Below are positions 1-64,000 of a stretch of 64,000 bases of DNA, piece by piece. The notes beneath the pieces were generated by a model. That model was not told where the DNA came from, made no database searches, and saw nothing but the letters and a program-made list of their open reading frames with translations. Within the stretch, counting starts at the first letter, position 1; each line of letters begins with the position of its first letter. This stretch comes from Saprospira sp. CCB-QB6 (GTDB lineage Bacteria; Bacteroidota; Bacteroidia; Chitinophagales; Saprospiraceae): contig NZ_CP116808.1 in the NCBI RefSeq assembly GCF_028464065.1, positions 310,001 through 374,000 on the forward strand, in the 5' to 3' direction. Position numbers and translations under genes: made by a program.

Positions 1-1
1 T

Positions 2-502
2 CTCTATTGGATTATCGTGCTTTTTGCCTCGGTTAATGCCGTGGCCAAAAGCTTTGTGCAAGAAAATCAAGAACGGCAGCTCTATTATTACTCGCTGCTG
101 CAACCTTCGGCCCTCATTCTCTCCAAAATTTTCTACAATACGCTCCTGCTTTTTGTAGTTTGTCTCCTGTCCTATGGCAGTTTTTCGCTCATTATGGACA
201 ATCCCATCCGCTTTCAAGGCCTCTTTTTCTTGCTCATGTTTTTAGGCAGCCTTGGCTTTTCTATTGCCTTTAGTTTTGTGGCTGCCATTGCCGCCAAAGC
301 CCAACAGGCCGCCACCCTAATGGCCATTCTCAGCTTTCCGATCGTCATTCCCATCCTGATGACGCTGCTGCGCCTCAGCAAAATTGCCCTGGGCCTAATG
401 ACCGACACAATGTATTATAAAGACATTTTCATCCTTTTGGCCATTGATCTCATCTTAGGCAGTATTGTCTTGCTGCTCTTTCCCTTTCTCTGGCGAGATT
501 AG
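2..502 (+). CDS. ccmB: Heme exporter protein CcmB (5' end outside window)
   Basis: This is the C-terminal part of the membrane permease of the CcmABC transporter, which serves cytochrome c maturation at the inner membrane. The reading frame is open to the left window edge, so the real start lies outside; the visible part is about 166 residues of a family usually near 220. The stretch INSIDE the frame just after the edge contains FASVNAVAKSF followed by a conserved QENQE segment, which is characteristic of CcmB, and then four to five hydrophobic helices. The usual ccmA/ccmC partners are not seen downstream; a GC-rich repeat begins nine bases after the stop codon. Family identity comes from recognised sequence pattern, not from a search. 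Confidence 0.85.
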   Translation, partial: LYWIIVLFASVNAVAKSFVQENQERQLYYYSLLQPSALILSKIFYNTLLLFVVCLLSYGSFSLIMDNPIRFQGLFFLLMFLGSLGFSIAFSFVAAIAAKAQQAATLMAILSFPIVIPILMTLLRLSKIALGLMTDTMYYKDIFILLAIDLILGSIVLLLFPFLWRD

Positions 503-510
503 TTTCTTTT

Positions 511-978
511 TTGGGGCTGCCCCTCGCTTCGCTCGGGTCGGGCTGTGTCAGGGCTCGCAGTTCTGCTCGGCCCTGCAGGCTTTTCGCTTCGCTCAAAAGC
601 CTTTGGTCTGCGGCTGCGCCGCCCCCTTTTCCATCCCTCAGCCGAGAGGCTGGCTAAAGCCAGCCCCAGAACAAAAGCCTTTGGCCGAGCATAAGCGCTC
701 AGCAGCCTTCGGCTGCTGTCAAAGCCCGCCCACCCTCCCCTCTTCGGGATTCCTTAGGGAATCCCTTGGGGGAGTTTGGGCCATTTTTTTTGGTCCTTTT
801 TGCAGCAGACAGGCGGCAAAGCCGCCGCAAAGGAGCGCAGCGACGCGGCTGAGGGGCTGGAGCAGGGCCGCCGCAGGCGGCAGACCTAGCGGGCAGAGCC
901 CGCGCAGGGCCGAGCGAGCAGCGAGCTGCGCAATGGCCCGACCCAAGGCCGCAGGCCGCAGGGGCAGCCCCAAAACAA
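511..978. repeat. GC-rich interspersed repeat, head-to-head pair
   Basis: The gap between ccmB and the TPR gene holds a forward copy at about 511-660 (GGGGCTGCCCC, GGTCGGGCTGTG, GCTCGGCCCTGC, TTTGGTCTG in order) and a reverse copy at about 800-978 that ends GGGGCAGCCCC. Small variable hairpins sit between the fixed blocks. Reading frames through the repeat are open by composition only and are not annotated as genes. Confidence 0.85.
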
Positions 979-1050
979 AACGCCAAAAAAATGTATCTTA
1001 ACATCTGGAAGAGTATTAGTGAAGTATTAAGAACATCTAAACCTAAAAAC

Positions 1051-2148
1051 ATGAGAACTTTTATTGCTCTTTTTCTCCTTTGCTTCAGTTTTCCCCTTTG
1101 GGCACAAATTGAATTTTCTTCTCCTCAGGTCCAAGCACTTTATGAAGAGGGGGTAGCGCGGCATGATGCGGGGAATTATGAGAAGGCGATTAGTCTTTAC
1201 TCCGAGGGCTTAAAACAATGTAGTCAAGAAAATAAAGACCTCTTTTATACAGAATTAGCCTTGAGTTATCGCAATAAAAATGACTTTAAGAGCTCTAACA
1301 AATATGCCTTAAAGGTTTTAAAGAGTAGTGAGCGTTTTTACAAGCATGCTTTTCAGCAATTATCAAATAACTATTTAACACAAGAAGACTACAAAAAGCT
1401 ACGCAAGTTGACCCAAAAAGCCATTAAGAAGCATGGCGAGCAAGTTATTTTTTTGCGCAACTACGCTTTTATTGCGTTAAGAGCAGAGCAGCTTGAAGAA
1501 AGTCAAAAATGGCTAAAAAAAATATGCCTAAGCGGCGATGCTGGAGGCCGCGACTTTGTTTTATTGGGCATTGTAGAAAGTGGATTGGAGCATATAGATG
1601 CGGCCCTTATGGCCATGACTTTCGGTCTTTTTTTGGAGCCCGAAAACAGCAAGGCTGATGTGGCCATCAGTTTTTTAGAGCAATACCTTTTTGGCGATAA
1701 TTGGGAAAGTAGTTGCCAAGAACTGCGAAAGGCCAAAGAAGAAGAACGAGCAGCTGAGCTAAATATCAATTTTATGCCTCCCTTAGACTTAGACGGAGGC
1801 TTTAATGCTCTATCCTTAGAATTTTTGATGCCGCTTAGTCGAGCAACCTTATTGAGCAATGATGACATTAACATCTGTGCAAAAAATCATTTCGAGCAAT
1901 TGGCCGCATTAACCGAAACGGCCTGGGGTATCCTCTTATCAGAAGGCAGCGTCTTGCAAGAAGAAGAAAAAGAACTGTATGCAGAGGTCTATCAGCCATT
2001 TTTCAAGGAATTTGAAAAAGAAGGGCGGAAAAAACTCTACTCCTACTATATTTTTTCGGGCACCGAAGAAGGGAAATACAATATGTTGAATGATACCGAG
2101 CTGCGGGTTATCATTCAAAAAATAGAAGAAGAACAAGGGCAGCGTTAA
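1051..2148 (+). CDS. Secreted tetratricopeptide-repeat protein
   Basis: A 365-residue protein with a clear signal peptide (about residues 1-19, MRTFIALFLLCFSFPLWAQ). It is followed by TPR-like helices; the first one reads ALYEEGVARHDAGNYEKAISLYSEG with the usual Gly, Tyr and Ala positions. The helical repeats fade after about residue 200. The ATG at 1051 is preferred over the in-frame ATG at 991 because the signal peptide begins there and the longer form adds only a short segment next to the GC repeat. It probably acts as a periplasmic or outer-membrane-associated scaffold, but no specific role can be read from the sequence or its neighbours. It ends at a strong bidirectional terminator shared with the convergent sensor gene. 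Confidence 0.75.
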   Translation: MRTFIALFLLCFSFPLWAQIEFSSPQVQALYEEGVARHDAGNYEKAISLYSEGLKQCSQENKDLFYTELALSYRNKNDFKSSNKYALKVLKSSERFYKHAFQQLSNNYLTQEDYKKLRKLTQKAIKKHGEQVIFLRNYAFIALRAEQLEESQKWLKKICLSGDAGGRDFVLLGIVESGLEHIDAALMAMTFGLFLEPENSKADVAISFLEQYLFGDNWESSCQELRKAKEEERAAELNINFMPPLDLDGGFNALSLEFLMPLSRATLLSNDDINICAKNHFEQLAALTETAWGILLSEGSVLQEEEKELYAEVYQPFFKEFEKEGRKKLYSYYIFSGTEEGKYNMLNDTELRVIIQKIEEEQGQR

Positions 2149-2153
2149 CAGAG

Positions 2154-2187
2154 AAATGGCCGCTAGACTTCCGTCTAGCGGCCATTT
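2154..2187. terminator. Bidirectional hairpin terminator
   Basis: A perfect 15-bp stem (2154-2168 pairing with 2173-2187, AAATGGCCGCTAGAC on the left arm) with a TTCC loop lies between two convergent genes. A-rich and T-rich stem ends suit termination on both strands. Confidence 0.85.
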
Positions 2188-2194
2188 CTTTATC

Positions 2195-3049
2195 TTAAAA
2201 CTTGACGCCTGTTATTTGATAGGCAGCAGAAAGGGCGTCCTTCATGCTTCCTCGGGTACTAATTTCATCAGTATTGATGCCTAATTCGACAATAGTTTGG
2301 GCCACAGCGGGAGTAATGCCTGAAATAATACATTGGCAGCCCATTAGTCTTGCGGCTTTAGAGACCTTAATAATATGGTTGGCTACAGCGGTATCGACAA
2401 CGGCAACTCCAGAGATATCGAGGATAAAGACTTTAGCTTGAGTCTCTCCAACATTGCTCAGAACGGCCTGCATAATTCCCTCGGCTCGTCTAGAGTCGAT
2501 AATTCCGACAATAGGAAGCATAAAAATATCGTCCCAGAGGCGGGCAACGGGAGCTGATAAGGCCTCGTTTTGTGCTTTTAGCGCTTTGCTAGTTACATCA
2601 TTATAGCTGCCGACTACTAATGCTACATCTAAACTTTGTCTTTGATTATAAGCCGAGAGCAACTCATAGCTTTGAATGCCTAGGCGTTCAAAAAGTGCTT
2701 TGAACAGATGCGTAAAGAGAACCACCCCATCATAGTAGAGGTCTAGGGGTAAGCCAATACGTGCATGCACATCACCAATGCGTTCGCGGTCAGCGATATA
2801 TTCTTCATCTACTTTTTTGGACCAAAAGCTCGTCCAATACTTTTCGTGCAACTGCTTTAAGTGTTCTACATGTTCCTCAGAGCTAAAGTAGGCCGCAAAG
2901 GTAGGGTGGCTCATCATCTCCTCATAAAAATCCTCTATAACTTCATGTATTTCAGGAAGAATCAAAGCCGAGGCAGCATCGATCTCATCCATAGTGGAGT
3001 CAGTAATATAAAAACGAGACCGATACTCTTGGGCGCAATACTTAGTCAT
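2195..3049 (-). CDS. Globin-coupled RsbR-type sensor with STAS domain
   Basis: A 284-residue cytoplasmic protein. Residues about 1-165 form a protoglobin/sensor-globin domain, with a His-containing helix around HVEHLKQLHEKYW that would supply the heme ligand. Residues about 180-280 are a STAS domain of the RsbR class. The two threonines that are phosphorylated in Bacillus RsbRA appear conserved (VVDTAVANHII and AQTIVELGI). Family knowledge suggests a heme-based gas or redox sensor feeding a stressosome. No rsbS, rsbT or phosphatase gene adjoins it, so any partners must be elsewhere. It stands alone behind a long 5' leader and converges on the TPR gene. The domain calls are confident; the ligand and pathway are inferred. 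Confidence 0.85.
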   Translation of the reverse strand: MTKYCAQEYRSRFYITDSTMDEIDAASALILPEIHEVIEDFYEEMMSHPTFAAYFSSEEHVEHLKQLHEKYWTSFWSKKVDEEYIADRERIGDVHARIGLPLDLYYDGVVLFTHLFKALFERLGIQSYELLSAYNQRQSLDVALVVGSYNDVTSKALKAQNEALSAPVARLWDDIFMLPIVGIIDSRRAEGIMQAVLSNVGETQAKVFILDISGVAVVDTAVANHIIKVSKAARLMGCQCIISGITPAVAQTIVELGINTDEISTRGSMKDALSAAYQITGVKF

Positions 3050-3201
3050 GGCAAGTAAAAATTAAAGCTGGTTATTGGCTAATAAACAGTCTTTATATTA
3101 TTCAGTTTAGGTGTTCTACTGATGAGCTCTTAAAAAATCTAGATAAGTGACCTTTACTTCTAAGGTAGGAACAAGAACAGAGCACTTGGTTTAAGAGGCC
3201 G

Positions 3202-3230
3202 CAAATATATTTATATTTAAATAATTCAAC
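3202..3230 (-). promoter_or_regulatory. Putative Bacteroidota promoter for the globin-STAS gene
   Basis: On the minus strand this reads TATATTTG at 3209-3202, matching TAnnTTTG. A GTTG stands 17 bases further upstream, at 3230-3227. It would give a leader of about 145 bases before the start codon at 3049. The rest of 3050-3538 is AT-rich non-coding sequence between divergent genes. Confidence 0.4.
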
Positions 3231-3491
3231 GAGGAATGATATGTTATTGAAGTTTTAAGGGCTTATTTAGATTAGTTTTATAGTAATAGCTTTTTTTAGG
3301 GACCTTAGCAGGCTCTTAACAAGTCAGAAATAAACATCTATAAAATAGAGGAACTCATCTATTTTATAGCAGCCAAAACCACCACAAATAGAACACAAAC
3401 CGCTAATAATCAACAAACAACACTTAATATGAATAAAATCATAAAGTTTTGTAAATGCATGTATGCACAACAAAAAAAAAGTGAAAACTGT

Positions 3492-3499
3492 TAGCTTTG
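3492..3499 (+). promoter_or_regulatory. Putative -7 element for the RND efflux operon
   Basis: TAGCTTTG matches the Bacteroidota -7 consensus TAnnTTTG and lies 39 bases before the start codon at 3539. No convincing TTTG at -33 is visible. Confidence 0.4.
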
Positions 3500-3538
3500 C
3501 GCTATTGATAACCAAAAAGATGTTGAAACACCCTTTAT

Positions 3539-4660
3539 ATGCTTCGCCAAATTATTATTGCTGCTGTAGCAGTGCTTATTTTAGTTCTCTCCTTTGTTGT
3601 GGCTAGAGGATTATCTAAGCGACCAGAAACACAAAAAAAGGCTGAAACCGCAGCCATTCTGAAGAAAGTTCGAGCCATTACGGTAGAAAATCAAGAGATA
3701 CAAACGGAAGTACAGCTTTATGGACGTTTGGTTCCCTTTGAAAAAACAGAGCTTTTTTCTGAGGTGGGCGGCCGTCTTTTGGCCACTTCCAAACCTTTTA
3801 GAGTAGGGACTCGCTTTGCTAAGGGCGAATTGCTCATTAAGGTAGATAAAAAAGAGGCAGAACTCAGTTTGCGGGCCCAAAGAGCCCAATTACTCAGTGT
3901 CATTACGAGTATGTTGCCTGATATTAAAATTGACTTTTCGGAGAGTTTGGAGCAGTGGGAAAACTACCGCAGCCAACTCAAGCCCGAGGCCCTTATTGCC
4001 GATTTACCTGAACCTAAATCGGAGCGAGAAAAGGACTTCTTGGCCCTAAAGGATATTTATAATCTATACTACAGCATTAAGAGTGCTGAAGAGCGCTTGA
4101 CGAAATACGAACTGCGCGCGCCTTTTTCGGGAGAGCTCACAGAAGCCCTCATCAATACGGGTTCATTGATTCGGGCAGGCCAAAGAATTGGTAGCCTGAT
4201 GAATATCAATGCCTATGAATTGCAGGCCTCTGTTCCATTAGTGGACCTCAAGTATATCAGTTTGGGAGATAAGGTACAATTGCAATCGGAGGATGTAGAA
4301 GGCGAATGGAGCGGAAGCATCAGTCGGATTTCTAGTACCATTGATGCAGCGAGCCAAACGGTAGCCATTTTTATTCGCGTATCGGGCCCCAACCTAAAAG
4401 AAAACATGTTTTTAACGGGAGAGGTATCTGCTAACCGTCTAGCTAATGTTATGGAGATTCCCCGTAAGTTATTGCGTGGTGATACCGCTGTTTTTGTCAT
4501 TCAAGAGGGCAAAGAAAAAAGCCTAGCGCTACAAAGCATTCAGGCGGTGAAAATTTCGGAGCAAACGGCCTTAGTTAGAGGATTGGAGAATGGCCAAGCG
4601 CTTTTGGCTGAGCCCTTTCCTGCTGCTTATGAAGGCATGAAAGTAGAATTGGCCAATTAA
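3539..4660 (+). CDS. RND efflux periplasmic adaptor (HlyD/membrane fusion family)
   Basis: A 373-residue adaptor that would link an inner-membrane RND pump to an outer-membrane channel. An N-terminal hydrophobic anchor (about 1-25) has no obvious lipobox cysteine. A lipoyl/barrel-sandwich half follows (about 60-105, EVGGRLLATSKPFRVGTRFAKGELL), then a helical hairpin and the second half (about 190-225, APFSGELTEALINTGSLIRAGQRIG). The beta-barrel part ends with FLTGEVSA and membrane-proximal strands. The pump gene follows on the same strand, separated by 259 bases filled with a GC repeat, so the two probably form a transcription unit. No TolC-type gene is in view. Substrate is unknown. Confidence 0.9.
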   Translation: MLRQIIIAAVAVLILVLSFVVARGLSKRPETQKKAETAAILKKVRAITVENQEIQTEVQLYGRLVPFEKTELFSEVGGRLLATSKPFRVGTRFAKGELLIKVDKKEAELSLRAQRAQLLSVITSMLPDIKIDFSESLEQWENYRSQLKPEALIADLPEPKSEREKDFLALKDIYNLYYSIKSAEERLTKYELRAPFSGELTEALINTGSLIRAGQRIGSLMNINAYELQASVPLVDLKYISLGDKVQLQSEDVEGEWSGSISRISSTIDAASQTVAIFIRVSGPNLKENMFLTGEVSANRLANVMEIPRKLLRGDTAVFVIQEGKEKSLALQSIQAVKISEQTALVRGLENGQALLAEPFPAAYEGMKVELAN

Positions 4661-4667
4661 ATTTTGG

Positions 4668-4896
4668 TCCATTGAGGGCGGCTTGGCCGCCCTGGCCCCT
4701 AGGGCCAACGGCTGAGGGAAGGAAAAGGGCCAGACCGAAGCGCTTTAACGCTGACAACAAGACTGAAGGCCGCAGTTCGATGACCAAAGGGAATAACGGC
4801 CGAGCGCCCCGACCAACGGGAGCTGACGCAACGAAGCAAGTAATAGCGAGCCCTGACACAGCCCGACCCGCCCGAAGGGCGGGGCTGCCCCAAAAA
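4668..4896 (-). repeat. GC-rich interspersed repeat, reverse copy
   Basis: It fills the spacer between the adaptor and the pump gene. It carries GGCCAGACC, GGCCGAGCG and CAGCCCGACC blocks and ends GGGGCTGCCCC. An extra segment with ACCAACGGGAGCTGACGC recurs in the copies at 31987-32182, 35440-35672 and 38300-38486. Confidence 0.85.
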
Positions 4897-4919
4897 TATA
4901 TTCTAACGATAAGTTCATT

Positions 4920-7900
4920 ATGAAATCTATAGTATCCTTTTTTATTAAAAACTCGATTGCGGGAAATATCCTGATGGTCGTTATTCTACTCTTTGGCTTT
5001 TTTGGCTTAAAGAATATGAAATCGACTTTCTTTCCGCCTGCGCCCGAGAAATTCATCAATATCGAGGCGGTTTTGCCTGGTGCTTCTCCAGAGGAAATTG
5101 AGCAAGGTATTGTGCTAAAAATTGAAGAAAACCTGAAAGGCCTGACGGGGCTGGAGCAGGTTAATTCGGTTTCTTCTGAAAATGCTGCTTCTGTAACTGT
5201 TGAGATCAATAGTAATTTTGACATTGACTTGGTCAAGCAAGATGTGGAAAATGCGGTAAATCAAATTAGCTCTTTTCCTGCGGGCATGGAGTCTCTGCGG
5301 ATTTACAAAGAAGAGAACCGCAACTTTACCTTTAGCTTTGCGCTTAGCGGAAATGTGCCTTTGAAAACCCTAAAGATGGAGGCGCGTCAGATGGAAGATG
5401 AGTTGCGCTCAACCCCAATTATGTCGAAGGTGACGCTTTCGGGCTTTCCAGATGAGGAAATTGAGGTAGCTTTTCGCGAAGAAGACCTCATTCGCTACGG
5501 CATTAGCTTTCAGCAAGCAGCCTTGGCCGTTCAGGCTAGTAACCTAGAGATTACGGGGGGGAGCATTAAGGGCCAAGAAGAAGAATTATTGGTTCGGGCC
5601 CGCAACAAAGGCTATTATGCCGAAGAGTTAAAGAATATTCCGGTCCGAAATACAGCAGATGGAGGGATTATCTATCTCTATCAGCTGGCTGACATAGAAG
5701 ACAAGTGGGCCGATGACCCTGAGCGTAGCTTCATGAATGGGGAAAAATCGGTGGTCATTACTATTCAGAATACGGATGAGGAAGATTTATTGACCATTGC
5801 GGATTATATGCGCAATTATGTAGAAGAATACAACCTCAAAGCAGGTCCTATCCGAGCAACAACCATTCGAGATGGCTCAGTTACTTTGCAACAGCGGATT
5901 GACTTGTTGGTAGAAAATGGTGTGGTTGGTTTTATTCTGGTCCTTTTGGCCTTAGGCTTCTTTTTGCACTGGAGTATTGCCTTTTGGGTAGCTGCTGCTA
6001 TTCCCATTTCCTTTGCAGGGATGTTTATTGTTGGGAGCTCTGCTGACTTGACGATCAATGTCGTTTCGCTCTTTGGGATGATCCTCGTAATTGGTATTCT
6101 TGTCGATGACGGTATTGTTATCGGAGAAAATATTTACGCCAAATACGAACAGGGCATGAACCACAACCAAGCCGCCCTAGAAGGAACCATGGAGGTTTTA
6201 CCCGCCGTTATTTCGGCTATTTTGACGACCGTGGTCGCCTTCTCCATGTTCTTCTTTATTGAGGGACGCATTGGCGATATCTTTAGCAACATGGCTTTTG
6301 TGGTGATCATGACCCTTATCTTCTCCCTAGTAGAAGGTATACTGATCCTCCCTGGGCACTTAGCCCACTCTAGAGCCATGGCCAGAGATGCGAAAAAAAC
6401 ACTTTTTGAGCAGTTTTTCGATCGCTTGATTGGGGGAATGGATGCCTTTATGGGCTGGATGAGAGACCATCTCTTCTCTCCTGTTCTTCAACTTTGTTTG
6501 ACGGGTTTCCAAAGAAGTTTACCTATTGCCGTTTTAGTCGGCCTAATGGTCCTTTCTGTAGCTGCGGTTAGTGGCGGAATGGTCAAAACGACTTTCTTCC
6601 CCTTCATTGAACGAGATAATATTGACATTACCCTCACCATGCCCGCAGGAACTCGAGAGCAAAATACCAATGAAATCCTCGCCTATATCGAAAAGAAAGC
6701 CTGGGAAGTCAATGAGATTTACAAAGCTCAAAGAGAAGATGGTAAAGACATCATCGAAAAGATTGAACGCAGCCTCGGTCCAGCCAGCTACAATGGCAAA
6801 CTCGCCATTACCCTAATGGATGGAGAACAACGCGCTACTCCCGTTTTGGCCATTCAGGACTCTATCCGGGCCAAAGTAGGAACACTCATGGGGCCAGAAA
6901 GCCTCTCTTATGGCGGAAGCTCTATCTTTGGTAAGCCCGTATCTGTGGCTGTTCTAGGAACAGACTTGAAAGATATGGATGAGGCCGTAGAAGCACTCAA
7001 AAAGGAGCTAGAAGCTATTGAAGGACTCAAAGATGTTTTGGATGACAACCAACCCGGTCTTCGAGAAATCAATGTTTCGCTCAATGATAAAGGCCGCCAA
7101 TTAGGCCTCAACCTACAAGAAGTACTCGCCCAAGTTCGTGGCGGTTTCTTCGGTGCCGAAGCCCAACGCCTACAAAGAGGCCGCGATGAGGTCCGCGTTT
7201 GGGTCCGCTACAAAACAGAAGATCGAGCCAATATCGGACAGCTAGAGAATATGCGCATCCGCTTTACCGATGGCCGCGAATTCCCCCTTTCTGAAATTGC
7301 CGACTTTAAGATTGAACGCGGCGTAGTGAGCATTAAGCACTTGGACGGAAAAAGGGAGGTAAAGGTAGAAGCCGATATCGCCAATAAAAGAGTTTCAGTT
7401 TCGGATATCACCACGCTCATCAAAGAGGAAATTACGCCCCGACTAAAGGCGCAATACCCCTCTGTAGAGTTCTCTTTTGAAGGCCAAAATAAAGAGCAAA
7501 CCAAGAGTGCCAACTCAATCAAACAAGTTTTGCCCATCATCCTTATTTTGATGTTCATCATTGTGGCCCTGACCTTCAACTCTATTGGTCAAGCCCTGAT
7601 CGTTTTTGGCATGATTCCCTTTGGCCTTATCGGCGTAATCTGGGGCCACTGGTTCCTAGATGCCCCCATTAGCTTTTTCTCCGTGCTCGGTATTATCGCC
7701 CTAATCGGAATTATGGTCAATGATGCCTTGGTCCTCGTTTCGGCCTACAATGGCTTTGTCAAAGAAGGCTTAGAACCCATGGAGGCCGCCTTCCAAGCGG
7801 GACGCTCTCGCTTCCGGGCCATTGTTTTGACCACGCTCACCACCGTTCTTGGTCTCGGCCCGCTCCTACTAGAAACTAGTTTTCAGGCGCAATTCCTCAT

Positions 7901-8147
7901 TCCTATGGCTATTTCGGTTGCCTTTGGTTTGTTGGTGGCCACTGTGGTTACCCTTCTTCTTTTGCCCGCCTGTCTGCTGGTTGCCAACCGCTACAAATGG
8001 CTATCAGCCCAACTTTGGACCGGAGAAAGCATCCACCCTATTGAGGTAGAATCTGCCTATGAAGGCCGCAGAAACCATTTCTTCCTCTGGATTTTTGGCC
8101 TAGTCGTTATGCTGGCCCTCGTCCTCCTAATCATAAATTTATTCTAA
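4920..8147 (+). CDS. RND-family efflux permease (AcrB/HAE1-like)
   Basis: A 1075-residue inner-membrane proton-driven pump of typical AcrB length. The first helix is at about 10-30, followed by a porter loop with the standard GASPEEIEQ-like motif. A second membrane block contains GILVDDGIVIGEN, whose adjacent aspartates correspond to the TM4 proton-relay pair. A second periplasmic domain is followed by a C-terminal block with GIMVNDALVLV. It pairs with the adaptor just upstream. Within the superfamily it resembles the broad bacterial multidrug/HAE1 branch more than the metal-exporting CusA branch, because the methionine clusters of the latter are not evident. The export substrate cannot be deduced. 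Confidence 0.92.
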   Translation: MKSIVSFFIKNSIAGNILMVVILLFGFFGLKNMKSTFFPPAPEKFINIEAVLPGASPEEIEQGIVLKIEENLKGLTGLEQVNSVSSENAASVTVEINSNFDIDLVKQDVENAVNQISSFPAGMESLRIYKEENRNFTFSFALSGNVPLKTLKMEARQMEDELRSTPIMSKVTLSGFPDEEIEVAFREEDLIRYGISFQQAALAVQASNLEITGGSIKGQEEELLVRARNKGYYAEELKNIPVRNTADGGIIYLYQLADIEDKWADDPERSFMNGEKSVVITIQNTDEEDLLTIADYMRNYVEEYNLKAGPIRATTIRDGSVTLQQRIDLLVENGVVGFILVLLALGFFLHWSIAFWVAAAIPISFAGMFIVGSSADLTINVVSLFGMILVIGILVDDGIVIGENIYAKYEQGMNHNQAALEGTMEVLPAVISAILTTVVAFSMFFFIEGRIGDIFSNMAFVVIMTLIFSLVEGILILPGHLAHSRAMARDAKKTLFEQFFDRLIGGMDAFMGWMRDHLFSPVLQLCLTGFQRSLPIAVLVGLMVLSVAAVSGGMVKTTFFPFIERDNIDITLTMPAGTREQNTNEILAYIEKKAWEVNEIYKAQREDGKDIIEKIERSLGPASYNGKLAITLMDGEQRATPVLAIQDSIRAKVGTLMGPESLSYGGSSIFGKPVSVAVLGTDLKDMDEAVEALKKELEAIEGLKDVLDDNQPGLREINVSLNDKGRQLGLNLQEVLAQVRGGFFGAEAQRLQRGRDEVRVWVRYKTEDRANIGQLENMRIRFTDGREFPLSEIADFKIERGVVSIKHLDGKREVKVEADIANKRVSVSDITTLIKEEITPRLKAQYPSVEFSFEGQNKEQTKSANSIKQVLPIILILMFIIVALTFNSIGQALIVFGMIPFGLIGVIWGHWFLDAPISFFSVLGIIALIGIMVNDALVLVSAYNGFVKEGLEPMEAAFQAGRSRFRAIVLTTLTTVLGLGPLLLETSFQAQFLIPMAISVAFGLLVATVVTLLLLPACLLVANRYKWLSAQLWTGESIHPIEVESAYEGRRNHFFLWIFGLVVMLALVLLIINLF

Positions 8148-8169
8148 TCCTACTTAGCTAATTATAGAA

Positions 8170-8195
8170 GCCTCAGCTTTTGCTGGGGCTTTTTT
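8170..8195 (+). terminator. Intrinsic terminator after the efflux operon
   Basis: GCCTCAGC and GCTGGGGC form an 8-bp stem with G-T pairs around a TTTT loop, followed by six T. It sits 22 bases after the pump stop codon. Confidence 0.8.
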
Positions 8196-8199
8196 GTTT

Positions 8200-8318
8200 T
8201 TTGGGGCCTCCTGCCTACGGCAGGCGCTACGCTTCAGGGCTCGCAGTTCTGCTCGGCCCTGCGGCCTGACGGCCTTGGTCTGCGGCTGCGCCGCCCCCTT
8301 TCGCATCGCTAGGCCAAT
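8200..8318 (+). repeat. GC-rich interspersed repeat, forward copy
   Basis: It starts GGGGCCTCCTGCC, a variant head shared with the copy at 18690, then shows GGGCTCGCAG, GCTCGGCCCTGCGG and TTGGTCTGCGGC. It lies directly behind the terminator of the pump gene. Confidence 0.8.
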
Positions 8319-8319
8319 A

Positions 8320-8729
8320 CTGTGGGTTGAACCCCACAGCCATACAACAACTACATTCTACATATATAGTGCGGAGAGGATTAAAATCCTCTACCGCTTT
8401 TAACAAGGGCTATTTTTTTTCTTCGGCGCTTGGGCTGTTGTTTTTTCATTCCCACAAAAAAATCATAGGAACCCTAGGGCCAAGGCCCTAGGCTATTAAA
8501 TCTATCATCCCCTCCTTCGAGGGGATTCGTCTTTCCTCCTGAACTTAAACAGTTAAGCGAACAAAATCTTTAACTACTAACTATTCGCTTGCTCTTCAAA
8601 CATAAACTTTGTCCCTAAGAGCCAATACAGAAAATTCCGTCTAGACCTAGTTAATCAATAGAGCTAAACAAAAAGCCCCCTCAAAGAAGGGGGCGACTAC
8701 TACTATTAGCCTAGGGACTTGCCCCTAGG
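8320..8729. repeat. Cluster of six short palindromes in a gene-free stretch
   Basis: Hairpin-forming inverted repeats are at 8320-8339 (CTGTGGG and its complement), 8371-8397 (GAGGATT stem), 8473-8492 (CCTAGGGCC, perfect), 8507-8526 (ATCCCCTC, perfect), 8675-8694 (GCCCCC) and 8710-8729 (CCTAGGG). The sequence between them is AT-rich and has no credible gene. Confidence 0.7.
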
Positions 8730-8843
8730 GTAAAATGACAAGCGCTTAAATACAAGGGTTTTCAATATTTTGTTTTTAAGCGAGCCTAGCTGATCTGTAG
8801 TAGGCCCAGTCCAGAAAAAAAAGATAGGGCCTTAAACAGCTAT

Positions 8844-9346
8844 CCCACGCTAATCGGAAAAATCCAAACGCCTTGGGGAATTTCCCCACGCTAATCGGAA
8901 AAATCCAAACGCCTTGGGGAATTTCCCCACGTTAATCGGAAAAATCCAAATGCCTTGGGGAATTTCCCCACGCTAATCGGAAAAATCCAAACGCCTTGGG
9001 GAATTTCCCCACGCTAATCGGAAAAATCCAAACGCCTTGGGGAATTTCCCCACACTAATCGGAAAAATCCAAACGCCTTGGGGAATTTCCCCACGCTAAT
9101 CGGAAAAATCCAAACGCCTTGGGGAATTTCCCCACGCTAATCGGAAAAATCCAAACGCCTTGGGGAATTTCCCCACGCTAATCGGAAAAATCCAAACGCC
9201 TTGGGGAATTTCCCCACGTTAATCGGAAAAATCCAAACGCCTTGGGGAATTTCCCCACACTAATCGGAAAAATCCAAACGCCTTGGGGAATTTCCCCACG
9301 CTAATCGGAAAAATCCAAACGCCTTGGGGAATTTCCCCACGCTAAT
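8844..9346. repeat. 41-bp tandem repeat, 12 units plus a degenerate 13th
   Basis: Twelve head-to-tail 41-bp units have their shared TAATCGG at 8851 and every 41 bases up to 9302. A thirteenth unit (from 9343) is degenerate. Each unit contains the near-palindrome TGGGGAATTTCCCCA. Units differ at only a few bases: CGC is replaced by CGT or CAC before TAAT in units 3, 6, 10 and 11, and unit 3 has AAATGCC for AAACGCC. There are no unique spacers, so it is not a CRISPR array. No gene overlaps it. Confidence 0.95.
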
Positions 9347-9484
9347 TTGCCGCCTCCGATTGCCTTGGGGAAATCCCCAGAGGAGATGGGAAGCTAGAGA
9401 TTGGTCCAAATCAGCGGCAAAGCGGCAATGCTCTTTTGTTTTTGGTCATGATTGGAGGGGATAGAGCAGCAATACCGCTTCCAA

Positions 9485-9637
9485 GGCTGGGGAAACCCCA
9501 GCCTATCGGCTGAGGGATGGTAGCGGGTGGCGCGAAGCGCCAGACCAAGCTTTTGAGCGCAGCGAAAAAGCGAAGGGCCGAGCGAATAGCGAGCCCGCGC
9601 ACAGCCCGACCCGAGCAAAGCGAGGGGCAGCCCCAAA
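9485..9637 (-). repeat. GC-rich interspersed repeat, reverse copy
   Basis: It contains CAGACCAAGC, GGGCCGAGCGAATAGCGAGCC, CAGCCCGACCCGAG and ends GGGGCAGCCCC. It precedes the lipoprotein operon at 9787. Confidence 0.8.
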
Positions 9638-9731
9638 TCAAAAAGAAAGAAGAGCTCCAAAACATTTTATGCTTATCTCTCGGCAGGCTGAGCAAATAGA
9701 AAGGCGGAAAAATATTATGCTTAAAAAATTG

Positions 9732-9739
9732 TAGCTTTG
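9732..9739 (+). promoter_or_regulatory. Putative -7 element for the lipoprotein operon
   Basis: TAGCTTTG matches TAnnTTTG and lies 47 bases before the start codon at 9787. It is identical to the element before the RND operon. No clear -33 TTTG is seen. Confidence 0.4.
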
Positions 9740-9786
9740 CCAAAAACCGCTGAGCTGCGTTTAGTAGAAAAAGAATAGCAAGCTAT

Positions 9787-11253
9787 ATGATCTTAAAAAA
9801 ATATTCCTGGACCTTTTTGGGCCTTTGTTTTTTATTCCTTTTACAGTTTACCGCCTGCCGAAAAGAGCAATTCTTAACGCGAGCGGGGGCGGATCTTCGC
9901 TTTGAGCTCGATACCTTGAGTTTTGATACCGTTTTTACGGACATGGGCTCGGCCAGCAGGCGATTTAAGGTATATAATCCACATAATCAAACCTTAAAGA
10001 TCAGTCGCATTCGTTTGGCTGGAGGAGGAAGCTCTGATTTCAGTTTAAACATTGATGGCCAAAATGCTCTAGATGTTCAGGACCTTGAATTAGCGGGGGG
10101 AGATAGCTTATATATCTTGGCTTCTGCTCGAATTGACCCCAACAATGGGGATGCGATACGGCTAGACTCCATTTTATTTGAGACCAATGGCAGCGAGCAA
10201 AAGGTATACTTAGAGGCCTATGGTTGGAATGCGATTTATGTTGGGCGAAGAGGCTATCAGACGCGTTTTGTCAATGAGCAGATCCAGCTAACCCCCGATA
10301 CGCCCTATATCTTTTTGGGCCAACTCTACTTTGACAGTAGTTCGGTTTTGACGGTACCTGGGGGGACCGAGGTATTCATGTTTGGGGGACCTACCAGCCG
10401 ACCCGGTGATCGGGCCACCATTGTTATTGGGCATAATTCCTCGATCAAAGTGAATGTAGGGGGCGACCTCAACCAGCCTGCCGAGTTCAAAACCCATCGA
10501 TTGGAAGAGGATTATCAGGAATTGCCCTTTCAGCATGGGGGAATTTACCTCATGGCGGAAAGTGTAAACAACCAAATACATGGTTGCATTATTCGCAATG
10601 CCGTAGATGGGATTGTCATAGATTCTTTGGCACCAAATCATCCCACGGTCAAATTGGAGCTAAAGAAAAGCATGATTTACAATGTAGATCGCAGCTGCAT
10701 CTTGGCTCGGTTCGGGAGTCTTTGGGCCGAGAACTGCATCCTAGCCAACTCCAACCAATATAATTTCATCAATATTTTGGGGGGAGATTATACCTTTAGA
10801 CATTGTAATCTAGTTAACTTTGGGACCAATCCCTTTGTGGGCCGAAACGAGGCGGTTTTGAGTATGCGTGACTTTGAAGTTCGTTATGATGCGGATGGGA
10901 ATGAAGTTCCCGTAACAGCAGATCTTCGCGCTCGCTTTCAAAACTCTGTCATCTATGGCAATCGGGCTGAAGAAATTGAGCTGGGTTCTTTAGAGGACTT
11001 TAGTGGAGGGGCCCAATGGGACTATGCTTTTGAAAACTGCCTACTAAAAGTAGATACTTTTTCTACGGGGCAATTTAATTGCCTCATCAATCAAGAACCT
11101 TATTTTAGAGATTTAGAACTGTATGCGTACCAAATAGACAGCAGTGCTTCTCCGCTTATCAATGCAGGCATTTCGCTCAATCCGAGCGTAACTGATGATG
11201 CAGAGAGCAAGGGACGAGATGCTCAGCCGGATATTGGTGCCTATGAATTTTAA
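9787..11253 (+). CDS. Predicted beta-helix surface lipoprotein
   Basis: A 488-residue exported protein with a hydrophobic leader ending FTAC (Cys24), a likely though non-canonical lipobox. After an Ig-like N-terminal part (about 35-150), residues about 180-460 show the irregular hydrophobic repeats and asparagine-rich turns of a right-handed parallel beta-helix. The C-terminus ends KGRDAQPDIGAYEF, the tail that typifies choice-of-anchor Q / polysaccharide-lyase-like Bacteroidota lipoproteins. No catalytic residues can be assigned. It is first in a three-gene unit with 5-base gaps to both following genes. A role in the envelope or in polysaccharide handling is plausible but unproven. Confidence 0.75.
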   Translation: MILKKYSWTFLGLCFLFLLQFTACRKEQFLTRAGADLRFELDTLSFDTVFTDMGSASRRFKVYNPHNQTLKISRIRLAGGGSSDFSLNIDGQNALDVQDLELAGGDSLYILASARIDPNNGDAIRLDSILFETNGSEQKVYLEAYGWNAIYVGRRGYQTRFVNEQIQLTPDTPYIFLGQLYFDSSSVLTVPGGTEVFMFGGPTSRPGDRATIVIGHNSSIKVNVGGDLNQPAEFKTHRLEEDYQELPFQHGGIYLMAESVNNQIHGCIIRNAVDGIVIDSLAPNHPTVKLELKKSMIYNVDRSCILARFGSLWAENCILANSNQYNFINILGGDYTFRHCNLVNFGTNPFVGRNEAVLSMRDFEVRYDADGNEVPVTADLRARFQNSVIYGNRAEEIELGSLEDFSGGAQWDYAFENCLLKVDTFSTGQFNCLINQEPYFRDLELYAYQIDSSASPLINAGISLNPSVTDDAESKGRDAQPDIGAYEF

Positions 11254-11258
11254 GAAGA

Positions 11259-11804
11259 ATGAAAACACTATTGCTCTTAGAGCCCCCTTATGCCGTCTAC
11301 AGCCTTGAAGTAGAAGAACTGGCCTTGCAAGAAGACTACTACTATCTATCGCTCAGTGATTTGTTCATGCAAGAGGCCGGCAGCAAATCGGCCTTGGGCA
11401 AAAACCTTGGCGAGTTGGATCCAAAAGCTCGTTATCAGCAATTGATGCAGAGCAAATTGCGCAAGCTTCCTCGCAACATTAAGGCGGGTTGGTTGCTTGA
11501 TCCCGATTGCATTTCTTCTTTAGAAGAGGCCCAGGCCCTCAAAGAGTTGTTGGAAGAACTCAATCATCCTTTAGATGCAATCATTATTGGGCAAGCCTCT
11601 GAAGAGGAGCTATTGACCGAGCTGCCCGATTATATTGAAAAAGAGACTGCTGCGGAAGAAATCAAAGAGTATTTTACTCATTTGTTGCCAGGCATTCTCC
11701 AAATCTTCCCTGATGTTCCTCAGACAGAATTGAGTGAGGAATCGGATTGGAAAGTATTACATAAGCAAATTCGTACAGTCCTTAGAGGAGCTGCACAAAA
11801 CTAA
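11259..11804 (+). CDS. Adenylate-kinase-like protein lacking the P-loop (putative pseudoenzyme)
   Basis: A 181-residue soluble protein of unknown role. By eye it follows the order of an adenylate kinase. A first strand (MKTLLLLEPP) stands where the P-loop should be, then LSLSDLFMQEAGSKSALGK resembles the kinase ISTGDLLR...GSELGK segment. GWLLDPDCISSLEEAQAL resembles GFLLDGFPRTxxQAxAL, and LDAIIIGQASEEEL follows as in kinases. The terminal helix is DWKVLHKQIRTVL. The glycine-rich GxPGxGKGT loop is replaced by EPPYAVYSL and the FPR arginine motif by PDCI, so phosphoryl transfer is unlikely. It sits between a lipoprotein and a GT-C protein with 5-base gaps, so it is probably co-translated with them. 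Homology is inferred by eye and needs a profile search. Confidence 0.6.
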   Translation: MKTLLLLEPPYAVYSLEVEELALQEDYYYLSLSDLFMQEAGSKSALGKNLGELDPKARYQQLMQSKLRKLPRNIKAGWLLDPDCISSLEEAQALKELLEELNHPLDAIIIGQASEEELLTELPDYIEKETAAEEIKEYFTHLLPGILQIFPDVPQTELSEESDWKVLHKQIRTVLRGAAQN

Positions 11805-11809
11805 AATCC

Positions 11810-13249
11810 ATGAACCGCCCCTTATCCAACTGGAGCAAAGACCTAGCATACAGCATCTTAGCCATTAGCATCTTAGCCCTTGCTATTTACAAAGCCTATT
11901 TTTGTGCTTTCACCCACGATGAAAGTCGCAGTTATTTAGACTATGTAATTGGCCGAAATAGCTGGGAGATCATGACTTTTGCTAGAGGTGCTACCGCAAA
12001 TAACCATCCTCTCAATAGTTTACTCATGAAGCTCTGCTATACCCTTTTTGGTTCGGCAGAGCTTTCTTTGCGTTTGCCCAATTTACTCGCGGGTGGACTA
12101 TTTGCCTATGCTCTCTGGCGCTTACTCAAGGCTTTGCCGCAGCTATCTTTTTCGCTCTTTTTATTCGCTGGAATTTGGGTCTTGGGGCAAGCTTACTTCA
12201 ATGACTTTTTTGCCCTAGCCAGAGGCTATGGTCTTTCTTACGGTTTTTTCTTATTGGCTTTCACACAACTTTTTTTAATAAAGCCGAAAGCAAAATCCTT
12301 AGCTTGGGCCGTTTTCTTTGCCTGCCTTTCCGTTTATGCTAACTTTTCTCAACTGATTCCCCTTTTGGCCCTTTTTGGCAGTTATAGCCTTTATCATCTC
12401 TTGTTTAGCCAACTCAACAAAAAGGAGCTTGGGCAACAATTAGCGGTGATGGGCTTGGGCCTTTTGGGTTTAATTGTATTTATTGGCCAGCCACTTAAAG
12501 GCCTCATTAAGCGAAAAGAGCTCTACTTTGGTGGCGAAAAAGGGCTCATTCAGGACACTATTGGCTCTTTAGCCAAGCAGCAGCTATCCGGAATTGGATT
12601 AGAAGAGTATAGTTACTTACTCAGCTACTCCTATCCCCTTTTGCTCCTTGCTGGCCTTATCTTTTTGGCCCTAAAACGAAAAGAAAACACCCCTATTTAT
12701 CGCCTTATTTTTATGAGCACGCTTTTGCTCAGCCTCATGAGTATCGGCCATATTTTGGCACATGAGCTTTTTGAAGTACGCTTTCTCATAGATCGGACAG
12801 CCCTCATTTATCTGCCCTTTATCCAACTACTCAGCTTTGCACTATTTGCGGCTTTGAGCCAAAAATGGCGGATTCATATCTACTTGGCTAGCGGACTTTT
12901 CATGCTTCAGCTCTACAACTTTTCGCAAAGCTGGCAGGCTCATGTATTTCAAGAATGGACCTATGATCAGGATAACAAAAAGGTTCTTGCAGAAGTCTAC
13001 CGATTAGTTCAAAAAGACCAACGCCACTACAGCATAGCCACCTACTGGCTACATCACCCTAGCTTTCAATACTATATGCAAAGAGGGATTTATCCTGGCA
13101 TTAGCCTCATAGCCTATCCTACTCAATTCGAGGCCAATGCCCAATTCGACTTCTATTATATGTATGCGCCTTATGGCTATGGCGCTCTAGAAGAAAATTA
13201 CCAACCCTATCTCGATTTTACAGAAGGGCATCTCTTCCGACATCGATAA
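11810..13249 (+). CDS. GT-C type membrane glycosyltransferase-like protein
   Basis: A 479-residue polytopic membrane protein with about ten hydrophobic helices. After the first helix comes FTHDESRSYLDYV with an acidic DE pair, followed by NNHPLNSLLMKLCYTLFGSAELSLRLPN. These match the first extracytoplasmic loop of PMT/ArnT-like GT-C transferases, which use lipid-linked sugars. The C-terminal 80 residues form a soluble tail. Substrate is unknown. It closes the unit begun by the beta-helix lipoprotein, suggesting modification of an envelope product. A strong terminator follows. Confidence 0.7.
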   Translation: MNRPLSNWSKDLAYSILAISILALAIYKAYFCAFTHDESRSYLDYVIGRNSWEIMTFARGATANNHPLNSLLMKLCYTLFGSAELSLRLPNLLAGGLFAYALWRLLKALPQLSFSLFLFAGIWVLGQAYFNDFFALARGYGLSYGFFLLAFTQLFLIKPKAKSLAWAVFFACLSVYANFSQLIPLLALFGSYSLYHLLFSQLNKKELGQQLAVMGLGLLGLIVFIGQPLKGLIKRKELYFGGEKGLIQDTIGSLAKQQLSGIGLEEYSYLLSYSYPLLLLAGLIFLALKRKENTPIYRLIFMSTLLLSLMSIGHILAHELFEVRFLIDRTALIYLPFIQLLSFALFAALSQKWRIHIYLASGLFMLQLYNFSQSWQAHVFQEWTYDQDNKKVLAEVYRLVQKDQRHYSIATYWLHHPSFQYYMQRGIYPGISLIAYPTQFEANAQFDFYYMYAPYGYGALEENYQPYLDFTEGHLFRHR

Positions 13250-13253
13250 AACC

Positions 13254-13287
13254 AAAAGGTCTAGTCTCTACAGGCTAGACCTTTTTT
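13254..13287 (+). terminator. Intrinsic terminator
   Basis: An 11-bp perfect stem (AAAAGGTCTAG at 13254-13264 with its complement at 13275-13285) is followed by T residues, five bases after the GT-C stop codon. Confidence 0.85.
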
Positions 13288-13292
13288 CTTTT

Positions 13293-13458
13293 GGGGCCCG
13301 CGGCCGCCCTTTTTAACGGGGCGGCCGCCGCTATGCTGCGCCGCTCGCTCTCTGCTCGGCCCTGCAGCCGCCTTGGGCGGCTTTGGTCTGGCGCTTCGCG
13401 CCACGGCTGCGCAGCGCTGGGCCATACTGGCCTTTGGCCAGGGGCGGCTTCGCCGCCC
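13293..13458 (+). repeat. GC-rich interspersed repeat, forward copy
   Basis: A GGGGCCCGCGGCCGCC head is followed by GCTCGGCCCTGCAG and TTTGGTCTGGCG. Its right end abuts the CapA-like gene, whose stop codon lies just past the repeat. Confidence 0.75.
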
Positions 13459-13460
13459 GC

Positions 13461-14732
13461 TTAGCGAATCCTTGGCCGAAAATTATGCTTTCTGGCTGGC
13501 AAGGGCGTAATAATCGAATCTATGGGCGGAAAGCCCAACCAATAATTGGCGGGCAACAAGCGCTCTTGGCCAGCCCCCTTGGCCAAATTCTTTTGGTTGC
13601 GAAGGTAGGTTGTTTTCATGCTGTTCCATTCGGCTTCAGACAATTGGGCAAAGTTACTACTATCTGCCAAAAGGGCCGAAATAGGCAATAACGTATAAAT
13701 CCAATCTTCTACAGGTTTTTGTTTGTAATGATGGATGTGGCGCCAAAGAGGAATATAGCTGGCGCCTTTGGGCTGCAGCTCTCCCGTCAAGCGATTCTTT
13801 TGAAAATCAAGTTCGAGGACCAAGCCGATATCTGTATTCGGGCGAAATTGATTAGAGATAAAATTGCCTAATGAATAAGCCGTAAAATGGCCACTGCTAC
13901 TATCTTGGGCCAAAGGCTGCAAAACGTGGGGGTGTCCGCCAATAATTAGTTGCACGCCTTCATTTCTTAGCCAGGCCTCCCATTTTTGTTGTTCCTTATT
14001 GGGTTGTAGTTGATATTCTAATCCCCAATGGGCCAAGGCAACAATTAGATCGGGCTTTTGGGTTTTAGCTTTGGCAATATCGGCTCTAATTTGTAGGCTA
14101 TCCATGAGATTCACTAGGCCAGGAGAGCGGGTCGGAATGCCATTAGTCCCATAAGTAAAAGACAAAACGGCTAAGCGCAGGCTAACACTATCCTTTTCTA
14201 GCTCATAAATAAGGGGATAAATTGCCTTTCGTTCTGTACTATCTCGAAAGCTGCCTGTATGGGCCAAATTTAGGCTATCCAATACATCTAAGGTATGTTG
14301 TAGGCCATAGTTAAAATTATCATTTGTGTGATTATTGGCCGTAGAGAGTAAGTCAAAACCTGCAGCCTTAATAAAATGGGCCAAAGTATCTGGTGAGCGG
14401 AACATGGGGTAGCCGCTAAAGTTATTTTTATCATTTAGGGTTAGCTCCAAATTGAGGATTGCCAAATCTGCAGCATCTATAAGGGGGCGGAGATAGCGAA
14501 AGGCGGGTTCATAATCAAACTGCCCTGAGGCGGGATCGTAGGCGGCTCGAATTTGGTCTCCATGTTGCATAAAATCGCCTACGGCAAGGAAGCGAAAATG
14601 GACAAAAGTATCTAGAGCTGGACGCGTTATTTGGCTCGTATCCTTAGGCACCTCTTGGTTTTCGACAATTTGTGTGGGTTCACAGGCCAAAAAGAGGAGC
14701 GAGCAAAGAAAGAGGGGGAAAAAATGCTTCAT
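13461..14732 (-). CDS. CapA-family lipoprotein (metallophosphoesterase-like)
   Basis: A 423-residue lipoprotein; the signal peptide ends LFLAC (Cys17). The mature part is a CapA/PgsA-type domain of the calcineurin-like fold: AVGDFMQHG, LNLELTL, STANNHTND, ALAHWGLEY and GGHPHVLQP are the metal-site and core motifs in order. CapA proteins take part in poly-gamma-glutamate capsule export or are of unknown function. No capB/capC neighbours are present, so that role cannot be assumed. The ATG at 14732 is chosen because an in-frame extension to 14999 only translates a GC repeat. The last residues run close to the neighbouring repeat and are very basic, suggesting repeat insertion reshaped the C-terminus. 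Confidence 0.82.
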   Translation of the reverse strand: MKHFFPLFLCSLLFLACEPTQIVENQEVPKDTSQITRPALDTFVHFRFLAVGDFMQHGDQIRAAYDPASGQFDYEPAFRYLRPLIDAADLAILNLELTLNDKNNFSGYPMFRSPDTLAHFIKAAGFDLLSTANNHTNDNFNYGLQHTLDVLDSLNLAHTGSFRDSTERKAIYPLIYELEKDSVSLRLAVLSFTYGTNGIPTRSPGLVNLMDSLQIRADIAKAKTQKPDLIVALAHWGLEYQLQPNKEQQKWEAWLRNEGVQLIIGGHPHVLQPLAQDSSSGHFTAYSLGNFISNQFRPNTDIGLVLELDFQKNRLTGELQPKGASYIPLWRHIHHYKQKPVEDWIYTLLPISALLADSSNFAQLSEAEWNSMKTTYLRNQKNLAKGAGQERLLPANYWLGFPPIDSIITPLPARKHNFRPRIR

Positions 14733-14770
14733 GAAAAAGAGTTGAGTGGATAAATAAAGTGCAGATTTTT

Positions 14771-14931
14771 GGTCCAGAGGCGCGCAGCGCCTGGCTGAGG
14801 GATGGAAAGCAGGGCCGCCGCAGGCGGCAGACCCAAGGCTTTTGAAGCGAAGCGAAAAAGCCTGCAGGGCCGAGCGATCAGCGAGCTGCTGCACAGCCCG
14901 GCCCGCCCGCAGGGCGGGCAAGCCCCAACAC
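14771..14931 (-). repeat. GC-rich interspersed repeat, reverse copy
   Basis: It contains GCAGGGCCGCCGCAGGCGGC, CTGCAGGGCCGAGCGA, CAGCCCGGCCCGCCC and separates the histidine kinase stop codon (14932) from the CapA-like gene. Confidence 0.85.
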
Positions 14932-17900
14932 CTAATGCTCTTGTTTGAAAAGCGGGAGGCGAATATAGAAGTCGGTGCCTTTGCCCTCTGCTGTTTCAAA
15001 ATAGATTTCGCCTTGCATAGCTCGGATCATTTTGCGGCACATGGAGAGGCCGATGCCTGTGCCAGAAGATTTGGTTGTAAAATAGGGGACAAAAATGCGT
15101 TTGCGTTGTTCTTCGGGGATGCCGCAGCCATTGTCGCGGACGAGGACCAGGGCATCTTCTCCGGCTTGTTCCAACTGGATTTGGACATGTCCTTTTTGTT
15201 CTTCGGGAATAGCTTGGATAGCATTTTTGACCAGGTTATTGAGGATGCGCAGCATTTGGCTGCGATCGGCCCAAACGGCTAATTGAGGTAAGGGCTGCAA
15301 GAGTTCGATTTCGGTTTCGCTTTCATTTTCCTTGAACAATTGTTGGATAGATTGCAGCATTTCGTCTAGGGCGATCACCTCATTTTCTGGGGGCGGCATT
15401 TTGGCAAAGTTGGAAAACTCGGAAGCGATACGGGCCAGATTATCAATTTGTTCCACCAAAGCCTTAGAGATACGGGGCATCATTTCTTGGGCTTTTTCGG
15501 GACTTTTTTTGGCGGCTCTTTCCAATAGTTGCAATTGCAGTTTCATGGGCGTCAGTGGGTTTTTAATTTCATGTGCCACCTGTTTGGCCATATCTCGCCA
15601 GGCAGACTCCCTTTGGCTTTGGGCCAATTTTTCAGAACTTTCTTCAAGGGCGAGAAGCATTTCATTAAATCGGCGGACAAAATCGCCAATTTCGTCTCGC
15701 CCCTTCCATTCCAGTTGTTCATTCTTCTCGCCTACCTTAATAAGGCGCAATTTCTCGCCAATAATAGAGAGGGGGCGGGTTACGGAATTAGCGATAAGGA
15801 AAGCCACCCCTGCGGCTAAAATCAGGAAGATCACATAGACATTTAGTAAGGCGCCAAGGAACTCCGCCACATCTTGAGAACGAATATTATTGCTTCCGGC
15901 CAAATCATATGGCAGATTAAGAAAAGCAATAATTTCATTTTCTTCATCGCGTAGGGGCACATAGCCCGAAAGGTACTCTAAGTGGTTAATTGTTTCTCTT
16001 TGCGGATAATTATCTAACTGCTGAAAGCGCATTTTCCGATAAGCGACAGGGTCCATTTGTCGGCTAAGTAGGCGGCGTTCAAAAACGGCATCTTCTGAAG
16101 AAGAGAGCAGGCGGCCATCTAGGCCATAAACATTCACATCAATTTTGTGGATATTGGCTAAATCCTTTGCGTCTGGGATCATTTTGCTAGAATCTGGTCG
16201 GTTGACAATTTGCCAGCTTGCCGTTTTAGCCGTACTCGCAATTTTTCGCTCTAAGCGCTGTTTGTGATAATCGTTGTATTCATTTTGGAAATAGAAAATA
16301 GTTACCACCCCAATCGCAATAAAAGAAAAGAGGCTTACCAAGACAATTCCCTGTTGAATACGTTCTCGTAGAGAAGCTTTAAACTCAATTTTTATGGGTT
16401 GCCATTTTAGCAAATACTTCATAAAGGCTAAGCCAACAAAAAGCACAAAAAGCAGTAAGAATCCGATACAAAAAATGTATGAAAAAAGGCTAAATGGCTG
16501 TAACCAAGAGGTTTTTTGGAGGGCCACCAAGCCCAAGTAATTGCGCTCATCTTGGTAGAGCAAATAGGTTTTATCTTCTTTTTTCTTGCGTAGAAACTCC
16601 TTGGGTTCGGGCAGTTCTTCATCAATCGGTAAGTAAGCGGCAAAATCGCCATCTTTGCTCAATACTCTTTGGTTCCCTTTGTAAAGCGCATATTCAAAGT
16701 TTCCATAAGTCTGCTCCAAACGACTTTTGGGCAAGGACAGTAATTCTACATAAATAGAGTTTTGGCTATCTTCTTCTTTAGGCCGAAGCTCCAAAACAAT
16801 TCGTCCTAATAACTTCCCCCCTTCCCGAACTTCTAAGTCGGCATAATAAATAAAGCGGCCTGATTTATCTGAATAAAAATAGAGATTGGGGCTAGCCATC
16901 TTTTGTGAGCGCTCAAAAATGTCTTTGAGCTGTCCATAAGGTAACTGTTCTCCCTTTTTAGGCAGATTAAGGCTATTGTACAAATAGATATTATAATCGT
17001 AGCGGCCAAAGAAGGCATTGTCGAGATAGAGGTAGGTTAGCCGCTCTACGACTTGGCTATAAGGGATATACAGCGAGCTAAAATAAACCTTAAAAAAGTT
17101 GTCATTGAGTAATTTTGGCTCTAATTCTAAGAAAGCTTCTTCTACTTTCGGATCTTGCTCAAAGGTAAGAACCTTAAGAAAATCTTGGCGAAGGACCAAG
17201 TTTTTCTCATGATTGGCCTGCTCTATCAATAAGGTCCCTACTCCACTAAAAAAGAGCAACCAAACCGTCAACCACATAAAGGTCAATTGCTTTTCTTGAA
17301 CAAACCAGAGTAATAATATCCCAAAAGCAATAACAAAAGCCACTAAGGCCAATATATAAAAAATAGGGAGTCCCATACTCAAGCCCAAAGCAGCCCCAAA
17401 GGCTAAGCAAGTCAATAAATAACTGCCTTGCTGTAAATAACTCCACTGCAAAACAGCCAACATCCGATAAAGCTTGTTGACCAACAGGAAATAGGAAAAA
17501 AAGAGGATGACCAAAGCAAACATGGCTAAGAAAGAAGGCGCATCCACCTTAGTCGAGTTCTCAAACTCTAAGTATACATTAGCATTGAGGACAATATCGC
17601 GCAAAAGGAGCTCTAGCGACAAAAAGCCCCCCACCAAAACCGAAAAGATAAAAAGCGTTAGCGTATTTTTTCGCCAACTCACCCAAGTTTTAACTGGCTG
17701 CTCTCGCCAATTGGCCAAAATAAAAATGAGCAAAGCAACAATCCAACTTAAATCCAATAATAAATCCCCTAAAGCATAATACCAAAGAGAAGCATCATCC
17801 GATAACTTAAAACTAAACAAGGGCAAATCATGCGTTAATCTCGGCAATTCAGTATACACGCCCAAAAGCCGAAGCCCTAAACTCCCCCCCAAAAAGAAGA

Positions 17901-18648
17901 GGGTCCCCACTAGTTGCCCTTTTTGAAGCGTAAGCCCTGCCCCCAAACGAAAAAGCAAGGCAATCCAACAAAAAGCTCCCAATAAATAAAGGACCAAAGC
18001 CCCATAAGCAGTATCTCGATAGGGATAATTGGGCTGCTCCTCCAAACGCAAATATTCCAAGCCCAGCTCATCCAGAACAGGCTGGGCAGAACTATCTATA
18101 CTAGGGCGAACATAGTCCCCAAATTCCTCCGACATCAACGGAAAATTATTGTCCAAATAAGTATTCTGTACTGGAAAACGCAGATAAATAGGCAATAAGC
18201 CCAACAATGTATAACGATATTCCTCTTGATTCAAAATTACCTTAAAGGGCCGCTTAATCATTAAATATTTAGAGCCAGCCATGTCCATCATCCTGCGCTC
18301 TGGCTTATTCTTATAGCGTACATCCGTCTGATAAGGCGCTACATCATTATTGTTCCAATAAATCAAGGAATCCCCTTCATCATAGATCAAAAGCGTATAA
18401 GGCAACTCATTATATCGCTCCAAACTATCCTCTGGCCACTCATTATCTACCGAGCGCATCAAAAACTCTCGTCGCTCAATACGTCTTTCCAAATCTTCCT
18501 CCCAAAAAGCCACCGCCGCCCTCAACTCTTCTGCTGCCTCCGTTAAACTTGGCGCCCGATAGGCCCATTTCTCTAATCTATTTGCCGATAAAATAAGCAG
18601 CAAACCCAAAAGGAAAATAAAGCTGGACCAAAATATTGTTCGTTTCAT
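14932..18648 (-). CDS. Large NtrY-like sensor histidine kinase
   Basis: A 1238-residue membrane kinase. After an N-terminal helix (about 5-22) and an extracytoplasmic segment comes a block of about ten helices (roughly 215-500). A second periplasmic sensor domain, one more helix pair near 770-830 and a Cache-like loop follow. A further helix (about 950) leads to HAMP. The HisKA H-box is VAHEIKNPLTP with the phospho-acceptor His1026. The ATPase domain shows NNLVKNAIQA (N box), DNGCGIP, FVPYFTTK and GTGIGLS. This layout fits Bacteroidota NtrY-type kinases. No response regulator is adjacent, and the usual NtrX partner is not in the window. The signal is unknown. Confidence 0.88.
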   Translation of the reverse strand: MKRTIFWSSFIFLLGLLLILSANRLEKWAYRAPSLTEAAEELRAAVAFWEEDLERRIERREFLMRSVDNEWPEDSLERYNELPYTLLIYDEGDSLIYWNNNDVAPYQTDVRYKNKPERRMMDMAGSKYLMIKRPFKVILNQEEYRYTLLGLLPIYLRFPVQNTYLDNNFPLMSEEFGDYVRPSIDSSAQPVLDELGLEYLRLEEQPNYPYRDTAYGALVLYLLGAFCWIALLFRLGAGLTLQKGQLVGTLFFLGGSLGLRLLGVYTELPRLTHDLPLFSFKLSDDASLWYYALGDLLLDLSWIVALLIFILANWREQPVKTWVSWRKNTLTLFIFSVLVGGFLSLELLLRDIVLNANVYLEFENSTKVDAPSFLAMFALVILFFSYFLLVNKLYRMLAVLQWSYLQQGSYLLTCLAFGAALGLSMGLPIFYILALVAFVIAFGILLLWFVQEKQLTFMWLTVWLLFFSGVGTLLIEQANHEKNLVLRQDFLKVLTFEQDPKVEEAFLELEPKLLNDNFFKVYFSSLYIPYSQVVERLTYLYLDNAFFGRYDYNIYLYNSLNLPKKGEQLPYGQLKDIFERSQKMASPNLYFYSDKSGRFIYYADLEVREGGKLLGRIVLELRPKEEDSQNSIYVELLSLPKSRLEQTYGNFEYALYKGNQRVLSKDGDFAAYLPIDEELPEPKEFLRKKKEDKTYLLYQDERNYLGLVALQKTSWLQPFSLFSYIFCIGFLLLFVLFVGLAFMKYLLKWQPIKIEFKASLRERIQQGIVLVSLFSFIAIGVVTIFYFQNEYNDYHKQRLERKIASTAKTASWQIVNRPDSSKMIPDAKDLANIHKIDVNVYGLDGRLLSSSEDAVFERRLLSRQMDPVAYRKMRFQQLDNYPQRETINHLEYLSGYVPLRDEENEIIAFLNLPYDLAGSNNIRSQDVAEFLGALLNVYVIFLILAAGVAFLIANSVTRPLSIIGEKLRLIKVGEKNEQLEWKGRDEIGDFVRRFNEMLLALEESSEKLAQSQRESAWRDMAKQVAHEIKNPLTPMKLQLQLLERAAKKSPEKAQEMMPRISKALVEQIDNLARIASEFSNFAKMPPPENEVIALDEMLQSIQQLFKENESETEIELLQPLPQLAVWADRSQMLRILNNLVKNAIQAIPEEQKGHVQIQLEQAGEDALVLVRDNGCGIPEEQRKRIFVPYFTTKSSGTGIGLSMCRKMIRAMQGEIYFETAEGKGTDFYIRLPLFKQEH

Positions 18649-18689
18649 GATAATGCTAAACTAGATGATGATGATGGCCTAAATACTAT

Positions 18690-18832
18690 TTTGGGGCCTC
18701 CTGCCTGCGGCAGGCGCTACGTTCCGGGGCTCGCTACTCGCTCGGCCCTTCGCAAAAAAGCTGCGCTTTTTTGCTCGGTCTGGCCTTTGGCCACCCCTGC
18801 ACATCGCTAGGCCGTTTTGGCCTACGGCCAAT
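18690..18832 (+). repeat. GC-rich interspersed repeat, forward copy
   Basis: A GGGGCCTCCTGCC head is followed by GGGGCTCGCTACTCGCTCGGCC and CTCGGTCTGGCC blocks. It lies upstream of both the kinase and the speDE fusion. The remainder of 18649-19140 is AT-rich leader and promoter DNA. Confidence 0.8.
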
Positions 18833-19045
18833 ATAGTCCGATTTAGCCTACTCTAAAGTAGGACTCTAAACAGAAGAAAGAAGCTTCTCCTAAAAAAACT
18901 AAAATATTTTCGATATTCTAAAGATTTTCCCCAACTTAAACTGGGCGAGACAAAGAAACAAAATAAGTGCTATTGGCCAACAGTCCCCTTAACTACTATA
19001 GGCCTAAAATAGACGCTAATAATTTTAAAAAAAAAGCAAAAAAAG

Positions 19046-19075
19046 TTTGCAACTTAAGACTTTGTTCTATTTTTG
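19046..19075 (+). promoter_or_regulatory. Bacteroidota promoter for the speD-speE fusion
   Basis: TTTG at 19046-19049, an 18-base spacer and TATTTTTG at 19068-19075 match both halves of the consensus TTTG / TAnnTTTG. Transcription would start near 19082, giving a leader of about 60 bases. It is the best promoter match in the window. Confidence 0.7.
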
Positions 19076-19140
19076 CCGCCCCAAGCAAAATTCATTTTTT
19101 TCATGCAGCCCTTGCTGCGCACAACTTTCACATTTAGCTG

Positions 19141-20430
19141 ATGAGCAAGACTTTAGGAAGACACATTTTGGTTGAGTTTTTTGGTTGTTCTCCCGACATT
19201 CTCAACGATGTTATCACTATTGAAAAATCTATGGTAAATGCCGCTATTGAAGCCCAAGCAACGGTTATCAATGCGACTTTCCACCACTTCTCTCCTTATG
19301 GCGTTTCTGGCGTTGTAGTTATTCAAGAAAGCCACTTGGCCATTCACACTTGGCCCGAATACGGCTATGCAGCCGTAGACCTTTTTACCTGTGGCGATGA
19401 GGTAAACCCTTGGATTTCTTATGACTACCTAAAAACAGCTTTTGAAGCAGATTACGGTTCAGCCATGGAGATCAATCGTGGACAAGCTGATTTGCTCAAG
19501 CGAGTAAATATTGACCACCTCCTCAAAGAAAGACAAGGCACTGAGTCTCAACTTGAGCACAAAGTTAAATTTAGCCGCAACGTTTGGTTTACCGACAAAG
19601 ACGAAAACCTTGCGCTATCTCTTCGTCATACAGGCAACTTGCTCTACCGCAAAAAATCAGAGTTCCAAACGGTTCAGGTACTAGAATCTCATGCCTTTGG
19701 TAAAATGTTGACTATTGACAACCTTATCATGACTACTGAAAAGGATGAATTCATCTATCATGAGATGATTACGCATCCTGCTATGTTGAGCCATGCTGCA
19801 CCCAAAAACATTTTGGTTATTGGTGGTGGCGATGGGGGAACTGTTCGCGAATTGTTCCGTCATGATTCAGTAGAAAAAGTAACCATGGTAGAAATTGACG
19901 GCAATGTGGTAGAAGCTTGTAAAGAGCATTTGCCTCAGATTGCTGCTGCTTTTGACCATCCTAACTTGGACCTCAAAATTGCCGATGGCATTGCTTATGT
20001 AGCTGAAGCTGCTGCAGAAAGCTTTGATATTATCATTGTGGATGGTAGCGATCCCGCTGGTCCAGCAGAAGGACTTTTCTCTGAGGAGTTCTACAAAAAT
20101 GTACAAAAAGCCCTTAAAAAGGATGGAATTTTGGTATTGCAGAGCGAAAGCCCTCACTTCCACCAAAAAGCTTTTGTTGAGCTCAACCATTGCCTAAAGG
20201 ATATTTTTGGTGCTGAGGCCGTAGAGGTTTACTTGGCTCAAATTCCTACTTATCCCACAGGTACTTGGAGCTTTACCATGGCGAGCAAAGATGGACAAGC
20301 CAAATTGCCTCAGCTCGATCAAGCAGCGGCCAATGCTTTCTCAGAAAAGCATGGTTTGAGCTACTATGATGGTGCTGTACACCAAGCTGCTTTTGCTTTG
20401 CCTCCTTTCGTTCGAAAGATGTTGAAATAA
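19141..20430 (+). CDS. Bifunctional S-adenosylmethionine decarboxylase / spermidine synthase fusion
   Basis: A 429-residue fusion. Residues 1 to about 120 are a bacterial SpeD (class Ib) AdoMet decarboxylase proenzyme; the self-cleavage site is Glu63-Ser64 in [16 protein letters not shown], where Ser64 becomes the pyruvoyl group. Residues about 140-429 are a spermidine synthase with the AdoMet loop [11 protein letters not shown] (228-233) and the catalytic [14 protein letters not shown]. One chain would make decarboxylated AdoMet and use it at once for aminopropyl transfer to putrescine or a related diamine. It has its own promoter and terminator, so it is monocistronic. Such fusions are known in some bacteria; the amine acceptor here is not predictable. 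Confidence 0.95.
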
Positions 20431-20463
20431 GGCTTAGGCTTTTTTAAGCGTTAATAAACTAGG

Positions 20464-20502
20464 GCGCAGTCTTTCCGTTGGGGGAGGCTGCGCTTTTTTT
20501 TT
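20464..20502 (+). terminator. Intrinsic terminator after speD-speE
   Basis: A long stem with GCGCAG and CTGCGC at its base (20464-20493, including G-T pairs) is followed by nine T. Confidence 0.85.
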
Positions 20503-20684
20503 GGTCCAAATAGGCGGCGAAGCCGCCTCTGGCCGAAGGCCAGCATGGCCTAGCGCTGCGCAAGGGTGGCCATAGGCCAGACCGAGCAAAAACTTGTTTT
20601 TTGCGAAGGGCCGAGCGAGTAGCGAGCCCTGAAGCATAGCGGCGGCCGCCCCAAATTAGAGGGCGGCCGCAGGCCCCAAAACAG
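20503..20684 (-). repeat. GC-rich interspersed repeat, reverse copy
   Basis: It starts GGTCCAAATAGGCGGCGAAG, includes GGCCAGACCGAGC, GGGCCGAGCGAGTAGCGAGCC and ends GCGGCCGCAGGCCCC. It fills most of the gap between two convergent genes. Confidence 0.8.
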
Positions 20685-20738
20685 CGACAAGGTCGGCATA
20701 AAAAAACAGCTAGTAGAAAGCTACTAACTGTTTTATAA

Positions 20739-21326
20739 TTACTTCAGCATCCAGCTGGTAATGCTGAGTCGGGGCCGTTTGGCGGGCAAAACGGCATGAG
20801 GTAATTCGTGGCTTCTGAAACAAACGAGCCGACCTGCTTGGGGGGCAATCTTCATTTCTCGGCCATTGGCGAGTTGGAGTAAAAGCTCTCCTCCATCGGT
20901 ATCGTTCCAATTTTCGTTCAGGTAAAAAATGGCGGAAAACTGTCGGCGGCTATCGTGTTGGAAGCGGTCGACATGCATTTTGTAGAAGCTGCCTGTATCG
21001 TAGAAAGCATAATGCATTTCGGCGGTGCGCAGGCCGGTATAGCAGCTGCGGTTGAGGTAGTGCAGAAAGCCCATTAGGGCCTCTTGGTATTGGGCTTCTA
21101 GGGTTTGGGGGCTATCGGGTTCTATCCAAAGGATTTGGTCATTTCGGATAGTGGTATGCTGGGTGGCTTGTTGGCCGATACCAGCGGGTCTGAACTTAGA
21201 TTCGGCTTTTTGGGCAAGCAAATAAGCTCGAATATCGGCCACAAAAGAGGCTGGCAGAAAGTCATCTACCAGCCCGTAGCCTTGCTCAATAATCCCAGTA
21301 ATTAGGGATTCATATTTTTCTTCCAT
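20739..21326 (-). CDS. 2-oxoglutarate/Fe(II)-dependent oxygenase, prolyl-4-hydroxylase/SM-20 type
   Basis: A 195-residue soluble enzyme of the double-stranded beta-helix dioxygenase class. The iron facial triad is visible: His118 and Asp120 in YKMHVDRF and His177 in SHELPHAV. Arg186 in RPRLSITSW would bind the 2-oxoglutarate carboxylate. The upstream strand MHYAFYDTGSFYK is also typical. Family members hydroxylate prolines or other residues in proteins; the target is unknown. It lies 8 bases downstream of the exonuclease gene on the same strand, suggesting co-transcription with it and with the acidic protein gene. Confidence 0.88.
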   Translation of the reverse strand: MEEKYESLITGIIEQGYGLVDDFLPASFVADIRAYLLAQKAESKFRPAGIGQQATQHTTIRNDQILWIEPDSPQTLEAQYQEALMGFLHYLNRSCYTGLRTAEMHYAFYDTGSFYKMHVDRFQHDSRRQFSAIFYLNENWNDTDGGELLLQLANGREMKIAPQAGRLVCFRSHELPHAVLPAKRPRLSITSWMLK

Positions 21327-21334
21327 TTAAGGGA

Positions 21335-21886
21335 TTAAAAGCGCCATTGGTTGGCGTATTTAACAAAAATTTTGGCCAGGTTGATCGCGTCATCAATTCC
21401 GCGGTGGTGGGCGCCTTCAAACTCGAAGCCTTCTTGTTCTACAGCTCTTTTAAGTCCGATTTCTCGGCGGATGCCCTTGATTCGGGGATATTGATGTTTA
21501 AGACTAATGTGTTTATCGGTCCAATCGGCCGGTAAATCGTGTAGTTTACAGTTTCGGGCGAGGGCTTTTCGGTCAAAGAAGCCCCAAGAACAGAGTAGGT
21601 AATCTTCGCCTTTATTTAGGCCGATCCAATCTTGAAAATCTTCAACGACCTCGGGAAATTCATCGGCTTGATTGACCTCAATTTGGCTAATGCCGGTCAG
21701 TTGCGTACAGAAATCGGAGAGTTGAGGATGTTCGGTTGGGCGGATAAAGCTTTCGAACTTAGATTGTAATTCGGCATATTCATTAAAGAGAAGTGCGCCG
21801 ATTTCGATAATTTCTTGGCTGCGCCCCCGCCGTTCTGCATCGCTTTTCCAACAGGTAGCTTCTAGATCGTAAATGATAAAGTTCAT
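21335..21886 (-). CDS. DEDDh 3'-5' exonuclease (ERI-1/KapD-like)
   Basis: A 183-residue single-domain exonuclease. Exo I is IYDLEATCW (Asp7, Glu9), Exo II includes SWGFFDRKAL (Asp105) and Exo III is HHRGIDDAINLAKIF (His161, Asp166), giving the DEDDh set. It most resembles the ERI-1-like group that trims RNA 3' ends, rather than the polymerase epsilon subunit. Its role here (RNA processing or DNA repair) is not resolved. It sits between the acidic small protein (51-base gap) and the oxygenase gene. Confidence 0.87.
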   Translation of the reverse strand: MNFIIYDLEATCWKSDAERRGRSQEIIEIGALLFNEYAELQSKFESFIRPTEHPQLSDFCTQLTGISQIEVNQADEFPEVVEDFQDWIGLNKGEDYLLCSWGFFDRKALARNCKLHDLPADWTDKHISLKHQYPRIKGIRREIGLKRAVEQEGFEFEGAHHRGIDDAINLAKIFVKYANQWRF

Positions 21887-21937
21887 AATATGTTTTGGAT
21901 ATATGAGTTGTCAATTAAAACAGAGGGGGCGGCCAGT

Positions 21938-22291
21938 TTAGTCGTCGTTTTTGAGTCTTTCGGCCTCTTCTTCTTCCTCTTCGCTTTGGCTAGCTTCATC
22001 GAGGATTGCGGCATCGTCTTCATCATCTAGGCCAAAGTCATCGCGGAGCATACCGTCATCATCGTAGTCATCATCGTCTTCGATAATTTGTTCGGCTTCG
22101 CGAATAGTCATTCGGACCAGGTAATAAATATCTTCACATTCGAAGGGAAGTGCAGAAACCAGCTTACCGTTTCGGTCGGTATATTTGACCAAGTGCTGGG
22201 CAAATCCACGAGGGTAGCGGAGTTTAATTTGATCAAGGGTCTCTTCTGCTAGAGCATCATAATCCTTGATAATACGTTTTTTGGTGTTCAC
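21938..22291 (-). CDS. Conserved small acidic Bacteroidota protein
   Basis: A 117-residue soluble protein without a recognised catalytic motif. The N-terminal 75 residues (DYDALAEETLDQIKLRYPRGF, then a strand pair ending EDIYYLVRMTIRE) look folded. The last 45 are almost entirely Asp and Glu, a disordered acidic tail. Similar short proteins are common in Bacteroidota, where some have been labelled DNA primase without basis. It is first in the minus-strand group with the exonuclease and oxygenase. The acidic tail could serve protein or nucleic-acid competitor binding, but this is speculation. Confidence 0.7.
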   Translation of the reverse strand: MNTKKRIIKDYDALAEETLDQIKLRYPRGFAQHLVKYTDRNGKLVSALPFECEDIYYLVRMTIREAEQIIEDDDDYDDDGMLRDDFGLDDEDDAAILDEASQSEEEEEEAERLKNDD

Positions 22292-22425
22292 AACTTGCTA
22301 ATTTAAGTGGTGGTGGTGTATAAGGTTGTCTTCTTGTCTTTTTCGGTGCGTTCATTGGGCCTCTTTGCTTGGGGCCGCAAAACTTGCAAAAAAAGCTTAA
22401 ATCCTCAAGTGAAAATCAAAAAAAA

Positions 22426-22920
22426 TTAAGGCCTTAATCCTTCGCCAGCTTTAACTTGGATTTGCTCTACTTCTTGGTAGAGAATCTTGGCATAAGCGTC
22501 TAACTCTAGACTAAGGATTTCAGTTTCATTTTCTAGGACAATCCAATAAGTATAATTTCCTAAGGGGTGTTGGGTGGCGAGGACGTAGCTAATGGTTCTA
22601 TCGTCATATTCTTTTTCCAAAAAGCGTTTGATGGCCATGGTAAAAGCGGAGGGTTCTACCTCCATTTCAGATTTGAGCCATTTGCCCGCCTCATCGAAGT
22701 AGGCCAAAACATAAATGCCATTGGCCTCATCCCAAAATTGTCCCTGATAACTTGTATCCACCTCTTGCCAAATGGCTTGTTTCACTTGAGCTTGAGGATA
22801 TTTACCTTCAAAGGCTTTTTGGACCTTTAGCGGCAATTTGTGTGGAGCAATATTGGCGGTTCTTTGGCCCCAAGTAGGGCGCACAACGAGCAATAGTAAA
22901 ACAAAAAGGAGGTATTTCAT
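22426..22920 (-). CDS. Secreted PepSY-like protein
   Basis: A 164-residue protein with a signal peptide ending TWGQ (about residue 19). The mature part has two similar alpha/beta modules. The first begins PLKVQKAFEGKYPQAQVKQAIWQ and continues with YVLAYFDEAGKWLKSE; the second begins FTMAIKRFLEKEYDDRTI. This is the repeat pattern of the periplasmic PepSY-like / beta-lactamase-inhibitor-like family common in Bacteroidota. The binding partner is unknown. It lies 52 bases downstream of the first S41 peptidase on the same strand and may share its transcript; PepSY-type domains often accompany proteases, but inhibition is only a guess. Confidence 0.72.
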   Translation of the reverse strand: MKYLLFVLLLLVVRPTWGQRTANIAPHKLPLKVQKAFEGKYPQAQVKQAIWQEVDTSYQGQFWDEANGIYVLAYFDEAGKWLKSEMEVEPSAFTMAIKRFLEKEYDDRTISYVLATQHPLGNYTYWIVLENETEILSLELDAYAKILYQEVEQIQVKAGEGLRP

Positions 22921-22972
22921 AGCACTGTTGTTTGTTAAGAATTAAAATGGCTTCTCCGCTAAACGGGCAGCA

Positions 22973-24619
22973 TTAAGGAGTTAATAAGGCTTGATATTTT
23001 TTCTCCTTTCCCAACAATTCTAAGGCCATATCTAAACAACTGTCTGCTTTGAGACTATGGGCAATTCCTGCGGCAATCAACTTTTCTTGCTCTACGATTT
23101 CGACTTCTAGCAAATGTAAAATCTTATCCTTAGCCGCCAAAATCTTATTGCGCTCCAGATTGCTCAAGCCTTTTTCTAAGCTAGCGAGTTCTTGGCTCAA
23201 GGCTTTTTCCATCTCTCCTTCTTTGGCTAGTTCTTTTTCAAACTTCTCTAATGCCAAAGCTGTCTTACTTTTCTTAAGATAAGCGTTTTTATCCATCAGC
23301 GCCATAAAGTCATCAAAGTCTTGCGCCTTCAAACTCCATTTTTCTAAGTCCTCTGGCAATTTGTTCTTACTGCGGTACTGCACCCCAAAATCAAATATAG
23401 CAGGGCTAGCCAATAGTTGTTTCTTCAAGCTCAGCCATTCTTTATTTTCATAAGGTAAATCAGGGCGAATCCCTCCCCCATCATATACCTTTCTTCCTGC
23501 TAAGGTTTGAAAAGCCTGGCGTAAAGAATCCGCAATCACTTTGGGCTCTCCATTTTCATATTCCAAAGACTGAATACAGCGACCAGAAGGAATATAATAG
23601 CGGGCCGTAGTCAATTTGAGCTTGGCTCCATGAGGTAAATCTACTGTATTTTGGACCAAGCCCTTTCCAAAAGAGCGCTGCCCAATAATAATCCCACGAT
23701 CCAAGTCTTGTATAGCTCCCGCTACAATCTCCGAGGCCGAAGCAGAGCGCTCATTGATTAAAACGGCCAATGCAATACTACTATCTATTGGCAGGTTGAG
23801 GGTTCTAAAAATCTGCTGCTGCGATTTTTCTCGGCCCTGAATAGATACGACTTCTCGCCCTCTGGGCACAAAGACATTGATTACATTTACAGCTTCACTC
23901 AACAAACCACCAGTATTCCCTCTTAGGTCCAGAATAACACCATTGAGCTTCTCTTTTTCTTGCAAGGCTTCTAAGGCTTCCCCCAAATGTTGCCCCGCTT
24001 TTTCAGAAAAAGTAGTGAGCGAGAAATAGGCTATTTTACCTGGTAATACCTCATAATGTGGCAGGTTGTTAATTAAAATATTTTGGCGGCGTAGACTAAA
24101 AGTCAAGTTTTTAGGCTGCCCTGGACGATGAACCGTCAATTGCATAGCTTGGCCCATCTTCCCTCTCAACTCTTGGCTAATTTCACTCAATTGCTTCCCA
24201 TTTAAGGCCACCTCATCAACATAGAGGATTGTGTCCCCCGCCATTAAGCCCGCCTTATGCGCTGGTCCGTTCGGATAAATGGCTGTGACCAAACCTCCAG
24301 AAGAAACAGCCCGCACTCTGGTCCCTATACCCGCATAACTGCCCGTAATTGACGAGCGAAAACGCTCTACCTCATCCGCTGGAATGTAGGTGGTATAAGG
24401 GTCCAAACTCTTGAGCATGGCATCCAAACCCGATTTCATCAAATCTTCTGGCGGAATATCATCTACATAATAAGTATTGAGCTCTCGATATACATTCGCA
24501 TAGAGCTCTAAGTTTTTCGCAATTTCAAACTCATCGGTCAAGGTGGTCGCCAAACCAATGCCGCCACCCAAAATGAGAAATGCGAATAGTAGTTTTTTAG
24601 CTGATTTTATAGCAAACAT
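22973..24619 (-). CDS. S41-family C-terminal-processing peptidase (second of a tandem pair)
   Basis: A 548-residue periplasmic serine protease. An N-terminal anchor (about 8-26) precedes a helical region with SLDPYTTYIP, a PDZ domain (about 90-175, AGIGTRVRAV to GDTILYVDE) and the S41 core. The Ser-Lys-Gln catalytic set aligns as Ser294 in SASASEIVAGA, Lys319 in SFGKG and Gln323. About 130 mostly helical, charged residues follow the core. Family members cleave C-terminal tails of periplasmic proteins. It lies 30 bases downstream of a paralogue with the same architecture, so the pair probably arose by duplication. Confidence 0.92.
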   Translation of the reverse strand: MFAIKSAKKLLFAFLILGGGIGLATTLTDEFEIAKNLELYANVYRELNTYYVDDIPPEDLMKSGLDAMLKSLDPYTTYIPADEVERFRSSITGSYAGIGTRVRAVSSGGLVTAIYPNGPAHKAGLMAGDTILYVDEVALNGKQLSEISQELRGKMGQAMQLTVHRPGQPKNLTFSLRRQNILINNLPHYEVLPGKIAYFSLTTFSEKAGQHLGEALEALQEKEKLNGVILDLRGNTGGLLSEAVNVINVFVPRGREVVSIQGREKSQQQIFRTLNLPIDSSIALAVLINERSASASEIVAGAIQDLDRGIIIGQRSFGKGLVQNTVDLPHGAKLKLTTARYYIPSGRCIQSLEYENGEPKVIADSLRQAFQTLAGRKVYDGGGIRPDLPYENKEWLSLKKQLLASPAIFDFGVQYRSKNKLPEDLEKWSLKAQDFDDFMALMDKNAYLKKSKTALALEKFEKELAKEGEMEKALSQELASLEKGLSNLERNKILAAKDKILHLLEVEIVEQEKLIAAGIAHSLKADSCLDMALELLGKEKKYQALLTP

Positions 24620-24649
24620 GTCTATAGTTGGTTTTAATATGGAGTGAAT

Positions 24650-26284
24650 TTACTTTTCTGGGGCTTCCAATAACTGATCAAAAGCCTGACGGTCAGCAAA
24701 AAGGGCAATAGCCGCCTTTACTTCTTTATCTTCTTTCAATCGAGCCATGATGACCTGATCTTCACTATAGTAACGACGCAGAATGGCTTGGCGCAACTGA
24801 ATAGAAACTGCCTCTTTTTCCTTGTTGATTAACAGCTTTTTCTGAGCTAGTAATTTCCCCTTTAAGGCCTCAAAACTAGCTTGCTGTGCAGCATATTTCT
24901 TTTCCGCTTTAGCCGTCTTTTCCACTGCTTTCAGTTGCTTTTCACTAGGCAACTCAAAAGCATAATTTTTTTGGGCCAAAAACTGTACATACTCCTGATA
25001 GAGCTGATCGGATACCTGAAACTCCAATGCAGGCGCAATGCTGTCTTCTTTCTGCCTAAAATTGTTGGCAAACTCAAAGACCAAACGACTTTCCGTCAAA
25101 GCATCTAACAGGTATTTTACTTCTGCCAATTCAATTTTATAATCAGGCTCCAAACCTCCCCCATCATAAACCTCACGGCCATTTTCTGTGCTAAAACTAC
25201 TCCGCAAAGAGTCTTCCATTCGCTTAGATTTCCCCCCTTTATACTCTAAGGCCTGTATACAACGACCAGAAGGGATATGATAACGAGCCGTGGTCAATTT
25301 TACCTTAGAATTGTACCCAATATCATAGGTGTTCTGCACCAAGCCTTTCCCAAAAGAACGCTGCCCCAATAGTACCCCCCGATCATAATCCTGTATCGCC
25401 CCCGCCACAATCTCCGAGGCCGAAGCCGATTGCCCATTCACTAAAACAATCAACGGAATTTTACTATCCAAAGGCTGACTTCTCGTATTAAACGAACGAT
25501 CCCAATTCGCTACCTTGTTTTTGGTATAAACAATCAATTTGTTCTTGGGCAAAAAGACATTACAAAGGTTAACCGCCTCAATCAAAAGCCCTCCACCATT
25601 GTCTCGCAAATCTAAAATAACTTGCTTGGGATTGTGCTTTTCCTGCAACTCTTGCAAAGCATTCGATACATTTCCACCCGCCCGCTCTGTAAAAGTTGTC
25701 AAAACAATATAAGCCGTGCTGTCATCTAACATACTGTAATAAGGCACATTTTTGCGCTCTACCTTGGTCCGCGTCAAATTGTGCTCCTTAGGCACAGCCG
25801 CCCCCCTACGGGTTTCTACCAAGACCTGCGTGCCCGCTTTTCCATGCAAACTCCGCTCAATATCTTCCAGCTTTTTACCCGAAATATCACTGCCATCAAT
25901 CCGCAACAACTGATCGCCAATCTGTATGCCCGCCGCCTTGGCGGCAGAACCATCTACCAATTCATTGACCAATACCTTGCCCTGATATTCTACCAACTCA
26001 ATGCCTACCCCATCCCAAGACCCCTTAAAATTGATGCGAAACTGCTCAATCTGCGCCTCAGAAAAATAGTTCGTGTAAGGATCTAAACTCCCATTCATCG
26101 AGTCAATCGCTATCCGCATCAAACTACTGGCCTCCGTATCATCTACATAATAGCGATTAACGGAGCGGTAAGCCGCCGCAAAGATTTCCATACTCTGGGC
26201 CAACCGAAGCAGCCGACCACCACTGGCCAAACTAATTCCAGCTAAAAGGACTAGCCCCAAGGGCCAAAATTTTCTGTACTTCAT
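24650..26284 (-). CDS. S41-family C-terminal-processing peptidase (first of a tandem pair)
   Basis: A 544-residue paralogue of the following gene with the same order: anchor (about 10-24), SLDPYTNYFS, PDZ (about 85-165, DGVGIELVEY to GDQLLRIDG), S41 core and a helical tail of about 130 residues. The catalytic residues align as Ser288, Lys313 and Gln317. Both copies keep every catalytic residue, so both are likely active. The gene begins just after a GC repeat. Divergence is greatest in the tails, which may give different substrate choice. Confidence 0.92.
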   Translation of the reverse strand: MKYRKFWPLGLVLLAGISLASGGRLLRLAQSMEIFAAAYRSVNRYYVDDTEASSLMRIAIDSMNGSLDPYTNYFSEAQIEQFRINFKGSWDGVGIELVEYQGKVLVNELVDGSAAKAAGIQIGDQLLRIDGSDISGKKLEDIERSLHGKAGTQVLVETRRGAAVPKEHNLTRTKVERKNVPYYSMLDDSTAYIVLTTFTERAGGNVSNALQELQEKHNPKQVILDLRDNGGGLLIEAVNLCNVFLPKNKLIVYTKNKVANWDRSFNTRSQPLDSKIPLIVLVNGQSASASEIVAGAIQDYDRGVLLGQRSFGKGLVQNTYDIGYNSKVKLTTARYHIPSGRCIQALEYKGGKSKRMEDSLRSSFSTENGREVYDGGGLEPDYKIELAEVKYLLDALTESRLVFEFANNFRQKEDSIAPALEFQVSDQLYQEYVQFLAQKNYAFELPSEKQLKAVEKTAKAEKKYAAQQASFEALKGKLLAQKKLLINKEKEAVSIQLRQAILRRYYSEDQVIMARLKEDKEVKAAIALFADRQAFDQLLEAPEK

Positions 26285-26309
26285 TTTGTTTCCTGTTCGT
26301 TCTGTATAG

Positions 26310-26457
26310 TATTCTGGGGCTTCCCCGCCCTTCGGTCGGGTCGGGCTGTGTCACAGCTCGCTATTCGCTCGGCCCTGCGGCGGCAAGCCGCCTCGGTCTG
26401 GCCTGCGGCCACTGCTATCCATCCCTAAGCCTGCGGCCGCTTCGCGGCCTGTAGGAC
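26310..26457 (+). repeat. GC-rich interspersed repeat, forward copy
   Basis: It reads GGGGCTTCCCCGCCC, GGTCGGGTCGGGCTGTG, GCTCGCTATTCGCTCGGCC, CTCGGTCTGGCC and CCATCCCTAAGCC. It lies between murI and the S41 genes; the murI stop codon abuts its right end. Confidence 0.85.
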
Positions 26458-27294
26458 CTATGTTTTGGCAAAACTCAAGCCCTCTTCTTTCCAATCCAAT
26501 TCTTGCAAATGTAATTTTCGCTTATAAAAAAGAGCCGTGGCCTTTTCAAAAGCTGGGGTGTAATCTGTGACATAAAACTGGGCCAAGGGAGCCAGATTCT
26601 GTTCTGCCTGCAAATTATTTTGGGCCAACTGCTGCTTTACTTCTTCTACCACAGCCGCAATAGAATCAAATACCGCCACTCGCCCCCCATAAAAAGCCTC
26701 TATCTCTGGCCGAATAAGCGGATAATGCGTGCAAGCCAACAAGAGCGCCTCTATATCCTGAAAATCAGGATAGCTGAGGTACTGATGTAATACGGCCTGA
26801 CTCACCGCATTGTTGATAAACCCCTCTTCTATCATAGAAGCCAACATACCCGTTGCCAAAGAACTTACGGCTATATCGGGCCGCAAGGCTTGCAGCTGCT
26901 GCGGATATTGATCTATCCGTGTGGTTACTTTGGTCCCAATTACGCCCACTTTTTTGTAGTTCTTTTGGGCCATACTTTTCACCAAAGGCGTAATCACATC
27001 CACAATCGGTAGCCGATCGCCCCAATAGGCTTTGAGCCGCCCCAAAGCCGCTGCAGAAGCCGTATTGCAGGCAATCACCAGCATCTTGCAACCTTGGTCC
27101 ACCAAAAAGCGACTAATGTGCAAGGCATAATTGGCGATAGCCTCCGGACTTTTTTCGCCATAAGGCAGATGCGCCGTATCTCCCAAATAAATAATGGATT
27201 CCTGAGGTAAAGCCTCACTAATACCTGCGGCAACGGTGAGTCCCCCAATTCCTGAATCAAAAATGCCGATAGGGCCATTTTTAGCTATTGCCAT
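26458..27294 (-). CDS. murI: Glutamate racemase
   Basis: A 278-residue cofactor-independent racemase that supplies D-glutamate for peptidoglycan. The motifs are complete: IFDSGIGGLTV (Asp13), GDTAHLPYG, VIACNTASA (catalytic Cys76), VIGTKVTT and LACTHYPL (catalytic Cys188, His190). Length fits the family. The ATG at 27294 is preferred to an in-frame start at 27399, because the extra 35 residues precede the conserved strand and are unlike any MurI N-terminus. It appears to be transcribed alone. Confidence 0.95.
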   Translation of the reverse strand: MAIAKNGPIGIFDSGIGGLTVAAGISEALPQESIIYLGDTAHLPYGEKSPEAIANYALHISRFLVDQGCKMLVIACNTASAAALGRLKAYWGDRLPIVDVITPLVKSMAQKNYKKVGVIGTKVTTRIDQYPQQLQALRPDIAVSSLATGMLASMIEEGFINNAVSQAVLHQYLSYPDFQDIEALLLACTHYPLIRPEIEAFYGGRVAVFDSIAAVVEEVKQQLAQNNLQAEQNLAPLAQFYVTDYTPAFEKATALFYKRKLHLQELDWKEEGLSFAKT

Positions 27295-27524
27295 AAAGAA
27301 TATAAAAAGATTTTGGGCTAATGCCCGTTTGTAGTGCAGATTTAAGTTTTTCTTTGATTGAGCGGGCCTCAATATAAGATTGAACTGATTCAAAAACAAC
27401 TGTCCTTAATGCTCAAGGCTAATTTTAGGCGCTTTACCCTCTATTTTTAAGACCTCTAAACAGTAGATCAGGTCTTAAAAATGCCTGAGCTAAGTTGAAA
27501 TGATCAAAGCGCAGGATTCCTATT

Positions 27525-27650
27525 TGGCCTAGCGATGTGCAGCAGTGGCCGTCAGGCCAGACCGAGCAGGCTTTGCCTGCGAAGGGCCGAGCAGACCTGC
27601 GAGCCCCAAAGCGTAGCGCCGCAAGGCGAAGCCGCAGCAGAGGCCCCAAC
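27525..27650 (-). repeat. GC-rich interspersed repeat, reverse copy
   Basis: It has GCCTAGCGATGTGCAGCAG, GGCCAGACCGAGC, GGGCCGAGCAGACC and ends CAGAGGCCCC. It reaches to within a few bases of the esterase stop codon. Nothing else is recognised in 27295-27652. Confidence 0.8.
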
Positions 27651-27652
27651 TG

Positions 27653-28297
27653 TTAATTACCTTCTTCGTGAATACGCTTCAGGACCGCTTTATCGATGCG
27701 ATGAGGGCCATCAAAAAGTTTAATTTGGGGCGGATAGGGCAAGTTTTTCCAGAAGTCAATTTGTGTATTCAGGCGTTCTTTTGGAAAATAGGCATCTTCT
27801 TGGCCACAAACCCAATAAAACTGAAGTTGAGCTAAAAAGTCAGTTTGATAATCTAGTTCTGGTGGGGCATCTGCGGCCCAAATGATAAACTTATGGAGTC
27901 TTTCGGGTTGTCGGTGCAGCGCCCAGCGGAGGGCGGTAGCTCCACCTTGAGAAAAGCCCAATAGATGAAACTTTGCATTGGGAGGAAAATTGGGGGCAAA
28001 ATGTGCATAAAGTTGATCGAGATAGGCCAAATAATCTTGAATTTCGTCTTCTCGGTGATTTTTGGTCATCCAAGAATGACCAACTTGGCCGCTGCTAGCC
28101 TTCCAGTAGAAAGAGGAAAGGGCCTCTGGGGCGATCACAAAAGTATTGGGCAGTTCTCTAAACTTTTGGGGCAGGCGGCTGGCATCTTGTCCGTAGCCGT
28201 GTATCGCCAAATAAATATGTTCTGTTTGGGCATTAAGTTCACCCAAAGTATGGTAGTGTGCCGTTTTTTTAACGATTAAGCGTTCTATTTTTTGCAT
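27653..28297 (-). CDS. Alpha/beta-hydrolase esterase (carboxylesterase/phospholipase type)
   Basis: A 214-residue cytoplasmic hydrolase. The fold motifs are the oxyanion region AIHGYGQDA, the nucleophile elbow LLGFSQGGATA (Ser116), the acid GQEDAYFP (Asp168) and the base DGPHRID (His199). The size and the GFSQGG elbow place it with the small carboxylesterase/acyl-protein-thioesterase-like group (PF02230). The natural substrate is unknown. It is divergently arranged with the GT-C gene at 28335, sharing a 37-base upstream region. Confidence 0.85.
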   Translation of the reverse strand: MQKIERLIVKKTAHYHTLGELNAQTEHIYLAIHGYGQDASRLPQKFRELPNTFVIAPEALSSFYWKASSGQVGHSWMTKNHREDEIQDYLAYLDQLYAHFAPNFPPNAKFHLLGFSQGGATALRWALHRQPERLHKFIIWAADAPPELDYQTDFLAQLQFYWVCGQEDAYFPKERLNTQIDFWKNLPYPPQIKLFDGPHRIDKAVLKRIHEEGN

Positions 28298-28334
28298 TGT
28301 TTGTATTTTGGGGGCTTATAAAATGAAATAATAA

Positions 28335-29762
28335 ATGAACTCCTCCTTACAAGCATCTCCTAGACCTTGGGGCAAGATAGCAGCTTATAGTCTTTTTATT
28401 CTGTTATTGGCCCTCGTTTTTATCATGCACAAATGGTCTAGAATCTCCCCGATCATGTATGATATTTGGTCCTATTATGCCTATTTACCAGCAACTTTTA
28501 TTGAGGGAGATCTGAAGTTGAGTTTTTTAGATCTGCATCCAGAATATATTGATCGTTTTTACCAACCTGTATACACGGAGGATGGCGATCGAGTGATTAA
28601 GATGTCTATGGGGATGGCGGTTTTGTATTCGCCTTATTTTTTCTTGGGCCATCTTTGGGCTCATCTACATTCAGGGATGCCCGCCGATGGTTTTTCTAGG
28701 CCCTATCAAATTATGATTATGTTGGCGGGGCCTATTCATTTATTGATTGGGCTATTGAGTTTGCGAAAGTTTTTATTGGCCTATGTTGATGAAAAATCTA
28801 TTGCTTGGGCCTTCGTCTTTGTTGTTCTAGGCAGTAATTTGGCCTATTATACTTTTCATGAAGGGCCAATGTCTCATGTACATAACTTTATGCTCTTTAG
28901 TTTGTTTTTGAGATGTACTCAACTTTGGTTTCAGAAGCAAAGCTGGAAACATACGATTTGGCTTGGGCTTTTATCTGGACTAATCGTGCTTGTTCGGCCC
29001 AATAATGTCTTAATTGGCCTGAGTTTTATTCTTTTTGGCGTCTATCATTGGAGCAGTTTGAAAGCACAGTTACAATTATTTTGGAAACAAGCTCCAAAGC
29101 TAATCAGTTTATTATTAGTTGCTGCCTTAGTACTACTTCCACAATTAGTCTACTGGAAATATGCCTCTGGCGACTGGGTTTGCTATTCCTACAAAAATGG
29201 CGAATATACAGAAGGCTTCTTCTTTGATCAGCCCAAAATCTTTCTCGGTTTATTTTCTTACACCAAAGGTTGGTTACTCTATAGTCCCTTAATGCTTCTT
29301 GGAATTATCGGCTTATTTCGCTTGCCCAAAACGCTTCGCTGGGCCTTTCCTATTTACCTAACGCTCAATAGCTATATTATTTTATCTTGGTGGTGCTGGT
29401 GGTATGGGGGCAGTTTTGGACATCGGGCATTTATTGATATCTATCCTTTTTTAACTTTGGGCTTTGCCCTCTTTTTTCAAACTTTTTTTAATTGGCCCAA
29501 AATTATACGTTGGGGACTAACTGGCCTATTCAGCTTGTTTTTGGCCCTTAGTATGTTCCAAAGCTGGCAGTATATCCATGGAATTATTCACTGGGATAGC
29601 ATGTCTAAAAAAACTTATTGGGATCACTTCCTTAGAACATCTAAACGAGACGACTACGAGCAGTGGTTGCTCCCTCCAAAGTATGAAGCAGCCTTAAAAG
29701 GAGAGTCCGCTTTCTGGAATGACTACAGAAAGAAAAAAGAAGACGATGAGACTACGCAATAA
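28335..29762 (+). CDS. Polytopic membrane protein, GT-C glycosyltransferase-like
   Basis: A 475-residue protein with about ten transmembrane helices. An early extracytoplasmic loop contains MYDIWSYYAYLPATFIEGD, like the first loop of GT-C transferases where an acidic residue acts. Downstream are HEGPMSHVHNF and LSWWCWWYGGSFGHRAFIDIYPF, aromatic loops recurrent in uncharacterised Bacteroidota membrane proteins. The C-terminal 55 residues are soluble and charged. It is distinct from the GT-C protein at 11810. Substrate and pathway are not deducible. Confidence 0.65.
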   Translation: MNSSLQASPRPWGKIAAYSLFILLLALVFIMHKWSRISPIMYDIWSYYAYLPATFIEGDLKLSFLDLHPEYIDRFYQPVYTEDGDRVIKMSMGMAVLYSPYFFLGHLWAHLHSGMPADGFSRPYQIMIMLAGPIHLLIGLLSLRKFLLAYVDEKSIAWAFVFVVLGSNLAYYTFHEGPMSHVHNFMLFSLFLRCTQLWFQKQSWKHTIWLGLLSGLIVLVRPNNVLIGLSFILFGVYHWSSLKAQLQLFWKQAPKLISLLLVAALVLLPQLVYWKYASGDWVCYSYKNGEYTEGFFFDQPKIFLGLFSYTKGWLLYSPLMLLGIIGLFRLPKTLRWAFPIYLTLNSYIILSWWCWWYGGSFGHRAFIDIYPFLTLGFALFFQTFFNWPKIIRWGLTGLFSLFLALSMFQSWQYIHGIIHWDSMSKKTYWDHFLRTSKRDDYEQWLLPPKYEAALKGESAFWNDYRKKKEDDETTQ

Positions 29763-29922
29763 CTATCCAGCCCACCAACGTTTGTTTCCTAAACTTTTTG
29801 GGCAAGCACAGATTTAAAACTATAGCTATCGATTCAAAATTTACCCTTTCTTGCATATTTTTTGCCTCTTTCTTGAGCACTTCTATTTTGAGGAGTTGCG
29901 CAAGCTTGACTAAACTTGAATT

Positions 29923-30735
29923 ATGAAACGATTTGCATTGCTTTTTATATTTGCCGCCATTTCTATAACTGCCCTTAGCGCCCAAAGAAACTGGGAACTG
30001 GGTGCAGGCGCTGGCGCCGCCTCTTATTTTGGCGATCTCAATCCCTTTTTTACCGTTAAACACCCCGGCCCAGCCCTCAACCTCTTGGCCCGTAAAAACT
30101 TTGATGGCCGCATCTGCCTTCGCCTCAATGCAGGCTTTGCCCATGTTTGGGCCAACGATGCCCAAGCCGCTAGCGATTACGCCAAAGCCAGAAACCTCAG
30201 CTTTCAATCCAATATCTTGGAGGGCTCCGCCATTATAGAATTTAATTTCCAAGACTTTCATGGCGATAGCCGCGATGATGCCGATATCTCGCCCTACCTT
30301 TTTGCCGGAGCTGGCCTGATGTATTTTAACCCCCAAGCCCGCTACAATGATGTCCTCTACGACCTACAACCCCTAGGCACAGAAGGCCAAGCCCCAGGCC
30401 AAGAATATAGCCTAGTTAGCCCTATGGTTATCCTCGGTATCGGTCTCAAATTTCATGTAGATTATCACTGGAGCTGGAATGTCGAGCTGGGGCACCGCGC
30501 TACCTTTACCGATTACCTAGATGATGTTAGTGGCAGCTATGCCAACGCCCAAACCGTAGGCGACTATAATGGTACCGTGGCCGCCGCCCTTTCCGATCGC
30601 TCTATCGAAATCTCGGACCAACGACTTGGAGGAACAGGCCGACAAAGAGGCGATAGCAGCACCAGAGATAGCTACATGATGCTTACAGTCGGCTTTTCTT
30701 ACCGATTTATGCCCCTACACTGTCCTGCATATTAA
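29923..30735 (+). CDS. Outer-membrane beta-barrel protein of the DUF6089/PorG-like family
   Basis: A 270-residue protein with a signal peptide ending ALSAQ (about residue 20). Alternating hydrophobic strands follow, beginning WELGAGAGAASYFGDLNP, the hallmark start of DUF6089 proteins. Further matches are PYLFAGAGLMYFNPQA and a Phe-containing C-terminal strand. The family includes PorG of the type IX secretion system, but many members are paralogues of unknown role. No por/gld genes adjoin it, so type IX involvement is not claimed. A GC repeat follows the stop codon within ten bases. Confidence 0.78.
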   Translation: MKRFALLFIFAAISITALSAQRNWELGAGAGAASYFGDLNPFFTVKHPGPALNLLARKNFDGRICLRLNAGFAHVWANDAQAASDYAKARNLSFQSNILEGSAIIEFNFQDFHGDSRDDADISPYLFAGAGLMYFNPQARYNDVLYDLQPLGTEGQAPGQEYSLVSPMVILGIGLKFHVDYHWSWNVELGHRATFTDYLDDVSGSYANAQTVGDYNGTVAAALSDRSIEISDQRLGGTGRQRGDSSTRDSYMMLTVGFSYRFMPLHCPAY

Positions 30736-30740
30736 GATTT

Positions 30741-30888
30741 TTTGGGGCTGCCCCGCCCTAGGGGCGGGTCGGGCTGTGCCGCAGCTCGCTGTTCGCTCGG
30801 CCCTTCGCAGGCAAAGCCTGCTCGGTCTGGCCTGACGGCCACTGCTATCCATCCCTAAGCCTAGGCGCGCAGGCGGCTGCGCCGCCCA
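30741..30888 (+). repeat. GC-rich interspersed repeat, forward copy
   Basis: A full copy: GGGGCTGCCCCGCCC, GGTCGGGCTGTG, GCTCGCTGTTCGCTCGGCC, GCTCGGTCTGGCC, TGCTATCCATCCC. It lies between the DUF6089 stop codon and its terminator. Confidence 0.85.
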
Positions 30889-30893
30889 AAAGC

Positions 30894-30932
30894 AAAAGGA
30901 GCAAACAGATATTTTCTGTTTGCTCCTTTTTT
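30894..30932 (+). terminator. Intrinsic terminator
   Basis: A perfect 16-bp stem (30894-30909 with 30915-30930, GGAGCAAACAGA in the left arm) with loop TATTT is followed by T residues. Confidence 0.88.
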
Positions 30933-30952
30933 GTTAACGCGAACTGCTTCAA

Positions 30953-30985
30953 ATAAAAAACTTTGCCTTATTTAAGGGCAAAGTT
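30953..30985 (-). terminator. Intrinsic terminator for the DUF5684 gene
   Basis: On the minus strand the stem AACTTTGCC/GGCAAAGTT (30985-30977 with 30967-30959) is followed by a T run. It lies about 45 bases beyond the stop codon at 31032. Confidence 0.75.
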
Positions 30986-31031
30986 CTTCATTCAATGCTC
31001 AGTACAAACTGAGGCTTATTTAACTCATCTT

Positions 31032-31379
31032 CTAGGCAATCATGTGATCTAACTCATCTTTTTCTCCGCCCAAAAATTCAGCATCGCCAAAACCAAGCAT
31101 AGGCACAAAGATAATAGGAAGCAGCAACAAGCCAACTCCAAAACCCGTGCTTTTGCCAAAGCGTTTAGCTAATTCCAAAGGAATCACAATCGCAGGGACT
31201 ATAGGTAAAATAATCCACCAAAGTGGCCGATCAACTATTTCCAACATAACAATTATGTTGTAAACAGGAACAATAGAAGCCCAACCGGGCTTTCCAGCCT
31301 TTTCGAAGATTTTCCAGGTACCACCAATAACAGCGAAAAGAATCGCTAAGTAGATAATTAATACAATGACAATTCCCAT
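31032..31379 (-). CDS. Small membrane protein, DUF5684-like
   Basis: A 115-residue protein with three to four hydrophobic helices. The segment WKIFEKAGKPGWASIVPVYN is the signature of a family of small membrane proteins that are sometimes fused to signal peptidases. Here it stands alone with a short acidic C-terminal tail (EFLGGEKDELD). No enzymatic residues are seen. It is divergent from rpiB, with which it shares a 109-base upstream region. Confidence 0.72.
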   Translation of the reverse strand: MGIVIVLIIYLAILFAVIGGTWKIFEKAGKPGWASIVPVYNIIVMLEIVDRPLWWIILPIVPAIVIPLELAKRFGKSTGFGVGLLLLPIIFVPMLGFGDAEFLGGEKDELDHMIA

Positions 31380-31430
31380 AATAATTAAGTTTGTAAGGTT
31401 TGGTTAAAAGAATTACAGTTAAAAATTAGG

Positions 31431-31438
31431 TATTTTTG
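31431..31438 (+). promoter_or_regulatory. Putative -7 element for rpiB
   Basis: TATTTTTG matches TAnnTTTG, 50 bases before the start codon at 31489. The -33 half is not convincing. Confidence 0.4.
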
Positions 31439-31488
31439 TTGGATTGTCAACTTTTTTATTGTTAAAAGTTAAAAAAAAGCTAAAAACT

Positions 31489-31938
31489 ATGCAGGATAGA
31501 AAAATTGCCCTTGCAGGCGACCATGCTGGCTTTGAATATAAAGAGGCCCTTAAAGCAGTTTTAGAAGAAGAAGGTTATGCTTTCAAAGACTTTGGTCCAC
31601 ATACTACTGATTCTGTAGATTATCCCGACTATATCCACCCTATGGCCCAAGCCATGGAAGAAGGCGATTTTGCCTTAGGGGTTATCGTTTGCGGCAGCGG
31701 CAATGGCGTAGCCATTACCGCCAACAAATATCCACATATTCGGGCGGCTCTCTGCTGGTTGCCAGAACTGGCCAGCCTAGCCCGCCAACACAACGATGCC
31801 AATGTTTTGGCCCTGCCCGCTCGTTTTGTAGAACTAGAAACAGCCAAAACTATCCTCAAAAGCTTTTTGGCCGCAGAATTTGAAGGAGGCCGACACGCCC
31901 GCCGAGTTGCCAAAATTTCTGATGGACGCAAACTCTAA
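31489..31938 (+). CDS. rpiB: Ribose-5-phosphate isomerase B
   Basis: A 149-residue isomerase interconverting ribose-5-phosphate and ribulose-5-phosphate in the pentose phosphate pathway. Motifs: IALAGDHAGFEYK (residues 6-18), VDYPDYIHP, VIVCGSGNGVAI with catalytic Cys68, and ARQHNDANVLALPAR. The ATG at 31489 gives the standard N-terminus; an in-frame extension to 31444 is lysine-rich, would start inside the promoter leader and is rejected. The gene is monocistronic with a terminator just behind it. Some members act on allose-6-phosphate instead, but a primary pentose role is most likely. Confidence 0.95.
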   Translation: MQDRKIALAGDHAGFEYKEALKAVLEEEGYAFKDFGPHTTDSVDYPDYIHPMAQAMEEGDFALGVIVCGSGNGVAITANKYPHIRAALCWLPELASLARQHNDANVLALPARFVELETAKTILKSFLAAEFEGGRHARRVAKISDGRKL

Positions 31939-31943
31939 AGGCT

Positions 31944-31979
31944 AAAAGAGGCGCAGCTTTTTGCTGTGCCTCTTTTTTT
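31944..31979 (+). terminator. Intrinsic terminator after rpiB
   Basis: The stem AGAGGCGCAGC/GCTGTGCCTCT (one G-T pair) with a TTTTT loop and a run of seven T begins six bases after the stop codon. Confidence 0.85.
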
Positions 31980-31986
31980 GCCCAAT

Positions 31987-32182
31987 GCGTCTAGCAGGGC
32001 CAAAGGCCCGCAGGCTGAGGGGCTGTAGCAGGGCCGCCGAAGGCGGCAGACCAAAGGCTTTTGAAGCAAAGCGAAAAGCCTGCAGGGCCGAGCGACCCGA
32101 CCAACGGGAGCCGACGCAGCGAAGCAAGTAACAGCGAGCTGCGAAATGGCCCGACCCGAGCGAAGCGAGGGGCAGCCCCAAA
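31987..32182 (-). repeat. GC-rich interspersed repeat, reverse copy
   Basis: It includes GCAGGGCCGCCGAAGGCGGC, CTGCAGGGCCGAGCGACC, the optional block ACCAACGGGAGCCGACGCAG and ends GGGGCAGCCCC. Between it and the start codon at 32274 there is about 90 bases of unremarkable leader. Confidence 0.85.
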
Positions 32183-32273
32183 AAATCAATCCTAAAATCG
32201 TTCTGCTCTGCGCCAAAATGACCATTCTTGCATCTTATAAGGTATAGATTCAATTCACTTAACTGCTATCCTT

Positions 32274-34472
32274 ATGAAATTATTGATGTCTTTTTGTCTG
32301 CTGCTCCTCAGTCTCCCTATTTGGGCCAGCGGCTTTCTGATTGTGATGCCCGACGGTAGTGGCAATGGCCGACAGGTTCTGTTTCCGCTAGAAAACCGCA
32401 GCACGCAGGTCGAAGTAGAAATTGCCGATTTTATGGCCTCTACTTCCATTAAACAAACTTTTTATAACCCGACGAACAGCCGCTTAGAAGCTTATTTTTT
32501 GTTTCCTGTGCCCAAAGAGGTCGTGATTCAGCGATTTGCCATGACGGTGAACGGAAAAATGCAGGAGGCCGAGCTGCTAGATGCCAAAAAGGCTAAGCAA
32601 ATTTATGAGCAAATTGTTCGGCAGGCCAAAGATCCCGCCCTGCTCGAATATTATAATCAAGAACTATTTAAGGTCCGAATTTTCCCGATTGAGCCCCGAT
32701 CTGAGCAAAAAATTGAGCTCACTTATCATCAGGCACTCAAAAAAGATGATGGCGGCTTGAGCTATAAACTGCCCATGAATAGCGCTAAATTTTCGGCCAA
32801 ACCCATCCAGAATATCAGCCTGCGCTTAAAGCTCAGCAATAAGCAAGCGATCAAAAATGTGTATAGTCCCAGCCATGAAATTGAGCTCATCCGCAAAGGG
32901 GAAAAGGCAGCTACAGTGGGTTTTGAACAAAAAAACATTCGGCCCGATCGAGATTTCGAGCTCTATTGGCGGGCCGAAGATAAGGCCATTAGTAGCTCTT
33001 TATTGCAATACCAAAAGGGCAAAGAAGATGGCTATTTCTTCCTCAATTTGAGTCCAGGCTGGACCGATCCCAAAGCCGTGATGGCCAAGGATGTCGTCTT
33101 TGTTTTTGACAAATCGGGCTCTATGTCGGGCAAAAAAATGGAACAGGCCCAAAAAGCCCTAAAATTCTGCGTCGATAATCTGGGACCAGAAGATCGCTTT
33201 GAGCTGATCCCTTATTCTACAGAGGCCCAAAGCCTTTTTGGCCAGCTCAAAAGCAATAGCAAAACCAACCGAGAAGAGGCCAAGGAATATATTGACGAGC
33301 TGCGCGCTATTGGCGGCACCAATATCGAAGAAGCCCTGCAAATGGCCCTAGACCGCAAAGAAAAAAAGGCCAAACGTCCCTTTTTCGTCATCTTCATGAC
33401 CGATGGCAAACCCACTATTGGCGAAATTGAGCCCCAAGCTCTTTTAGACAAATTGGCGGGCTACCAAAAAGATCAGGTGCGCATTTTTACCTTTGGGATT
33501 GGTAGCGATATCAATACTAAATTGCTGGACCAAATGACCGAAATGTCTAAAGGCTATCGCGATTATGCCCTAGAAGACGAAGATTTAGAACTCAAACTCT
33601 CTAACTTCTACCTCAAGGCCGCCTCTCCCGTCCTCAGCAATATCGAATTGGTTTTTGATAAAAATGTAAAGGTAGAACAGCTCTACCCCCGCAAAACGGA
33701 GGATCTCTTCCGTGGCGAAAGCCTCAATATTATGGGCCGCTACAAAGGCGAGGGCCCCGCTAAGCTCCAACTCAAAGCCTTGGTCAATGGGGAGGAGAAA
33801 ACCTTTGACTTCCAACTGGATTTCAAGAAAAAACAAGAGGAACACAGCTTTATTCCCGACCTCTGGGCCCTTAGAGCCGTAGGCTATCTTTTGGACCAAA
33901 TCCGCTTTAATGGCGAACAAGAAGAACTCAAACAAGAGGTCATCCGCCTAGCCAAAAAGCACGGCATTATTACCCCCTACACCAGCTATTTGATTGTAGA
34001 AGACCAGCCAATTGCGACAAATCCAGGCCCCCGTCCCGTTCCTCGCCCTGCACCAAGAGTTTTTGAAGAAGAACTAGACGATCAAGTGCAAAGAGATGCC
34101 GCCCAAGGACTCAAAGAAAGCTCTGGAAGCGCCTCGGTCCGTGCTTCTAGACGATTCAAAAAGATGAATCAGGCCCAAAATATGGCAGAAATGGAGCAAG
34201 AACGAGCCGAAATGAATAATAAAGACTTGGCCCAAGATAATGCCTCGGCTATTGTCAACCGCTCTGGCCGTGCCCTCTACCGCCAAGGCAATAATTGGGT
34301 AGATGCCAATTATCTACTACTGGATAAAGCGCCCAAAAATCTACGTCGGGTGGCCTTCAATTCTAAGGAGTACTTTAAGCTACTTCAAGAAGATGGCCTG
34401 CAAGAAATTCTGGCCCTCGGCAATAATATTACCTTCGAATGGAAGGAGGAATGGATTGAAATTTATGAATAA
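32274..34472 (+). CDS. Secreted VIT and von Willebrand factor A domain protein
   Basis: A 732-residue exported protein. The signal peptide ends PIWAS (about residue 19). A VIT domain (about 35-160) includes TFYNPTNSRLEAYFLFPVP and MQEAELLDAKKAKQIYE. A vWA domain (about 270-440) has an intact MIDAS metal site: DKSGSMSG, then TNIEEAL and FMTDGKP. The C-terminal part is helical and Gln/Arg-rich, ending in a short folded segment (about 670-732). The architecture is that of inter-alpha-trypsin-inhibitor heavy-chain-like proteins, which bind ligands through divalent cations. The bacterial role is not established. It is transcribed alone and converges on fabD. Confidence 0.85.
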   Translation: MKLLMSFCLLLLSLPIWASGFLIVMPDGSGNGRQVLFPLENRSTQVEVEIADFMASTSIKQTFYNPTNSRLEAYFLFPVPKEVVIQRFAMTVNGKMQEAELLDAKKAKQIYEQIVRQAKDPALLEYYNQELFKVRIFPIEPRSEQKIELTYHQALKKDDGGLSYKLPMNSAKFSAKPIQNISLRLKLSNKQAIKNVYSPSHEIELIRKGEKAATVGFEQKNIRPDRDFELYWRAEDKAISSSLLQYQKGKEDGYFFLNLSPGWTDPKAVMAKDVVFVFDKSGSMSGKKMEQAQKALKFCVDNLGPEDRFELIPYSTEAQSLFGQLKSNSKTNREEAKEYIDELRAIGGTNIEEALQMALDRKEKKAKRPFFVIFMTDGKPTIGEIEPQALLDKLAGYQKDQVRIFTFGIGSDINTKLLDQMTEMSKGYRDYALEDEDLELKLSNFYLKAASPVLSNIELVFDKNVKVEQLYPRKTEDLFRGESLNIMGRYKGEGPAKLQLKALVNGEEKTFDFQLDFKKKQEEHSFIPDLWALRAVGYLLDQIRFNGEQEELKQEVIRLAKKHGIITPYTSYLIVEDQPIATNPGPRPVPRPAPRVFEEELDDQVQRDAAQGLKESSGSASVRASRRFKKMNQAQNMAEMEQERAEMNNKDLAQDNASAIVNRSGRALYRQGNNWVDANYLLLDKAPKNLRRVAFNSKEYFKLLQEDGLQEILALGNNITFEWKEEWIEIYE

Positions 34473-34475
34473 AAC

Positions 34476-34509
34476 AAAAAGGCCAGCTCTTTTCAGAGCT
34501 GGCCTTTTT
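34476..34509. terminator. Bidirectional hairpin terminator
   Basis: A perfect 14-bp stem (AAAAAGGCCAGCTC at 34476-34489 with 34496-34509) and loop TTTTCA lie between the convergent vWA gene and fabD, with A/T runs suitable for both directions. Confidence 0.88.
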
Positions 34510-34529
34510 TATCGGTCCAAAATGCGCAA

Positions 34530-35411
34530 TTACTTGAGCATTTCCATACCTACACTACGGTCAATTTTGCGAAGCATACCCAACAAGATGCGGCCACGGC
34601 CACCTACTTCGGTAAACTCCTGCATACCATCCGCAATCATTTTTTCTACCGATTGCTGCCAACGCACAGCCCCAGTCAATTGCTGAATCAAGTTCTGCTT
34701 GATGACTTCAGGGTCTTGGCTTGGACTAGCCGTTACATTTTGATAAATCGGACAGAAAGGCGCATTAAATTCCGTCTGCTCAATAGCCGCTTGCAAACGA
34801 TCTTGGGCCATTTTCATCAAGGGAGAATGGAAAGCCCCACCTACCTTGAGCGGAATGACCTTGGCTCCCGCTTCCTTCAATGCTTCAGAGGCTTTAGCCA
34901 CCCCTTCTACAGAACCCGAAATCACCAATTGACCAGGATTATTGTAGTTGGCTGGTACCACCACTTCTTCCACTTCCGCACAGATTTTCTCCACCAATTC
35001 GATATCACGGCTCATAATGGCCGCCATGGTTCCCTCTACCGCTTCACAAGCCGCTTGCATAGCCAAAGCACGCTCCGAAACCAACTTAAGGGCCTCTTCA
35101 AAAGAAAGGGCGCCACAAGCAACAAGGGCCGTAAACTCGCCCAAAGAGTGACCCGCCACCGCTTGGGGACGATCCGCCTCTTCTACCTTGGTCAAATAGG
35201 TAATGATCGCATGCAAAAATACCGCTGGCTGCGTAATTTTGGTCTGTAGCAAATCTTCTTCGCTACCCTTGCGCATGACTTCTGTAATATCAAATCCAAG
35301 AATCTCATTGGCTTGAGCAAAAAGGGCTTGGGCCTGCTCAGAACTTTGGTAAAGCTCCTCACCCATGCCTGCAAATTGGGCACCTTGGCCCGGAAAAATA
35401 AAGGCTTTCAT
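34530..35411 (-). CDS. fabD: Malonyl-CoA:acyl carrier protein transacylase
   Basis: A 293-residue enzyme loading malonyl groups onto acyl carrier protein for fatty acid synthesis. Motifs: FPGQGAQFAGMG (oxyanion region), AVAGHSLGEF with catalytic Ser89, the substrate-carboxylate Arg114 in SERALAMQ, and GAFHSPLM with catalytic His195. Length and motif spacing are standard. No other fab gene is adjacent, which is not unusual in Bacteroidota. A GC repeat occupies its upstream region. Confidence 0.95.
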   Translation of the reverse strand: MKAFIFPGQGAQFAGMGEELYQSSEQAQALFAQANEILGFDITEVMRKGSEEDLLQTKITQPAVFLHAIITYLTKVEEADRPQAVAGHSLGEFTALVACGALSFEEALKLVSERALAMQAACEAVEGTMAAIMSRDIELVEKICAEVEEVVVPANYNNPGQLVISGSVEGVAKASEALKEAGAKVIPLKVGGAFHSPLMKMAQDRLQAAIEQTEFNAPFCPIYQNVTASPSQDPEVIKQNLIQQLTGAVRWQQSVEKMIADGMQEFTEVGGRGRILLGMLRKIDRSVGMEMLK

Positions 35412-35439
35412 ATAAAGGTTGAGTTATTTCTAATTTTAT

Positions 35440-35672
35440 TTTGGGGCTGCCCCTCCCTGCGGTCGGGTCGGGCTGTGTACTCCCGTTGGTCATCGAACTG
35501 GCGCCCCTATAGGGGCTGGTTGTCGCAGCTCGCTGTTACTTGCTTCGCTGCGTCGGCTCCCGTTGGTCGGGTCGCTCGGCCCTGCGCCGCCTGCGGCAGC
35601 TGGGTCTGGCCCTTCGGGCCACTGCTGTCCATCCCTCAGCCGAATTGGCCCCTGCGGGGCCAATTGGACCAG
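35440..35672 (+). repeat. GC-rich interspersed repeat, forward copy with duplicated block
   Basis: A long copy: GGGGCTGCCCCTCCC, GGTCGGGCTGTG, then a CTCCCGTTGGTC block that occurs twice (about 35480 and 35558), GCTCGGCCCTGC, GGGTCTGGCC and CCATCCCTCAGCC. It abuts the stop codon of the Mrp gene. Confidence 0.85.
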
Positions 35673-35675
35673 CTG

Positions 35676-36770
35676 CTATGACTGAACATTCACCATAGAA
35701 GTGGGCGGCATGGCCTCATTTCTAATGGCTACCTGCCGCAAGGTCTGACGAGCCACATTCATAAAGGCTTCTTTGGTAATGGGGTCCTCATTCAAAATGG
35801 CGGGCAAACCATTGTCTCCCCCCTCACGGATGGCCTGCACCAAGGGAATCTGGCCCAAAAGTACGCTATTCGCTTCTTTGGCCAATTGTTTTCCCCCTCC
35901 TTGCCCAAAGATGTAGTACTTATTATTGGGCAATTCGGCTGGCGTAAACCAAGCCATATTTTCCACCACGCCCAAAATGGGAACATTCACATTGGGCAGA
36001 CGGAACATATTCATGCCCTTGACCGCATCGGCCAAAGAAACCTCCTGTGGAGTAGTGACCATCACGGCCCCCGTTACGGCTACCGTTTGGACCAAAGTGA
36101 GCTGCACATCTCCTGTACCCGGAGGCAAATCAATAATCAAATAATCAAGCTCAGGCCATAAGCAATCTTGAAAAAACTGCTTGATGATCCCCGCCAAACG
36201 AGGCCCACGAAGCACTACCGCTTGCTCAGGCTCAATAATATAGCCCATAGAAATAGAAGGAATTCCATATTTCTCAATAGGGACAATCTTAGGCTGCCCA
36301 TTGATGTCCTTAATTCTAGGCCGCTGCTTTTGCAAACCCAACATGGTTGGCAAAGAAGGACCATAAACATCCGCATCCATAATGCCCACTCTAGCCCCCA
36401 AAGCCTTTAGGCCTAAAGCTAAGTTGAGTGATACTGTGCTTTTTCCTACACCCCCTTTTCCAGAAGCTACGGCAATGATATTCTTAATCTGAGGTACAAT
36501 AGAGGTCGGGGCCGTTTGGACCACCGTGGTTTTTACATGCACATGCACCTCCGCCTCAGGAAAAACCGAATTAACGGCCGCTATACAGGCAAAGTTGAGG
36601 CTGTTTTTTGTCCCTGCATCCATATTGGCCGGCAGGAGTAGACTAAAACTGACGTTCTTCTCATCAGTTTCGAGCTGCTCCACCATCTGGGCCGAGATAA
36701 TATCCTCGCCTGACTTAGGATCTTTTACCTCCCGGAGCGCCTCGATAATTTTTTGTTTATTCAGTTCCAT
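35676..36770 (-). CDS. Mrp/ApbC-family P-loop ATPase (iron-sulfur carrier type)
   Basis: A 364-residue cytoplasmic protein with an N-terminal MIP18/DUF59 domain (about 1-85) and a ParA/MinD-like ATPase. The deviant Walker A is SGKGGVGKST (103-112), followed by MDADVYGPSLP and IIDLPPGTGDVQLT. Family members carry and transfer Fe-S clusters through a conserved C-terminal CxxC. Here the equivalent stretch reads VENMAWFTPAELPNNKYYIFG and contains no cysteine. From memory this is usual in Bacteroidota members, so cluster binding must use other ligands or be absent. It is divergent from the ion-channel gene. Confidence 0.9.
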   Translation of the reverse strand: MELNKQKIIEALREVKDPKSGEDIISAQMVEQLETDEKNVSFSLLLPANMDAGTKNSLNFACIAAVNSVFPEAEVHVHVKTTVVQTAPTSIVPQIKNIIAVASGKGGVGKSTVSLNLALGLKALGARVGIMDADVYGPSLPTMLGLQKQRPRIKDINGQPKIVPIEKYGIPSISMGYIIEPEQAVVLRGPRLAGIIKQFFQDCLWPELDYLIIDLPPGTGDVQLTLVQTVAVTGAVMVTTPQEVSLADAVKGMNMFRLPNVNVPILGVVENMAWFTPAELPNNKYYIFGQGGGKQLAKEANSVLLGQIPLVQAIREGGDNGLPAILNEDPITKEAFMNVARQTLRQVAIRNEAMPPTSMVNVQS

Positions 36771-36833
36771 AAAATGAACGCTTTTTTAGATGACTGGCTT
36801 TTGCTATCTTCAGGCAAACGCCTCCCATCTGAA

Positions 36834-36841
36834 TATGTTTG
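36834..36841 (+). promoter_or_regulatory. Putative -7 element for the ion-channel gene
   Basis: TATGTTTG matches TAnnTTTG and lies 37 bases before the start codon at 36879. No well-placed -33 element is visible. Confidence 0.4.
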
Positions 36842-36878
36842 ACAAAAGGGGGCTCAAAACTACGCAACAAAAATCAAA

Positions 36879-37712
36879 ATGAAGAGAACAGAGCGCCCCA
36901 AAAATTGGGCAGCTTGGCGAGAACGCCTGCATGTAATTATCTTTGAAGCCGATACCCTCGCTGGAAAAACCTTTGATGTCTTGCTCCTAATTGCCATCTT
37001 TTGTAGTGTTTTGGCAGTTTCTCTAGAGAGTGTCCAAGAGTACCAAAAGGATTATGGCGCCCTATTTTATGTCTTGGAATGGGTCTTTACTATTTTCTTT
37101 AGCCTAGAGTATATCCTCCGTATTGTCGCCGTTTATCAAGCTAGACGCTATGTCTTTAGTTTTTTTGGCCTAGTTGATTTATTGTCCATTTTGCCCACTT
37201 ATCTGGGCCTCTTTTTCCCTATTTCTGGGGGCTTATTAACGGTGCGAGCCCTGCGCCTCATCCGCATTTTTCGGATTTTCAAGCTAGGAGGCTTTCTCAA
37301 TGAGGGCAATCTCCTCTTGGGCGCTCTCTACCGCTCTAGGGCCAAAATTACTGTTTTCCTTAGCTTTATTAGTTTGTTAGTGGTCGTTTTGGGCAGCCTG
37401 ATGTACCTAATTGAGGGACAGGCTGGCTCTGGCTTTACCTCTATTCCCCGCAGTATTTACTGGGCCATTGTTACCCTAACTACCGTAGGCTATGGCGATA
37501 TTGCCCCCGCCACCCCTTTGGGCCAATTCGTCGCTGCCCTCATTATGATTTTGGGCTATGGCGTGATTGCGGTCCCTACGGGCATGGTTACAGCCGAAAT
37601 CATCCAACAAGAAAAAGGCGCCGCCCCTAGCACCCAGGTTTGCAAAGCTTGCCTAAAAGAGGGCCATGCTCAAGATGCTATTTATTGTAAATATTGCGGC
37701 GAAGAATTATAA
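36879..37712 (+). CDS. Voltage-gated potassium channel with C-terminal zinc ribbon
   Basis: A 277-residue six-helix cation channel. S1 to S3 lie at about 30-110. The S4 voltage sensor reads RALRLIRIFRIFK with arginines at 123, 126, 129 and 132. The pore helix leads to the potassium filter TVGYGD (202-207), and S6 is at about 215-240. A short linker then ends in a four-cysteine zinc-ribbon-like tail (Cys255, Cys258, Cys270, Cys273) instead of a cyclic-nucleotide or RCK domain. It would conduct K+ across the inner membrane on depolarisation. The tail may bind a metal or assist assembly; this is inference. Confidence 0.9.
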   Translation: MKRTERPKNWAAWRERLHVIIFEADTLAGKTFDVLLLIAIFCSVLAVSLESVQEYQKDYGALFYVLEWVFTIFFSLEYILRIVAVYQARRYVFSFFGLVDLLSILPTYLGLFFPISGGLLTVRALRLIRIFRIFKLGGFLNEGNLLLGALYRSRAKITVFLSFISLLVVVLGSLMYLIEGQAGSGFTSIPRSIYWAIVTLTTVGYGDIAPATPLGQFVAALIMILGYGVIAVPTGMVTAEIIQQEKGAAPSTQVCKACLKEGHAQDAIYCKYCGEEL

Positions 37713-37731
37713 GCTTATCTAAAGACCTCTT

Positions 37732-37880
37732 TTTTGGGGCTGCCCCTCGCTTCGCTCAGGTCGGGCCATTTCGCAGCTCGCAGGTCTGCTCGGCCCTGCG
37801 GCGCTTGCAGCGCCTTGGTCTGCCGCCTTCGGCGGCCCTGCTACAGCCCCTCAGCCGGCGGCTTCGCCGCCTCTAGACCT
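37732..37880 (+). repeat. GC-rich interspersed repeat, forward copy
   Basis: GGGGCTGCCCCTCGCTTCGC, GGTCGGGCCATTTCGCAGC, GCTCGGCCCTGC and TTGGTCTGCC blocks in order, starting 20 bases after the channel stop codon. Confidence 0.85.
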
Positions 37881-38058
37881 GTAAAAGGAACTGTTTAAAG
37901 TTTTGTCTACGCCCTTTTCTGCGCCTAGAGCTTGTCTCTAAGCGATGATTGGCTAAATCCTGCTTTTAAGCACTAAGCTAAAGGCCCAAATTCTATTCGG
38001 ATACACAAAATCCTGAACAGTCCCACTGAAAAAGGTCCAGCTATACATCATTCCAGCC

Positions 38059-38311
38059 TTTTGATGGCTATTTTTTGCTTGGATATATACCGTTCTGCTC
38101 TTTTGATGGCTACTTTTTGCGCAGCTATATATCATCCTGCTCTTTTGATGCCTGTTTTTTGCGCAGCTATATATCGTCCTGCTCTTTTGATGCCTGTTTT
38201 TTGCGCAGCTATATATCATCCGGCTCTTTTGATAGCTACTTTTTGCGCAGCTATATATCATCCTGCTCTTTTGATGGCTACTTTTTGCGCAGCTATATAT
38301 CGACCTAGCGA
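38059..38311. repeat. 42-bp tandem repeat, six units
   Basis: TTTTGATG recurs at 38059, 38101, 38143, 38185, 38227 and 38269, exactly 42 bases apart. Each unit carries TTTTTTGCGCAGCTATATATC or a close variant. Because 42 is a multiple of three, reading frames on both strands stay open and produce 14-residue repeats. There is no promoter or coding signature, so the repeat is treated as non-coding. The sequence 37881-38058 shows no recognisable feature. Confidence 0.9.
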
Positions 38312-38488
38312 TGTGAAAGAGGGCGGCGAAGCCGCAGACCAAGGCCGCAGGGCCGAGCGACCCGACCAACGGGAGCCAACGCAGCGAAGCAAGTAATAGC
38401 GAGCCCTAGAACGACAACAAGCCCTTTAAGGCGCAGTTCGACGACCGAAGGGAGTAACCACCTACCGCAGGCAGGAGGCCCCAAAACA
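38300..38488 (-). repeat. GC-rich interspersed repeat, reverse copy
   Basis: It begins CGACCTAGCGATGTG, directly at the end of the 42-bp tandem array. It continues with GCAGACCAAGG, GCAGGGCCGAGCGACC, ACCAACGGGAGCCAACGC and GGCAGGAGGCCCC. It precedes the ATP-grasp operon. Confidence 0.82.
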
Positions 38489-38623
38489 GGGCCTTTAAAA
38501 AATCATTTTTAAAAAAAGGAGCAAAAAAATTTGACTTTAGGGGAAAAACTGCATCTTGAATGCGGAAATTATTGTTTCATGTTGCAATTCAAGACCAATT
38601 GCATCTAACTCCCTCTTTAACTT

Positions 38624-40069
38624 ATGTCTATACCCAAAAGCCAAGCTGCCCAAATTATTCAGCCCGGTCATTTTGAAGCCGACAAACACTGGTATCCCAA
38701 AGCGCTTAATGCGACAATTCATCCTATGGTCAACTTCTTTTTGAACTTGGATCAGGAGCGTATTTTAAGACGTTATTGTCATATTCACCCCAAAGTGAGT
38801 TACGATAACCTTCGTAAAATCCTCAATTATCAGCCGCAGCAATTTCGCTGGGCGGGGGCCGACCTCATTCATGTGACCACAGAAAAAGGGAACCGCAAGA
38901 TGGTAGTGATTGAGACCAACTCTTGTCCATCTGGTCAAAAATCTATGCCGCTAACGGATGATTTTCAGGAGCAAGGCGGTTATCGTTTATTGATGGAAAG
39001 AACCTTTGCGCCTTTGCTCAAAAGAGGAAAAGTAAAAGGGGGCTTGGCCGTTGTTTATGATAAAAACCCCATGGAAGCTTCGGGTTATGCGGCGGCTATG
39101 GCCGATGTTATGCAAGAGCAGGTTTATTATGTGGCTTTTCCCAAAGATGATCCCGACCCATCGGTTCGTTTTGTGGATGCGCAAATGGAAGTTCGGGATG
39201 CGGAGGGCAACTGGCAGCCTATTCGGGCGGCTTTCCGTTACCTCACTCAGCGTCCTTGGGATCGTTTGCCGATTTATAGCAAGACCAAAATTTTGAATCC
39301 TTCGATTGCTTGTTTGGCTGGGGGGCGCAACAAAATGGTGGCGGCCAAAGCCTACGACATTTATAATTCAGAGATTGCCGACTCTGGGCTGAATATACTT
39401 ACGCCCGAAACCATTTGGGATGTTTCTAAGAATGAGATTCCGCTTTGGGTGCGCAAACTGGGTGGACAAGCTGTAATCAAAGTGCCTTATAGCAATGCGG
39501 GGCAGGGTGTTTATACAATTGTTAGCCAAAAAGAGCTTGATGATTTCATGGAGCAAGAGTTTGAGTACGATCAATTTATTGTGCAGAGCTTGATTGGCAA
39601 CTACAATTGGAGCTCGACTAGTAAGTTGGGGAAACTCTATCATGTAGGCACCTTGCCCAATGCCAAAGGAGAAAGCTTTGTGGCTGATCTTCGCGTTATG
39701 GTTCAGGCTACGCCAGAGGGGATTCGCCCACTTTGCGTTTATGCTCGTCGGGCGGCCTTGCCTTTGGCTCAAGAACTGATTGATGGGACCGACTCTTGGG
39801 GCATGCTAGGGACCAACCTCTCTATCAAGCGAGATGATGGGGGTTGGGATAGCGACACCAACCGGTTGATTTTGATGGACCGCAGAGATTTTAATAAATT
39901 GGGGGTAGGTCTAGATGATTTGATTGAAGCCTACATTCAAACTACACTTTCTATGATTGCCATTGATAAAATGGCGGCTACACTACTCAACAGTAAGGGG
40001 CGGATGCGTACAAAGCTCTTTGAATCGCTTAACAACGACAGCCAGCTCCTCAACCAAATTCTACACTAG
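38624..40069 (+). CDS. ATP-grasp-like protein with apparently permuted motif order
   Basis: A 481-residue soluble protein, first of a three-gene operon. Residues about 77-104 ([13 protein letters not shown] followed by [11 protein letters not shown]) look like the metal-binding E-x-N end of a RimK-type ATP-grasp, which normally lies at the C-terminus. Residues about 235-360 hold the elements that normally come earlier: [26 protein letters not shown] (Lys plus glycine loop) and ADLRVMV (D-x-R). The order therefore suggests a circularly permuted ATP-grasp fold, as in the DUF403/DUF404 group. It would ligate a carboxylate to an amine or thiol using ATP. The substrate is unknown. Assignment is by eye. 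Confidence 0.6.
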
Positions 40070-40072
40070 TAT

Positions 40073-41041
40073 ATGTCTTATAAAATCCTCATCCTCACTG
40101 ATCCTAGTCGCCATAGCGCGACCAACTCGCTTTATGGTTTGGCTAAAACCCTTAGACAACACCCTAAGGTAGCGGCTGTGCATGTAGCGAGTAGAGCTTT
40201 GGCCCAAAATGCCCCTTTTTTCTATCAGATGAGCAGCCAGCAACTGCAGTTGGCAGAAGTAAAAGCGGACTTTGCCTTTCAGGAGGATCAAAGTTGTTTT
40301 GCGCCTAGCTTTTCGGGCCAATTGAGTGATTATGATTTTATTTTTCTTCGTCTGCCCCGTCCCCTAGCCGATGGTTTTTTGGAGTGGTTGGGGCAGATTT
40401 TTCCAGAAGAACGAATTATTAACCGCCCTTCGGGGATTTTACAAACCAGCTCCAAAGCTTTCTTGCTAGAGATCGCGGAGCATTGTCCGCCTATGGCGCG
40501 GATTCGCTCTTTGGCGGAATTAGAAGCCTTTAAGGCTCGTTTTCCGATTGTGCTCAAGCCTTTGCTCAACTATGGGGGGCAGGGCGTTTTGCGCATTCTC
40601 GATGATTATGTTTGGGAGGGCAACAACAAGCAGCCCTATACCGAATGGGCCAGTCAGCAAAAAGAGCTCGATTATTTGGGGATGCAATACCTAGAGCGAG
40701 TAGCCGAGGGCGACAAGCGAATTGTGGTTTGCAATGGTCAGGTTATCACGGCGGCCATTCGTTTTCCGGCCAAAGATTCTTGGATGTGCAATGTGGCACA
40801 GGGCGGGCATGCCGAAGCCAGCCAAGTAAGCCCTGAAGAAGAAGCAATGGTGGCTGCCCTCCACCCTATTCTTCAAGAAAAAGGCATCTTATTATATGGG
40901 CTCGACACCTTAATGGGAACAGATGGCAAACGCCTACTTTCCGAACTCAATACCTTGAGTATTGGCGGCATTGCTCCTGCTGGAGAAGCGGCCCTACAAG
41001 CTAGTATTGAGGGACTTATTCACTACTTTGATTCTATTTAA
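40073..41041 (+). CDS. ATP-grasp ligase, glutathione-synthetase/RimK-like
   Basis: A 322-residue soluble ligase with ATP-grasp motifs in the normal order: INRPSGILQTSSKAFL, VLKPLLNYGGQGV (Lys162, glycines 168-171), EGDKRIVVCNGQ (Asp214, Arg216), a WMCNVAQGGHAE segment like the glutathione synthetase NLAAGGRGE, and the metal-binding SELNTLSIGG (Glu291, Asn293). It would join an amino acid or amine to a carboxylate. It starts 3 bases after the previous stop codon and its own stop codon overlaps the next ATG by one base, so the three genes are translationally coupled. True glutathione synthesis would also need a gamma-glutamylcysteine synthetase, which is not seen. Confidence 0.8.
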   Translation: MSYKILILTDPSRHSATNSLYGLAKTLRQHPKVAAVHVASRALAQNAPFFYQMSSQQLQLAEVKADFAFQEDQSCFAPSFSGQLSDYDFIFLRLPRPLADGFLEWLGQIFPEERIINRPSGILQTSSKAFLLEIAEHCPPMARIRSLAELEAFKARFPIVLKPLLNYGGQGVLRILDDYVWEGNNKQPYTEWASQQKELDYLGMQYLERVAEGDKRIVVCNGQVITAAIRFPAKDSWMCNVAQGGHAEASQVSPEEEAMVAALHPILQEKGILLYGLDTLMGTDGKRLLSELNTLSIGGIAPAGEAALQASIEGLIHYFDSI

Positions 41042-42000
41042 TGAAAGCACCTAAAATTAAGCAACTCGATTTGGACCTTTTAGAAAAAGGGAAGGTCTAT
41101 CGTTTTTGGCTCACGCTCACCTCCGATGGTTTTGGAGATCCTTTGGCCATTCCCATTTTTGTGGCTCAGGGGGCGAAACCTGGGCCTATATTGGGCTTGA
41201 GTTCAGCTATTCATGGAAATGAAATCAATGGGATTCCCGTTATTCAGCATTTGTTTAATGAATTGGACCCCACTAAGCTTTCAGGGACCATTTTGGCTGC
41301 GCCTGTCGTCAATATTCCATCTTTTTTCCGAAAACGTCGTCGTTTTCAGGATAATGTAGACCTCAATCACATCATGCCGGGCAAAGCGCGAGGCAATGTG
41401 AGTCAGGCCTATGCCTATGCTTTTTTCCACAAATTTGTGGAGCAGGTTGATTATCTCATTGATTTTCACACAGCTAGCTTTGGTCGGATCAACTCCTATT
41501 ACATTCGGGCCGACATGAGCAATCAGGTCAGTGCTGAAATGGCTCGCCGGCAGAACCCACAAATTATTTTGCACAACCCAGCCGTTAATGGCACCTTAAG
41601 AGGGGCAGCGGAGGCGATAGGGATTCCCGCTATTACCTTAGAGTTGGGCAATCCCAATGTTTTTCAGCCGGCCATCATTGCCCAAAGTCTAGAGGGCGTT
41701 TACAATGTATTGGCCATGCTCAATATGTTAGAGCATGCCTATGAGTCTCAGGAGGGAGCCAACATTCCCGTTTGTCAGTCCTCCAAATGGATTTATACTC
41801 GCAAGGGGGGGCTCTTGCATGTCCACCCCAAAGTAACTGATTATATTGAAAAGGGGCAGCTCATTGCCCATCAGGAAAACATCTTTGGCGATCGCATTGC
41901 AGAATATCGCGCTCCACAGGCAGGAATTATTATTGGCAAAAGTGTGAGTCCAGTCAATAGTTCTGGCGGCCGCATTTTACACCTAGGTATTTTGGAGTAG
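41041..42000 (+). CDS. M14-family succinylglutamate desuccinylase/aspartoacylase-like hydrolase
   Basis: A 319-residue zinc amidohydrolase-like protein. The zinc ligands are visible as His58 and Glu61 in SAIHGNEINGI and His143 in DFHTASFG; Glu201 in TLELGNPN is the likely general base. A C-terminal barrel domain (about 240-319, lipoyl/hammerhead-like KGGLLHVHPKV) is typical of AstE/AspA relatives. Family members remove N-acyl groups from amino acids. Placement behind two ATP-grasp proteins suggests it hydrolyses or recycles the amide the ligases make, or unmasks their substrate. No arginine-degradation (ast) genes are present. Confidence 0.83.
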   Translation: MKAPKIKQLDLDLLEKGKVYRFWLTLTSDGFGDPLAIPIFVAQGAKPGPILGLSSAIHGNEINGIPVIQHLFNELDPTKLSGTILAAPVVNIPSFFRKRRRFQDNVDLNHIMPGKARGNVSQAYAYAFFHKFVEQVDYLIDFHTASFGRINSYYIRADMSNQVSAEMARRQNPQIILHNPAVNGTLRGAAEAIGIPAITLELGNPNVFQPAIIAQSLEGVYNVLAMLNMLEHAYESQEGANIPVCQSSKWIYTRKGGLLHVHPKVTDYIEKGQLIAHQENIFGDRIAEYRAPQAGIIIGKSVSPVNSSGGRILHLGILE

Positions 42001-42005
42001 TTTTT

Positions 42006-42250
42006 TTGGGGCCTGCCGCCAAAGGCGGCCGGGCCCTTGCAGGGCTCGCAGGGCTGCTCGGCCCTGCGGGCTCATTTCATTTCGCCCTTGGTCTGCCGCT
42101 ACGCGGCCCCCTTTCAGGCCCCTAGGCCTGCGGCCCTTCGGGCCTGTAGGATGTATATATATACCTATGGGTTGAAACCCACAGCAACCAATAAAGCCAA
42201 ACTAAGCGCAATAAAAATGAGCCGATGGTTTCAACCATCGGCCCATAATG
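42006..42250 (+). repeat. GC-rich repeat joined to a two-hairpin repeat (copy A)
   Basis: Positions 42006-42144 are a forward GC-rich copy (GGGGCCTGCCGCC head, GCTCGGCCCTGCGG, TTGGTCTGCCGC). From 42145 a second repeat family begins: TGTAGGATGTATATATATACC, the hairpin ATGGGTTGAAACCCA, then GCCGATGGTTTCAACCATCG. This second part recurs at 43070 and 45151. Confidence 0.82.
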
Positions 42251-42637
42251 AGTTGTAATAAACAGCAAACAAGGGCTTTAGCCCGCTCTTTGCATAGCCC
42301 CACAACCATGGGCTGAAGCCCATGGCCCAAAACTGCCCAGCCGCCAAAGAAGAAAGCACGGACTGAAAAATGTTTATTTATGGAGGGTTTCAACCTACAG
42401 TCTTGGCCGAAGGCCAAACGGCCACAACAAGCCCTTTAGGGCGTCTTCGACGACCAACGGGAGTAACCGATGTGCATGCAAGGCTGCACTACAGGGGCAG
42501 CGAAGCAGATAACTAATGAGCTTTGCGAACATGGCTATTCCACTGAGTAGCTGCACGACTGTGAGACCGCATCTAAGCCCATTTTTGATGAGACTGTCGG
42601 CAAAATGGACGGCGCAGTAGTAGCGAGCAGCAACGCT
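42251..42637. repeat. Degenerate repeat debris between the ATP-grasp operon and the toxin locus
   Basis: No gene is seen. The stretch holds a perfect palindrome CCATGGGCTGAAGCCCATGG near 42306, a half-copy of the GC-rich repeat (about 42405-42520, with GGCCAAACGGCC and ACCAACGGGAGTAACC) and unplaced sequence up to the small immunity gene. Confidence 0.6.
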
Positions 42638-42967
42638 TTACCAAATACTATCTTCCCATAAACCAATTGTAGTTAAATATTTCAATTCACCAAAATTTTC
42701 GAAACCTGTCCCAACGCTAAAAACACTATTTGGTTGAATTGGCTCTTTGAATACTCCGATAAATGGCACTATAAATTCAACTATTTCAATAGTATTTAAT
42801 TTGAAGGTTTTTACTTCAGTTTTGAATCTCAAATATATTGAAATATGACCATCCAAATAATATGGATTGTAAATTACTACTCTAGATTTATCTTTTAGTC
42901 TAAGAGTATCGTTAATTTTTTTCACAAATTTTATTTCGCCTTGCATTAAAAACGATTGATCATCCAT
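42638..42967 (-). CDS. Putative immunity protein of a disrupted toxin cassette
   Basis: A 109-residue protein without recognised family. It is rich in beta-strand pattern and aromatic residues and ends GLWEDSIW. Its ATG overlaps the stop codon of the toxin remnant upstream (TAATG), the coupling expected of a toxin-immunity pair. Its 3' end shares ACCAAATACTATC with the next immunity candidate at 43409, so both proteins end DSIW. Function as immunity is inferred only from position; no homology is claimed. An alternative is a decayed gene of unrelated function. Confidence 0.45.
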   Translation of the reverse strand: MDDQSFLMQGEIKFVKKINDTLRLKDKSRVVIYNPYYLDGHISIYLRFKTEVKTFKLNTIEIVEFIVPFIGVFKEPIQPNSVFSVGTGFENFGELKYLTTIGLWEDSIW

Positions 42968-43052
42968 TATTTTATTTTTGCATCTTTTAATATTTTTTGT
43001 GCCATTCGTTTATAATAATCTGGATTAGCAAAAACCCTAATCCCTTTTATGG
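42967..43052 (-). pseudogene. 3' remnant of an RHS-type toxin tip
   Basis: On the minus strand, 28 codons read PIKGIRVFANPDYYKRMAQK and then ILKDAKIK before a TAA that overlaps the next ATG. The frame is AT-rich and gene-like, and it loses this character abruptly at 43053, where the repeat copy B begins. It is read as the C-terminal end of a toxin domain whose front was lost. It is too short for the toxin family to be named. Confidence 0.5.
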
Positions 43053-43335
43053 GCCTGCGGCGGCTTCGCCGCCTGTAGGATGGATATATATACCTGTAGG
43101 TTGAAACCCACAGCAACAAAAGCGGCCAAACTAAGCACAATAAAATGAGCCGATGGTTGAAACCATCGGCCCATAACTAGCGAGACTAATTTCTTGCGTC
43201 TAGAAGGAGCGAAGCGACTGGCCTAGCGATGGTAGGCAGTGCGGTGAAGCCGCAGACCAAGGCCGTCAGGCCGCAGGGCCGAGCGAATAGCGAGCTGCCG
43301 AACGTAGCGCCCGCCGAAGGCGGGAGGCCCCAACT
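43053..43335. repeat. Direct-repeat copy B bordering the orphan toxin cassette
   Basis: Positions 43053-43206 contain GCCTGCGGCGGCTTCGCCGC, TGTAGGATGGATATATATACC, the GGTTGAAACCCACAG arm and the CCGATGGTTGAAACCATCGG hairpin. They are nearly identical to 45136-45290 in the same orientation. Positions 43207-43335 add a reverse GC-rich copy ending GGCGGGAGGCCCC. Positions 43336-43408 show nothing recognisable. Confidence 0.88.
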
Positions 43336-43408
43336 ACAAATCAATATAGATAGAATAACTGGCCGAGTATGGACGTGAACTAGTACGGATGAACGCCTAT
43401 CCCAAATA

Positions 43409-43852
43409 TCACCAAATACTATCCAAAATCTTTTCCCACCATTTTTTTTTGTACTTAGGAGTCCCTAGAATTTTTTCCTGTTGTTTCTCTGATAGGCTAT
43501 TTAAAGGTCTTTTTGTCCAGTATGGTAATTTCACATTTGGCTCAACTTGCCCCCCAAAATCCTTTAAGACCTTTAGTAAATGTCCCTCTAGATAATATAA
43601 CCTAAAAGTAGTAGTATAAAGTTTTAACTCATTATTATTGGTGTCTACTTCAACTTCCACTGAAGAAGAACCTTCAAGATAGATATCAACATAATAATTC
43701 TTTTCTTCTAAATCTAGAGAACTGAAATCAAAGTCAGTACCTGAATTTTTTAACAGAGCACTTCGGATTTCTTTTATTTTGGGTAGATTATTGAATGAAA
43801 CAATATATTTTAAATGCATTGGCATTGGAAGACTATTTAACAGTTTTATCAA
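43409..43852 (-). CDS. Putative immunity protein for the orphan RHS tip
   Basis: A 147-residue predicted soluble protein of no recognised family. It has an N-terminal strand-helix pattern (LKYIVSFNNLPKIKEIRSALL), an acidic middle, and a basic tryptophan-rich end (KYKKKWWEKILDSIW). Its start codon lies inside the last 20 bases of the orphan toxin reading frame, and such overlap is common for toxin-immunity pairs. An immunity role is inferred from that arrangement. It shares its last four residues, and 13 bases of DNA, with the 42638 protein. Confidence 0.55.
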   Translation of the reverse strand: MIKLLNSLPMPMHLKYIVSFNNLPKIKEIRSALLKNSGTDFDFSSLDLEEKNYYVDIYLEGSSSVEVEVDTNNNELKLYTTTFRLYYLEGHLLKVLKDFGGQVEPNVKLPYWTKRPLNSLSEKQQEKILGTPKYKKKWWEKILDSIW

Positions 43853-44990
43853 AAAAATCTCTTAATCCATAAGGTGATCTAGTTCCATGGGGAGGTTTTA
43901 TATAAAAAGTTTTTGGAATATTCATGCCTCCCTTATTCATTAAATCTATACAATATGTCGTGCAGTTTTTCCCACCAAGCAATCCAAACATATTATAGTA
44001 TGGTGGTCGTAAAACACTTTTTCTAGCTGCAGCCTGTATGAGACTAAACTGTTTGGGATGTATAGATATTTCTTGCCAAGTATATTCTTCAAATTTTTTT
44101 GCACTAAATGGTCGATTTCGTGCCAACCCTGGCCTGAGCGTAGCAGTAAGAATCGGATTATCACGACCTTTATAAATTAAATCAAAAACTTCATCATCTA
44201 ATTGTAAAGCGCTATGCGCCTGTCGAGAAGAACGCCCCGTTTTTGTTCCTAGTTTAATTATTTTTTTAGTTCCTGATTGAGCTAGATCCGTAAAAGAAGT
44301 AGGAGGCAAACTATAACCTGTCGCATATTCAACAGCTTGATCTGCCACTTCATCAGCAATCTCACGTGCAACATTTGAAGACATTCCACTTGCAGCTATG
44401 ACCAGCCCTGGTCCTGCTACTACGGCAACGGTCCCCATAGTGCCTACAACACTGCTTACCCCTCTTCCATAATCACTCGAATAGATGCCACTATTCCAAC
44501 TCGCCCTCCACTTGTCAGCATAAGGTGAATTCGGATCATAAATTGGTTCGTACCGTCCTTCTGCAATACGCGATTCTATATTGTTGACAATTGGGTTATT
44601 TCCCCTTTTTTTCAGCTTTAGGTAAGTATTGACATCCGCTTGGGTATAGCCTATACTTCTCATATACTTGATAAACGCAGCACGCTTTTTAGCATGTTTA
44701 CCTGCTTTGCCTTTTGTAATAGCTGCTCTCTCGGTCCAGCCACCATATTCCTCATCCCAAACTTGCCCATTGGCTTCTCTATGTTCAATTTCTTCCTCTG
44801 AACAGTCAGGACATCCCGAATCTGCCCCTAAAGGATCTACATAGTAAATTGGGTTGCCATCAAAAGCCGAATAAGGAGACATTCCTGCATGAATCACAGG
44901 GTCCGTAGACCACCAGCGGCCTATGCGCCCATCTAGCTCTCTAAAGTATGTAGTATGATGCCCTGAGCCAATTTCTGGGCTTTTGCGCAT
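43833..44990 (-). CDS. Orphan RHS C-terminal toxin module
   Basis: A 385-residue reading frame beginning with the last part of an RHS core (YFRELDGRIGRWWSTDP, then FDGNPIYYVDPLGA), followed by about 330 residues unlike the main RHS protein. A hydrophobic glycine-rich stretch lies at about 180-205. The distal domain shows AHSALQLDDEVFDLIYKG and later GGKNCTTYCIDLM, a His-then-Asn-Cys order as in permuted NlpC/P60 (LRAT-like) papain-fold enzymes. It has no signal peptide or obvious promoter. It is read as a stored toxin tip that could replace the main tip by recombination through its 5' homology. Whether it is translated as it stands is unknown. Confidence 0.7.
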   Translation of the reverse strand: MRKSPEIGSGHHTTYFRELDGRIGRWWSTDPVIHAGMSPYSAFDGNPIYYVDPLGADSGCPDCSEEEIEHREANGQVWDEEYGGWTERAAITKGKAGKHAKKRAAFIKYMRSIGYTQADVNTYLKLKKRGNNPIVNNIESRIAEGRYEPIYDPNSPYADKWRASWNSGIYSSDYGRGVSSVVGTMGTVAVVAGPGLVIAASGMSSNVAREIADEVADQAVEYATGYSLPPTSFTDLAQSGTKKIIKLGTKTGRSSRQAHSALQLDDEVFDLIYKGRDNPILTATLRPGLARNRPFSAKKFEEYTWQEISIHPKQFSLIQAAARKSVLRPPYYNMFGLLGGKNCTTYCIDLMNKGGMNIPKTFYIKPPHGTRSPYGLRDFFDKTVK

Positions 44991-44994
44991 TCCA
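44899..44994 (-). repeat. RHS-core homology block of the orphan tip
   Basis: These 96 bases match 47210-47305 inside the main RHS gene at 94 positions. Similarity ends abruptly on the 5' side of the cassette (after 44994) and decays on the toxin side. It is the presumed recombination target. Confidence 0.92.
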
Positions 44995-45010
44995 AAAAAC
45001 GAGGTCTAAA

Positions 45011-45455
45011 GATACTATTTTTTGGGGCCTGCCGCCTGCGGCGGCCGGGCCCTTGCAGGGCTCGCAGATCTGCTCGGCCCTGCGCCAGCAAGCTGGCTGG
45101 GTCTGCCGCTACGCGGCACCCTTGCAGGCCCCTAGGCCTGCGGCGGCTTCGCCGCCTGTAGGATGGATATATATACCTGTAGGTTGAAACCCACTGCAAC
45201 AAAAGCGGCCATACTAAGCACAATAAAAATGAGCCGATGGTTAAAACCATCGGCCCATAACTAGAAAGACTAATCTCTTGCATCTAGAAGAAGCGACTGG
45301 CCACAACAAGGCTGAAAGCCGCAGTTCGACGACCAACGGGAGTAACCGATGTGCAGGGGTGGCCGAAGGCCAGACCAAGCGGGCGCAGCCCGCGCAGGGC
45401 CGAGCGAACAGCGAGCCCCGAAACGTAGCGCCCGCCGAAGGCGGGAGGCCCCGCT
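45011..45455. repeat. Direct-repeat copy C and flanking GC-rich repeats
   Basis: A forward GC-rich copy (about 45019-45135, GGGGCCTGCCGCC head) leads into the two-hairpin repeat copy C (45136-45290), nearly identical to copy B at 43053-43206. A reverse GC-rich copy follows (about 45290-45453), ending GGCGGGAGGCCCC as copy B does. No gene is credible in 44991-45465. Confidence 0.88.
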
Positions 45456-45465
45456 TAAAAACCAA

Positions 45466-46041
45466 CTACCAATCTGGCTGGCTGTATAATTTACCAACAT
45501 CTAGTTTGTAGTATACCCTATTTATCTCTTTAGCAGAACTTGAATTAGGGTAGTAATCAAATTCTATTCGCCAATAATAATCATCTGTTTTATATACGAC
45601 TATCTTATCCTCAAATATTTTCGCCCATTCTATAATATAATATCCACAATACGCATAGGTATAAGTTTTGATAATTAACTCCCCATCCTTAATTAAATAA
45701 TAACCAGCAAAACCATTAACCATATTATTGGCCACCTCATTATTTAGACTGTCTAATCCTGTACTAGCATACAACTTACCGTCTGCAAAAAAACGCATAA
45801 AATAACATTTTGGTGAATCATAAATAGCTGGATCATCACATTCATAATAAATCGCATTTGTATCTATCAAATCTTTGGGGTAAAGGTCCTCTGCTTTGGT
45901 CACATACGAATCCTTAAACTTTCGGGGAATTTGATTTCCTTTAGCTGTAGTCGTTGCAGAACAAATAGCGCAAGAATATTGCAGCAAAAGCAGCAAGCCA
46001 ACTAGGGCCAGTTGATATGAGCGGTAGTTCTTCTTTTTCAT
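45466..46041 (-). CDS. Putative exported immunity protein for the main RHS toxin
   Basis: A 191-residue protein with an N-terminal export signal of about 23 residues ending QYSC. Cys24 might be lipidated, although the lipobox is not canonical. The mature part is tyrosine-rich with many beta strands (MRFFADGKLYASTGLDSLN, IKTYTYAYCGYYIIEW). It starts 78 bases after the main RHS stop codon on the same strand, the position expected for an immunity gene. No family is recognised. If exported, it would protect the periplasm or outer membrane from the RHS tip. Confidence 0.5.
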   Translation of the reverse strand: MKKKNYRSYQLALVGLLLLLQYSCAICSATTTAKGNQIPRKFKDSYVTKAEDLYPKDLIDTNAIYYECDDPAIYDSPKCYFMRFFADGKLYASTGLDSLNNEVANNMVNGFAGYYLIKDGELIIKTYTYAYCGYYIIEWAKIFEDKIVVYKTDDYYWRIEFDYYPNSSSAKEINRVYYKLDVGKLYSQPDW

Positions 46042-46119
46042 AAAAATGATTTTGTTATACGATCAGAGCGGTGGCAAAAATTTAGGACGGCATAAGAGAA
46101 AATCTGCCCCGAAAAGCAC

Positions 46120-49100
46120 TTAGGGATGCATATTAGCGGTATGGTCAGCAGATATTATTACACCACGTCGGTTGTATTCAAACAATGGTGTCTTCACTAC
46201 ATATGTATGAATAAAGTGTTGGAACCAACCATCTGTGAGTATATCTACAGTAACGCCATTAGTTCGAATAAAGGTCGAAGCTAGATTTAGAGATTGATGA
46301 TATGGTGTTTGACTAAACATAATTTTCCCTGTAATTGGGTCTATAATTAGTTTTCTTTTGTTTCGTTCAATATCTATCTCAAACTTTCCAGTAAAGCTTT
46401 GATATCCTCCTTCATATATCCTTCCCCGAATCCTTGCTATAAGGATCAGTCCTCCAGTCCAGCCCCAATCTGTCTGACTGGCTATCCAGTCTAAATCTCC
46501 TTTGTTCAATATACCCATTTTTTCCAATCTTGATATGGCAAGACCAAGTAATGAAAAGAGCTTCATGTCATTATTGGCATAAAAAGAGAAATTTCCAATT
46601 CTAGCTCCAATAATCCCCTGATTGGTAAGCTCGCTAATAGCTGTATTATAAGTCCACATATGTCCAAAAGTAGCTGAATAACGCTGTTGATTTGGAATTG
46701 CAGACGCTGTCATATTGTTCAATGTATAAATATCCATTACGTCTCCCGTCCCCATATCACTACCAAAAGTTCCATGAAACGCTAATGTTGCATCCATTCC
46801 AATAGGTTGCTGTTCAGAAGTTCCCAACCCTCCGGAATACACACTCATTGACAAATCCATAACTCCCTGCACGTTTTCTCCTCGTAAACCAGCGCTTATG
46901 GTTCCACTAACATGGAATGGTATTTTCTTTTTGTGGCTAAGTCCTACCTTTAGTTTTAATTGAGCTCCTAATACCCCCTTAACAGGAGGGCCAGCTCCAG
47001 CAGCCACTTCTGCCACATAACTCTTCGAAAAAGAGGTAGAGCTAATTTCCGTTGATACAGCAACTTTATATTCAGATTCCGTTATACTAGATTCACTCCA
47101 AGTGGGACATTCTAGACCAGGACTAACTACACTTGCCCCAGAAGCATCCGTATAATAAATCGGATTTCCATCAAAGGTATTATAGGGCGATTGATGTGGG
47201 AAGGTAATGGGGTCCGTAGACCACCAGCGGCCCATCCGCCCATCTAGCTCTCTAAAGTATGTAGTATGATGCCCTGAGCCAATTTCTGGGCTTTTGCGCA
47301 TTCCATTATGGCCATATTCTGGAGGAATAGCCCCAGGAAAGTTCCGGCCAGGCATTTCCCAACCGTAGGCATAAGCATCTGTAGCCGATAATACATCTGC
47401 AAGATAGTAAGTTGCTACTGTTAAGTCTGTTCCCATTGGAAGCTTAATATCGCTAATTTCCATCCGCAAATCTCCTCGGAAATTGCTTAGCGCATAACGA
47501 TGATAGCCTCTTTCGTTTTGATACTGTACAGGAGCTGCGCTATCTATATCACTATAAAACGCTATGCCTTCTCTTCTCAATGTCGCCACGCCCAGTTCTT
47601 GCGTACGCAAATAAACTGCTGTCGCAATCTCTGTCGTCACTGTTGAGTAGGGCGTCCAAGTGGGTTTGGCTTCATACTCATAAGTAGCTTCCAATGCCCC
47701 TGAAGCACCTCTTAGGTAAACGGTATACTGCCAGTAATCAGCATTTTCAGCTTGTATAATCTTAAGTGTTCGATGGCCATCTAGGCCATAGCGATAAGAC
47801 ACATCGGCCTTGCCACTAGCTGTAGTATAATCTACCTTTGCTAACTTACCTGAAGGCGTCCAATGCAACTGTTCTACATCTTCTCGTTTGTTGGATAGCA
47901 AAGAGCCATTAGCATCATACTCATAGTTTTCTGTGGTCGATCCATATAGTTCTCCATCTATCAACTGAGTACTAACGCCATCTTCAATTTTTAATAGCTG
48001 GTTATTTTTGAAATCTAGTGAATTAACGGTCCCCCCCCCATTAACTGATTGATAGTGATATCTAAAATCATCAATCAACTGGGCATTGCCTTCATAGCGC
48101 TCCAAGCTAAGTAAGTTCCCATTAGCATCAAAGCTATAATTAGTAGCCCATTTCATACTTGTGGGGTTAGCAGACCAAGGTGCATTCGTCGATAGACTAG
48201 CGGCAGTAGCAGTAGCATTGCGAACAGCAGTCAACCGATTCAATTGATCATAACGGTAGCTCTTCCAGATGACATCCATAGCCTCCTGCTGCCCACTCAC
48301 ATATTCAGGGGCAGTCATAGACAACACTACAGAACTAATGTTTCCATTAAAGAGTTCTTGCTCATAATCAGTGGGTAAGTTGAGCATAGCTGCTCTTTGT
48401 CCGTTTGCGGTAGTTGATATTGCCTGATAATCATTCTGATGGTAATGTACGCCATAAGAAAAGACATCTTCTGCCACTCGGGCATGTATATCTGCAATTT
48501 GATGAATATCACTTAGAGCTTGGCCATCTCTACCGGGGTCTCGTCTTTGCCCCGAACTGGGATCAACCACAGACAAAGCATTTCCATTCATTGACTTTAG
48601 TTGTCCATTTAGTGTATAGACATAATCTAAGCCCTGTACTTTATGTTCGCCTAACTCTACCCGTCTTAATGGACCATGTAAATAATATTCATAGCTAGTC
48701 TCCTCATTCCAAATAAATCCATTAACGGAAGAATAGGCTTTTTTGAGGCGGTTATTTGCATCATAGCTATAGCGGAAAGAAAGCTCATCTTTCTTCCCTT
48801 TCTGATAATTTACTTCATGAACAGCTCCAGAAATAAGATCAAAATCGTACTCCCAGTTTTTCACTGTTGAATAAGCCAAGTAGCTATAATACTGTCCAAA
48901 ATTTGTGACATTCCCCATCACATCATAGCTATACAGCTCTTCCTCTTCAATATTTACCCCATCAGGCAAATACTGTCGGGCACTTACTCTGTTTCTTAAA
49001 TGCTGTTGTTGGCCATCTAAACTACTGACTAGAGTAGTTGCTAGAGGCTCATCAAAATAGATTTTACGTACCTCTGTTTTTTGCCAACCTTTATAGGTTA

Positions 49101-52100
49101 CATAGTAATTGGGGAAATTTTGATTGTAGATTTCATTTTGGTCGGTTAACCACTCTTGAGTTATATAATCTGCTATAGACTTTCCAATAGACTCCTCTAC
49201 AACTCCTGTTTCTACAGTCCGCCCTAAATCATCATAAATGATATAAGAAGCCTTGCCATCAATTTCTTGTTGGGCATCTTGAGAAAAAATTGGACGGCCT
49301 AATTTATCGTAATAAAGCTGCACTACTCCTTCATCTGGAGAACTATTACTAACCACCTGATTATATGCATTGTATACATAATGAGAAGGCATACTATGCT
49401 CAGGCAAGCAGTTCGCTGTAAGCGTACTTGCATTAGCCCGTGCAGCATCTACGGCGGGATAATTAGCAGGGTCTAAAAAGTGAACTCCTGCAGGAGGAAT
49501 GGTTCGCTCCAAATTCCCTACAGCATCATAATAATACAGTGTATAATGGTAAGTTCTATTTGTAGAAGTCATGGTCATCCGATCTTCTACTGCAGCACAT
49601 TCCGCAAGTAATTGACTACGAAGCGCTCTAATTTTTTCATCAATAGCAGCTTCTACGGCTAGATTTGTATAATGTGTAGAGAGAGCAGCTTCTTGTTCTT
49701 CACAAGATATAGTTTCATCATCTGCCCAACATTGAAGTTCTTCTGGTACAGCTGCAATTGTGCAAGAATTATAAGTTCCTCCTGTCGTTAATAAATCAAT
49801 AAATGCCTGATAATCTTCTATATCTGTGAATCCACCTACTGGTGCTTCTGATTCACAATAATTTGACCAACACTCCACTATATCTCCATCCAAAGCTAAA
49901 CCAGGATTAGCCTCATTGAGTAAATTGGCAACAGCAGTATAAGGAGGTGTTCCATCCAAAGCTAAACTAGAATTAGCTTCATTGAGCAAATTTCCTACAG
50001 CAGTATTAGAAGGTGTTCCATCCCCCACTGTCGTTAATAGATCATTGATTCCCTCACAAAAACATACTTCTATGGTTGTTGCTTGATCATTACAACTAAC
50101 TTCTATAAAGTTTTCGGTAACAATAGTCTGAAGACTGCCAGAATAATATCTATCTAGTGCCAAATTTAAGGTAACATACTCACTAGCTTGATTAGAAACG
50201 GTCCCTGTTGATGGGTCATAAATAGATTCTGTAGCAGGAACTCTCACTTCAACTACAATTTCATCAGAGGTTCCTCCTTCTCTTACTGTTGCTTGTATAT
50301 TAAAGTTATTGGCTGTATTTATACTAGACAGCTGAGCATCCAGATTTGCCTGAATGGTCGGAATTCTATCCCAATAGGTTCCTGCTGAATAATAAACATC
50401 AAAGGCTGAAGACAAATCATAAACTTGCGGGCTAGTCACTCCTTTTTCAATAAAAAGGGTATATGAACCTGAGGCATTTGTTAAGGATTCTGAGATGACT
50501 AACTCTGCACTTAAATAACCACAAGCAGGTAATACTGCATTAGCATTTGCATAATCATTAACTGCATCAATGTTTAAGCTACCATCAGTATTTGTAAATG
50601 CTCCTGCTACATTTGCCTCTTGACTTCCTCTTTGAGGAATTCTAATTACGTAAAAAGAACTTGTAGAATACTGATGAGAGGCTAAACCTAGCTCACTGTC
50701 ATCATCAGACAAAAACGAGCAATTAGCTGCAGTTGCTGCAAAGTAGTTATCAATCTCCTTATCTCTAATTTGACGGTAATGTTGTTTAAAGATTTCCCAA
50801 GCTGTAACATCTGGATCTGCTGCAGCAATTCCTTCTGCAACCTCCCAAAGCGTTTGCCCAGATCCACCATAATTACAGAGCTCTGATCCAATTTCAGTAA
50901 CAAGGTCATATGGCCCTAAATCAAATTGATTTGGGTCTATAATAGGATCTCCTACAAAAAGAGGGTGGCTTTCCCAATCGTTACTTCTCATTTGTTGACA
51001 AGCTACTGGACTTAACCAATCACCATTAGCATCTAGAATCCCTGCAGCCTGTGCCTCTGCTTCTGTCATTGTCATAAAACCAGCTGTACCATAAGCATAG
51101 TCTCTCGCCAATACATAAGGTGAGTTTTCAGCACAAAAAGCCTCATAAATACAGTACTCTGGATGTTCTGTAACTAAAATATCTTCCCAGCCAGCTTGCC
51201 AATTATCTCGTACCTCATTCCAGTTTTGTGCTGAGGTTAATGTTCCTGTAGTGGGGTCTATATAGTCAAAGTCATAATTTCCCGCTCCAGTAGTTAAGTT
51301 ATGTGTTAGCCAAAAATTATTCGCTGTATTAGTGCTGTTAATGGCTAAATTATCAAAATACTGTCCCTCAGGGCTCATATCTGCAGCCAAGATGTTATAT
51401 GTTGCCTCACAATAGATATCTGATGATGACAAATTACTTTCTATGGTCTCATTACAGCCTAAATCAACTACAACTTCATATTGACTAAAATCAATACAGT
51501 CATCTGTAGTAGGATCTACACCTTGTTGGCCTCCAGCTATATAATCCTGATACTCTTGATATTGCTGCTCTAATTCTGTTCTAAAGTCAGCCAGTTGAGT
51601 ACTCACATTTACTAGGCGAACTGATTTCTCAATAAGGTAACTTCCTATTGGGAAGTCTGTTCCAGTAGTAATCGTAAAAGTAACTGTTGTGCTATTTATT
51701 GACGAAAGTGCATTCATGTCACTCAACACTACAGCCGTTTGCCCTCCTAAATTAACATTACTTACCCCTGCTGTAGTATTAGCCAATATATACTCATTCG
51801 AAGCATCATCATACAACTTAATCTGTAATTCATACTCGCAATCTCCTGTAAGACAGGGCGAGCTAAATTCTCCAGGATTAAAAGTATATTCAAAAGTGTA
51901 AGTCTCATTGAGACTCAAGGGCGTAAATGGTCGACTAGATCGCCATACAACATCATCTCCATCTATTTCTTGTCTATTATGCTGTTGTAGATCAAGATCG
52001 ATGGTTTCAACCTGATTGAGGTAGCTCGCATAATGATAATTAGCTAAATTTAAATCATCTAGCATGGCGGTCCCATTATGCTCTGGAGCACCACCTACTA

Positions 52101-53739
52101 ATGCAGTTGCAATAACTTGCCCAGAAAGCGTCTCATAAGAAACAGAAACTTGACCATTTTGGTCAATAACTGCGGTCTTTCGATAATGCTCGCTATAGCC
52201 CACCTCGGCACCAAATAGTTTATCTAACTCTCTTTGGTCAACCGTTCCATAAATATATTTAACTCCATGACCGCCATCTTTGTTATACGTTTTTCCTACT
52301 CCATAACTCTCTTTTATCCGGCCCTGATTATCAAAAACAGATTGAGCATAAAGCGCCCCCTCTCCATCGGGAGTATAGGCCCCTAATTCATTATTGGCAT
52401 GAGCTTGATTGGCAGAATAATACTGAGCTGTACCAGAAGTCGTTGCCAATAAGGCCGGAGCAGAACCACTATAATGTTGGTCCAAATCAAAATCTACTGC
52501 CGAATAAGGCTTATTCGTCTGAGCAGATATATTATAATTTTCATAATACTTTAATTCACTAGAAAGATCCGGGCTGGGACTAGCCGCTATAGCCAAAGCT
52601 TGACGTCCCTCAAAATCATAAACCGTTTCTCCAATTAGTGCTACTTTTGTATCATTATCTTTAGTTACAGATTGTCGTAAACGTCCTGTTCCATCTGCAA
52701 AGCTCAAAAGCTCTGTCCGCTTTCCATTTTCAGCATAAGCTGCCGAATATAGCCAGTTTTTTGCTGCCGAACCATTTGTGCTTCCATCATAAGGAGGAAT
52801 ATCTCCATTATCGTGTACAAAAATAAAAGGTCCTTCCATCCAAGCAGTATAAACTGCTTGCTTTTTTGTTGTAGATTGACCAACCGCTCGCACTCTAAAG
52901 AAAAGCGCTCCTGACTCATAAGGGAGTTCCAAGGTATAGCGATTTCCTTTCAAATTTACTCGGCTAGCCTTTTCCCAACCATATGCTTCCACGTAATCTC
53001 TGATGTCACCACCAATCAACTGATCAGAGATATGCATCCATTCAAAATCATAAGAAGTCGCCCCTTCTAAAAAAGGCCAAACATAAGTTGTTTGTCGTTT
53101 AGTAAGGTCTAAAGATTGACGAGTTAAGGCAAAACTTGCCCCTAAATCTAAGCTGAAATAGCGTTCAATCTCTACTCTCGTTTCCAAGTAGAGATCTTCA
53201 AAAAAATCAACTCGAACCGAGGGCTCTTGCTGAAGCGTCCCTCCTCGTTCTGCATAAGCAATAGATTGTATCTGAGCCACTACTTTATGAGCATTAGGCA
53301 CTCGAACACCAGCCTGATCTGTAAACACTTGATTATGTCCAGGCTCATAGTTAATCGTCAACGTCTCTAGTGTTGTGGGCAACGGATCTCCATTTGCGGC
53401 CCAACTATAGATTTTCACAACTACCTCATAGGTCCAATCATGAGGAAATACAATTCCATCGCTTCCTTCCCACTTCAGATTCACAAATGCATCAGCCTTT
53501 ACATTGGTAAATCGCTTTGATTGATCAAAAGCAGTAGCTCCTAGCCCCAAATCCTCCCAATCTGAGTTGGCCTGCATGTAGGTATACCAAATATCTTCGG
53601 TTCCTATTTGAGCCGTATTTGTTATTTGTGTACCATGCAACTCATTGGATAATGATGAGGTCTGTGCTTTAGCTGCCATTTGCCCTAAAAGACAAATCAA
53701 AATCACTAAAATGGCTTTATGTATACTTTGTATTTTCAT
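46120..53739 (-). CDS. RHS/YD-repeat giant protein with C-terminal polymorphic toxin domain (DUF6443-like)
   Basis: A 2539-residue exported protein with signal peptide 1-25 (ends AAKAQ). Beta-rich N-terminal domains (about 30-320) precede a DUF6443-like segment (about 325-480, FADGTGRLRQSVTKDND). Next is a long cysteine-containing insertion (about 620-1390), then YD/RHS repeats (about 1395-2190, LYYDKLGRPIFSQD, YELYGSTTENYEYDANGS-like units). The conserved core (about 2150-2199) is YFRELDGRMGRWWSTDP to FDGNPIYYTDASGA. The last 340 residues are variable and beta-rich with GHMWTYNTAIS and WGWTGG, faintly like the Bacteroidota toxin type 23 domains; the activity is not assigned. RHS shells encapsulate their tips and release them for killing. 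The delivery route is unknown. Confidence 0.85.
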   Translation of the reverse strand: MKIQSIHKAILVILICLLGQMAAKAQTSSLSNELHGTQITNTAQIGTEDIWYTYMQANSDWEDLGLGATAFDQSKRFTNVKADAFVNLKWEGSDGIVFPHDWTYEVVVKIYSWAANGDPLPTTLETLTINYEPGHNQVFTDQAGVRVPNAHKVVAQIQSIAYAERGGTLQQEPSVRVDFFEDLYLETRVEIERYFSLDLGASFALTRQSLDLTKRQTTYVWPFLEGATSYDFEWMHISDQLIGGDIRDYVEAYGWEKASRVNLKGNRYTLELPYESGALFFRVRAVGQSTTKKQAVYTAWMEGPFIFVHDNGDIPPYDGSTNGSAAKNWLYSAAYAENGKRTELLSFADGTGRLRQSVTKDNDTKVALIGETVYDFEGRQALAIAASPSPDLSSELKYYENYNISAQTNKPYSAVDFDLDQHYSGSAPALLATTSGTAQYYSANQAHANNELGAYTPDGEGALYAQSVFDNQGRIKESYGVGKTYNKDGGHGVKYIYGTVDQRELDKLFGAEVGYSEHYRKTAVIDQNGQVSVSYETLSGQVIATALVGGAPEHNGTAMLDDLNLANYHYASYLNQVETIDLDLQQHNRQEIDGDDVVWRSSRPFTPLSLNETYTFEYTFNPGEFSSPCLTGDCEYELQIKLYDDASNEYILANTTAGVSNVNLGGQTAVVLSDMNALSSINSTTVTFTITTGTDFPIGSYLIEKSVRLVNVSTQLADFRTELEQQYQEYQDYIAGGQQGVDPTTDDCIDFSQYEVVVDLGCNETIESNLSSSDIYCEATYNILAADMSPEGQYFDNLAINSTNTANNFWLTHNLTTGAGNYDFDYIDPTTGTLTSAQNWNEVRDNWQAGWEDILVTEHPEYCIYEAFCAENSPYVLARDYAYGTAGFMTMTEAEAQAAGILDANGDWLSPVACQQMRSNDWESHPLFVGDPIIDPNQFDLGPYDLVTEIGSELCNYGGSGQTLWEVAEGIAAADPDVTAWEIFKQHYRQIRDKEIDNYFAATAANCSFLSDDDSELGLASHQYSTSSFYVIRIPQRGSQEANVAGAFTNTDGSLNIDAVNDYANANAVLPACGYLSAELVISESLTNASGSYTLFIEKGVTSPQVYDLSSAFDVYYSAGTYWDRIPTIQANLDAQLSSINTANNFNIQATVREGGTSDEIVVEVRVPATESIYDPSTGTVSNQASEYVTLNLALDRYYSGSLQTIVTENFIEVSCNDQATTIEVCFCEGINDLLTTVGDGTPSNTAVGNLLNEANSSLALDGTPPYTAVANLLNEANPGLALDGDIVECWSNYCESEAPVGGFTDIEDYQAFIDLLTTGGTYNSCTIAAVPEELQCWADDETISCEEQEAALSTHYTNLAVEAAIDEKIRALRSQLLAECAAVEDRMTMTSTNRTYHYTLYYYDAVGNLERTIPPAGVHFLDPANYPAVDAARANASTLTANCLPEHSMPSHYVYNAYNQVVSNSSPDEGVVQLYYDKLGRPIFSQDAQQEIDGKASYIIYDDLGRTVETGVVEESIGKSIADYITQEWLTDQNEIYNQNFPNYYVTYKGWQKTEVRKIYFDEPLATTLVSSLDGQQQHLRNRVSARQYLPDGVNIEEEELYSYDVMGNVTNFGQYYSYLAYSTVKNWEYDFDLISGAVHEVNYQKGKKDELSFRYSYDANNRLKKAYSSVNGFIWNEETSYEYYLHGPLRRVELGEHKVQGLDYVYTLNGQLKSMNGNALSVVDPSSGQRRDPGRDGQALSDIHQIADIHARVAEDVFSYGVHYHQNDYQAISTTANGQRAAMLNLPTDYEQELFNGNISSVVLSMTAPEYVSGQQEAMDVIWKSYRYDQLNRLTAVRNATATAASLSTNAPWSANPTSMKWATNYSFDANGNLLSLERYEGNAQLIDDFRYHYQSVNGGGTVNSLDFKNNQLLKIEDGVSTQLIDGELYGSTTENYEYDANGSLLSNKREDVEQLHWTPSGKLAKVDYTTASGKADVSYRYGLDGHRTLKIIQAENADYWQYTVYLRGASGALEATYEYEAKPTWTPYSTVTTEIATAVYLRTQELGVATLRREGIAFYSDIDSAAPVQYQNERGYHRYALSNFRGDLRMEISDIKLPMGTDLTVATYYLADVLSATDAYAYGWEMPGRNFPGAIPPEYGHNGMRKSPEIGSGHHTTYFRELDGRMGRWWSTDPITFPHQSPYNTFDGNPIYYTDASGASVVSPGLECPTWSESSITESEYKVAVSTEISSTSFSKSYVAEVAAGAGPPVKGVLGAQLKLKVGLSHKKKIPFHVSGTISAGLRGENVQGVMDLSMSVYSGGLGTSEQQPIGMDATLAFHGTFGSDMGTGDVMDIYTLNNMTASAIPNQQRYSATFGHMWTYNTAISELTNQGIIGARIGNFSFYANNDMKLFSLLGLAISRLEKMGILNKGDLDWIASQTDWGWTGGLILIARIRGRIYEGGYQSFTGKFEIDIERNKRKLIIDPITGKIMFSQTPYHQSLNLASTFIRTNGVTVDILTDGWFQHFIHTYVVKTPLFEYNRRGVIISADHTANMHP
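47210..47305 (-). repeat. RHS-core homology block in the main gene
   Basis: It encodes the conserved GSGHHTTYFRELDGR region. It matches the orphan block at 44899-44994 at 94 of 96 bases, the only long identity seen between the two. Confidence 0.92.
49885..50016 (-). repeat. In-frame 66-bp tandem duplication inside the RHS gene
   Basis: TCCATC recurs at 49885, 49951 and 50017, marking two 66-bp units. They encode two similar 22-residue segments (TAVGNLLNEANSSLALDG and TAVANLLNEANPGLALDG). The copies already differ at several bases. Confidence 0.85.
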
Positions 53740-53849
53740 TACAGATTGATTTATAAGGCAAGTAGGCTATTGGATTTTTAGGTCCTAGATCTTAACGCTA
53801 ATTTTTTTGTTACTCACTAAAGATGTTCTCTAGTAAAATAGGTGCATTT

Positions 53850-54238
53850 CTTTTTGGGGCTTCCCCTCCCTTTGGTCGGGTCGGGCTGTACCGCAGCTCG
53901 CTGTTCGCTCGGCCCTGCGGCGGCTTTGCCGCCTTGGTCTGGCCCTTTGGGCCACTGCTTTCCATCCCTAAGCCAAGGCCCGATGGGCCTTTTAAGGGAG
54001 TGTCAGTTCGCGCTGCCATCCTAAGCCCTCATAAATTATGGTCTCTGGCTAGGGACAAAGCGGCCCTGCCGCCGAAGAGGAAAGCCAAAAGGAAACAGCT
54101 CGTTGAGCGGCCTAGCGATGGTAGGCAGTGCGGCAAAGCCGCAGACCAAGCAAAAACTTGTTTTTTGCGCAGGGCCGAGCGAATAGCGAGCTGCCGAACG
54201 TAGCGCCGCAAGGCCGCAGGCCGCTGCGGAGGCCCCAA
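53850..54238. repeat. GC-rich interspersed repeats, head-to-head pair
   Basis: A forward copy (53850-53995, GGGGCTTCCCCTCCC, GGTCGGGCTGTACC, GCTCGGCCCTGCGG, TTGGTCTGGCCC) and a reverse copy (about 54105-54238, GGCCTAGCGATGGTAGGCAG, CAGGGCCGAGCGAATAGCGA, GGAGGCCCC) lie upstream of the RHS gene. The remainder of 53740-54241 is short AT-rich leader without a recognisable promoter. Confidence 0.85.
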
Positions 54239-54241
54239 ACA

Positions 54242-54925
54242 CTATTTATATAAAACTTGATAATGCAAATAGGGAGATTGAGGCTGACAGCTATTTCCCT
54301 TGCAGTTTATAAATTGATTAATTTGATATTTATTTATCTCTTTTTCTTCAAATCTTTGTTCTTGGTACAACATCTGGATAATCAGCGGTTCCTCCCCTAT
54401 TTCGAGTTGGTAGATATACTCTACTCGATCTATAGCTTGTTCCGTTAAGCTTAGCCGAATTTCGGTTAGGCCCAACTCCTCTTTAGTTAAAAAACTATAT
54501 ATTTTCTTTCCCCCTTGCATTTTAAAGCTAAGGGGCTGTTCTCCACCTAGTTTTTCTAAAGCTTTTAGGCCATCTTCAATCATTGGGCGAGTGTCTTTAG
54601 TATCTTTTAGAATCATCAATTGGTGAACAAAATCTACTTTTAGCCATTTACCGGCTCCCAACACCATTACAAAGTCCTTATTTTCAGAAACAAAGAGGTT
54701 CTCTTTTTTCAGAAAGGTGGTTATTCCCTCTGTTTTTTTCTCCTTGCCCATTATTCTTATCGTAGAGACTTTAAACTTGTATGTTCTTCGATCTAAATAG
54801 CTTTGATAAATTTTTTGAAGATCCTTTTTTAAATCTTGCGCACTTAAATTACTGCTTACTCCAAGGGTCAGCAGTATAATCAGTAGTGGCAGAGATGCTG
54901 ATTTCCAAATGCTTTTCATGCTCAT
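54242..54925 (-). CDS. Secreted LolA-like protein of unknown role
   Basis: A 227-residue exported protein; the signal peptide ends LSAQ. The mature part begins with a helix (DLKKDLQKIYQSYL) and continues as curved beta strands (YKFKVSTIRIMGKEKKTEGITTFLKKENLFVSENKDFVMVLG...KWLKVD), a pattern like the LolA/LppX fold. Three start options exist: TTG at 54958 and ATGs at 54925 and 54919. The ATG at 54925 or 54919 gives the best signal peptide. It starts 40 bases after the SpvB-like gene and is probably in its operon. A carrier or chaperone role for the giant secreted proteins is conceivable only from context. Confidence 0.6.
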   Translation of the reverse strand: MSMKSIWKSASLPLLIILLTLGVSSNLSAQDLKKDLQKIYQSYLDRRTYKFKVSTIRIMGKEKKTEGITTFLKKENLFVSENKDFVMVLGAGKWLKVDFVHQLMILKDTKDTRPMIEDGLKALEKLGGEQPLSFKMQGGKKIYSFLTKEELGLTEIRLSLTEQAIDRVEYIYQLEIGEEPLIIQMLYQEQRFEEKEINKYQINQFINCKGNSCQPQSPYLHYQVLYK

Positions 54926-54965
54926 AATTTTCAGGTAGTAAGCAATAGAATTGCTCAAAAAATGC

Positions 54966-57900
54966 CTAATCTCGTTTGATGACGTGAGCTCTTGACTCCT
55001 GAATAGTTTTGATTCCTTCTTCGGTTTCCTTTTTCACCTTTATCAATTGCCCTTCTTCATCGTAGATGTAGTAAGTTGCGTGATTTCTGTTGTCCAAAAC
55101 AGCAGAAGGTTTTAGATGAATAGGATCATAAACATAGGTTTCCATAGCGGCCTTGGCTGGATGAATTCGGATATCATCTATATACGCACCAGAACTGCTC
55201 GTATTGACAGCCACAATGTTTATATGTGTAGTATTCGCAGGTAATTCAAAACTTACTTCATGTTGTTGCCATCCCTCAATAATATTTCCTTTGGGTTTAG
55301 TTTGAAAAAACCCTAGTGTATTACTGGAAGCGTCAAAAGCAACTACGCGTAACTCAATAAAGTGGTAGGCGGTATCAATAGCTGCTGCAGCTGCTCGGTT
55401 CTCTTTCACCCAAGTATTTAGGACATAAGGCTTTGTTGGTAAAGGAGAAAATTTGCCGTTACAGCTACATTCTAGCGGCAATGTTTCGGGTAACTTTTGG
55501 TTAGAGGGATTAGGCTTGAGATATTCTGGGATAGCATCTGCATCCTCTGCCTCATAAATGTAGCCATTCATTATTTCTTCTGTTACACTAAACCCATCTC
55601 GTTGCAAGGCTGCAATGCAGGCGGCTTCATCAAAGCGGCCTAAATTGATTGTTGTTATTGTAAAAATTCCTGATATTCCTGCTGCCATATCCATATACAT
55701 TGAATATTGTCCAGTATGGCTTTCTTCTGTTGTTAAAACTGGGTCCATAATCTGAAAGTGTGCATCACAATCTTTATCGTAATTTTCAAAGCTTTCAAAC
55801 ATAATATCCTGATAACGAGCATTTCCAGCTATTGCAATGGGCAAATCTGTCTTATCCGTATATAGACTTGCTGAATAATTCTTCAGTACATCTCGACTTT
55901 CTAAGGCATGCCCCTCTTTGGAGTACTTGGTGACAAACCCTGCATGCTCCCAACTTTCATTAGTAGCTGTTGATGCCCAGCTAAAAGGGGTAAAGGAACT
56001 AAGTATCCCTTTTTCTCTTAGGCCTGGACTACCAATAGCATTAGGATATTCTCTATCCCCTTTATGGGCAAAAGAGGTCCATGTGCGCCAAATTCCTTTT
56101 TCTCCTGTGAGGAAGGGGTTCGTTGTGCTTCCTTCATTGCAAGAGGCAAGAATGCTTGCATCATTTCGATCATTACAAGAAGAAGAAGCCGAAAAGCTTT
56201 CGACAAAATTCCCATCTCTAAATACATCTACAGTATGATCTCCTAAAGGGATTGGCACTGTAACTTGCTGTCCAGAGGCTGCTGCACCAAAGGTATAGGA
56301 AGCATTTTCATAAATGACGGAACCATTTGCTGTCTCTACACTAATTGCATGAGTAGAACCTGGAGAAACAGCTGCTAGGACCAGGTTGGGTACAGATTGG
56401 CCACCACCTTGCCACAAAGCAGGTGATTGTAGTTGTGTTCTAAGGACATGTGGAGAGGGTAAATTTCTAAAATCTACAAATAAATAACTATACTGATACT
56501 TATCATACCATTCTGCAGTAGATACAGGGAGACACATCCCTTGTCCACCCAATGGATACACTGTACCCGCACTAACAACTTTTCCTGTGGCATTTCCTAA
56601 GTGTTGTTTTACATGTAAAAAATGAGGATTAGTTGCATCATGAACACATTCACAATTACTACATGAATTACACATAAGACTTGTAAAGTCACTACTTCCA
56701 GAAACGGGATAATTATATACTGTATTATTAGTAAATTTTAATCGCATTTTTACACAGTATCCTTCACAAGGATTCGCATAACCAAAAAAAGTTGGTGGTA
56801 TGCCGTAACATATAGTATTGGGTACTGAGGAACAATTATAGTTAGCAATACTTTCTGTAATAGAAGAAGCTGCTTGTGCTACACCATCAATATAAACGAT
56901 CACATCACCAGATTGAACATCTGCATAGCTCGCGTCAATACAAGGCAAAAGAGCTCCACCATTGTCACAGCTTCCTCCTACAGAAAAATCTGTAACTGCT
57001 GCTCCATCTACTTCTACGGTAATCAGGTTGGCATCTGTAGAAACCCCAGGTAGATAGTCTACACAAAGACCATAATCACAGCTATAAGTAGTTTCACAAA
57101 CCTTAGTAGAGTGATAATCTTTAAACTTAACTGCAGAGGCATTTAAGACTTTTTGATTATTCAAATCAAGAGTAGCCGTGCCTGTAGATGGGGCTGGGCT
57201 AAAATCTTGGTTTAGTGTAGCGATAGCTCCTGCATTTGTATGTACAAAGTTTTTATGTCCTGAGCGTGTAATGACAAGGGCTCCTATTCTTCCAATATTC
57301 AAAGGGTTTCCAGCTTCATCCAATAGGCCAATAATTCCTTGAGAATCATCTCGACCATAGACAAATGCTCGGACATAAGTACTTGTGTTACTTACTCTAA
57401 CTGATAGTTCATCTCCTACAGTAAAGTACTTAGCTAAATCAAGGCTGCTAGATGAATGTTTTACGTATTGTCCGTTAACCTGTTTAACTAAGACAGGGTT
57501 TCCATTTTCCCCTTCTAGTTTTAGTCCCACATTTTTAAAGGCTGCATCCATACCATCATAAAACCATCTTGCTTTTTGTTTATAGGAGTAGATTTCGTCC
57601 TTAAACTCATTTTGCACCTTAGTGAGTAAAGCCTCTCCAGTTAGGGCATCATAGACTAGGCTTTCCGTAGTAATTACTGCTTGGCCGTCAATAATTCTAG
57701 TTGCCTTTAAAATTCCTGACTTGTGAATAATTTTCTGGACAACAGCTGTTCGGCTAGTGTTTATAGACTTATTCCATTTTCCCCAAATGGTTACAATAGG
57801 CCAGATCCCAGCCTGATCTAGGTTAAGGTCGATTTGAGCAGAAGATAAATTCTCTCTATTTTCATGCATTTCCACTAAAACATCGTACTCTATACCTAGC

Positions 57901-60900
57901 AATGCCTTTTGGTATTTTCTATCTTCAGTAAAGACATCAACTTCATTTTGCAGTTCGCCTTGGCTATTTGTATGATAAATATACTCTTGTTTAGTTATTA
58001 AGGCCTCTGGCGTTGATGTAAGTGGATTTGCGGTATACTGTCCTATAGATTTTAATTTTCCAGGCATATCATTTAAGATAATCACATAACCTTGGCTTGC
58101 TCCTGTGCGTGCCTCACTATAAGTTATGCCTATGTCTGCGCTATGGTCATTCTCACTACCATTTAGGCCAAACCCCATCCCTAAGGGTATTGGTTTTTTA
58201 ACAGCTGGTTCTGTATATTTTACCTTTACAGGAAAATCTTTTGGGGTAAAGAATTCATAGACTGCAATAGGAGATGTTGGTTGTTTAGTTGTTCCTGTTG
58301 AAATATCTAAGTTTGCTTTCAATGAGCGAACAGTTACCTTTCCGTAGCCAACCGAAGCCCCTGGGTAATATTGTTGCATATGAGGAGTTTCCATAAACAA
58401 GCTCTGATGGCTTGTATTAGCTAGATTACTATACTCATACTCGATAGGTTGAGCCAAAGGACTTTGTTCTCCTCCAATTATAGGTTCATAGGCTACGCCA
58501 CTACTAATTTTTTGGCCATTCTCTTCTGTGGTATAATCATAAACATGCCCATAACTTCCTGATAGGTAATTGGCATTAGTCATATCCTCCCAGCCATCAT
58601 GAATAGTGATCTGTTTCACTCGAACACCTCCACCATATTTAACTCCAGTTGGTTCCATTAGGCGAATCTGCGAATAACCACTCAGGCTAATATTTTTTGC
58701 AAAGCCCTGCTCTCTAAGATGTATTTTATATCCATTCAACATGCTGTTGATATCGCTTACAAAATTAGTAAGGTCAGCAATCTCTGGATAAATGCTATTA
58801 TTTGGGTAAATAAGCTCTGAACGATATTTTTTTATATGCTGAAAACTTGCATTTTGAATGGGGTGAAGTTCTCCAACGGAAACACCTCCTAAACCTTCAA
58901 TTTGACTTGGCTTTAGACGAATAAAACCAATATCATAACTACTCCCTTGATTACCAGAGCTCACCACACCATAATCAACTCCAGGATTAGCAGTTTCTAA
59001 CTTAGCATACCCACTAATAAAATCATAATTATTACCATTAAAAGGAGAACTTGAGTTTGTGATTGTTTTAAGGTTTACTCTCGATTTAAAGTAAACATAT
59101 TTGATTTCCTCCAAGTACTTTTTGTAAAAATCTGCATTTAAGTCTGCGAGAGTTGTTGTCATAGACATTGGCTCTTTCAATGGAAAGAAAATTTTATCCC
59201 CAGCTGCTGAGCTTAAAGCATTTTGTTGTTCATAAACCCCTGAGTTATCATCGTAGACCCCTCTTTGGTAGTACTCATTAGCTTGATTTTTAGGAATTTC
59301 GGATAAATCATTTCCCAGCCCTAAAATGTCGTACATTTGTAGTGCTTTTTTATCTTCTACATAAGCATAATCATCTCTTTCATAGTCTATATTTAATTTA
59401 GATCCAGTAGGTAAACTAATAGAAGTCAGATGCCAAATAGCGGGATCTTCAGGATCATCTTGATTTACATATGGGAATTCCATATAAGGATAAACCTCTC
59501 CATTAGCACCTTGATACTTAGTTATATCACGATAGTTCCCCCAGCAATCGTAAGCTTGATCGCTATAGTTTGGATTTAGATCTGAATTGTAGTTTGCGGT
59601 ATTTCCTGCACTTGACTTTATATAGTCAAATACATAGGGTGTAGCACTCCCTTTTGAAGATAGGCCATAAGTGAAGTACAGCTTTCTAAGCGTTAATTTT
59701 CCTGTTGAAGCAGTAGCTGCATTAGGTGTATTTCCAGATAAATTTGGGAGACCTGCAGTCTCATCATTATATTCAAAGTTTACAACTTTTGTAGGTATGC
59801 CTCTGGCACTATTTTGTTTGTATTTTTCATACTCTTTTTTAGTATAAAGCTTTATTTTTTTAAGCTTATACATTTTATTTCCATCACTTACATTAGCTTC
59901 TTTCCCCCCATTAATATTGTTAGGGTCCGCACCAAAGCCATCAGTTCGTTCTTCTGTTTCAAAAACAGCTACATGTGTTTTTGTATGTACCTCATCAAGA
60001 TAGTATAGTTCTTTTACCCCTTTAGAATAACTCCCTTTGTCATCATAGGGATTAGATGTACCAGGCATATAGTTAGCTTGGCTATAGGGTACACGCCAAT
60101 GATATTCATCAGAGGTTTTTTTGTACTTAAACTTCACCCAATAACCATGATCATCATCGGTAACTCCATCTCCAGTAACATCAATATAGTCTGCAGATAC
60201 TACATCTGTTAACATCCAAGAATTTACATAAGCAGGTAATTTTGTCTTATCTAAAAACTCTTGGTCTGGACTTGCTAAACTACCACTTTTATAATATTCG
60301 CCGGTAGGAACATCTATCTTATAATCTGTTAATGCTGCATCATCCTTTTCTACTGAAAACACAAGATCCTCCTGTGACAAATTGTATGCAGCTAAACCAT
60401 AAATGTAGCGCATACCATCTGGCTGTACAGAAATAATTTCGGAAATATGGTGCCCTATAGGCTGAGTTCCCGTTGGAAACTTTCTACGCTCTACAGTATT
60501 AGAACCTGTAGCATCCTTATAAGTAAGATTTTTACTAAAACCATATATTTTAGCTTCATCTGCAGTCAACTTTTGAACTGGAACAGTTCGTGCTGCTCGC
60601 TCTGTTGTTCCGTCAAATCCTGATCGTTCCGCAGTTGCAGTAGCCCCTGAAGATAAGCCTGTTGCCTCTATTCCAGACAAAGAATTTGAAATATTAACTC
60701 TAACAGCTTCATCCCCTCCCCAGTCATTGTAATGATTACTAGATAACAAAGCTGGTCTGTCTCCTAATTCCTTAAAGTAGCTAGGTTCATAGTCTGGTCG
60801 ACTATTCTGTTCTTCAGTAAATGCTAAATGATCTAATAGACTAAAGTCATCTGACCAGCCTCCAGATTTAATGGTTCCTTTTCCTAACAAAACAGGAAGA

Positions 60901-62141
60901 CCAACATCTAGCCCAATATGGTAGGGAAAAACAGCTAGTTCTGCACCAAAGGAATAATTTTTTATTGTATGTTCATTTTTGTGTTGAGATAAAATACCAA
61001 TATCTGAGCGATGTGCACGGAATGCAGAACCAATTCCCTGAGCTGTCATCAAAAAGACATCATGAGTTAAGGTAGAAGTCGGTAAATTAGGTTGGCTTAG
61101 ATTATACGATGTACTTGCCGCATTAAAGTCTGTTATTGCTGAGGCATCCTGTAGTTTAGACGAATTTAAATTGAGATATCCATAAGCATCTAAAAAATAG
61201 GAACTTTCCTTTGATTGACGAGAATTGACAACAACACCAGACCAATTTAGAGGAAAACTAGACAAAAAAGTCCCCCAACCACTAGCTGTACCAAAAATTC
61301 CTTTTAATTTGAGATGTGTTGTTTTCGTGGGCATAGTGACCATAGGTACAGACTGGTTCTTGCTAAAAGTTAGTCCTAGGTTAGCATTTCCACCTGCACT
61401 TTTTCTACCATTTTTGCTCTTTGAACTTCCTTCTCCACCTGCCACGAAGTTCAAAGAACGAATTCCTTCTCTAGAATTCATATTAGCCCCAACGCCTACA
61501 CTAAGTGTTGCATTTTTGTATTCTTTAGAAAGAGATAATGTAGGACTTAATCCGATACCCGACTGTGTATCATAACTTAAATCAGCACTAAATATTCCTC
61601 CGCCAATAGAGGATTCTACTCTAAATCCAATCCCCTTATTATTATTCCAATATATTTGACCTGTTGGTATCGAATACCTACCACTCCTTCTACGTACTCC
61701 AAAAACCTCTTTATATCTATTCAGGTCTAAATTAAGCCCAATAGTAGTTGATTTCTTATAATGTGACTTTTTCTCCACCTTGTCTCCATTAAAATCATCT
61801 GGCAAACCTCTTAAAGAACGATTTACAGCTCCAACGTTCACCGTCCAACCTAAACCAACCCAGCTTGCTTCTTGGTCCATTCCAATTCCAGAATGGTAAG
61901 CTAGGTTAATTGGATATCCTCCTTGAGGGCCTGGAACAGCTAATAATGGAATATTATAGGTAAAGTCTCCAGAATATAGGTCTACCATCTCTGTTGTAGT
62001 AGCCTGCTCAAAGGCTGCATATTCCTGCTGAGAAGGACCTGAAGTCAATGCAAACAACTGAAAAGGACAAACTGTCAAACTAAACAAAGTTGTCAACAAT
62101 GTAGCTGTAAACTTCTTGTTATTACGTATAAATATATTCAT
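54966..62141 (-). CDS. SpvB-like giant secreted protein (Tc-toxin B-like N-terminus)
   Basis: A 2391-residue exported protein; signal peptide about 1-31. Residues about 45-115 (VDLYSGDFTYNIPLLAVPGPQGGYPINLAYHSG, then SWVGLGWTVNVGAVNRSLRG) match the start of SpvB and of TcB/RHS shell proteins. Long beta-rich regions follow. A cysteine-rich part lies at about 1670-1840 with several CxxC-like groups (CNSCSNCEC). A carbohydrate-binding-like domain lies near 2230-2330. The C-terminus is a YD-repeat-like tail (METYVYDPIHLKP, ATYYIYDEEGQLIKVKKETE). It ends without a toxin-like extension, so it may be a shell partner of the RHS protein rather than an effector. It is preceded by a lipoprotein gene at a 21-base gap. 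Confidence 0.75.
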   Translation of the reverse strand: MNIFIRNNKKFTATLLTTLFSLTVCPFQLFALTSGPSQQEYAAFEQATTTEMVDLYSGDFTYNIPLLAVPGPQGGYPINLAYHSGIGMDQEASWVGLGWTVNVGAVNRSLRGLPDDFNGDKVEKKSHYKKSTTIGLNLDLNRYKEVFGVRRRSGRYSIPTGQIYWNNNKGIGFRVESSIGGGIFSADLSYDTQSGIGLSPTLSLSKEYKNATLSVGVGANMNSREGIRSLNFVAGGEGSSKSKNGRKSAGGNANLGLTFSKNQSVPMVTMPTKTTHLKLKGIFGTASGWGTFLSSFPLNWSGVVVNSRQSKESSYFLDAYGYLNLNSSKLQDASAITDFNAASTSYNLSQPNLPTSTLTHDVFLMTAQGIGSAFRAHRSDIGILSQHKNEHTIKNYSFGAELAVFPYHIGLDVGLPVLLGKGTIKSGGWSDDFSLLDHLAFTEEQNSRPDYEPSYFKELGDRPALLSSNHYNDWGGDEAVRVNISNSLSGIEATGLSSGATATAERSGFDGTTERAARTVPVQKLTADEAKIYGFSKNLTYKDATGSNTVERRKFPTGTQPIGHHISEIISVQPDGMRYIYGLAAYNLSQEDLVFSVEKDDAALTDYKIDVPTGEYYKSGSLASPDQEFLDKTKLPAYVNSWMLTDVVSADYIDVTGDGVTDDDHGYWVKFKYKKTSDEYHWRVPYSQANYMPGTSNPYDDKGSYSKGVKELYYLDEVHTKTHVAVFETEERTDGFGADPNNINGGKEANVSDGNKMYKLKKIKLYTKKEYEKYKQNSARGIPTKVVNFEYNDETAGLPNLSGNTPNAATASTGKLTLRKLYFTYGLSSKGSATPYVFDYIKSSAGNTANYNSDLNPNYSDQAYDCWGNYRDITKYQGANGEVYPYMEFPYVNQDDPEDPAIWHLTSISLPTGSKLNIDYERDDYAYVEDKKALQMYDILGLGNDLSEIPKNQANEYYQRGVYDDNSGVYEQQNALSSAAGDKIFFPLKEPMSMTTTLADLNADFYKKYLEEIKYVYFKSRVNLKTITNSSSPFNGNNYDFISGYAKLETANPGVDYGVVSSGNQGSSYDIGFIRLKPSQIEGLGGVSVGELHPIQNASFQHIKKYRSELIYPNNSIYPEIADLTNFVSDINSMLNGYKIHLREQGFAKNISLSGYSQIRLMEPTGVKYGGGVRVKQITIHDGWEDMTNANYLSGSYGHVYDYTTEENGQKISSGVAYEPIIGGEQSPLAQPIEYEYSNLANTSHQSLFMETPHMQQYYPGASVGYGKVTVRSLKANLDISTGTTKQPTSPIAVYEFFTPKDFPVKVKYTEPAVKKPIPLGMGFGLNGSENDHSADIGITYSEARTGASQGYVIILNDMPGKLKSIGQYTANPLTSTPEALITKQEYIYHTNSQGELQNEVDVFTEDRKYQKALLGIEYDVLVEMHENRENLSSAQIDLNLDQAGIWPIVTIWGKWNKSINTSRTAVVQKIIHKSGILKATRIIDGQAVITTESLVYDALTGEALLTKVQNEFKDEIYSYKQKARWFYDGMDAAFKNVGLKLEGENGNPVLVKQVNGQYVKHSSSSLDLAKYFTVGDELSVRVSNTSTYVRAFVYGRDDSQGIIGLLDEAGNPLNIGRIGALVITRSGHKNFVHTNAGAIATLNQDFSPAPSTGTATLDLNNQKVLNASAVKFKDYHSTKVCETTYSCDYGLCVDYLPGVSTDANLITVEVDGAAVTDFSVGGSCDNGGALLPCIDASYADVQSGDVIVYIDGVAQAASSITESIANYNCSSVPNTICYGIPPTFFGYANPCEGYCVKMRLKFTNNTVYNYPVSGSSDFTSLMCNSCSNCECVHDATNPHFLHVKQHLGNATGKVVSAGTVYPLGGQGMCLPVSTAEWYDKYQYSYLFVDFRNLPSPHVLRTQLQSPALWQGGGQSVPNLVLAAVSPGSTHAISVETANGSVIYENASYTFGAAASGQQVTVPIPLGDHTVDVFRDGNFVESFSASSSCNDRNDASILASCNEGSTTNPFLTGEKGIWRTWTSFAHKGDREYPNAIGSPGLREKGILSSFTPFSWASTATNESWEHAGFVTKYSKEGHALESRDVLKNYSASLYTDKTDLPIAIAGNARYQDIMFESFENYDKDCDAHFQIMDPVLTTEESHTGQYSMYMDMAAGISGIFTITTINLGRFDEAACIAALQRDGFSVTEEIMNGYIYEAEDADAIPEYLKPNPSNQKLPETLPLECSCNGKFSPLPTKPYVLNTWVKENRAAAAAIDTAYHFIELRVVAFDASSNTLGFFQTKPKGNIIEGWQQHEVSFELPANTTHINIVAVNTSSSGAYIDDIRIHPAKAAMETYVYDPIHLKPSAVLDNRNHATYYIYDEEGQLIKVKKETEEGIKTIQESRAHVIKRD

Positions 62142-62162
62142 TTTATTAAAATGTCTTCTTGT

Positions 62163-62768
62163 TTATAACTCTAAAGTTGGAACTTTAGCTAATAAAGATT
62201 TTTCAAATTTAAGCCGTACCTCTCCCGCTCCAAACAACTTATCCTTATACACAAAAGTATAATCCGCTTGACTTTTTATATCTTTTCGCTCGAAAGTGAG
62301 CACATAATCTAAATATGGAGCTAAAGCATAATTTCGCACGAATTGAAAAGACCTTAGCCCTAAAGTATCTGTCCCTTCTAAAAACAAAATATCTTCCTCT
62401 ATACCAAATGCCAAATAGTTTAATCTCTGGTAATAGGTCTCCTCATCAGGAACATTCTTTTCTAAAGGATTCATTGATTTTTCAACATCTTGTATTCTAA
62501 ATTTTAGATATACAAACTCATTGTCTTCCTCCTCCCTACGTTTTTGAGCCTGAGCTACTCCAGATTGCAAAGCCTGCTGAGCATAGATGTAATCAATATT
62601 TCCATATTGTACTATGTATTCATTCTCACCAATTAACTTCTTCTGCTGAAAATGATTCGAAGGGTTTTCTACCCATTCTAAATACTCTTTTGGCGCTAAA
62701 CGATCAGGCTGACAAGAAGCCAAGAGCAAAACCATAGCTATAATTGCAAAAAATAGATACTTCAACAT
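62163..62768 (-). CDS. Lipoprotein of unknown function in the toxin operon
   Basis: A 201-residue lipoprotein with a canonical signal (LLLASC, Cys19). The mature part has a helical region with repeated Gln/Glu (AQQALQSGVAQAQKRREEE) and a beta-rich C-terminal half (FVYLKFRIQD, LDYVLTFERKD, FGAGEVRLKFEKS). No family is recognised. Its ATG overlaps the stop codon of the OmpH-like gene (TAATG), and the SpvB-like gene follows 21 bases later, so it is surely co-translated and likely works with these exported proteins. Confidence 0.65.
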   Translation of the reverse strand: MLKYLFFAIIAMVLLLASCQPDRLAPKEYLEWVENPSNHFQQKKLIGENEYIVQYGNIDYIYAQQALQSGVAQAQKRREEEDNEFVYLKFRIQDVEKSMNPLEKNVPDEETYYQRLNYLAFGIEEDILFLEGTDTLGLRSFQFVRNYALAPYLDYVLTFERKDIKSQADYTFVYKDKLFGAGEVRLKFEKSLLAKVPTLEL

Positions 62769-63262
62769 TACTTGGCCCCTCCTTTATACCGTTCATTTAT
62801 ATAAATTACAACATCTTCTGTAATATTGATAGATTCACTAGCTGCCATAATAGCCCCATCTCCCCTTGCTCCTAAAATTAGGTCGTACTTTTGTTTTTCA
62901 TTATAATCCTTTAAATACTGACTCAATTGCTCGACGACTTGTGTGTGCAACTCTTGTTGAAATGTTTGCAAATCAGCTTCAAATTGAGCCTCCTTTAACT
63001 GATATTCCTGTACTAAAGCACCTCTAGAACTACTATCTTCTTTTACAATAAGATACTGTAAACTATCTAAAATTGCTTTTCTTTTATCTGTAATCAATTG
63101 TACCTTTTGCTCTGATTCTTTAGCAAAATCAAACTGACTAAGCAAATCAGGCAAGGATACATAAGCTATTTTTTGCGTCTTCGAACTATCTAGCAAAAAA
63201 AATAATAAGACTCCTAAAAGTACCCCTAGGGCCCCTACTCCTATTAACTTTATATGCTTCAC
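62768..63262 (-). CDS. OmpH/Skp-like periplasmic coiled-coil protein
   Basis: A 164-residue protein with an N-terminal membrane anchor (about 5-25). IAYVSLPDLLSQFDFAKESEQKVQ follows, the strand-helix opening of OmpH/Skp chaperones, then a long charged coiled coil (about 55-125) and a closing strand segment (YDLILGARGDGAIMAASESINIT) as in Skp. Family members hold unfolded outer-membrane proteins. Here the anchor and the operon position suggest a dedicated holdase for the giant secreted proteins, which is an inference. It starts 4 bases after the preceding gene. Confidence 0.72.
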   Translation of the reverse strand: MKHIKLIGVGALGVLLGVLLFFLLDSSKTQKIAYVSLPDLLSQFDFAKESEQKVQLITDKRKAILDSLQYLIVKEDSSSRGALVQEYQLKEAQFEADLQTFQQELHTQVVEQLSQYLKDYNEKQKYDLILGARGDGAIMAASESINITEDVVIYINERYKGGAK

Positions 63263-63266
63263 TATC

Positions 63267-64000
63267 TTAAATTTTAAACCTTAAATATTTAACTTGCCCT
63301 TTTGCATCATAAACTTCTAGAATATAAAACCCTGAAGTAGAATTATCTCCCTGCAATTTGAAATAGCTTGTTCCATATTCTTTTTTAGTATCCTGGCGAT
63401 GTACATTTTCTAACGTAAAGCTAGTTGTTACATCATTATAGCTGTTATCATATATCGTATAACCTAGATCGGTTTCTGACAAATAGCTCTCCTTATACCT
63501 AAAGTAGACTGTAGCCGATACACAATCATAAAAAGCTCCATCTAATTCATCTTTTAACTCATAATATGGAGGGCCTGCAACAAAATCCATACATTCATAT
63601 GTCGTAGAGTTAATGACTAACTCCGCATTTGAGTTAAAATCTTGTTCTTGACAAATTGTACGTATTCGAATATTCTCAACAGCTGCAGTATTACCAGTCA
63701 ATCCCAAATACAGCCTACCCGATTCTTTCTCACTAATAGCCTGAGGCTCCCCGATTTCTAAACCGTTTTTGTAGAAATGAATTTCACTTTGCTCTAAGCC
63801 TAACTCTATTCGATCACCTAAGGCTGTTTTATTACTCGCAGTATAGATAAGTTCCTTATCCATATAAATATGGATATTGTCAAGGCCTAATTCAAAGTAA
63901 TACTGTCTACTTTCTTGTCTAAAACCTACCCCAACATAACTAGAGGCTTCATCTTCCCCAAAAGAACTTAGCTGTAGAGAAAACCCCAAAATACCTGCAT
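63267..64000 (-). CDS. Secreted or surface protein, C-terminal part (5' end outside window)
   Basis: The frame is open to the right window edge, so only the last 244 or so codons are visible. Residues near the edge form a concanavalin/laminin-G-like jelly-roll pattern (YYFELGLDNIHIYMDKELIYT, LGDRIELGLEQSEIHFYKNG, LYLGLTGNTAAVENIRI). They are followed by a beta domain ending GFYILEVYDAKGQVKYLRFKI. That end faintly resembles a type IX sorting tail but lacks enough of its motifs to call. It is the first visible gene of the operon leading to the SpvB-like protein (4-base gap to the OmpH-like gene), so it may be a surface receptor or exported component of the same system. Confidence 0.55.
   Translation of the reverse strand, partial: AGILGFSLQLSSFGEDEASSYVGVGFRQESRQYYFELGLDNIHIYMDKELIYTASNKTALGDRIELGLEQSEIHFYKNGLEIGEPQAISEKESGRLYLGLTGNTAAVENIRIRTICQEQDFNSNAELVINSTTYECMDFVAGPPYYELKDELDGAFYDCVSATVYFRYKESYLSETDLGYTIYDNSYNDVTTSFTLENVHRQDTKKEYGTSYFKLQGDNSTSGFYILEVYDAKGQVKYLRFKI

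Follow-up and report, generated by a model that had tools for sequence, protein, structure and literature searches.

A locus in Saprospira sp. CCB-QB6, held in the 64,000-nt stretch of DNA analysed here (the window), is very probably a polymorphic RHS toxin system that stores C-terminal tips for exchange. It combines a full-length RHS gene (the carrier) with an orphan frame that joins a piece of the conserved RHS core to another tip. We compared six Saprospira genomes and found the RHS core in four of them: the window genome, S. grandis Lewin, S. grandis DSM 2844 and a fourth. A tip that one strain bears on its carrier is an orphan in another, one tip-immunity block stands behind different 5' ends, and the cassettes show low synonymous divergence compared with their diverged chromosomes. 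Judging from the sequences compared, the genus appears to keep dozens of spare tips and to trade them between species. This would make it an example from a Bacteroidota genus of RHS tips being stored, displaced and passed between lineages, the same tip lying on the carrier or in the store according to strain. Coordinates of the features are listed in Table 1.

In our reading, the carrier protein is likely to be exported and to deliver T1, its tip, which would be toxic, while the lipoprotein-like I1 would serve as the neutralizing antidote. The frame at 43833-44990 would be an undelivered, presumably silent spare, with the last part of the core, the tip T2 and the immunity candidate I2 forming a single cassette flanked by GC-rich repeats. 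Through homologous recombination in the core sequence that they share, a spare tip and the immunity gene next to it could become joined to the core of the carrier, which would switch the tip. Recombination in the flanking repeats could copy or move whole cassettes, both within and between genomes. Loss of the toxin from a cassette could leave the immunity gene behind, as may be the case for I3.

Table 1. Features of the RHS locus, in window positions
Feature	Position	Strand	Basis or remark
I3, immunity candidate without a toxin	42638..42967	-	109 aa; named from its position only
T3, inferred remnant of a further tip	42970..43050	-	Final part of an open frame that the GC-rich repeat interrupts
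GC-rich intergenic repeat	43051..43345		Holds the 3' boundary of the 1.9-kb block shared with Lewin
I2, immunity candidate for T2	43409..43852	-	147-aa frame
Orphan tip T2 frame	43833..44990	-	385 aa; begins with a core fragment
Core fragment at orphan start	44899..44994	-	94/96 bases identical to carrier 47210-47305
Leader 1, 29 nt	44989..45017	-	Near-identical in 26 fragments
GC-rich intergenic repeat	45018..45465		Holds the 5' boundary of the 1.9-kb block shared with Lewin
I1, lipoprotein-like immunity candidate for T1	45466..46041	-	Open frame behind T1
Carrier RHS gene, family A	46120..53739	-	2539-aa open frame; Rhs_assc_core profile match
Last core codons and main tip T1, Ntox23-related domain	46123..47208	-	Homology through intermediates
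Conserved core end in carrier, shared 96 bp	47210..47305	-	Nucleotide comparison with the orphan core fragment
Large upstream neighbour	54966..62141	-	2391 aa; relatives adjoin full-length family-B genes in the window genome and DSM 2844

The carrier, the orphan and their immunity candidates

The RHS core was recognized in both frames with TIGR03696 (NCBIfam Rhs_assc_core), with scores below the curated threshold (32.5 bits). The match covers residues 2133-2201 of the carrier (profile 12-75 of 76, E 2.7e-6, 27.8 bits) and residues 9-55 of the orphan (profile 28-75, E 1.3e-7, 32.0 bits). The orphan has thus retained roughly the final two thirds of the core. The N-terminus of the carrier looks on inspection like a Sec signal peptide. 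We dropped the label "DUF6443-type" given in the sequence-only reading, as DUF6443 (PF20041) scores 16.9 bits against a Pfam gathering score of 27.8 bits (E 0.0078). Matches of the carrier to ETF_alpha and CrpP were weak and judged to be chance.

That reading had also described a 96-base match between orphan and carrier, followed directly by an unrelated domain. The match is real, with two differing positions (98% identity), and falls at the end of the carrier core; a 131-base query (E <= 0.001) hit only these two sites in the window genome. Beyond the match, the DNA differences jump and the tips do diverge, but not at once, as about 25 more codons still look homologous as protein on inspection. 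After these, the carrier tip and the orphan tip are unrelated. Leaving aside its first 8 nt, the orphan core differs at two sites from the local carrier and at five from its Lewin counterpart. Gene conversion in the orphan core is possible. However, the orphan core is equally near (two differences) to one DSM 2844 orphan, so the local likeness is not special, and the carrier core is nearer (one difference) to another. We therefore do not claim gene conversion between the window carrier and orphan.

T1 is, through intermediates only (L161 and L162, from two other genomes), related to the Ntox23 toxins. Both of these T1 homologs match PF15528, Bacterial toxin 23 (1.1e-10 and 3.9e-8), and T1 aligns with the two Ntox23 proteins and retains their invariant ND pair, yet the carrier with T1 has no direct match to PF15528 or to any other tip family in Pfam at E 1. 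In the part of Zhang 2012 consulted (PMC3482391), the table lists Ntox23 for Bacteroidetes, with RHS repeats and conserved ND, DxxR and H. In DSM 2844, a T1 relative (81% identical) is an orphan and is followed by an I1 relative in two separated pieces; dS between the window and DSM 2844 is higher for I1 (0.287) than for T1 (0.122). L161 and L162 are each followed by a lipoprotein-like frame, to which I1 shows weak similarity (0.003 and 5e-5).

T2 is 95.8% identical in Lewin, and its frame is open in both genomes. I2 keeps the same place behind it there, at 99.3% identity and with one change in 147 codons. Each tip is followed by an immunity candidate of its own, as had been proposed. Of the three other system-bearing genomes, one has T2 in the stretches examined, and with its frame open in the window and in Lewin it is not a fixed pseudogene of all relatives, one of two objections raised in advance. 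T2 has no match in Pfam, NCBIfam or PADLOC-DB and none to PDB sequences at E 1; its AlphaFold model has a mean pLDDT of 36.9, and its last 165 residues match one of 395 genomes of the phylum, its own. A motif NCTTYC presumably gives grounds for a papain-like guess, which we do not claim. The differences from Lewin are 17 nonsynonymous and 4 synonymous (ratio 1.2). On these counts, no purifying selection is visible on T2 since the Lewin split, which fits silence and also fits decay.

The I2 frame starts at a TTG inside the orphan frame, with an in-frame ATG at 43825, 7 nt after the toxin stop. The T3 stop adjoins the ATG of I3. Neither T3 nor I3 has a relative on the genome stretches examined, so the toxin nature of T3 is deduced from its position. 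Weak matches of I2 to R-HINP1I and of I3 to Cas8a were judged to be chance.

The store of core fragments and its leaders

Across the stretches examined in the four genomes, we counted 68 RHS-core places, made up of 3 full-length carriers and 65 fragments; three of the 68 lie in frames of more than 1500 codons. The window genome has 17 fragments and DSM 2844 has 34, and stores of this size make tip switching testable by population sequencing. Tails of 172-395 codons stand behind the core in 59 places. The other nine end within 150 codons of the core, and therefore part of the store is broken. Tip domains above cut-off in family B were Phage_lysozyme, on an orphan, and Tox-PL-2 and PT-HINT, on carriers. 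No family-A carrier other than that of the window was found: full-length family-A genes were absent from the Lewin and DSM 2844 results, and the single family-A core place of the fourth genome sits in a 514-codon frame. Family-A fragments are kept in all three of these genomes.

Leader 1 was not found at carriers and stands directly before a core fragment in 26 places. The orphan starts at this leader, common to 25 other fragments, and no upstream remains were seen, which disposes of the other objection, that of a full-gene duplication. Family-A short orphans have an in-frame ATG in the leader. In the orphans of family B and of the A-long type, that ATG is either lost or out of frame, and we rejected the leader as a translation start in family B, whose orphans have none there. 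A first comparison of 15 family-B places gave a diversity of 0.044 in the leader versus 0.192 in the core. However, in a sliding scan of 14 of these places (the rearranged 3786579 was left out), 9 of 54 core windows were as low as the leader or lower. The leader is thus no more conserved than the adjacent core, and we gave up the idea of a special constraint on it; the leader falls inside a conserved block that extends from about -45 to +240. Set against what we take to be the Bacteroidota promoter consensus, the leader has a partial -7 motif, and no -33 motif was seen. The shared leaders provide a definite sequence for testing promoter or recombination activity.

The T2-I2 block (43272-45158) is 96.7% identical in Lewin, and both of its ends lie within GC-rich repeats. 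The end motif of the repeat at 45018-45465 occurs in 269 places in the genome with at most one mismatch; a reversed control gave 0. The commonest words behind tips are GC-rich repeat words (best 60 of 852), and a 30-nt trailer was seen behind tips in 8 places, with up to 6 mismatches.

Exchange of tips and other explanations for the orphans

The tip T1 of the window carrier recurs as an orphan in DSM 2844 (DSM 4034535), and the family-B carrier tip of DSM 2844 is an orphan in the window genome (G000 126217), at 92.8% over 2742 bp. Together with a core fragment fused to a different tip and a T2-I2 block shared with Lewin, this upholds the orphan-tip arrangement recognized in the sequence-only reading. 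That reading had hoped for a related strain with T2 on its main RHS gene, and no carrier bearing T2 was found in any genome examined. In four pairs, the same tip-immunity block stands behind different 5' ends (94-98% over 1.8-1.9 kb). We measured dS for eight cross-genome same-cluster pairs, with three further linked pairs left out. Seven gave 0-0.122, and the remaining pair is old (1.63); in one same-tip pair, dS rises to 0.214 when the core is included. Non-RHS genes gave 0.294-1.903 (16 genes, to DSM 2844) and 0.42-0.62 (3 genes, to Lewin), a baseline from which we left out a gene beside the family-B carrier with 0.257 to both comparison genomes. The low values in seven of eight pairs against this baseline therefore point to recent exchange. 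In Lewin, one family-A orphan still has residues 1-71 of the T1 segment (93%), followed by another tip and immunity candidate and then by an I1 relative (88%). This is the leftover that a tip replacement would leave.

The orphans could instead be kept for their immunity genes, as an archive against tip-bearing neighbours, with the tips as passive remnants seldom or never returned to a carrier. We regard this as a serious contender, somewhat short of an even chance. It agrees with an I2 that is nearly unchanged while T2 shows no visible constraint, with an I3 that persists after its presumed toxin was cut off, with the I1 relative retained in Lewin without the T1 toxin domain, and with family-A fragments in three genomes where no family-A carrier was found. 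However, most core places still have long tails, and two tips are carrier-borne in one strain and orphan in another; therefore, reuse or displacement happens.

That the orphans are internal toxin-antitoxin modules, whose transcription and translation start at their own 5' end and whose products act inside the cell, is unlikely in our view. Such action is reported for Salmonella rhs, a precedent in the part of that source consulted (PMC7043789). The leader shared by 26 fragments and the in-frame ATG of family-A short orphans would suit such modules, but the ATG is misplaced or lost in the family-B and A-long orphans, conservation of the leader does not exceed that of the adjoining core, and the match to the Bacteroidota promoter consensus is incomplete. 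We are similarly doubtful of a bolder version of the tip store, in which the orphans would be purpose-built cassettes. Here the leader would mark the 5' end of many of them and act as a promoter or recombination signal, and the carrier would draw on about 10-35 tips in the richer genomes, shared between species via the flanking repeats, as a near integron-like RHS arsenal. Least probable by far is a recent ordinary duplicate of the carrier 3' end that is drifting to loss. The near-identity of the 96 bases and a core closer to the local carrier than to Lewin would fit, but the orphan tip is unrelated to the carrier tip, a DSM 2844 orphan is just as close in the core, and Lewin has this orphan too, complete with leader and immunity candidate, which contradicts it.

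Related systems and the flanks of the locus

Among known systems, the MafB loci of Neisseria store alternative C-terminal modules as silent cassettes beside a secreted toxin gene. The carrier there is another than the Saprospira RHS protein, and we liken the two by description, not by sequence. In the parts consulted of Poole 2011 (PMC3150448) and Koskiniemi 2014 (PMC3967940), orphan rhs-CT/rhsI and cdiA-CT/cdiI modules, usually without a translation start, likewise consist of a displaced tip, a piece of the conserved region and an immunity gene, form arrays beside the carrier, and have tips that are carrier or orphan by strain. Orphan Rhs cassettes are thus of a known kind, and the Saprospira store is a large Bacteroidota variant. 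The systems in those parts are from Proteobacteria, with an array of 11 pairs compared to 34 fragments over many loci in one Saprospira genome, and the proposed Salmonella switch involves 522 bp of homology versus 96 bp here. Unlike those modules, many Saprospira fragments have one of a small number of repeated 5' junctions, with common leaders, and many have no carrier nearby. In polymorphic toxin systems with standalone cassettes, as set out in the text examined of Zhang 2012 (PMC3482391), toxin-immunity cassettes also take the place of the 3' part of a constant gene and immunity genes are left over; that text gives a median of 3 toxin domains per organism and does not mention Saprospira. 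It treats cassette exchange as general and lists Bacteroidetes, so the earlier claim that exchange is little described in this phylum is only partly right. No description of a Saprospira RHS tip store was found in the literature searched, with most subscription papers outside it.

The large upstream neighbour has no Pfam family at E 1. Its reading as part of a Tc-type B/C pair was not supported: it shows no recognizable partner domain, and the one hint is that relatives recur beside full-length family-B genes. Synteny of the window with three genomes ends at 42145 (matches of at least 250 nt). The RHS locus was not simply inserted into an unoccupied site there: in DSM 2844, the sequence continues from that point with the genes of window 20742-37709, and 42145 is therefore a rearrangement breakpoint.

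Anatomy of the RHS locus

The full-length RHS gene of the window, the only family-A carrier found on the stretches examined, shares 96 bp with the orphan frame downstream of it, with 94 positions identical. This segment is the end of the Rhs-associated core, as the TIGR03696 match in the RHS gene and that in the orphan each run to position 75 of the 76-position profile, with both scores slightly below the family cut-off. Likeness at the protein level seems to persist for ~25 codons past the common segment, and beyond that the main tip (T1) and the orphan tip (T2) are unrelated. The trimmed frame end and the 109-aa frame following it look like a third, cut cassette, a reading that rests on position because no relatives of either piece were found on the genus stretches examined. 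Within the carrier gene, 49885-50016 is a direct tandem duplication of a 66-nt unit whose copies are 86% alike.

Features of the RHS locus (window positions)
Feature	Position	Strand
RHS gene, 2539 aa (carrier of T1)	46120-53739	minus
Lipoprotein-like gene behind the main tip (I1, immunity candidate)	45466-46041	
Orphan frame, 385 aa, downstream of RHS gene (T2)	43833-44990	minus
147-aa frame behind the orphan (I2, immunity candidate)	43409-43852	
Trimmed end of another frame, cut by GC-rich repeat	42970-43050	
109-aa frame after the trimmed frame end	42638-42967	
GC-rich intergenic repeats with GGGGCCT...AGGCCCC ends	42002-42284, 43051-43345, 45018-45465, 53888-54240	

Two distant proteins serve as intermediates that relate the T1 sequence to Ntox23. 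One of these comes immediately after two TssD (Hcp) genes, with a lipoprotein-like frame behind it (L161:434-2825, from a genome of the same class), and toxins of the T1 type may also use a T6SS-like route. The other has an RHS-like core end by inspection. A lipoprotein-like frame comes after both, with weak direct similarity to I1, and this shared arrangement supports I1 as the putative cognate immunity protein of T1. Three of ten family-B tips scanned gave Pfam matches above the cut-off, namely Phage_lysozyme on an orphan and Tox-PL-2 and PT-HINT on the two family-B carriers, and one further tip of the ten had weak M12-type matches. None of ten family-A tips scanned had a match above the Pfam cut-off; DUF4347 was just below it on one. 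T2 matched no Pfam, NCBIfam or PADLOC-DB family that would give it an activity.

A dispersed store of cassettes and its leaders

That polymorphic toxins exchange cassettes is general knowledge (PMC3482391); orphan cdi/rhs modules, and one array of 11, have been described (PMC3150448), and orphan recombination and use in Salmonella (PMC3967940) as well as internal expression (PMC7043789) have been reported. The present analysis adds a case from Bacteroidota in which the dispersed stores are very large, measures exchange relative to the divergence of the chromosomes, and shows 5' junctions that recur with leaders in common.

The CCB-QB6 genome contains 21 core-region matches (E <= 0.01). Of six Saprospira genomes in the collection used, four have the RHS-core system (CCB-QB6, S. 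grandis Lewin, G002, and S. grandis DSM 2844); no core matches were found in G004, which is in 320 contigs, or in G005, which is 63% complete. On the stretches examined, 72 core matches in the four positive genomes merged into 68 core places. Besides the family-A gene of the window, the full-length frames are two of family B (2300 and 2417 codons, in CCB-QB6 and DSM 2844), giving three in all. The other 65 places are fragments (17 in CCB-QB6, 12 in Lewin, 2 in G002, and 34 in DSM 2844). One Lewin fragment is apparently the 3' portion of a disrupted family-B carrier, which appears split into 1439- and 871-codon frames (L093, Lewin 661684-668562). The number of cassettes is somewhat below the place count because some disrupted cassettes account for more than one fragment, tails fall short of 150 codons at 9 of the 68 places, and DSM 2844 reads N in parts. 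In CCB-QB6, the family-B carrier is followed by seven same-strand fragments up to 3,788 kb, and a second array of nine fragments lies at 113-134 kb without a carrier.

A 29-nt leader, leader 1 (TASTAYCTTTAG...TTTGRAAT), lies immediately at the core in 26 fragments: 7 family-A short, 3 family-A long, and 16 family-B, among them one whose core start is rearranged. It has nine variants, with 22 of 29 positions invariant. Allowing up to 3 mismatches, the pattern matched 27 times across the genus genomes and the reversed control 0 times; a looser scan (<=9 mismatches, 21 stretches) gave 23 hits and 1 in the control, with none of the 23 before a full-length gene. In an eighth family-A short fragment (DSM 2844 4034535) the leader is damaged. 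Lewin and DSM 2844 alone have a second leader, with 11 occurrences at two core junctions, and neither leader was found in the remaining fragments (~28 of 65). Special conservation of leader 1 was tested and was unsupported; the simplest view is of a 5' end that was inherited and that recombination has spread. The 27th match, in CCB-QB6, has no core. This sequence (G000:C1:389520-389548, L144; 2 mismatches) sits behind a GC-rich repeat, is followed by short disrupted frames and a lipoprotein-like one only, and is perhaps a cassette that has lost its toxin. One leader-1 orphan has a core broken by a short stop-containing stretch (L092:8548-9943, CCB-QB6 3786548-3787943), and similar broken cores are present in Lewin and DSM 2844.

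Tips in changing contexts and the timing of exchange

Clustering of the tips gave 12 clusters with at least two members and 41 singletons. Two tips sit on a carrier in one strain and are orphaned in another. T1 of the window carrier corresponds to the orphan at DSM 2844 4034535 (80% at the amino acid level), and the tip of the DSM 2844 family-B carrier to the orphan at CCB-QB6 126217 (99.6% over 222 residues; 92.8% over 2742 bp), whose frame stops early, at 222 versus 395 codons, with the remainder in another frame. In a third carrier-orphan case, within CCB-QB6, the likeness is confined to the core and the beginning of the tip (95.5% over 691 bp). Four pairs have the same tip-immunity block behind differing 5' ends (94-98% over 1.8-1.9 kb). 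The T2-I2 block (43272-45158) matches Lewin at 96.7% over 1905 bp, with both ends inside GC-rich repeats. A Lewin family-A orphan retains residues 1-71 of the T1 segment (93%); behind these come a different tip, an immunity candidate of its own and, next, an I1 relative, a layout as expected had T1 been replaced there.

Tip clustering linked 12 cross-genome pairs, of which eight form the main dS set; three pairs of the loosely linked cluster 1 were left out. Tail dS was 0.018 for T2 (Lewin) and 0.122 for T1 (DSM 2844), and 0.013, 0, 0.103, 0.014, and 0 for five further pairs; the eighth pair is distant (1.63). A ninth of the 12 linked pairs, 16-54, gave 0.020, and values with the core included reached up to 0.214. 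Against this, 16 non-RHS window genes gave 0.294-1.903 versus DSM 2844, and three gave 0.423-0.616 versus Lewin. A gene next to the family-B carrier (0.257 against either genome) and that carrier itself (0.154 and 0.186) were kept out of this baseline. The low cassette dS relative to the non-RHS genes indicates that cassettes crossed between these lineages after their chromosomes had diverged. Between the window and Lewin, T2 differs by 17 nonsynonymous and 4 synonymous changes and I2 by a single change; purifying selection on T2 is not visible in these counts, as expected for either a silent store or decay.

The GC-rich repeat that precedes fragments occurs throughout the genome, with 269 end-motif places in CCB-QB6. 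A synteny breakpoint lies at window position 42145 (L158): in DSM 2844, the gene at 41041-41997 is immediately followed by the genes of window 20742-37709.
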